Translations under genes and position numbers: made by a program
In this document: in pieces, positions 1 to 23,264 of the stretch
How the letters are laid out: each line of letters opens with the position of its first letter
Position numbering within the stretch: position 1 is the stretch's first letter
The notes under the pieces: model-generated
What the model saw: the letters and a program-made list of their open reading frames with translations, nothing else
What the model was told of the DNA's origin: nothing
The model's database searches: none
IMG/VR virus record: IMGVR_UViG_3300021090_000105
Coordinates: 1-23,264 of that record
Origin: a virus
Strand: one strand, 5' to 3'
DNA length: 23,264 bases

Positions 1-1331
1 TCCTTCAGCGAGTCCACGACGATGCGTGTCCGGCCGAACTTCTCGGCCATGCTGATCAACAGCCGTTTGTCCGCCGTCGGGTCTCCGGGAAGTGGTCCCT
101 CCCAGATCGTGAGCCGCTCACGGAGAATCGTGGTGATCTCGTCCTGACGGTCGGGGTGTGCCCGAAGAAATCTTGCCATGGCACGCTTGATTTGCTTCGG
201 CCTGTCCATGGCCAGGTACAGGATTCCGCCGTCCTCCATGGCCTCGATCGGAAAGTCAAGAAGGTCCGGCGTGAGCCCCAGCGCGCCCCACATCACCGCG
301 TGGGCCAGTGTGGACTTCCCGACGCTGGGAGGACCGACGATGGTCAGCGACTCCCCAGGAAGCCAGAGAGGAGTGTCCGGCGTGCCCCAGAGCGGCTTCG
401 GCTCCGGCTCGCTCACGTCCAGCCAGTCAGCGCCGTTGTGGGAGCGTGACTCCCAGTCCACGGCGCGACCGGTCTCCCTGGCTATCCGGTCGTCCACCAG
501 GCCACGGGCGCGCTGGTTGACGTACAGGTCCCTGGCCTTGATCTTGACGCGGTCCTCGTAGGGGCCCTCGTAGTCGAACGGCTCCCCCTCGTTCTCTTCC
601 GCCAGCGGCCCCGCTTCTTCGAGCCAGCTCCTGAGAGCCTCCGTACGGCCTTCGGGGTCGATCAAGGCAAGAGCGTCGTCCAGGCCCGTTCCCTGGTCTC
701 CAGGGACGAATACGAACCGCACAGATGCGGCTCCGGCCTCCACCAGCTCCACCGAGAACTTCTCTGCGGCATCGGGAACGTCCGGGTTGGACTTGTTCCA
801 CACATCCGAGTCGAACGCCACGAACACGTCACGGCCACTCACGAATGAAAAGTCAGCGCCGGACCATGCCCGGCATCCGTGAACTCCGATCACCGCGTAC
901 TCACCCGGGGCGTAGGAGTCGGCCGCCAGGACTTGCTTGTTGCCCTCCACGAACAGGATCTTGTCGAAGCCATCCATGTTGGTGAAGTGGGCCAGCTTTC
1001 CGTTGAGCGATGACGGGATGATCGGGCCGGTACGCACCATGTTGATGGTGCTCACTCCGGCAGGCCCGATGTACTTGGCCGGTCTTCCGTCTCCGTCCAG
1101 CGCTGGGGCGTCCGGCCGGTACCGGGAACTGGCCTTACCGTTTGGCATCCTGACCGGGAAGAGAATCCCGGGAGCAGGCGTGAAGTAGGCCAGTTCTGCG
1201 ATGTCTTCGGGGAGTTCATCACGGTCCGAGATGGACCGGAGCCCGTGGCGGTCGATCACTTCGTCAGTGATCGCGTGGCGGTTCAGGTATGCGCGGTGTT
1301 CCGGGGTAAGTCTTGACTGCGTGTCACTCAT
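1..1331 (-). CDS. Phage primase-helicase (TOPRIM + RecA/RepA-like ATPase), N-terminal and central part, truncated by window edge
   Basis: Open from an ATG at 1331 to the left edge: 443 complete codons plus two bases, with no stop. An AGGAG at 1344-1340 sits 8 bases before the ATG. The N-terminal half resembles the DUF3854/TOPRIM-type primase domain: a conserved Glu in VEGNK (about residue 129) and a DxD in AFDSD (D174, D176), as in the metal-binding site of TOPRIM primases. A second domain has a Walker A motif, GPPSVGKST (about residues 333-341), followed by ILYLAMDRPKQ and then RIVVDSLKD at the edge. That pattern fits AAA_25/RepA-like hexameric helicases. Its likely role is to prime and unwind DNA for replication of the element. 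The missing C-terminus is very probably the fragment at 22759-23264, which begins within the same ATPase fold. The gene lies downstream of the XRE regulator on the same strand, separated by a hairpin. Exact family names are from memory. Confidence 0.85.
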   Translation of the reverse strand, partial: MSDTQSRLTPEHRAYLNRHAITDEVIDRHGLRSISDRDELPEDIAELAYFTPAPGILFPVRMPNGKASSRYRPDAPALDGDGRPAKYIGPAGVSTINMVRTGPIIPSSLNGKLAHFTNMDGFDKILFVEGNKQVLAADSYAPGEYAVIGVHGCRAWSGADFSFVSGRDVFVAFDSDVWNKSNPDVPDAAEKFSVELVEAGAASVRFVFVPGDQGTGLDDALALIDPEGRTEALRSWLEEAGPLAEENEGEPFDYEGPYEDRVKIKARDLYVNQRARGLVDDRIARETGRAVDWESRSHNGADWLDVSEPEPKPLWGTPDTPLWLPGESLTIVGPPSVGKSTLAHAVMWGALGLTPDLLDFPIEAMEDGGILYLAMDRPKQIKRAMARFLRAHPDRQDEITTILRERLTIWEGPLPGDPTADKRLLISMAEKFGRTRIVVDSLK

Positions 1332-1371
1332 GCGCTATGCTCCTATCAGTTGGTTAGAGCTGTGAGGGCTC

Positions 1372-1406
1372 GAAGGGCTAGGCCGGTGATCGCGGTCTGG
1401 CCCTTC
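1372..1406 (-). terminator. Hairpin after the XRE regulator gene
   Basis: Arms 1372-1384 and 1394-1406 pair over 13 positions, two of them G-U, with a 9-base loop. The hairpin starts directly after the regulator stop codon at 1408. There is no T-run on the minus strand, so it may be a weak terminator or attenuator between the regulator and the primase-helicase gene. Confidence 0.55.
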
Positions 1407-1407
1407 T

Positions 1408-1605
1408 TCATGCCCGGCCGTCTTCGTACAGTTGCTCCACTGTGAGCCCCAGAGCGCGGGCCAGCTTGACGGCGTTTCCAACGGTCGGCTGAATCCCCTT
1501 GCTCTCCCACATGGCGACCGTGGACTGACCGACTCCGGCGGCCTTCGCCAGCTGTACCTGTGTCATCCTCGCCCTCTGGCGAAGTGACCTTACGTCAATA
1601 CGCAT
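1408..1605 (-). CDS. XRE-family (Cro/CI-like) helix-turn-helix regulator
   Basis: A 65-residue protein that is almost entirely one HTH_3/XRE domain. The N-terminal part reads RSLRQRARMTQVQLAKAAGV, followed by GQSTVAMWESKGIQPTV, with the recognition helix around residues 27-36, and it ends in LARALGLTVEQLYE. Such single-domain proteins act as phage or plasmid repressors, Cro-like switches or copy/transfer control proteins. The ATG at 1605 has GAGG just upstream. The gene is divergent from the plus-strand gene at 1700. The shared intergenic region carries overlapping promoters and a palindrome at 1638-1658 that this protein is the obvious candidate to bind, which would give autoregulation plus control of the plus-strand genes. 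No dimerisation or RecA-sensitive cleavage domain is present, so it is not a LexA/CI-type cleavable repressor. The regulator class is clear; its target is inferred. Confidence 0.85.
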   Translation of the reverse strand: MRIDVRSLRQRARMTQVQLAKAAGVGQSTVAMWESKGIQPTVGNAVKLARALGLTVEQLYEDGRA

Positions 1606-1622
1606 CTGTCCTCTTTCGTGGG

Positions 1623-1673
1623 TTGCGTCCTGCTCGTGGTTTTGATACTATCGTAACCAAGAGTTCAGCACAA
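1623..1673. promoter_or_regulatory. Overlapping divergent promoters with a shared palindromic operator
   Basis: Plus strand: TTGCGT (1623-1628), 17-bp spacer, TACTAT (1646-1651), directed at the gene at 1700. Minus strand: TTGTGC (1673-1668), 17-bp spacer, TAGTAT (1650-1645), directed at the XRE gene. The two -10 boxes use the same bases. They lie inside a palindrome at 1638-1658 with half-sites GGTT-N2-GATA and TATC-N2-AACC around one central base (8 of 10 arm positions symmetric). A protein bound here would block both promoters. Confidence 0.65.
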
Positions 1674-1699
1674 CCTCACAGCCGAAGGGACTCGATCAC

Positions 1700-2044
1700 A
1701 TGAAGACCAACGGAATCCCGGACTTCCTGGAGACGCTCCAGGACAACGACCACACCACGGCCAACGCACTGCTGGCCATCCGTGACGAACTCCGTCGTCA
1801 GTGGGACGCCGACAACGAGCACCGGTACCTCACGCCGCAGAGCCAGACCCCGGCCGCCGTCGCGATGTTCTCGAAGATCGAGGGCACGCCGGAGTGGCAT
1901 GAGGCGAAGGCTCTGCAGGAGCTGAAGGACTACGAGCGGACCTGTCACAGCTCCGCGTACACCACGTCCAACAACCAGGCCCTCAAAGCAGCTCAGGTTC
2001 ACGCGACGCTGGCGATCAGCAAGCGCATGGGTCTCGGTAAGTAA
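1700..2044 (+). CDS. Hypothetical protein, first gene of the plus-strand unit
   Basis: A 114-residue soluble protein of unrecognised family, preceded by an AAGGGA about 9 bases before the ATG. It is mostly helical and charged, for example IRDELRRQWDADNEHRY near residues 26-42. It has no membrane segment, signal peptide or cysteine motif, and only one cysteine. It is transcribed divergently from the XRE regulator, from a promoter overlapping the palindromic operator, and is followed by a strong hairpin terminator, so it appears to be a monocistronic early gene. That position, opposite a repressor gene, is where phages and conjugative plasmids often keep an anti-repressor, excisionase or replication-control protein. 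Nothing in the sequence supports one of these over the others. That it is a real gene is supported by the promoter, ribosome site, consistent codon use and terminator. Confidence 0.7.
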   Translation: MKTNGIPDFLETLQDNDHTTANALLAIRDELRRQWDADNEHRYLTPQSQTPAAVAMFSKIEGTPEWHEAKALQELKDYERTCHSSAYTTSNNQALKAAQVHATLAISKRMGLGK

Positions 2045-2054
2045 CCGACAGTTT

Positions 2055-2078
2055 GGGGCCGTCCTTCGGGGCGGCCCT
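2055..2078 (+). terminator. Intrinsic-type terminator with TTCG tetraloop
   Basis: Nine-base-pair GC-rich stem (2056-2064 with 2069-2077, one G-U) closed by a TTCG loop, starting 11 bases after the stop of the 1700-2044 gene. The T-run is short (TTCGTC), as is common in high-GC actinomycetes. Confidence 0.75.
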
Positions 2079-2100
2079 TCGTCATGCTCTGTTGACGCCT

Positions 2101-2164
2101 TGTCACACCCTGCATTGACTGGCCGTCACGCAGGGTGACAAACAGAGTCATCATGACATACGAT
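2101..2164 (+). promoter_or_regulatory. Promoter with inverted-repeat operator ahead of the transfer genes
   Basis: An inverted repeat is present: TGTCACACCCTGC at 2101-2113 and GCAGGGTGACA at 2130-2140, the arms matching except for two extra bases in the left arm. The right arm contains a -35-like GTGACA (2135-2140), 18 bases before a -10-like TACGAT (2159-2164). A repressor bound to the repeat would cover the -35 box. Streptomyces plasmids typically hold tra genes under a dedicated repressor (KorA or KorSA), so such a site is expected here. No KorA/GntR-type repressor gene is visible other than the XRE gene. Confidence 0.5.
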
Positions 2165-2170
2165 AGGTAC

Positions 2171-2197
2171 ATGCTCAACAGGAGGGCAGCGACATGA
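2171..2197 (+). other. Possible 8-codon leader peptide ORF overlapping the next start
   Basis: ATG at 2171, six bases after the -10-like TACGAT, opens an 8-codon frame whose TGA (2195-2197) overlaps the ATG at 2194 as ATGA. The frame runs across the AGGAGG (2180-2185) used by the next gene, so translating it could affect or couple to that start. It may also be chance. Confidence 0.25.
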
Positions 2198-2328
2198 TCA
2201 GCAGCGACCAGGAGTCACGAATCCGGGCACGGATCGCCAGGGCCTTCGCCGAAGACGCGGACAAGTACGAAGCTGACAAGCACTCCGCTCTTGAGGACAT
2301 CGAAGAGATCATGGATGAGTCGTCATGA
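2194..2328 (+). CDS. Small acidic protein (44 residues) coupled to the FtsK-like translocase gene
   Basis: ATG at 2194 is preceded by a perfect AGGAGG (2180-2185) with 8-base spacing, and the frame ends at TGA 2326-2328. It overlaps the translocase start as ATGA, so the two are translationally coupled. The product is highly charged and almost all helical: an Arg/Gln-rich first part (SRIRARIARAFAEDADKY) and a strongly acidic end (EDIEEIMDESS). It has no cysteines and no membrane segment. I do not recognise the family. A short gene directly ahead of a plasmid tra gene could encode an accessory or regulatory partner, but that rests on position alone. The excellent ribosome site and the 4-base overlap are the evidence that it is translated. 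Confidence 0.65.
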   Translation: MISSDQESRIRARIARAFAEDADKYEADKHSALEDIEEIMDESS

Positions 2329-3563
2329 ACTGGCTCACGATCGTGTACCTGGTCGGCGCGGGCCTGCTCTGGCTGGGCTACCGGCACATGAAGAACAGCG
2401 CCGTGATCCGGATGGAGACCCGGAAGGCCAAGCGCTCCATGGTCGTCCATGAGCGCGCCAAAGTGTCCGTGAAGGCCCGTCGCCCCCTCCGTCAGATCCT
2501 CCACACCCACGCTCCGGATTCCGTCGTCCTCCGGATGCTCCGGTGGAATCCGGAACGCCGGATCCGGAACAAGGTCCGGATCGCCCGTCGCGGATTCCGT
2601 GGACGTTACGAGCGGATCCGTCCGGACCAGCACATCGCCGTCATCGGCATGACCGGATCCGGGAAATCCTCCACCCTCCGCGTCCTGGGTGCCTGGGCTC
2701 TGCTGGCCCCTGGCTGGTATCTGGAGGCCTGGGATGGGAAGTGGGGCGCGTCCGTCATCGCCTATGTGGGGAAGGCCCGGACGCTGGACACGATCGACGG
2801 TATCGAGGCCAGGCTTCGGGACCTGGTGGAGCGGGAGCTACCGCTACGCGCCCGCCGCCTTCGTGAGAACGGGTCGGTGTCCCATCTCGCCATCATCATG
2901 GACGAGTCCAGGCTTCTGAACGAACTGACCTCGGAGGCTCTCCGCAACCTGGTCACCCTGATCCAGACAGGGCGGGAGCTGGGTGTCCACTGCTGGTTCG
3001 GGCTGCAGGACCCGAAGGCGGACAGCATCCCGACGGCCATCCGTGACCAGTTCACATGCAAGATCGTCCACATGCTCCAGAACCAGGACGCCGCACAGGT
3101 GGCCCTGAAGGAGCTGGTGGCCGGAGGGTGGCACCCCCACAAGCTCATGAGGTCCGGTCAGGCGCTCGTCTGGGAGCCTGTACGCAAGCCACGCGTCCTG
3201 TTCGGCCTGTGGCTACCCGTCGGCAGGCTGGCGTCTCTGCAGGGGCCCACAGGCCCTCTCAGCGCTCCGGAGCTGGGTGTCCCCGTGGACCTGGTGAAAG
3301 CGTCCGTCCGCCTGCCCGGACACGCGCCTGACCTGGGCTCCCCCACCCGGACGGACGGACGGACGGACGCGCTGACCGAACGTCAGGCCGCCGCCGTCAT
3401 GGTGCTCGGGGAGATGGGCTCAATGGGTCCGGCCGCGCTCGCCTCCGAACTCGGCCTGGAGCGCAATCGCGCACACGACGTACTGAAGCAGCTGGTGGCC
3501 AAGGGATTCGCCACCACCACGGAAGAGGGCGTTTACACCCTCGTTAAGGAGCACAGATCATGA
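2325..3563 (+). CDS. FtsK/SpoIIIE-type DNA translocase, Streptomyces plasmid transfer protein (TraB/TraSA-like)
   Basis: A 412-residue protein. One N-terminal membrane helix (about residues 4-20) is followed by a basic linker, then an FtsK-type ATPase. Walker A is GMTGSGKSS (108-116, Lys114). Walker B is LAIIMDESR (Asp193, Glu194). A typical FtsK segment with RELGVHCWFGLQDP and SIPTAIRDQF spans 217-243. Residues 350-408 form a winged-helix domain (TERQAAAVMVLGEMG... ALASELGLERNRAHDVLKQL). In Streptomyces conjugative plasmids a single FtsK-like hexamer moves double-stranded DNA between hyphae. Its C-terminal winged helix reads short repeats at the clt locus, as FtsK gamma reads KOPS. The domain order here is the same. 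Start overlaps the 44-residue gene (ATGA), and the stop overlaps the SpdB-like gene (ATGA). It could alternatively serve phage DNA segregation, but the SpdB-like neighbour favours intermycelial transfer. Confidence 0.88.
   Translation: MNWLTIVYLVGAGLLWLGYRHMKNSAVIRMETRKAKRSMVVHERAKVSVKARRPLRQILHTHAPDSVVLRMLRWNPERRIRNKVRIARRGFRGRYERIRPDQHIAVIGMTGSGKSSTLRVLGAWALLAPGWYLEAWDGKWGASVIAYVGKARTLDTIDGIEARLRDLVERELPLRARRLRENGSVSHLAIIMDESRLLNELTSEALRNLVTLIQTGRELGVHCWFGLQDPKADSIPTAIRDQFTCKIVHMLQNQDAAQVALKELVAGGWHPHKLMRSGQALVWEPVRKPRVLFGLWLPVGRLASLQGPTGPLSAPELGVPVDLVKASVRLPGHAPDLGSPTRTDGRTDALTERQAAAVMVLGEMGSMGPAALASELGLERNRAHDVLKQLVAKGFATTTEEGVYTLVKEHRS
2406..2660 (+). repeat. Cluster of ATCCGGA/TCCGGAT heptamers and GGATCC palindromes inside the translocase gene
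   Basis: Heptamer loci start at 2406 (octamer ATCCGGAT), 2513, 2530, 2548, 2562 and 2575. There is a further TCCGGA at 2621 and GGATCC at 2560, 2614 and 2655. The elements occur on both strands and fall in several codon phases. A second cluster lies at 4042-4235. Candidate recognition sites for the translocase winged helix. Confidence 0.6.
3349..3368 (+). repeat. Five tandem GGAC tetranucleotides in the linker of the translocase
   Basis: Perfect (GGAC)5 encoding a TRTDGRTD linker between the ATPase and the winged-helix domain (about residues 341-348). Gain or loss of one unit would shift the frame and remove the winged-helix domain, so slippage could switch the DNA-recognition domain on or off. 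That is inference. Confidence 0.75.
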
Positions 3564-4237
3564 CTCAGCCCATGCCCGTCAAGCCCCCGAAGGTCCGCCG
3601 CCCGATCACGGAGACGGCCCCGGGCCTTCTCCTGTTCGTGCTCGCCGTGACAGCCCTGGTCGTCTCCGGCTGGAGCATGGCCACCCTGCTCCACGACCAG
3701 GCGTCCGCCCCCTGGTGGGTGGCCTCGCTCGGAGTCGGAGTGTTCGATGTGCTGGCGCTGCAGGCCGCCCTGCTGGTCAAGGCCCGCCGTGACGACCCCT
3801 GGAAGGCGGCCGGAGCGCAGTGCGTGATGATCCTATCGGTCGTCTCCAGCATGGTCGTCAACGGCGCGCACGGCTGGTCGCTGGGCGGCTGGACCACGGC
3901 CATGGTTCTGGGTGCCGCTCCGGTCACGTTCGAAGTGGCGTTCGCGATCAAGTACCGGACGCTGACCGTGCTGATCTGGGTTCTGTTCGGTAAGGAGTCG
4001 ATGACCCGCCTTCGTCATGAGGCCTGGTCGCGGATCGCCCTTCCGGATGTTCCGGGCTCTCCGGCCGTCATTCCCGGATCCGTGGAACGGATCTCCGGAC
4101 GATCCGGAATCCGGAACCAGGTCGCGGAACTGTACGGATCCGGGATCACGGATCCGGAACGGATCATCGCGGAACTTCCGGACTCCAATCCGGAATCCGT
4201 CCGGAGATACGTCCGTGAGATCCGGAAGTCCGGATAA
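3560..4237 (+). CDS. SpdB-like / DUF2637-type membrane spread protein with C-terminal HTH-like tail
   Basis: A 225-residue protein whose start overlaps the translocase stop (ATGA). Four hydrophobic helices are visible: about 22-44, 53-72 (with the FDVLALQAALLV core), 83-104 and 111-130. They are followed by a soluble C-terminal region. This matches the integral membrane spread proteins (SpdB; DUF2637 type) that sit next to traB in Streptomyces plasmids and help plasmid DNA cross septa within the recipient mycelium. The last 40 residues (RNQVAELYGSGITDPERIIAELPDSNPESVRRYVREIRKSG, here read in two parts: about 185-205 and 206-225) look like a helix-turn-helix, so the protein may bind DNA at the membrane. 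That C-terminal part, residues 161-225, is encoded by the densest heptamer cluster in the window. A 12-bp inverted repeat follows the stop. Confidence 0.75.
   Translation: MTQPMPVKPPKVRRPITETAPGLLLFVLAVTALVVSGWSMATLLHDQASAPWWVASLGVGVFDVLALQAALLVKARRDDPWKAAGAQCVMILSVVSSMVVNGAHGWSLGGWTTAMVLGAAPVTFEVAFAIKYRTLTVLIWVLFGKESMTRLRHEAWSRIALPDVPGSPAVIPGSVERISGRSGIRNQVAELYGSGITDPERIIAELPDSNPESVRRYVREIRKSG
4042..4235 (+). repeat. Second ATCCGGA/TCCGGAT heptamer cluster, in the 3' end of the SpdB-like gene
   Basis: Heptamers start at 4042, 4102, 4109, 4152, 4188, 4220 and 4229: seven in 194 bases, with 4102 and 4109 in direct tandem. Extra TCCGGA is at 4094, 4177 and 4200, and GGATCC at 4076, 4136 and 4150. 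Five of the seven read ATCCGGA on the plus strand. By eye I saw only three such heptamers elsewhere in the window (5758, 8578, 19214), though this count is not exhaustive. Candidate clt-like transfer locus. Confidence 0.65.
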
Positions 4238-4247
4238 CCAAGAGCAG

Positions 4248-4290
4248 GGGTCCCGCCGATTGACCATCACGTACACCGTCGGCGGGACCC
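4248..4290 (+). terminator. Perfect 12-bp inverted repeat after the SpdB-like gene
   Basis: GGGTCCCGCCGA at 4248-4259 and its exact complement at 4279-4290, with a 19-base loop, begins 11 bases after the stop at 4237. No T-run follows. It could be a terminator or attenuator before the 4309 gene, or part of a transfer locus next to the heptamer cluster. Confidence 0.5.
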
Positions 4291-4308
4291 TACCAACAGG
4301 GGGATGCT

Positions 4309-4521
4309 ATGCAGTGGCTGATCACGTTCACGATCCTGGGAGCAGGGTGTTACCTGCTGTCATGTGCGATCTGGCCGTACAAACCGTGCCGACTGTGCGA
4401 CGGGAGCAAGCGGCATATGGCCGTAGGAACCGAGCGTGCCTATCGGCGGTGCCTGTGGTGCAAGGGTTCGGGTGAACGTCTCCGGCTGGGTAGACGGATG
4501 CTGAACCGGTTCCGTCACTAG
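4309..4521 (+). CDS. Small membrane protein with CxxC...CxxCxGxG zinc-finger-like motif
   Basis: A 70-residue protein. A hydrophobic N-terminal helix (about 3-21) is followed by Cys27-x2-Cys30 and Cys48-x2-Cys51-x-Gly-x-Gly, the pattern of a DnaJ-type or rubredoxin-like zinc knuckle, then a basic tail (RLRLGRRMLNRFRH). The ATG at 4309 has AGGGGG upstream. Small proteins of this build often accompany tra/spd genes in actinomycete plasmids, so it is probably a membrane-anchored accessory of the transfer apparatus with a cytoplasmic, possibly nucleic-acid-binding, zinc site. That role is inferred from the context and the motif. I do not recognise a named family. It lies just downstream of the 12-bp inverted repeat, so its expression may depend on read-through. 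Confidence 0.65.
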   Translation: MQWLITFTILGAGCYLLSCAIWPYKPCRLCDGSKRHMAVGTERAYRRCLWCKGSGERLRLGRRMLNRFRH

Positions 4522-4541
4522 TCATCACTATCAACGGAAGG

Positions 4542-4547
4542 TACGAT
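4542..4547 (+). promoter_or_regulatory. -10-like TACGAT six bases before an ATG (possible leaderless start)
   Basis: TACGAT followed by six bases and the ATG at 4554. The spacing would put transcription initiation at or near the A of the ATG, as in the leaderless mRNAs common in actinomycetes. The same TACGAT-N6-ATG arrangement occurs at 2159-2173. No convincing -35 box is seen. Confidence 0.35.
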
Positions 4548-4553
4548 GAACAC

Positions 4554-4769
4554 ATGAGAGTCATAGACGACGCGGAGCTACCGCGCCGCATTCCGTGGGA
4601 GACGTTCCAGAACGGCGCGACCTGGGAGGTAATCCCGATCACGGAGTTCCAGAAGACCCCCCGTCAGTTCTGCGCCGCTCTCAGTATCTGGGCTCGGAGG
4701 CATGGCCGCCGGTCCACCTGGAAGACGGATGGTGACACCGTCACCTTCCGCATGGAGATGCTCGGATAA
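4554..4769 (+). CDS. Hypothetical protein (71 residues), last plus-strand gene
   Basis: ATG at 4554, preceded by GGAAGG at a long spacing (about 13 bases) or read as a leaderless start from TACGAT. The protein is soluble, with mixed charge, and has the segments IPWETFQNGATWEVIPITEF and FCAALSIWARRHGRRSTWKT, and a probable beta-strand end (DTVTFRMEML). This alternation of short strands and a central basic helix suggests a small folded domain. I do not recognise it. It is the last gene before the convergent late operon and the terminator at 4842-4885. It may belong to the transfer unit or be independently expressed. Whether it is a gene at all rests on length, start context and lack of any competing frame. 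Confidence 0.55.
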   Translation: MRVIDDAELPRRIPWETFQNGATWEVIPITEFQKTPRQFCAALSIWARRHGRRSTWKTDGDTVTFRMEMLG

Positions 4770-4841
4770 AGTTGAGTCAAGTACTGATCGGGCCGCCCGG
4801 GGCCTGCCTCTTTCCGCTCGGGTAGTCGCAGTTGTATGACG

Positions 4842-4885
4842 GAAGCCCCGGACCCGCCGATGAATGAACGGCACTCCGGGGCTTC
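4842..4885. terminator. Bidirectional terminator between the converging early and late units
   Basis: GAAGCCCCGGA at 4842-4852 and its exact complement at 4875-4885 form an 11-bp stem with a 22-base loop. It lies between the stop at 4769 (plus) and the stop at 4892 (minus), so it can end transcripts from both directions. The 72 bases before it hold no gene that I can see. Confidence 0.7.
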
Positions 4886-4891
4886 GCCTTG

Positions 4892-5212
4892 TCATGCGTT
4901 ACGTTCTCGTCTTGGTACTGGCTTACCCGCACCACTTCCGTTCTCGTTGTGCGTACCGTGGCCATCGCTCACATGGTCGTGGAACTCGGTTGCCAGCCTC
5001 TCGTAATCCTCCCGAAGCTGGGTGAGTTCATGACCGTTGTCGTCAATGGCCGATTTGATCTCCACCAGGTGAACCGTTACCTCCGTCTTGAGGAACTTCC
5101 GGACCGGGCGGACCACGGTGAAGTGAAGCAAGATCCCGATGCCGGAGATGGCACCCGCCAGCGCTCCGGCATAGATGACGCCGTTGAAGAAGTCCTGCAG
5201 CGTGATGTTCAT
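4892..5212 (-). CDS. Holin-like membrane protein, last gene of the late operon
   Basis: A 106-residue protein with one strong N-terminal membrane helix (about 10-34, GVIYAGALAGAISGIGILLH), a basic stop-transfer (RPVRKFLK), a charged coiled-coil-like stretch (about 40-80, with DDNGHELTQLREDYERLATEF) and a hydrophilic, His/Gly/Asn-rich tail. One-helix proteins with a coiled coil at the end of actinophage tail operons are often annotated as holins or as DUF2746-type membrane proteins. A holin would form pores in the cytoplasmic membrane, but no endolysin gene is found beside it. The ATG at 5212 has GGGAG about 9 bases upstream. The function is a positional guess and only the topology is solid. 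Confidence 0.6.
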   Translation of the reverse strand: MNITLQDFFNGVIYAGALAGAISGIGILLHFTVVRPVRKFLKTEVTVHLVEIKSAIDDNGHELTQLREDYERLATEFHDHVSDGHGTHNENGSGAGKPVPRRERNA

Positions 5213-5243
5213 CCTTCGTGGCTCCCTTCCCCGTAGTCCCGAT

Positions 5244-5771
5244 TTATGCGATTCGTTGATACCAGATCATAGAGTCGGCCTGAAGTGTCACGGTGATCAC
5301 GGGAGTGGTAATCACTCCTACGGCGAACTGAAGCTGAACCGTCCCCGCTGTGATGACCTGGATGTCCATGATGTCCTCGTACAGGCTGAAGGCGTTGTCC
5401 GTTCCGGCCGTGCCTCCGACTCTCACGTCCGTTCCCAAAGACCTGGCCACGCTCATAAGGTTCGAGTCGATGTTCGACGTGGCTCCAAGGGCCAGGCCTG
5501 TGATCCGGCGGGTCACGGTGACGTCAGCTGGCCCGGTCCACTGGAAATTGATGTCCCCGTCTGTGTTCGATACCGGGGCGTCATATGCGATAAGCGACCG
5601 CGCCCGGTACCGGGAGTTGGCCTCAACTGTGAAGCCCAGGCCCGTCGCGTCGGTGAATGTGGTTGACGTGCTGGTCTGTGCTCCGGCGTCGTTCGTGACA
5701 AAAGCCCACTTGCCCGCGTTCAACAATGCGGCTGTGACGGTCTGTCCGGCCAGGATCTCCGGATAGGGCAT
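5244..5771 (-). CDS. Putative tail-tip or host-recognition protein, paralogue of the upstream gene
   Basis: A 175-residue, beta-rich protein, poor in cysteine and rich in Thr, Ala and Val. It starts MPYPEILAGQTVTAALLNAGK and ends with TLQADSMIWYQRIA. It is clearly homologous to the gene at 5775-6281. Both share the start MPYP, the xLNAGKxxFVTN segment, TTFTDATGLGF/TTFVDATDLGF, LIAYDAP/LIGYDAP, SNIDSN/TNIDSN and the LQADS-x-I/W-YQRI end. Proteins of this pattern are found as small structural proteins near the tail-tip genes of actinophages. A jelly-roll-like trimeric fold is plausible but not shown. The start lies 3 bases after the upstream stop, with a weak ribosome site, so translation is probably coupled. 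Confidence 0.6.
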   Translation of the reverse strand: MPYPEILAGQTVTAALLNAGKWAFVTNDAGAQTSTSTTFTDATGLGFTVEANSRYRARSLIAYDAPVSNTDGDINFQWTGPADVTVTRRITGLALGATSNIDSNLMSVARSLGTDVRVGGTAGTDNAFSLYEDIMDIQVITAGTVQLQFAVGVITTPVITVTLQADSMIWYQRIA

Positions 5772-5774
5772 GGC

Positions 5775-6281
5775 CTACTCGATTCTCTGGTAGTAGATGA
5801 TCGAGTCGGCCTGAAGGGTCGCCGTCCCGACCCCGCTGGCCGCGAAGCGGAACTGAGCTGTCCCCGCGCTCACGGTGATCAGGTCCGTGACCTCTTCGTA
5901 GACGCTGAAAGCGTTGGCCACGGCGTTCGGGCCACCCGCGATAACGGCCGTGGTGGCTCCACGCCGGATCTTCGCCATGTTGCTGTCAATGTTCGTTGTG
6001 GTGGTGGCTACCAGGTACTCGCAGTTTCGCGCCGTGGCGGCCCCGGACGGCATGGACCAATCGAATTTGATGTCAGGGGTCGTCGGCGCGTCGTATCCGA
6101 TCAGGACATGGATCTTGTACCGGGCGCTGGCCTCCACCGCGAACCCGAGATCCGTGGCGTCCACGAACGTCGTGGTGGCGTTGGTCTGCGCCCCTCCGGC
6201 GTTGGTGACGAATTCAAGCTTGCCCGCGTTCAAGTCGGCGGCCAGCACCCTCTGACCGGCGGTGAATGTCGGATACGGCAT
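5775..6281 (-). CDS. Putative tail-tip or host-recognition protein, first of a tandem pair
   Basis: A 168-residue, beta-rich protein starting MPYPTFTAGQRVLAADLNAG and ending TLQADSIIYYQRIE, paralogous along its whole length to the next gene downstream. The copies differ mainly in the middle (about residues 70-110), where the lengths and side chains vary, as expected if a surface loop is under diversifying selection. The ATG at 6281 follows GGGAGGGG with 4-base spacing, right after the stop of the large tail protein. The position at the end of the virion operon, after the tail proteins, is where receptor-binding or fibre proteins are usually encoded. No catalytic or carbohydrate-binding motif is recognisable, so the role is inferred. 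Confidence 0.6.
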   Translation of the reverse strand: MPYPTFTAGQRVLAADLNAGKLEFVTNAGGAQTNATTTFVDATDLGFAVEASARYKIHVLIGYDAPTTPDIKFDWSMPSGAATARNCEYLVATTTTNIDSNMAKIRRGATTAVIAGGPNAVANAFSVYEEVTDLITVSAGTAQFRFAASGVGTATLQADSIIYYQRIE

Positions 6282-6290
6282 GGCCCCTCC

Positions 6291-8516
6291 CTACAGAGCG
6301 ACGATCATTGGCTGGGCAAGACGGATGTCCGCCCCCGTGTTCTGGACCTTGACGATCCCGTTGACGGCCCTGGTCACGGTGAACGTCTGGGGGCTGGTGG
6401 TGCCCGTGATGGCCGTAACGGTCATGATCTCGCCACCGATCGAGATGTCGAACGGGAATTCGGACGCGTAACCGGCGCTGTCCACCCAAACGGGGCCGGT
6501 CGTCGTGGTGACGCTCATGGATGTGGCCACGTCTGTGATGCCGGTCGTCAGGGTGGACCCCGACGTGTCGGCCCTGCCGAACGTGGCGCTGTCCAGGGTC
6601 GCGACCCTCCATGGTGACTCCGGAGCGCCGTTGAAGCTGATCACGTGCTCGAACTGGTCGAACCACTCCGTGTAGCTGTTCATGATCTGGCTGATGTCGC
6701 CCGGGGGGAGCCAGGCCGGAACGTCGGTGACCAGGTACCGGTCTCCCGGCTTCAGGACCAGGGCGGACGCCGTCAGGTCGTAGCTGGCCGTGAAGTTGGA
6801 CCGCTTCAGGTGAACGGTGATCGTCGGGTACCGGGGCTCGTCAACCGTGCCCACATGGACGCGCCATGACGCCTGGTCCAGTAGCTGTTCGTCGGCTTCC
6901 AGGCTGAGCGTGGGGGCGTCGTCGTACGTCCCGATGCCGTCGGGAGGGGGGAGGATTGAGAGTGGCCCAGATTCGAGTACAGCCCGCGCTGAGGACCCTT
7001 GGTCGCGCTTGACCGTGACGTCGTTCCGGGACAGCTGATCGTCGTCCACCGGGATCGGGACCTCGAACAGGTCGCTGTTCTCATACGACAGTGTCATCAC
7101 GGGGTCACGGTTGTAGAGAGACAACCGGCTCCGGTACTCCAGGCCGAGACGGTCACGGGGCTCGTACAAAACACCCATGTCGGTGTCCACACACTCCTGG
7201 AGAAGATCCACCAGGGTCTTCAGCCCCTGAGGACCCATGACCCCGGCCGTGTTCCCGGTCTGGCCGTTGGTCAGGGACACGAACGAGATGCCCTCTTCCC
7301 TGCAGAGACGGCCGATCCGTGTGGTCGGGCTCTCCCCCAGGTAGGCGATGCTCTGGTTATAGAGGTCGAAGGACGATGACGTCTGGATCTGAAGGGACAG
7401 GTGCCCGTAGGCCGTCAGGCCCGCGCCCTGGCCAGGGTTGAGACTCAGCTGCGTGACCCGCCCTACGGTCATGCCCGTGAACGTCGTCGGGTCGTTGGCC
7501 AGGTACAGCCCCAGGTAGACCACGGAGACCTGAGCGGAGACGTTGGCCCCGGACTGCGTGAGTTCGACGGAGACCCGCGTGAGCTGGCCCGGGAGGGACG
7601 TCAGGCTACCGAGTGCGCCGGAGTCCTGGAGGATCGCCCCGTCTTCGTCGTAGGCCCTCAGGCCGAGAAGCCCTGTCGGGTTGTCGTAGTACAGTTCCCA
7701 CTTCTTCGCCGTCCCCGTGGTGGATATCCAGCAGATGCGTTTTCCGTTGGTCTCTCCGGCAGCGGGGATGGCCAGCAGGAATCGGACCTGGGTCTCTCCG
7801 GACACCGTGTACGGCGGAATCTTGGCGATGATCGACCCGCCCGCCATGGTCGGGATCGGCTCGGAGCTGTCGAAGTCCGTGAAGCTGGCCAGGTCCGGGG
7901 TACCCGAGATCTTCGCGTTCGGCACTCCCGATACGGCGCTGGCGAAGAACGTCGAATCGTCGCCGTCCTCCATGGTCCAGTAGGCGATGACGGGGTTGTC
8001 CGTCTCCCTGGCCAGCCCCCGGTACATGGTCGAGTGGAGGGGCTGGTTCCCCTGGCTGAGTCTGCGGAGCACCCCGGCCGCCGAGATCGTCACCCAGACG
8101 TCGTTACCGGTCAGGTCCCAGTTCTGCGGCCAGGCCACGATCTCACCGTGGAAGCGGAAGCGCTGGGTGCCCTCCTGGTCCACGGACACGCGGACGGGGG
8201 TGTTCCGGCCGATCTTCCCGTACAGGGGTGACGTCGGGTTGCGCGGGCTGTACTTACCGCCCCTGTTGTTCAGGGTGAACGTGCATGTGTTCTGCTGAAC
8301 GCGTGCCGACTCGTCAGGCCGTCCCCCCGTGGTCCTGATCTTGTCCGCGTATCTGACGTCGGGGCTGATGTCCGTCCACGCCTCATTGACGAAGATCTCC
8401 ACCAGGGGGCCGACCGATGTAGAGCTGGTGGAGGACATGTCTCCGGAGGAACCGGCACCCGGGAAGCCCCCGGGCCTCCACCGCTTCCATCCTTCGACCT
8501 TCGGCCCTGCCCTCAC
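6291..8516 (-). CDS. Large minor tail protein (tail tip/baseplate) with lectin-like central region
   Basis: Up to 741 residues from a GTG at 8516, four bases after the previous stop. An alternative ATG lies about 25 codons in (MSSTSSTSVGPLVEIFV), and neither has a strong ribosome site. The N-terminal domain (VEIFVNEAWTDISPDVRYAD, TFTLNNRGGKYSPRNPTSPL) is the pattern of actinophage minor tail proteins that bind the tape-measure end of the tail. Residues of about 170-370 look like a LamG/concanavalin-type beta-sandwich (YWTMEDGDDSTFF, then WELYYDNPTGLLGLRAYDEDG), a fold often used for glycan binding. The C-terminal third is a beta-rich domain with repeated ITVTAITGTTSPQTFTVTRA-like strands. No peptidoglycan hydrolase motif is seen. 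It is likely a tail-tip hub and possibly carries host-recognition activity. Confidence 0.75.
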   Translation of the reverse strand: MRAGPKVEGWKRWRPGGFPGAGSSGDMSSTSSTSVGPLVEIFVNEAWTDISPDVRYADKIRTTGGRPDESARVQQNTCTFTLNNRGGKYSPRNPTSPLYGKIGRNTPVRVSVDQEGTQRFRFHGEIVAWPQNWDLTGNDVWVTISAAGVLRRLSQGNQPLHSTMYRGLARETDNPVIAYWTMEDGDDSTFFASAVSGVPNAKISGTPDLASFTDFDSSEPIPTMAGGSIIAKIPPYTVSGETQVRFLLAIPAAGETNGKRICWISTTGTAKKWELYYDNPTGLLGLRAYDEDGAILQDSGALGSLTSLPGQLTRVSVELTQSGANVSAQVSVVYLGLYLANDPTTFTGMTVGRVTQLSLNPGQGAGLTAYGHLSLQIQTSSSFDLYNQSIAYLGESPTTRIGRLCREEGISFVSLTNGQTGNTAGVMGPQGLKTLVDLLQECVDTDMGVLYEPRDRLGLEYRSRLSLYNRDPVMTLSYENSDLFEVPIPVDDDQLSRNDVTVKRDQGSSARAVLESGPLSILPPPDGIGTYDDAPTLSLEADEQLLDQASWRVHVGTVDEPRYPTITVHLKRSNFTASYDLTASALVLKPGDRYLVTDVPAWLPPGDISQIMNSYTEWFDQFEHVISFNGAPESPWRVATLDSATFGRADTSGSTLTTGITDVATSMSVTTTTGPVWVDSAGYASEFPFDISIGGEIMTVTAITGTTSPQTFTVTRAVNGIVKVQNTGADIRLAQPMIVAL

Positions 8517-8519
8517 TGA

Positions 8520-9032
8520 TCACTCATCCCATACCACGAAGCAGCGCATGTTCACGGCCGCGCTGAACGTGACCCTGATCCGGAGAAAGCGGGAGATCGC
8601 CACCTCCGGCCGCTCGTCGGGCATGAACTGATAGGTGTACTCCGTCGGGCTGGCTCCGTTGGAGACCCCGGCCACGTTGACGACGTCGAAGACACGAGTC
8701 GCGGTGATGGACCCCTCCGCCGACCCGGTGTACCCCGTGTTGGCGGTCCCCAGGGTCATCAGAGAGGCCGTCTCGTTGGGGTCCTGCGGCTGGACCCCGG
8801 CCGCCACATGGGCTGTCACCGTGGCCGCTACGTCCGTCTGGAGCAGCTCCACGACCCCGACCCCGGTGGTTCCGGGAGCGGCGTCCACGGTGAAGCCCCA
8901 GGCGATGACCTTCAGTTTCCGGGTTGACGGGGTGTTGATCTGGAGCATGGTCTTGATCGCCGTGCCCGTGGTCACAGCCGCTTGCGCGGCCGTGGTCGGC
9001 ATCGGCCCGTTCCAGCTCTTGTATGTGGGCAC
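8520..9032 (-). CDS. Tail-associated structural protein (170 residues)
   Basis: A GTG start at 9032 (MPTYKSWNGPMPTTAAQAAV) has AGGAG 8 bases upstream, directly after the tape measure stop. The protein is beta-rich and Thr/Val/Ala-rich throughout, with strands such as RKLKVIAWGFTVDA, TGVGVVELLQTDV and FLRIRVTFSAAVNMRCFVVWDE. It is hydrophilic enough to be a virion surface protein. It lies between the tape measure and the large minor tail protein, where the distal tail protein (Dit) normally lies in siphoviruses. I do not recognise Dit motifs, so a decoration or tail-tip protein is equally possible. The overall style resembles the two small paralogues at 5244-6281, but I could not establish homology. 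Confidence 0.6.
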   Translation of the reverse strand: MPTYKSWNGPMPTTAAQAAVTTGTAIKTMLQINTPSTRKLKVIAWGFTVDAAPGTTGVGVVELLQTDVAATVTAHVAAGVQPQDPNETASLMTLGTANTGYTGSAEGSITATRVFDVVNVAGVSNGASPTEYTYQFMPDERPEVAISRFLRIRVTFSAAVNMRCFVVWDE

Positions 9033-9034
9033 GT

Positions 9035-10999
9035 TTATACTCCTAGGGCTCTCTGGACGGAGTCGGTTCCCGAACCCGCCGTCGCTCGGATGTTCTTCTT
9101 CAGCCAGGTCATGAACTCGTCCCCGCCGTTACCGCCGACCCATTGAAGTTGGACCACCCCGGAGCCTCCCCCGCCTCCGGACATGGCCGCTTCCGTGGCC
9201 CCGTTGGGGATGACGGTCGAACCGAACGGGAGTCTGACCATCTCCCGGCCCTGCTCTCCGACCATGACCAGGTTGGACCTGGGGCCGCCTCCGGCGGCTC
9301 CGGAGATGCCTCCGTGCGCGAAGCCGGGCACGAAGCGTTCGATGGAGTCGGGGATCATGTCCCGCACGGCTCCCATGATCGCTCCGCCCATGGACTTCAC
9401 GCCGCTCACGATGCCGGAGATGATCCGGCGACCGGCGGTGTAGAGCCAGCTCCCGGCATTCTTGAACACTCCGACGATCTTGTCTTTCACGCCGATGACG
9501 GCGTTACGGACGATCCGGCCCCCGTTGGCGGTCGCGTCTCTCATGGCCTCGAAGGACCGCTTCATGATGCCCTTGAGAATCCCGATGATGCCCGTGAAGA
9601 CCAGCTTGATACGGGCCACGATCATCTTGACGATCCCGACCAGGACCTCTCTCGCGCCCTTGAGGATGTCCTTGACGCCGTCCCAAGCTTTTTCCCAGTC
9701 GCCCGTCAGAATGCCCGTGAAGACCTTGAAGATCCCGACGATGACCGTGATGACGCCGGAGATGACGGTCAGGATGCCCTCCATGGTCTCGGCCACGAAC
9801 GGCCCAAGGATGTCGATGAAGAACGAGACCACTGGGGCAAGTGCGTCGATCAGGTCGCCGAAGGCCGGGATGAACTCTTCCTTCAGCTTCGTGAAGATCT
9901 CGGAGAGTACCGGCATGACGGCCTCTTTGATCTTCTCGAACGCCTCCACGATGTGGGGCCAGACCTCAGATGCGGCTGATTTTATGTCGTCAAGGAAGCC
10001 CGCGCCCTCCGGGGTCTTGGTGAAGAAGTCCACGAATGTCTGGTAGGCGGCCTTGATCTCGTCAAAGTGACGGATGATGATGCCCACGGCCGCGATGACG
10101 GCGATGACCGGGCCACCGAACGCGATGGCGATCAGCGCGATGGCGTCGGCCAGCAGGGCGAACTTCGTCTGGTAAAGCTCATAAATGGCAACGGCCTGTT
10201 TGATCCACCCGACCAGGGTGGAAATCGCGTCCCGGACGGCCGTCACGGTGTCCTTCAGCTTGGACAGCCCGCCCCCGACAGACTTGGCGTTGATCTTGTC
10301 CATGACCTCGATCAGTTTGTCCATGATCCCTGACAGGCCATTCTTTCCGGCCGCCATGGACACGCCCATGATCCGCCCCAGCATCTTGGCGAAGCTGATG
10401 GCGGTCTCTGCGATCTTCGGGGCCAGCTCGATCATGGTCTTGCCGATGGGGTCGAGAATGTTCCTGATCGTCTTGACGCCCTGGGTGGAGTTGGCCCAAC
10501 CCAGGAACCCCTTCATCACCTTGTTAGTGGCAATGCCGATGTTGTCCATGGCGGAACGGATGGCGGGGAAGTTCATCTTCACGAACTCCTGAGCGAGAGG
10601 CTTGATCCCCCGGGACGCCATCTCCGACGCGTGCTCTCCGGCGTGTTTGAACGCGTGCGCTATGGGCTCCAGGGCCAGACGAGCGGCCGACCCCTCCTTG
10701 AAGATCTGGGACAGGGTCGTCTTGACGAAGATACCGGCGACCGCGAACGCCACCAGGGCCGGAGCAGCCTGAACGGCCGCCTGCCCAACCCCGTACACGG
10801 CCTTGACCACAGGGACCAGCAAGGGGGCGGCTGAGATGGCCGTAGAAGCCACGGCGGCCAGCTTCAGGGCCATCTGCCCAAGCGGGGCCAGCGACTCCAG
10901 CACCTTGCCCCTGAGGGCCGTCATGCCCCTGCCCACGCCATCGAAGACGTTGCTGGCCATGTCCCGCGCGCGGACGTGGATCTCAACCGTGTTCGCCAT
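9035..10999 (-). CDS. Tape measure protein
   Basis: A 654-residue protein that is mostly helical, with alternating hydrophobic stretches at about 40-100, 280-310 and 390-440. A Gly-rich C-terminal part contains GFAHGGISGAAGGGPRSNLV and VGEQGREMVRLPFGSTVIPN, a tail segment that is very common in actinophage tape measures. It lies directly after the tail assembly chaperone pair, the canonical place. Two ATGs occur, at 11002 and 10999. The second is preferred because GGAGGTGA then ends at a better spacing. The start lies inside the end of the frameshifted chaperone reading frame. At the usual rule of about 0.15 nm per residue, the tail would be near 100 nm. No lysozyme or peptidase domain is embedded, unlike some actinophage tape measures. 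Confidence 0.92.
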   Translation of the reverse strand: MANTVEIHVRARDMASNVFDGVGRGMTALRGKVLESLAPLGQMALKLAAVASTAISAAPLLVPVVKAVYGVGQAAVQAAPALVAFAVAGIFVKTTLSQIFKEGSAARLALEPIAHAFKHAGEHASEMASRGIKPLAQEFVKMNFPAIRSAMDNIGIATNKVMKGFLGWANSTQGVKTIRNILDPIGKTMIELAPKIAETAISFAKMLGRIMGVSMAAGKNGLSGIMDKLIEVMDKINAKSVGGGLSKLKDTVTAVRDAISTLVGWIKQAVAIYELYQTKFALLADAIALIAIAFGGPVIAVIAAVGIIIRHFDEIKAAYQTFVDFFTKTPEGAGFLDDIKSAASEVWPHIVEAFEKIKEAVMPVLSEIFTKLKEEFIPAFGDLIDALAPVVSFFIDILGPFVAETMEGILTVISGVITVIVGIFKVFTGILTGDWEKAWDGVKDILKGAREVLVGIVKMIVARIKLVFTGIIGILKGIMKRSFEAMRDATANGGRIVRNAVIGVKDKIVGVFKNAGSWLYTAGRRIISGIVSGVKSMGGAIMGAVRDMIPDSIERFVPGFAHGGISGAAGGGPRSNLVMVGEQGREMVRLPFGSTVIPNGATEAAMSGGGGGSGVVQLQWVGGNGGDEFMTWLKKNIRATAGSGTDSVQRALGV

Positions 11000-11578
11000 C
11001 ATTCACCTCCCCCTCTTCCTGGTCCGGCCTCTTGCCCATGGCCTCGATCTTGATCAGTTTCAGGAGGTAAGCGTCCTCCGCGAGCACCTCACTGGGCAGC
11101 TTGTGGAACGCCCTGCAGAGACCAAGGATGGTCTCCGCCTCCTCCAGCTCGAACGGCTTCTCTACAGGGGTGCCATCGGAATAGGTGCCTCCGGGAAGGT
11201 CCCTCCAGATCGTGAGTCTTTTCCCAGGTCGGCCGACACTCCGGCGACCGCTTCGATCCAGGCCATGATGATCGACAGGACGAAGTCGAAGTCCTGATCC
11301 TTGACCCCTTCCAGGGTCGCCGGTACCGGTTCGTCCTTCTCGTCCTCCAGGTTCCAGGACACCAGCGCGGATGCGAAGCCCTCGAACAGGGATTCGACCG
11401 CGCGGGCGTCGTTGGCGGTGAACTCCCGCTTCTTCCCCGCCTGACCCGCGAGATCGGCCAGCTTCATCAACCCCATGAGACGGCCGGACGACACGGACTT
11501 CGTGACAACCTCCAGGCCCTCCATCTCGGGGTCGTCGAAGACCAGCCTGTACTGGAGGCTCTTGCGCTTGTATCCCAT
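10983..11578 (-). CDS. Tail assembly chaperone, long form made by -1 ribosomal frameshift (gpGT-like)
   Basis: Same start as the short form, but at GGGAAAA (11225-11219) the ribosome can slip back one base. After AAA it then reads AGA CTC ACG ATC TGG and continues open for 78 codons to the TGA at 10985-10983. The added part reads RLTIWRDLPGGTYSDG at its start, has a helical middle (KPFELEEAETILGLCRAF, LAEDAYLLKLIKIEAM) and an acidic end. The total is about 198 residues. The extension overlaps the first 17 bases of the tape measure gene. In lambda and most siphoviruses the G/GT pair at this position folds the tape measure and recruits the tail-tube subunit. This product is not visible as an ordinary ORF. 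Confidence 0.85.
11162..11578 (-). CDS. Tail assembly chaperone, short form (gpG-like)
   Basis: A 138-residue protein. The ATG at 11578 is preceded by AAGGAG 7 bases upstream. A much longer upstream extension of the same frame (to 11965) overlaps the tail-tube gene and is not real. The protein is acidic and helical, with FDDPEMEGLEVVTKSVSSGR near the start, FTANDARAVESLFEGFASALVSW in the middle, and EGVKDQDFDFVLSIIMAWIEAV before the slip site. This matches the two-helix-bundle profile of actinophage tail chaperones. Most ribosomes are expected to end at the TAG at 11164-11162, so this is the abundant form. It acts in the cytoplasm during tail assembly and is absent from the virion. It lies between a tail tube gene and the tape measure. 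Confidence 0.85.
   Translation of the reverse strand: MGYKRKSLQYRLVFDDPEMEGLEVVTKSVSSGRLMGLMKLADLAGQAGKKREFTANDARAVESLFEGFASALVSWNLEDEKDEPVPATLEGVKDQDFDFVLSIIMAWIEAVAGVSADLGKDSRSGGTFPEAPIPMAPL
11219..11225 (-). promoter_or_regulatory. -1 programmed frameshift slippery site GGGAAAA
   Basis: Read in the zero frame as CTG GGA AAA GAC, the bases G-GGA-AAA have the X-XXY-YYZ form, the same type as lambda's GGGAAAG. The downstream -1 frame is open for 78 codons and ends 20 bases inside the next gene. I did not find a clear stimulatory pseudoknot by eye. Confidence 0.85.
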
Positions 11579-11588
11579 GCCGGTCTCC

Positions 11589-12002
11589 TTACGCGTTGAC
11601 CCAGACGGGGGCGGTGCCGTCGGCCAGGACGCCCGGTGCGGTCCACACCAGCGACCCATCGGCAGCGCGGGCCAGCGAGTAATCGGTGTAGAGCGTCTCG
11701 CACTGGAGGTACGGGGTCGCTGAACTGGTGGGGATGATCTTCGTGGTCCGAAGCGTGTTGTCGTCGGTGACGTTCTCGAACACCGTGTGACTGAGCGCCG
11801 CGTTGAAGACCCCGGTGAGGGACACGGAGAAGTCCGCCAGCAGCAGCAGCCGTTCCATGGCGCTCTTGTTGACGCCGGTCGTGTCCTGGACGGCCCGGGG
11901 AGTGGCGAACTGGAAGCTGTTGACGTCGTTGCTGATGTCGGTGAGTGACGGCACGGAGGTATCAACCGAGATGGTTGCCCCGAGTCCGGTTACCTTGGCC
12001 AA
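11589..12002 (-). CDS. Second major tail (tube) protein homologue, short form
   Basis: A 137-residue protein with a TTG start (12002), GAAAGGGG about 10 bases upstream and no in-frame ATG nearby. It is homologous to the N-terminal half of the 240-residue tail protein at 12675-13397. Shared features are MAK-x2-GLGA, VDTS/VDGY, DISNDVNSF/DINSLS, RAVQDTTGVNKSAMERL against RAALDFTAIDKTGFERL, and a later R-x-ADGSL. The fold would be the beta-sandwich of siphovirus tail-tube subunits. It sits immediately upstream of the tail chaperone genes, where the major tail protein normally is, and has TAPGVLADGTAPVW at its C-terminus. It may be the main tube subunit, with the longer paralogue a decorated tube or tail-terminator partner, or the reverse. 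Confidence 0.75.
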   Translation of the reverse strand: MAKVTGLGATISVDTSVPSLTDISNDVNSFQFATPRAVQDTTGVNKSAMERLLLLADFSVSLTGVFNAALSHTVFENVTDDNTLRTTKIIPTSSATPYLQCETLYTDYSLARAADGSLVWTAPGVLADGTAPVWVNA

Positions 12003-12007
12003 TGGAC

Positions 12008-12427
12008 TCAGCCCCTTTCTAGAATCGTGATGATCTTGTCCTGGTGCTCTGAGAAGTCCTCGGCCCAGTCAAGCCCGTTGACGTGACGGCGGATCACGCC
12101 CCTGTTCTGCCGTCGGTCCCCGCCGTAGACATAGAACGACTCTGACACCGTCTTGTGGTCGGCGAAACAACGCTGCCCGGCCTCGAAACGGAAGACGGTC
12201 AGGCCAGCCGTGGTGCGACCCTCCCGGAACGTCCGGCCCGACATGGTCCGCACGTAATGAGCCTGGTTCAGGCCCAACTCCGTGGTCTCGTCAAAGGTCG
12301 ATTCCCAGCCCTTGGCGTACGCCTGACACCCGACGTCACGGCACGTGGCCTTCTGCACGGTGTCCCTTCTCCGGGAGTAGGCGTACGTCTGGTAGGCACC
12401 GGGCGGCATGTTCGGTTCGATGATCAC
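12008..12427 (-). CDS. Hypothetical protein in the tail operon (139 residues)
   Basis: ATG at 12427 overlaps the previous stop as ATGA. The sequence is charged and rich in Arg, Tyr and Phe, with MIIEPNMPPGAYQTYAYSRR at the start, two cysteines in KATCRDVGCQAYAKG (about residues 27-42) and a C-terminal helix ending DWAEDFSEHQDKIITILERG. The Cys-x4-Cys pair followed by a third Cys (QRCFADHK, about residue 88) could bind a metal ion or be structural. The position between the two tail-tube homologues is fixed in many actinophage genomes with similar small proteins of unknown role. I do not recognise a named family. Its reality is supported by the operon overlaps and by consistent codon use. Confidence 0.6.
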   Translation of the reverse strand: MIIEPNMPPGAYQTYAYSRRRDTVQKATCRDVGCQAYAKGWESTFDETTELGLNQAHYVRTMSGRTFREGRTTAGLTVFRFEAGQRCFADHKTVSESFYVYGGDRRQNRGVIRRHVNGLDWAEDFSEHQDKIITILERG

Positions 12428-12675
12428 GGTAGGTCCTCCGGCCTTGGTCTCGATCTGGTGATGACCGGGGCTCCGCGCTCCCCGGTACCTTTCGGCCTGG
12501 CGTCCGGCGAACGGAGTTCGAGGAACCCCAGGAACGAATCCGCCAGCTCCAGGCCCGTCTGTCCGAGCACGTACGGCTTACCGGCGTCGTCCCATGCCAG
12601 GACCGGCCGGAGGGTCTCGCCGTCCTTCTCTTCGAGGAAGTAGGCGGCCACGACTTGACGTGTGCATTCGAACAT
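12424..12675 (-). CDS. Hypothetical protein in the tail operon (83 residues)
   Basis: The start used is the ATG at 12675, which overlaps the upstream stop as TGATG. A longer version from 12726 would run into the tail gene and is rejected. The product reads MFECTRQVVAAYFLEEKDGE, then RPVLAWDDAGKPYVLGQTGL and ELADSFLGFLELRSPDARPKG, and ends in a basic, Pro-rich tail. It has mixed alpha/beta character and no membrane segment. The stop overlaps the next start (ATGA). The family is not recognised. The short C-terminal linker suggests a small structural adaptor, but that is a guess. Confidence 0.6.
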   Translation of the reverse strand: MFECTRQVVAAYFLEEKDGETLRPVLAWDDAGKPYVLGQTGLELADSFLGFLELRSPDARPKGTGERGAPVITRSRPRPEDLP

Positions 12676-13397
12676 CAGAATACCGTCACGATCTTGTTCC
12701 GCTTGAACATGACGGCGAACACGCACGAACTGAAGGTGCCCGTGGTGGCGATCCTGACGTACCTGTCCACCGTGCCGGACACGGCCTTACGCTCCGTGGT
12801 CCGGCCCGTAGCGGCTGTGAACCCGATCAGGGACGCGAAGCTGATGTTGTCCGTGGAGTCCTCCACAGTCACCGTGCATGAGGTCCCGGTGAAGCTGAAC
12901 ACTTGCAGATACGCCTGAGCGCCCTGCGTCGTTCCGGCCGTCTGATCGAGGCCGGTGGAGTTCGTGGCCGACGTGTCGGTCTGACGACCGGCCGTGAGCA
13001 TCACGCCCCACTCCAGCCCGAAGCCGTTGGACTGGGCGGACGTGGCCAGGGTCAGGGAGCCGTCGGCCCCGCGAGTCGGGTCATAGCCCACCAGTTTGGC
13101 GACCGTGGCGGCGGCCTTGTTCCCTACCGTGGTCCCCCGGAAGTACGCGACCTGAACGTCAGTCGTGGGGAGCAGGGACAGGTCCAGATGGGCCTGTCCG
13201 GCGGCCGAGTTGAAGTAAGAGACGAAGTCGATCCCGCCGTCTTTCAGCCCGCCGAGCCTCTCGAAGCCGGTCTTGTCGATGGCCGTGAAGTCCAGGGCGG
13301 CCCTTGACGTGCTGATACGAGAAAGGCTGTTGATGTCTCCGGACAGGTTGTACCCGTCCACGTACAGGGCGTCTCCGAGTCCGCTGCTCTTGGCCAT
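12675..13397 (-). CDS. Major tail (tube) protein homologue with C-terminal Ig-like extension
   Basis: A 240-residue protein. The ATG at 13397 has GGAGG 7 bases upstream and overlaps the previous stop as TAATG, so it is preferred over the start at 13415. Residues 1-130 are homologous to the 137-residue protein at 11589-12002 (MAKSSGLGDALYVDGYNLSG, then RAALDFTAIDKTGFERLGG, then FNSAAGQAHLDLSLLPTTDV). After about residue 150 there is a separate beta-rich domain (YLQVFSFTGTSCTVTVEDST, FASLIGFTAATGRTTERKAV, DRYVRIATTGTFSSCVFAVM) resembling the Ig-like or carbohydrate-binding domains that decorate tails. The likely role is a tube subunit, with the added domain projecting outward. The stop overlaps the next start (TGATG). 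Which of the two paralogues forms the tube is not resolved. Confidence 0.75.
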   Translation of the reverse strand: MAKSSGLGDALYVDGYNLSGDINSLSRISTSRAALDFTAIDKTGFERLGGLKDGGIDFVSYFNSAAGQAHLDLSLLPTTDVQVAYFRGTTVGNKAAATVAKLVGYDPTRGADGSLTLATSAQSNGFGLEWGVMLTAGRQTDTSATNSTGLDQTAGTTQGAQAYLQVFSFTGTSCTVTVEDSTDNISFASLIGFTAATGRTTERKAVSGTVDRYVRIATTGTFSSCVFAVMFKRNKIVTVF

Positions 13398-13855
13398 TAC
13401 GGGGCCTCCGTCCAAAGATCATTGATCACTACCGGAACCGTGACGGTTCCCTGCCGGTACCACGTGTTGTCGATCAGGGTGTATCCGAACAGGGCCCCCA
13501 GGGGTGCGCCGTGCTCGTTCAGGAGGTCCACGTTCCGGACCATGCCCCCGAGTGTGAAGTCTCCGGAGTAGGCCCTGATCAGCTCGTCCACGGCCGAGAG
13601 AAGCGCCTGCTCCATCTCCTCCTGGGGCTCTACGAAGGCCGGATACAGGGCCATGGCGCTGAACGTGATCAACCCCGTCGTGCTGTTGAGGCCGGACGAT
13701 CCAACCGCTGGCTCGATCTCCTTGGTCCAGATCGCCAGGGAGAGGCCGTTACCCGGTGCGTTCTTGGGCTCATGACCTTTTACCCGCTCGAACAACCCCA
13801 GGGATTGGCCGTGGCTCAACATGGCGGCGAAGATACCGGCTGTGTTCAGGCTCAT
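13397..13855 (-). CDS. Tail completion/terminator-like protein
   Basis: A 152-residue protein. ATG at 13855 overlaps the previous stop as ATGA. It has MSLNTAGIFAAMLSHGQSLG, then the acidic helix EEMEQALLSAVDELIRAYSG, and a C-terminal strand region (YRQGTVTVPVVINDLWTEAP). Small proteins of this length lying between the HK97-gp10-like neck protein and the tail tube gene are usually tail terminators or tail-to-head joining proteins in siphoviruses. The LFERVKGHEPKNAPGNGLSLAIW segment resembles the central part of many actinophage tail terminators (residues about 21-43). The order of genes is stronger evidence than the sequence. Confidence 0.6.
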   Translation of the reverse strand: MSLNTAGIFAAMLSHGQSLGLFERVKGHEPKNAPGNGLSLAIWTKEIEPAVGSSGLNSTTGLITFSAMALYPAFVEPQEEMEQALLSAVDELIRAYSGDFTLGGMVRNVDLLNEHGAPLGALFGYTLIDNTWYRQGTVTVPVVINDLWTEAP

Positions 13856-14229
13856 GACATCCGCCTCAGGAACGCCGGTAGTACCTTCTCAGCGATGGAC
13901 CCTGCCTTACGGTCCAGCTTCTGGAGCGTGCGCCGGAACACTGAATAGCCCTTGAACCGGGTCGTCCGGTTGCGTGATCCGGTGCCCTCCAACCAGGGCC
14001 CGTACACGATCCCCCGGTCGGTCACCACGTGGTTGATCGTCTCCGTACGCACGGAGATGTGGGACATGTAATTCCCGGTCGGGTGCCGGAGAACGCTCTT
14101 GAGTTCGGCCCGGATCATGTCCGCGCCCTGCTCCGCTACCTCCAGCTCTGAGGCTTCCGTGAAGTCACGCGCTGCCCTGCTGGCGCGGCCGTCGAACATG
14201 GGCCCGCTGGTGTCGATGTCCACTCTCAT
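13852..14229 (-). CDS. HK97 gp10-like neck/tail-joining protein
   Basis: A 125-residue protein, ATG at 14229 overlapping the previous stop (ATGA). An N-terminal helix (DFTEASELEVAEQGADMIRA) is followed by LKSVLRHPTGNYMSHISVR (about 43-61), the typical 'P-TG-x-x-x-x-I' pattern of HK97 gp10-type proteins, then a Gly-containing stretch GIVYGPWLEGTGSRNRTTRF, a helix and a basic C-terminus (EKVLPAFLRRMS). Such proteins form the interface between the head connector and the tail. They lie between the connector and the tail terminator, as here. The family call is moderately good: the motif is matched by eye only. Confidence 0.7.
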   Translation of the reverse strand: MRVDIDTSGPMFDGRASRAARDFTEASELEVAEQGADMIRAELKSVLRHPTGNYMSHISVRTETINHVVTDRGIVYGPWLEGTGSRNRTTRFKGYSVFRRTLQKLDRKAGSIAEKVLPAFLRRMS

Positions 14230-15284
14230 ATGGCGGCCATCCTTGCCATCCGGCCGTGAGACTGTACGGCCATCTTCCGGACCTCGAACAGAGCGCGGCC
14301 AGCTGCCTCTCTGGCGTTGTCTCCGGAACCGGCGGTGCGCGCGTACCCCGACGACTCGTTCATGAGCTGTACGACGCTCTCAGCCACGCACAGGGACACT
14401 ACGGGACCGGGGTAGTCCTGGCGTGTGATGGCCGTCGCCGTGTCGTGAGCCGCCGCAGTGGTTCCCAGCGCGCCACGGACCACGGTCAGCGTGCGGGGGG
14501 CATAGATGTCGGCTGATCCGGCGTGGGTGGCCAGGACCGACCCGTCCCAAGCCCTCTTGACGGTCAGCACAAGTCCGGCCACGTCTATGACGAGCATCCG
14601 TTCCGAACCGATCAGAATGACCTCTCCGGCCACGGGCGCGGCCGTGGCGGTGCTCATGGTGATCGAGACATCCGCCGCGCTTGCTGTCAGGCTGTCTCCG
14701 GCGTCGATGTTCACGGCCGTGTCGATCATCGTCTTACCGGTCACGGTCATCCGCTCCGACTCCACCTTGATCAGGTGACCGACCCCGATCAGCGCGGAGT
14801 TCGTCACGTCCACTCCGGTCTCGGAGCTGTCCAGGGCTTCGGCCAGCGCTCCGGCCGGAACGGGGTCGTCCCTGTACCCGAACAATCCCGCGACCGCGAT
14901 GTCCTTCTGATGGGTGGACCCGCCGCCGAACGTGGCGCTGGTGGACAGGAGCAGCTCCAGCGAATCGTACGGGGGCTCGGGGAGGTCATCGGCACGCCGG
15001 AGGAAGTAGTCAGAGGTTGACAGCGTGGTTCCGCCGGTCACCACGGACGTCACACTGATGAGTTCGTTACTGCCCAGCCACAGACGCCACGGACGGGCGT
15101 ACTGGTGGTTGGGCCAGTCGAAGTAACGGGTGGAGATCTCGGGATAGAACCGGCGGTGAAGAAGACCTTCGATGGTGCGAGAGGCTCGCTCGATCGCACG
15201 ATCGACCTGCGCGTCATTACGCGCGGTCTCCTTGAAGTCCAGGGCCGACTTGACGTCTTCCCTGGTCGTATACCACTGGCCCAT
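14226..15284 (-). CDS. Head-to-tail connector (adaptor) with internal repeat
   Basis: A 352-residue protein. The N-terminal 120 residues (WYTTREDVKSALDFKETARN, AIERASRTIEGLLHRRFYP, YFDWPNHQYARPWRLWLGSN) resemble the gp6-like phage head-tail connector fold (HK97 gp6/SPP1 gp15). Residues of about 170-290 contain two beta-rich segments, each with an SERM-V core (HLIKVESERMTVTGK and VILIGSERMLVIDV), plus TLTVVRGALGTTAAAHD, an inserted domain that is common in actinophage connectors. A C-terminal helix (AVQSHGRMARMAAI) follows. Connectors of the plain gp6 type are about 100-150 residues, so this one is large because of the inserted repeats. ATG at 15284 has AAGG upstream. It acts in the virion neck, joining the portal ring to the tail. 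Confidence 0.75.
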   Translation of the reverse strand: MGQWYTTREDVKSALDFKETARNDAQVDRAIERASRTIEGLLHRRFYPEISTRYFDWPNHQYARPWRLWLGSNELISVTSVVTGGTTLSTSDYFLRRADDLPEPPYDSLELLLSTSATFGGGSTHQKDIAVAGLFGYRDDPVPAGALAEALDSSETGVDVTNSALIGVGHLIKVESERMTVTGKTMIDTAVNIDAGDSLTASAADVSITMSTATAAPVAGEVILIGSERMLVIDVAGLVLTVKRAWDGSVLATHAGSADIYAPRTLTVVRGALGTTAAAHDTATAITRQDYPGPVVSLCVAESVVQLMNESSGYARTAGSGDNAREAAGRALFEVRKMAVQSHGRMARMAAI

Positions 15285-15358
15285 CCTGTGACCTTGCTTT
15301 CTTGTCCGTACGGCCGGAGCCGTAGGGAGAGGCTGTTTATGAAGTTGTCAGGGCCAGG

Positions 15359-15604
15359 TTACTCGTCAGCCCCGCCAGATCCATCCGTCGAACCCGCAGT
15401 GGAGTTCTCCACCGGGGCCTTCTTCGAGCGGCTCGCCGTCGTTCGGGCAGGCCGTTGGGGGCTGGGCTGCTTCGGCGTCCTGCTCCGCTTCGGCTTCTCG
15501 GTAGATGCTGATGAGTGATCGCCAGGACATGACGCCTCCAGCTTGGTCACGCGCCGCTCCAGCTCACGGAGCTTGACGAGTAGGTAGTCCTCTTCATGCG
15601 ACAT
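15359..15604 (-). CDS. Small coiled-coil and low-complexity protein (81 residues)
   Basis: ATG at 15604 overlaps the previous stop (TAATG). An N-terminal heptad-like helix (YLLVKLRELERRVTKLEASC, about 7-26) is followed by a basic, Ser/Pro/Lys/Arg-rich disordered region and a Ser/Gly/acidic end. This is a typical build for a DNA- or capsid-associated small phage protein, with oligomerisation through the coiled coil. Comparable proteins are listed as hypothetical in many actinophages. After its stop, 15285-15358 carries no gene. It holds a 6-bp hairpin (TACGGC, loop CGGA, GCCGTA at 15309-15324). Confidence 0.55.
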   Translation of the reverse strand: MSHEEDYLLVKLRELERRVTKLEASCPGDHSSASTEKPKRSRTPKQPSPQRPARTTASRSKKAPVENSTAGSTDGSGGADE

Positions 15605-16020
15605 TAGATGACCTCACTCGACACGTAGATGTCCACTGTTCCCGTTTTCGTAGCACCGGCCGCCGCCACCACCAGGGTATAGCCGCCACCATGTAGCCAC
15701 TGGCGAACGTAGGTGACAGCACCGCCGCCGATGAACGGGACCTTGTGCGTTGACACCGTATTGGACAGGTTCGCCCCGATGGACGCCCCCGCTCCGTCGT
15801 CAAGGATGTTGGTCCCGTGAGTGTCACACGTCATCGTGACGTCATACAGATCGGTAGGGGTGACCGATCCTGGCGAGAACGTCACTGCCACGACCGTACC
15901 GGGCTTGAGCGTGACTGATGTAGCGCTGACGGCCCCACCGGCGTCACTGAGCCATGCCAACGAGTACTTGGTAATCGTCTGGTTGGTTTGATCGGTAGTG
16001 AGAGTGACAGTTCCCGCCAT
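15604..16020 (-). CDS. Virion-associated beta-rich protein (138 residues)
   Basis: ATG at 16020 has AGGAG 5 bases upstream. The sequence is Thr/Val/Gly/Ala-rich and beta-stranded throughout: MAGTVTLTTDQTNQTITKYS, then GAVSATSVTLKPGTVVAVTF, then GYTLVVAAAGATKTGTVDIY. It has no catalytic motif and one cysteine. Proteins like this between capsid and connector genes are often head decoration or fibre proteins, but the family is not recognised. The stop overlaps the next start (TAATG), so it is coupled to the 81-residue coiled-coil protein. Confidence 0.55.
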   Translation of the reverse strand: MAGTVTLTTDQTNQTITKYSLAWLSDAGGAVSATSVTLKPGTVVAVTFSPGSVTPTDLYDVTMTCDTHGTNILDDGAGASIGANLSNTVSTHKVPFIGGGAVTYVRQWLHGGGYTLVVAAAGATKTGTVDIYVSSEVI

Positions 16021-16028
16021 GGTGTCTC

Positions 16029-16541
16029 CTAGGCGTTCGGCTGGACGAGCAGGTCAGGACGACGCTGCACCTTCAGGCCGTACGGGATGTAGAAGTAGGC
16101 CCCGGTACGGGTGCCGCCTGACCCCGGGTCGGGGTGGAGGACGAACACCCACTGGTATCCGTTGGCCGTGTCCAGGCTGTCCGTGTCCACTTCGACCACG
16201 ATCAGCGTCTGGGTGGTGTCCGCCAGCGCTACCTCACTGGCAGCGGTCTGGGTGGCTCGGGTCCACGCCTCATCACCGTCAAGAGTCGCCTCGCTCTTGT
16301 AGAAGACCTGCGTGATGCAATCGCAGTCCTTCGTGTTTCCCCCGGTGGCGGCGTCGGCCTGCTGAACGTCGAACGTCAGGACATCCGTACCGGCCGAGAC
16401 GGCACCGTAGTAACCGACGATGGCCACGCCGCCGTAGTTCTTCATGTGGACACGAGTCGCCGTGATGGCCGCCTCGAAGTCCGCCGTGGGGATGGTGCCG
16501 GGAACGACGTCAAACGCGTTGCCCAGTCCTCGTACTGTCAT
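16029..16541 (-). CDS. Putative head-associated protein (170 residues)
   Basis: The real start is the ATG at 16541 (MTVRGLGNAFDVVPGTIPTA), preceded by AGGAA. A longer reading of the same frame (to 17195) lies across the capsid gene and is rejected. The sequence is beta-rich with KNYGGVAIVGYYGAVSAGTDVL (about 34-55), a charged segment with NTKDCDCITQVFY, and a strand-rich end (GAYFYIPYGLKVQRRPDLLVQ). It has two adjacent cysteines, CDC. Proteins of similar size directly after the capsid gene are seen in actinophages and are listed as hypothetical or decoration proteins. I cannot say more. It is separated from the capsid gene by a 53-base gap with a hairpin. Confidence 0.55.
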   Translation of the reverse strand: MTVRGLGNAFDVVPGTIPTADFEAAITATRVHMKNYGGVAIVGYYGAVSAGTDVLTFDVQQADAATGGNTKDCDCITQVFYKSEATLDGDEAWTRATQTAASEVALADTTQTLIVVEVDTDSLDTANGYQWVFVLHPDPGSGGTRTGAYFYIPYGLKVQRRPDLLVQPNA

Positions 16542-16570
16542 CTTCTCTTCCTCTCCGTCGCGACGGATAC

Positions 16571-16590
16571 CCGGCCGCGTCTGCGGCCGG
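16571..16590 (-). terminator. Perfect 8-bp hairpin after the capsid gene
   Basis: CCGGCCGC (16571-16578), loop GTCT, GCGGCCGG (16583-16590), directly after the capsid stop codon at 16595. No T-run on the minus strand. It may attenuate transcription or protect the 3' end of the capsid message, making capsid mRNA more abundant than the downstream genes. Confidence 0.5.
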
Positions 16591-16594
16591 AGGC

Positions 16595-17935
16595 TTAGCT
16601 GGCGTCCACTCCCACGAACGGGGACAGGGTGTCGCCGTTGAGCGGGGTGAGTGCGGACTGAATCCACGGGCGGCCGTCTACACGGCTGATCAGCCGGAGT
16701 TCGGTTTCGTCGTTCATGAACCGGCTGTGTTCGGAGAAGTCCAGGGACACGGCCTGGCGGTCGCCCACCAGGTAGTAGGACAGGTCCACGAACATGAGGC
16801 CGTCGGCCGAGCTGTTGGTGGGGAGCTTCTCCGTGACGATCAGAGGACGCCCGAAGAGGGTGAACACCGGGGAGTTCGCGATGTTGGTCACCCCGAGCGG
16901 GTAACCGGCGGTCCCGGTGTCCATCGCGAACAGGTACGGCAGGGCCGTCTGGTTGACCAGCCACACGGCGTTGCCGAGTGAGCTGGGGAGCATCCTGGCG
17001 TACATACCGGCGATGTCCGTGAGAGTGAAGGCGTTGGCCCCTGCCCGTGCCGCCGAGATCTGAGCGGCGCTGCCCCGGAAACCAAGGGGCTGGTTCACGC
17101 CGGAGCCGCTCACGAACGCCTGGTCCTCGAAGTGGGCCAGGCCCCTGGGGGCGTTGGCCTGCAGCCAGGTCTGGAGTGCCGGAGCGTCGTTCCACAGCTC
17201 GTTCGGGATACGAGCACCGCCGACCAGCTTGTTGGCCTCCAGCCGGACGGAGCCGAAGCGGGCCTCTGTCGCGGTGATGGTGGCGGACTCGCCGACCCAG
17301 TAGAAGATCATGCCGCCGAAGAGGCTCCCGGAGTGGGTGGTCTCGTCGATGAACGGGATGCGGGTCGTGAGGTTCTGCATGGTGATCACGGTTGCCCGCG
17401 AGCGGACCACGGAGTTCTCCAGCGCCGTTGACATGATCATCGAACGCATCTCTTCGGGGATCAGGAACCCTCCGGACCCGGGGTCGTTCTCGCTGTAGGC
17501 GTTGGACAGTTTGACGACCTTGTCCCAGGCGTCCGCGTTGCGGACCTGAGCGCCGGTCTTGTTCGCCCGGTAGACGTCCAGGGCCAGATCCCCCAGGCTG
17601 GCGTAGGTGCCGTCCAGCGGGGCCGCGTACGCCTTCGGGTTGTATGCCGCGTTGTGGACGGCTCCGCTCCCGTGATCGCGCCCGTTCAGCATGGCCTGGT
17701 TGAGGTACTTGACGTCGCTGTTCTTCGGGTCGGCCCCGACCATTTCGGCCAGCGCGATCTGAGTCTGCTCCTTGATCTGCGCGGACAGGTCGGCGTCCTT
17801 GTTCGTGACGTGCCGTGCGTAAGCGGCGATCAGCTCCGGGAACTGTCCTTCCGCCTGAATGGCCGCCATCTTGGCGTCGTCGTTGAGCATGTCTTCCAGC
17901 TCCGACGGAGCCGTAGGGATCGTGATCTTCGGCAT
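16595..17935 (-). CDS. Major capsid protein, HK97 fold, with N-terminal scaffold-like delta domain
   Basis: A 446-residue protein. The first ~90 residues are helical and charged (SELEDMLNDDAKMAAIQAEG, QFPELIAAYARHVTNKDADL), like the delta/scaffold domain of HK97-type capsids. The remainder has the typical phage_capsid segments: DPGSGGFLIPEEMRSMIMST (about 150-170), GGMIFYWVGESATITATEAR, KLVGGARIPNELWNDAP, FVSGSGVNQPLGFRGS and AMDTGTAGYPLGVTNI. It ends with LRLISRVDGRPWIQSALTPL. The prohead protease encoded just upstream probably removes the N-terminal domain. Length is ordinary for the family with a delta domain. The gene is followed by a hairpin, probably to raise its transcript level. It forms the icosahedral shell. 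Confidence 0.92.
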   Translation of the reverse strand: MPKITIPTAPSELEDMLNDDAKMAAIQAEGQFPELIAAYARHVTNKDADLSAQIKEQTQIALAEMVGADPKNSDVKYLNQAMLNGRDHGSGAVHNAAYNPKAYAAPLDGTYASLGDLALDVYRANKTGAQVRNADAWDKVVKLSNAYSENDPGSGGFLIPEEMRSMIMSTALENSVVRSRATVITMQNLTTRIPFIDETTHSGSLFGGMIFYWVGESATITATEARFGSVRLEANKLVGGARIPNELWNDAPALQTWLQANAPRGLAHFEDQAFVSGSGVNQPLGFRGSAAQISAARAGANAFTLTDIAGMYARMLPSSLGNAVWLVNQTALPYLFAMDTGTAGYPLGVTNIANSPVFTLFGRPLIVTEKLPTNSSADGLMFVDLSYYLVGDRQAVSLDFSEHSRFMNDETELRLISRVDGRPWIQSALTPLNGDTLSPFVGVDAS

Positions 17936-17938
17936 TAC

Positions 17939-18619
17939 TCAGCCTCCCTCAAAGGCTCGCCGGAACTCTTCCGGGTTCCAGTTGAACACAGGTGATTCTA
18001 TGATGCCCGGTACGTCGTTGACGACCACCGGAGTCTTGTCGGTCACGGAACCGATGACGGAGTCCGCCAGTCCGGCGTCTACGGCCTCTCGGTCGGTGTA
18101 CCAGGTCTCGTCACGCATGGCGGCCCGGTGTTCCTCAGCGCTCCGGCCGGAGCGTCGGCTGTAGATGTTCGCGATGTTCGCGCTGGTCTTGTCCAGCAGG
18201 TCCGCCAGCTCACGCATGTCGGATGCGTTGCCCAGACAGACCCCGGACGCCTCATGGATCATCATGACGGAGTTGGGCGACATCTTGACCGTGTCTCCGG
18301 CCTGTGCAATGAAGCTGGCTGCGCTTGCGGCCAGCCCGTCCACGACTACGTCAATGACGGCGCGATGGTTCCGAAGGCTGTTCAGGATGGCCAGCCCATC
18401 GAACACATCACCCCCGGGGCTGTTGATGCGGAGGGTGATCCGCCCCGTGTCCACGGCCTGCAGCTCACTGACGAAGTCCGATGCCGAGACGCCGTACATG
18501 CCGATCTCGTCGTACAGGCCGATCTCTACGGAGTCAGCGGCCACGTTCGCGATGCGATACCACGACTTGGGCGGGGCGTCGGCCGGACGGCGGAAGTTGT
18601 AGGGCCTGCTCAGCTTCAT
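17939..18619 (-). CDS. ClpP-type (S14) prohead protease
   Basis: A 226-residue protein. The start is the ATG at 18619 (MKLSRPYNFRRPADAPPKSW), overlapping the portal stop as ATGA. The longer frame to 18760 is rejected because it lies inside the portal gene. Motifs: RITLRINSPGGDVFDGLAIL (oxyanion region, about 60-79), GLAASAASFIAQAGD with the nucleophile Ser99, MIHEASG with His122, and MRDETWYTDREAVDAGL with Asp170, giving the Ser-His-Asp triad of ClpP. In phages this enzyme cleaves the capsid delta domain during maturation. The C-terminal end (NWNPEEFRRAFEGG) is short. There is no fused scaffold domain, so the capsid's own N-terminal region probably serves as scaffold. Confidence 0.92.
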   Translation of the reverse strand: MKLSRPYNFRRPADAPPKSWYRIANVAADSVEIGLYDEIGMYGVSASDFVSELQAVDTGRITLRINSPGGDVFDGLAILNSLRNHRAVIDVVVDGLAASAASFIAQAGDTVKMSPNSVMMIHEASGVCLGNASDMRELADLLDKTSANIANIYSRRSGRSAEEHRAAMRDETWYTDREAVDAGLADSVIGSVTDKTPVVVNDVPGIIESPVFNWNPEEFRRAFEGG

Positions 18620-19929
18620 GACCACACCCTCATCTTGTGACCGTTGGTCGCGGCCGGTACCGGCTCGTCTTCGGCCGCCTGCTCTGCAGGTAGCGGAGGC
18701 ATGATAGCCGGGGCTGGTTCCGGAGGCTCGATGTGCCCCAGGTCGGGGATGCACAGCCACTCACAGACAAGCTCGGGGTCCGCTCCGGCCGCAGTGAGCG
18801 CCGCGTACGCGTCGGCCTTGGCCGTGATGCCCTTGATCTCCAGCTCTTTGTCATCGGGGACGGGGTTCTCGTAATCGAACTCCACACGCTGACCCGCCGT
18901 GCCGAACATGGGGAGGAACTCCGTGTTCAGCATTTGCTTGATCTTGTTGAGGGCTGTCTTGATCAGCCAGCGGGAGTACATCAGCTCGAACGCCTCAGCG
19001 TTGGCCCTGTTCACTGACTCGCTGGTGCCCAGCCGTGCCACCGGGAAACAGAACGCCTCTCGGATGACGTCACCACTGACCTTGCGCAGCTCTGCGAACT
19101 GCATATCGCGCTGGCTGAAAGACCGGTCGGCCCACGTCATGTCACCCGTGAGGATGGCCACACGGTGGGAGTTGTTCACGCCCCGGTGCTGCTCTCCCCA
19201 CTGAGCGGCGACCATCCGGACCTCGTCATCCCCGGTCCCCTCAGGGACTTGGATGATCCCGCCTGGTGACGCGTCGTTGCGGAAGAAGTTCCGGTTGTAC
19301 TCGGCCGATGCCTTCGTGGCGTCCAGGTCGGCCATGATGGATTGCACGGCACCCCAGCCACGGTAGGAGTCCACGGGGTTGGGCGTCCGGCTGAACAGCA
19401 CGTCGTTCAGCTCCAGCGGAATCTTCTCGCCGTCGGGGCTCCGGTACAGGTACCCGACCAGGTACTTCTCAGGGTCCGGTACGGGCTCCATGCGGTCCGG
19501 CCTGATGGGCATGAGACCGGTCGGGAACGGGATGCCGGGCGGCCGGATCACCTGCAGCCAGGACTCTCCCGTGAGAAGACGGTGCTGCTCCATGACCTGG
19601 GTCATTTCCTGACCGGTCATGAACGGGTTGGGGCGGTTCCAGACCCTGAGGGCCTGATGGTCGAACACCTCGGTACGCTCGTCCTGCCCGTCGTGGCCAC
19701 TCCGGCGGGAACCGGCGCTCTTCTTCCGGTACAGGTGCCACTCCACCTGTGAGATGTCGGTGCTGAGGGCGTCCACGATGGCGAACAGGGTTCCCACTCC
19801 ACCCATGGCCTGCATCTGGCCTAGCTTGTCATCGGACCGGAAGATGGAGCCCAGAGAGTTGCGGGTGGCGACGAAGGGGACGGCCGCGCGGTTGGTCAGC
19901 GCTTGCGCCATGAACCCGATGAAGCTCAC
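18616..19929 (-). CDS. Portal protein, HK97 family
   Basis: A 437-residue protein with a GTG start (19929) that overlaps the previous stop as GTGA. Family segments are clear: GGVGTLFAIVDALSTDISQV (about 43-62), WNRPNPFMTGQEMTQVMEQH, GESWLQVIRPP, GDMTWADRSFSQRDMQFAEL, FCFPVARLGTSESVNRANAE and the RWLIKTALNKIKQMLNTEF helix, with a Pro/Ala/Glu-rich C-terminal tail (EPPEPAPAIMPPLPAEQAAE). It forms the dodecameric ring through which DNA is packaged and to which the connector binds. It is the first of the classical portal-protease-capsid block. Length is ordinary for the family. Confidence 0.92.
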   Translation of the reverse strand: MSFIGFMAQALTNRAAVPFVATRNSLGSIFRSDDKLGQMQAMGGVGTLFAIVDALSTDISQVEWHLYRKKSAGSRRSGHDGQDERTEVFDHQALRVWNRPNPFMTGQEMTQVMEQHRLLTGESWLQVIRPPGIPFPTGLMPIRPDRMEPVPDPEKYLVGYLYRSPDGEKIPLELNDVLFSRTPNPVDSYRGWGAVQSIMADLDATKASAEYNRNFFRNDASPGGIIQVPEGTGDDEVRMVAAQWGEQHRGVNNSHRVAILTGDMTWADRSFSQRDMQFAELRKVSGDVIREAFCFPVARLGTSESVNRANAEAFELMYSRWLIKTALNKIKQMLNTEFLPMFGTAGQRVEFDYENPVPDDKELEIKGITAKADAYAALTAAGADPELVCEWLCIPDLGHIEPPEPAPAIMPPLPAEQAAEDEPVPAATNGHKMRVWS

Positions 19930-20096
19930 CGCTTACGCCCTTCCCACTCCGTGTATCCCTCGAAGCACCAGCACGCGACCCCGGCCGCGAGAAGCCCGAG
20001 CGGGAGCCATACCACGAATGCGGCTGCACTGACCAGTATGCACCCTGACACGGGCAGCACATAGTCAACTAGTTTCATAAGCTTCTTGACGGTCAT
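19926..20096 (-). CDS. Small membrane protein between terminase and portal (56 residues)
   Basis: A frame of 56 codons, too short for most gene lists but tightly embedded. Its ATG (20096) overlaps the terminase stop as ATGA, and its stop overlaps the portal's GTG as GTGA, so all three are coupled. The start is basic (MTVKKLMKLVDYV), then comes a hydrophobic stretch of about 35 residues (LPVSGCILVSAAAFVVWLPL and GLLAAGVACWCF) that can form one long or two short membrane helices with a Pro in the middle. The end is charged (EGYTEWEGRKR). I do not recognise it. A small membrane protein in this place could be a membrane-attached packaging or superinfection factor, but that is speculation. Confidence 0.7.
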   Translation of the reverse strand: MTVKKLMKLVDYVLPVSGCILVSAAAFVVWLPLGLLAAGVACWCFEGYTEWEGRKR

Positions 20097-21412
20097 CCGA
20101 TCCACCTGACTCCGACCCCGGTCTTGAGATCTCTGTGTGACACCATGTAACGCATGTCGTCCATGCCGTGATCATCTTCCTTCACGGGCTCTTCGGCCTT
20201 GTCGCCGGTCTTGCCCTGGGGCCAGACGTACCCCGTGATCTCGTCAATGGTTGACGTGGGCTTACCGGCGTCCACCAGTGACTGATCCCGCTTCACCAGG
20301 GAGTCCCTCAGGAAGAAGATCCGGGGCTTACCGTCCTTCTGGACCTTGAAGCGCGCTTGCGTGGCTTGTATGCCCTTGGTCTTGGTCTTCTTGGCGGCGA
20401 CGGTACCCATCCCCGAGTGGCGGGTGAAGGTGGCCCGGTCTTCGGCGTCATGGTCGGTGATGACGGCCACTGGTCGCGGCTCCGTCCATGAGCCGTCACG
20501 ACGCTGAACCTGCCTGAGTACATCCTTGGCTATGTCCTCCGCGAGTCGTCCGGTGACGTAGATCTCCCGGTAAAGGTACAGCCTGCCGTCGTTATCCTCC
20601 GCCCACCACTGGACCACGGTCGGGTTGATGAACCCGAAGTCGATCACCCAGTACCGGGGCCAGCTCTCGGGGATGTCGAAGCGGTCGATCAGGTGGACGG
20701 CCGGGTCGTAGTCGTCGTACACCAGACCTTCGGCGGCAACCCACAGACCGCGCCTGAGACGTTGGAAACGGACGCCGGTCAGTGCGTCCAGACGGGAGAT
20801 GTAGGACGCCCCAGAGGGCGTCAGGGAGCCGTCGGGACGGTACAGGGTCGGGTTGTCCTCATGCCGGGAGTGGAGCATCACGACTTCGCCCGTCCGGGTC
20901 TTCTCGTGGAGCCAGTGATTGGGCCGGTCGGGGTTGCAGTCCGCGATCAGCTGCTGGTACGGCACGACTCCGTTACGTAGACGAGTGCTGATCATCTCCC
21001 AGTCGTCCGGGGTCAGCTCCGTGGCCTCCTGGACATAGGCGGCGTCATATTCTGAGGACATGATCTTCTGGGCTTTATCGAGACCCCCAACCGTGATCGT
21101 GGACCCGTTGCGGAACCTGTACTGCGCTGCTTCCTCTGATGACCCGCCGTAGAAGTAGACCTCTCCGGACTTGAGGGCCTCGCTGGCCACCTTGGTACGC
21201 CAGGTCACCAGCGCGGTAGACGTCAGGCTGACGGCGGTCTTACGGACGATCAGCAGTCGGCACCCGGGGTACTTCAGCGCGATCAGCATCAGCTTCTCAA
21301 GGCAGGCCCTGGACTTTCCGGTACCGGCGGGGCCGGAGAGGAGTACGGCCGGAGACTTGTTCGTGATCAGCTCTCTGCAGGTCCCGCGCGGGCCGTAGGT
21401 GTGGGTGATCAT
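20093..21412 (-). CDS. terL: Terminase large subunit (packaging ATPase and nuclease)
   Basis: A 439-residue protein. The N-terminal ATPase has Walker A SGPAGTGKS (26-34) and a Walker B region with YDAAYVQEATEL (about 122-133). The C-terminal RNase H-like nuclease has WVIDFGF (Asp258), VITDHDAED (Asp320) and DDMRY (near 418-422) as the expected metal-binding acidic residues. This is the PBSX/Terminase_6 style of motor that packages DNA through the portal. ATG at 21412 overlaps the small subunit stop as ATGA. Whether it cuts at cos or pac cannot be decided from the protein alone. The apparent circular permutation of the contig would suit headful packaging. Confidence 0.92.
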   Translation of the reverse strand: MITHTYGPRGTCRELITNKSPAVLLSGPAGTGKSRACLEKLMLIALKYPGCRLLIVRKTAVSLTSTALVTWRTKVASEALKSGEVYFYGGSSEEAAQYRFRNGSTITVGGLDKAQKIMSSEYDAAYVQEATELTPDDWEMISTRLRNGVVPYQQLIADCNPDRPNHWLHEKTRTGEVVMLHSRHEDNPTLYRPDGSLTPSGASYISRLDALTGVRFQRLRRGLWVAAEGLVYDDYDPAVHLIDRFDIPESWPRYWVIDFGFINPTVVQWWAEDNDGRLYLYREIYVTGRLAEDIAKDVLRQVQRRDGSWTEPRPVAVITDHDAEDRATFTRHSGMGTVAAKKTKTKGIQATQARFKVQKDGKPRIFFLRDSLVKRDQSLVDAGKPTSTIDEITGYVWPQGKTGDKAEEPVKEDDHGMDDMRYMVSHRDLKTGVGVRWIG

Positions 21413-21879
21413 ACGTCGTCGGCCCCGAGAAGCGTGTACGTCATCCCGCCGGACACGTCCAGCTTCGTGGCGCTGTCCAGGCCCAGAAGCCTGGCACGCC
21501 GTTCCGCCACGCGGAGCAGCAGGGCGTGAGCCCGTAGCGCGAAGTCGTCGTCCTCCAGGGGGAGGGGAGGGTCACCGATGCTGATCAGACGGCCGTTGGA
21601 GACGACGAAGTGCCGCTTCTCCAACCTCTCCAGGATGTCCCGCTCCTGAGCGTCCAGTTTCTGCAGCTCGAAGGCCACGGCGGACTCGGCCGGTTCTGTG
21701 AGTACGGACGCTATGGCGCGCTGGACCATCGCGAACGCGGATGGTTTTGAGACTCCGAGCGCATCCGCGATCTGCTGGTAGGTCATCGACCGGGAGCGCA
21801 TCCGCGCGGCTTCGGCGTCACGAACGGACGTCTCGGGGTTGACCGTGTAGCCCTGGGTGGTCTCGATCGGTCCGGCCAC
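21409..21879 (-). CDS. terS: Terminase small subunit
   Basis: A 156-residue protein. The start is the GTG at 21879 (VAGPIETTQGYTVNPETSVR), because AGGAGG then lies 8 bases upstream. An earlier GTG at 21888 falls inside the ribosome site itself. An N-terminal helix-turn-helix (about 31-55: SMTYQQIADALGVSKPSAFA) recognises the packaging site, and the remaining helices (FELQKLDAQERDILERLEKR, ALLLRVAERRARLLGLDSAT) form the oligomerisation region. It starts the packaging/late gene block and follows a terminator. The region directly upstream has GTTAGC direct repeats and could contain the packaging recognition site. It recruits the large subunit to phage DNA. Confidence 0.85.
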   Translation of the reverse strand: MAGPIETTQGYTVNPETSVRDAEAARMRSRSMTYQQIADALGVSKPSAFAMVQRAIASVLTEPAESAVAFELQKLDAQERDILERLEKRHFVVSNGRLISIGDPPLPLEDDDFALRAHALLLRVAERRARLLGLDSATKLDVSGGMTYTLLGADDV

Positions 21880-21893
21880 GGAAAACACCTCCT

Positions 21894-21913
21894 GTTAGCA
21901 CGCTTGCGTTAGC
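21894..21913. repeat. GTTAGC direct repeats in the terminase upstream region
   Basis: GTTAGC at 21894-21899 and 21908-21913 flank a small palindrome (ACGC-TT-GCGT at 21900-21909, overlapping the second copy). It lies within 35 bases of the small terminase start, so it may be a packaging recognition or operator site. Confidence 0.35.
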
Positions 21914-21925
21914 GATGATACGTGG

Positions 21926-21963
21926 ATCAGCCCCCGGACCGTAGTTGACGGCCGGGGGCTGAT
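21926..21963 (-). terminator. Perfect 12-bp hairpin terminator before the terminase genes
   Basis: ATCAGCCCCCGG at 21926-21937 and its exact complement at 21952-21963 with a 14-base loop. It starts 11 bases after the stop of the gene at 21975-22259, so it should end that transcript and separate it from the late operon. A -10-like TATCAT follows at 21919-21914 on the minus strand and could restart transcription for the terminase genes. Confidence 0.7.
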
Positions 21964-21974
21964 GGGTGGGGCGG

Positions 21975-22259
21975 TCAGGCGTCGGCCCTATGCGGGTAGT
22001 AGACAAGGGTCGCCGACGGGTCGGTACGCATCCCGGGGTAGTCCACGAACATCATGTTCTCCAGCTCAGACCTGGTCTGACGGAGGCTCCAGATCGCCTT
22101 GTCGAGGGAGCGGCACACCTTGTTCGCCCGGGGGTCGCTCTTGGACTTGCTGTTGCGGATCTTCGTGTACTGGCCGGACAGCTCGTCATCCACGACACGG
22201 AGCCGTAGCCCCATCTCCCGGTGGTCGTCCAGCGTCATCTTGGTCTTCCGTGCGCTCAT
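21975..22259 (-). CDS. Hypothetical protein (94 residues)
   Basis: ATG at 22259 overlaps the previous stop as ATGA. The sequence is highly charged and helical (MSARKTKMTLDDHREMGLRL, RVVDDELSGQYTKIRNSKSK, LDKAIWSLRQTRSELENMMF) with no membrane segment and a single cysteine. It ends with an aromatic stretch (FVDYPGMRTDPSATLVYYPH). It resembles small phage DNA- or packaging-linked proteins in size and composition, but I do not recognise a family. It is the last gene of the short unit beginning near 22519, and it is followed by a strong hairpin terminator. Confidence 0.6.
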   Translation of the reverse strand: MSARKTKMTLDDHREMGLRLRVVDDELSGQYTKIRNSKSKSDPRANKVCRSLDKAIWSLRQTRSELENMMFVDYPGMRTDPSATLVYYPHRADA

Positions 22260-22519
22260 GATCGTTCCCCCTCTTGGTCGTACTCATCCATAAATCGTTG
22301 ATCAACTATGCCCCAGCTCTGGTCTCCGTCGTCGCGCTCGTAGGGGAGCGCCCCCGTGTCGGCGATGACCACGGGGTGGAGGTAAGGACCCTCCAGCCAC
22401 ACCCAGCCGATGATCGGGAGGAATCGGTGATGACCGTCGCCTGGTCCCGGCCTCCACTCGTGGACCCACATCGGGTAGTGCTGGGGAATGATCTCTGGGT
22501 GGGTGTTTTGGTCAGTCAT
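22256..22519 (-). CDS. Hypothetical protein (87 residues)
   Basis: Start chosen at the ATG at 22519 (MTDQNTHPEIIPQHYPMWVH), because AAGGA lies 7 bases upstream. The frame stays open to 22768, but that upstream part crosses the repeat block and has low-complexity, non-protein-like composition, so it is rejected. The protein is soluble, Trp/His/Pro-rich and acidic at the end (DQSWGIVDQRFMDEYDQEGE). It contains FLPIIGWVWLEGPYLHPVVI (about 38-57), which looks like a compact beta domain. The family is not recognised. It shares a 4-base overlap with the next gene. Confidence 0.6.
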   Translation of the reverse strand: MTDQNTHPEIIPQHYPMWVHEWRPGPGDGHHRFLPIIGWVWLEGPYLHPVVIADTGALPYERDDGDQSWGIVDQRFMDEYDQEGERS

Positions 22520-22544
22520 TTCATGATCCTTACCGCCAACCCCT

Positions 22545-22559
22545 CCCCCTTTAAGGGGG
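22545..22559. repeat. Short perfect palindrome next to the iteron block
   Basis: CCCCCTT-T-AAGGGGG at 22545-22559, flanked by further C- and G-runs. It lies between the repeat block and the 22519 gene start. It could be part of the origin or a weak terminator for the primase-helicase message. Confidence 0.4.
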
Positions 22560-22565
22560 GTCGGG

Positions 22566-22732
22566 GAGTTGGAATGGCCTGGTTGGTTGAGTTGGTGGAC
22601 GAGTTGGGAGCTCTGACCTGCAGATCCCTTGATCGAGTTGGTTGAGTTGGTGGCCGAGTTGGGAAAGAGCCCCTGAAATCCGTTGGGAGCCTCTGACCTG
22701 GGGATTCCTTGATCGGAGTTGGGACGAGTTGG
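22566..22732. repeat. Iteron-like block: eight GAGTTGG copies (candidate origin)
   Basis: GAGTTGG starts at 22566, 22589, 22601, 22635, 22644, 22656, 22716 and 22726, with spacings of 9-12 bases within groups. Longer repeats are nested. TTGGTTGAGTTGGTGG followed by A or C and CGAGTTGGGA recurs 55 bases apart (22584 and 22639). CTCTGACCTG...TTGATCG...GAGTTGG recurs 80 bases apart (22611 and 22691). The block occupies the non-coding gap of about 240 bases (22520-22758) just downstream of the primase-helicase. Confidence 0.7.
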
Positions 22733-22758
22733 GAGCCCGTTGGCCCCTCCCAACCCCC

Positions 22759-23264
22759 TCACAGCCACGGGTTTTCGATGTCGTTGACCCGGTACCTGAC
22801 CGGCCCTTCGGCCTTCGGGTGCTTCTCGGCCTGACCGTCCCTGACCATCCTGTTGAGCTTGTTCCGGGTGTTCTCGACTTCGTTCGGCGTCAGCTTCCGG
22901 TTCCCGAGAATCCCGTACATGGACCGAGCCGCATCTTCGACGGTCAGACCCTGAACCCCTGACGCCCTGAGGATGTCCAGGGGGGTCGTCTTCTCGTAGA
23001 CGGTCATCTCCCCCGAGATACGGGTGATCGCCACTTGCGTGGGCATGATCGGCTCCCCGAGCGGCTTGAGATGGGCTAGTTTCAGGACGATGTCACCGGG
23101 CTGGCCGAACAGGGACAGGACCGATCCGGCTCCGGCTGTGATCCACCGCGAGCCGTAGACGTCGTCAAGAGTGTTCGGCTCCTTGTTCTCCGCCCCCGAC
23201 TTCCGGTTGTGGTGCAGCTCGATCCACTCGAAGCCTTCGGCCAGGGCCTCCTGACGGGCCATGT
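22759..23264 (-). CDS. Phage primase-helicase, C-terminal part, truncated by window edge
   Basis: The frame is open across the right edge, and the internal Met at 23262 is probably not the start. It begins MARQEALAEGFEWIELHHNR, then KPNT-like EPNTLDDVYGSRWITAGAGS and VLSLFGQPGDIVLKLAHLKP. This is the second half of RepA/AAA_25-type hexameric helicases, where the HHNRK segment follows the Walker B strand. Residues near the end (TPNEVENTRNKLNRMVRDGQ) look like a winged helix. It completes the gene that runs off the left edge: one fragment has only the front of the ATPase, the other only the back, and both are on the minus strand. The total protein would be near 610-630 residues. The stop is followed at once by the iteron block. 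Confidence 0.8.
   Translation of the reverse strand, partial: MARQEALAEGFEWIELHHNRKSGAENKEPNTLDDVYGSRWITAGAGSVLSLFGQPGDIVLKLAHLKPLGEPIMPTQVAITRISGEMTVYEKTTPLDILRASGVQGLTVEDAARSMYGILGNRKLTPNEVENTRNKLNRMVRDGQAEKHPKAEGPVRYRVNDIENPWL

Follow-up and report, generated by a model that had tools for sequence, protein, structure and literature searches.

In Streptomyces plasmids, double-stranded DNA is transferred by a TraB hexamer, and spd genes are required for intramycelial spread (PMC4170104, PMC12857230). At the clt of pSVH1, TraB recognizes 8-bp repeats; SpdB2 is a DNA-binding protein that also interacts with TraB, and SpdA2 binds to palindromes located within its own gene (PMC4170104). Plasmid-phages of Streptomyces, which an earlier sequence-only reading of the present DNA had mentioned, are exemplified by the 90-kb pZL12, to which PMC3583192, where it cites Zhong 2010, ascribes both a phage cycle and genes for conjugal transfer; pSLE1 resembles pZL12 (PMC4487206). 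According to a review, the formation of phage-plasmids by gene acquisition is so far unobserved (PMC11652158).

The DNA analyzed here, a virus record of 23,264 bases whose whole length is termed the window, corresponds to a near-complete actinobacterial siphophage genome, circular and of about 23.3 kb. It resembles pZL12 and pSLE1, plasmids that combine genes for phage particles with an FtsK-like transfer gene adjacent to membrane genes, and shares with pSLE1 an array of short sites in the DNA coding for an HTH tail, although that of pSLE1 is of the GGCTCA type. These plasmids measure 86–90 kb, whereas the window has 23 kb and a minimal cassette, and pZL12 itself shows no array; tblastn with the window translocase and SpdB-like protein gave no match in either plasmid. 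Since pZL12 is, as far as that source portrays it, a conjugating plasmid-phage, the concept of a two-way element is not new and the window would be a compact variant of this kind. The TraB/clt/SpdB system of pSVH1 and pIJ101 is also similar, with an FtsK-like ATPase bearing a membrane helix and a winged helix, an spd gene, and a cis site of short repeats, to which the window array would be a candidate counterpart, but the window translocase is much shorter, its array lies within coding DNA, and its transfer role is putative. Actinomycete integrative and conjugative elements (AICEs) have in common with the window an XRE regulator, TraB-like and SpdB-like genes, and a primase; unlike them, the window has a full head-tail operon and, among the genes scanned, no site-specific integrase. 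The Streptomyces phages phiSASD1, Dubu, OnionKnight, Gilgamesh, and Xkcd426 each possess one half of the gene pair, which is adjacent and complete in the window. New here are clusters of TCCGGA in the 5' end of the translocase gene and in the spdB tail-coding DNA, in three phages and one ICE-like element. Neither such a site array within the coding DNA of the cassette nor the exchange of the cassette between phages figured in the sequence-only reading.

The window genome and its transfer genes

The features of the window are listed in Table 1. Its head-tail operon contains the genes for TerL, portal, protease, capsid, adaptor, major tail, and tape measure, in keeping with the complete operon that had been noted beside the transfer module, and the integrase reported as absent has no match in Pfam, PHROG, or NCBIfam among the window genes scanned. 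Phage relatives with a common head-tail operon (G001–G004) were found through the terminase. Because the primase/helicase gene is split over both window ends and its two parts are separated by 48 bp in G002 and G003, the window is best read as a permuted circle of about 23.3 kb, short of about 44 bp; a further phage contig, L001, reads uninterrupted across the place matching these ends. Iterons of the GAGTTGG type adjoin the replication genes and accompany this replication module, being found also at about 2861–2900 in G002 and about 17258–17290 in G003, and the GGGTGCA type is found with the different module of G001 (about 9697). Head-tail operon, permuted circle, iterons, and primase/helicase together make the window a candidate phage-plasmid.

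Table 1. Coordinates of features in the window
Feature	Position	Strand	Basis
Primase/helicase, N-terminal part, cut by window end	3..1331	-	PHROG primase and helicase matches
XRE/Cro-type repressor, divergent to transfer operon	1408..1605	-	Pfam HTH_3, E 4e-15
Small gene accompanying this replication module in G002 and G003	1700..2044	+	genome comparison
44-aa ORF ahead of translocase gene	2194..2328	+	sequence
TraB-like FtsK-family dsDNA translocase, 412 aa	2325..3563	+	NCBIfam, PHROG, alignment, PDB profile
TCCGGA cluster 1, 7 sites, 5' part of translocase gene	2407..2626	.	
Translocase P-loop	about 2646-2672		
Translocase Walker B	about 2892-2906		
Translocase winged helix	about 3372-3545		
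SpdB-like membrane protein, 225 aa, C-terminal HTH tail residues about 184-224	3560..4237	+	
TCCGGA cluster 2, 10 sites, linker and HTH tail-coding DNA; candidate transfer site	4042..4234	.	
Small membrane protein, 70 aa, zinc-ribbon-like CxxC...CxxC	4309..4521	+	sequence; 94% identical in G001
71-aa protein	4554..4769	+	genome comparison
Head-tail and packaging operon	5244..21888	-	gene matches
Iterons, GAGTTGG and its complement, likely replication origin	22566..22750	.	shared with G002, G003
Same primase/helicase, C-terminal part	22759..23262	-	PHROG match

Some minor features of the phage genome were also recorded. Two tandem paralogous tail-region genes (5244–5771 and 5775–6281), about 50% identical, are paired throughout G001–G004, and two tail-tube-like genes (11589–12002 and 12675–13415) appear mutually related, with about 31% identity in cross-matches. 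A holin-like membrane protein is encoded on the minus strand at 4892–5212, and no endolysin was recognized by Pfam or PHROG among the genes scanned in 4892–8516. The tRNA-Val called by ARAGORN at 381–464, on the opposite strand within the primase gene, is probably a false positive.

The translocase displays the TraB domain order proposed from the sequence: a membrane helix, a P-loop ATPase (GMTGSGKSS) with Walker B, and a C-terminal winged helix, the two helical elements being modeled and the ATPase, with its FtsK/HerA-type matches, recognized by sequence. The AlphaFold2 model, built from two sequences, is of low confidence, with a mean pLDDT of 40. The best NCBIfam profile is plasmid_TraB (E 3e-8), followed by ESX/EccC ATPases; PHROG FtsK matches with E 2e-11, and the protein aligns over its full length with plasmid FtsK/TraB proteins. 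In a PDB search with a profile built from five translocase relatives, the first match is 6o1w (E 5e-15), a plasmid DNA translocase coupling protein that we take to be TcpA, the conjugation translocase of pCW3; an actinobacterial chain annotated FtsK/SpoIIIE (4e-12), EccC5 (4e-9), and FtsK (5e-9) come lower. A placement with chromosomal FtsK, which would have spoken against a transfer role, was thus not obtained: it has no match in the NCBIfam profile list and stands behind 6o1w in the PDB. The assignment to TraB is right in kind, but against the TraB equivalog NF041214 the translocase scores 32.5 bits for a curated cutoff of 800 and is not a member; it is also shorter than the TraB profile (412 versus about 640 aa).

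The plus-strand translocase, SpdB-like, and 70-aa genes overlap or stand closely spaced. For the SpdB-like protein, four membrane helices are predicted, together with a confident three-helix C-terminal tail (AlphaFold2, pLDDT of the tail about 84); the protein is 54–60% identical to a protein of the Streptomyces plasmid pRL2 annotated by NCBI as DUF2637. The four-helix SpdB/DUF2637-type neighbor announced by the sequence-only reading is therefore borne out by its helices, its HTH tail, its plasmid homology, and its position near a TraB-like gene, but not by Pfam, whose DUF2637 profile (PF10935) does not match the window protein. The same profile gives 25.2 bits (cutoff 22.8) for the homolog in L033 and 22.0, just below the cutoff, for the pRL2 homolog. 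Next comes what had been called a small zinc protein, a 70-aa ORF that combines a membrane helix with the CxxC...CxxC motif. Of the near-complete genomes, the three that have an FtsK-like gene (window, G001, and G004) also have the 71-aa gene, which is absent from G002 and G003.

Distribution of the gene pair

L001 and G001 carry the same pair, with 90% identity to the window for the translocase and 95% for the SpdB-like protein. In G001, the translocase, SpdB-like, zinc-ribbon, and 71-aa genes are 89–95% identical to those of the window while the replication module is different; conversely, G002 and G003 have the replication module of the window (90–98%) and neither translocase nor SpdB. In G004, which has a 127-bp terminal repeat, the corresponding slot is occupied by a gene for another FtsK-like protein, longer than that of the window, again accompanied by the 71-aa gene. 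A third phage contig with the pair, L034, holds the translocase C-terminus with its winged helix, an SpdB 65% identical to that of the window, and then tail genes. Since relatives with the same head-tail genes lack the pair or have another FtsK, the cassette is swappable, and these comparisons indicate that it is exchanged independently of both replication and head-tail genes.

The search for the pair in other phages, suggested earlier, succeeded for these contigs, but 50,697 phage records yielded no homolog of either the translocase or the SpdB-like protein. Among known Streptomyces phages, phiSASD1, Dubu, and OnionKnight have DUF2637 alone, in a form that cannot be aligned to the window SpdB, and Gilgamesh, Xkcd426, and Mischief19 have FtsK-like translocases; no DUF2637 was found in Gilgamesh and Xkcd426, and no adjacent FtsK-like/DUF2637 pair in this group. 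Profile comparison of the SpdB-like family with the phage DUF2637 proteins gave no relationship. Two of the latter, phiSASD1 gp15 (L027, 4974–5744) and Dubu gp38 (L028, 4974–5735), are named 'excisionase' in RefSeq and match Pfam DUF2637 with E about 2e-14; this label is probably a misannotation.

Outside phages, FtsK-like and DUF2637 genes adjoin in Streptomyces plasmids, and relatives of the translocase at E < 1e-8 occur in 2 of 296 Streptomyces genomes. The surroundings of these relatives, three chromosomal regions (A, B, and C), each comprise a serine recombinase, an XRE regulator, a translocase, and an SpdB-like gene; A and B also have a primase, and none of the three has a recognized capsid gene. 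They look like small ICEs, so that the nearest non-phage relatives of the cassette would be transfer-type elements. Compared with the window, the Streptomyces integrated elements show 42% and 30% identity for the translocase and 54–61% for SpdB. Such relatives, our basis here, suggest a mycelial host for the window phage.

TCCGGA arrays and the HTH tail

TCCGGA occurs 35 times in the window, and 17 copies fall within two stretches of about 200 bp; the same two clusters are present in L001. The SpdB genes of the three phages contain 10, 10, and 8 copies for 2.7, 3.0, and 2.1 expected from synonymous-codon shuffles, none of 2000 shuffles reaching the observed count in any phage, and TCCGGA is the most enriched of the 64 palindromes in each. 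A repeated peptide is not the cause of the array, as testified by the use of all three reading frames in the SpdB gene. Between the window and L001, individual sites turn over while their counts stay similar, and synonymous sites have changed less often where the SpdB gene codes for the tail (6/61 versus 37/144, p 0.014); no such extra constraint was seen at the array of the translocase gene. For calibration, the most enriched 6-mer was scored in each of 102 unrelated genes; the 95th percentile of these scores is z 5.1, compared with 5.5 for the window SpdB gene: since about 5% of unrelated genes have some 6-mer similarly enriched, the window array taken singly is modest evidence, and the case is built on the motif recurring in L001, in L034, and in region C. 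The arrays, enriched and conserved, are a candidate counterpart of a TraB-type cis-site (clt). A packaging (pac) role is ruled out because element C carries the array without phage genes.

The array follows the type of HTH tail. Region C has the phage tail type (SGxTDP...NPExVxRxxR) and a CGGATCCGG/TCCGGA array, and in regions A and B a different HTH tail (LGVS...) is accompanied by GGCTCA/CTGAGC arrays; TCCGGA thus goes with one type in three phages and element C, and GGCTCA with the other in A and B. This pairing was then tested on plasmid sequences outside those that had suggested it. Three plasmids with the B-type tail, including the phage-plasmid pSLE1, have 19, 17, and 22 copies of GGCTCA in the transfer gene for 2–3 expected, and this gene holds most of the copies of each plasmid locus. 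Since the membrane parts of these plasmid proteins differ from that of the window, it is the tail and not the membrane part that tracks the array, with the caveat that an array lying within tail-coding DNA is inherited together with the tail. The winged helix of the translocase was considered as sole explanation of the motif; this is weakened by regions A and C, whose winged helices are 72% identical while their arrays differ, and by B and C, whose ATPase cores are 81% identical, yet whose arrays differ. Repeats of NBC_00138 and of the pRL2 type may stem from repetitive peptides and were left out of the support. No clear array was seen in the SpdB-like or transfer membrane genes of pZL12, KMM 9044, Protofrankia, ADI95-16, and ITFR-21, so that a universal array is rejected and the array is a feature of some lineages only.

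To our knowledge, what is known of Spd proteins at the molecular level is limited to their membrane location and their DNA binding. The maintenance of the sites at low protein identity, along with the SpdA2 precedent, leads us to infer that the tail may read the array. In a more far-reaching reading, to which we give somewhat less than even odds, HTH tails attached to a variety of membrane proteins would read a dense site array in their own coding DNA; tail and array would therefore travel as one, self-recognising cassette among phages, ICE-like elements, and phage-plasmids, and would anchor the circle at a septal DNA pump. If true, this would amount to a type of transfer site that has so far gone unrecognised and would explain how Spd proteins choose DNA; the pairing opens a specific and quick test of their role by binding and recoding.

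Interpretation of the cassette

In the reading that we favor, with a probability of about 0.6, the region is a plasmid- or ICE-type cassette for double-stranded DNA transfer (spread), carried by a phage that has a circular genome and no integrase and probably maintains itself as a plasmid. It takes up the genes, their families and conservation, the cassette exchange, and the arrays described above, and adds three presumptions: that the proteins recognize the DNA, that they are located in the host membrane, and that transfer takes place. The SpdB-like protein would be located in the membrane of septa or hyphae, where its HTH tail, the winged helix of the translocase, or both would bind the TCCGGA arrays and so bring the circle into contact with a hexameric TraB-like ATPase. 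The latter would pump the intact double-stranded circle into a neighboring compartment or hypha, the divergent XRE repressor setting the timing of cassette expression. With a transfer kit and a site array in one phage genome, it is reasonable to suppose that the element may move both as particles and from cell to cell by septal transfer; a 23-kb phage with a two-gene cassette would then be a very small element spreading as particles and between mycelial cells.

The main rival, which we hold to be unlikely, is stable inheritance: the membrane-anchored HTH protein and a centromere-like array, with the FtsK-like pump moving sister copies of an extrachromosomal prophage to new compartments, would act without transfer between colonies. 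Several observations suit this explanation: the scan of the window genes gave no ParA/ParB-type match, and arrays also exist where the slot has no translocase. In SLP2, mutation of spdB2 leads to instability, and in pIJ101, spdA2/sps, whose site lies within its coding sequence, influences stability and not transfer (PMC4170104). However, the gene pair and its order match the transfer modules of plasmids and ICE-like elements, and spread and inheritance overlap in mycelia. A role of the ATPase in the phage cycle (DNA handling, packaging, entry, or exclusion of other phages) is improbable: the FtsK-like translocases of larger Streptomyces phages such as Gilgamesh, Xkcd426, and Mischief19 may serve the phage cycle there, but G002 and G003, close relatives with the same head-tail genes, do without a translocase, and the same pair is found in elements without recognised capsid genes. 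That the cassette is transient cargo without function, as its patchy occurrence among relatives could suggest, is very improbable and already largely refuted by the signal of purifying selection relative to L001 (dN/dS 0.19 for the translocase gene and 0.04 for the SpdB-like gene); in addition, the cassette is intact and syntenic in G001, and its SpdB end in L034. An assembly chimera of plasmid and phage, conceivable in that the pair is seen with these phage genes in metagenomic contigs only, is refuted by the same junctions, with different divergence, in contigs of other datasets.

Several points count against the preferred transfer reading: the translocase is short and far below the curated TraB cutoff, its gene shows no extra synonymous constraint at the array, about 5% of unrelated genes have a 6-mer of similar enrichment, pZL12 and four other SpdB-like plasmid genes are without a clear array, and the slot that holds the cassette in the window has arrays of a different motif in G002 and G003, although these genomes have no translocase. 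The two genomes may be mobilisable in trans, or may use their arrays for another purpose. The same phage backbone with and without the cassette offers natural comparisons. The clusters in this slot are of TGGTAC/GTACCA and lie at 21579–21809 and 22543–22735 in G002 and at 13016–13311 and 14029–14243 in G003; G004 has TGGTAC/GTACCA clusters plus TGGCAC at 14973–15268 and 15705–15874.
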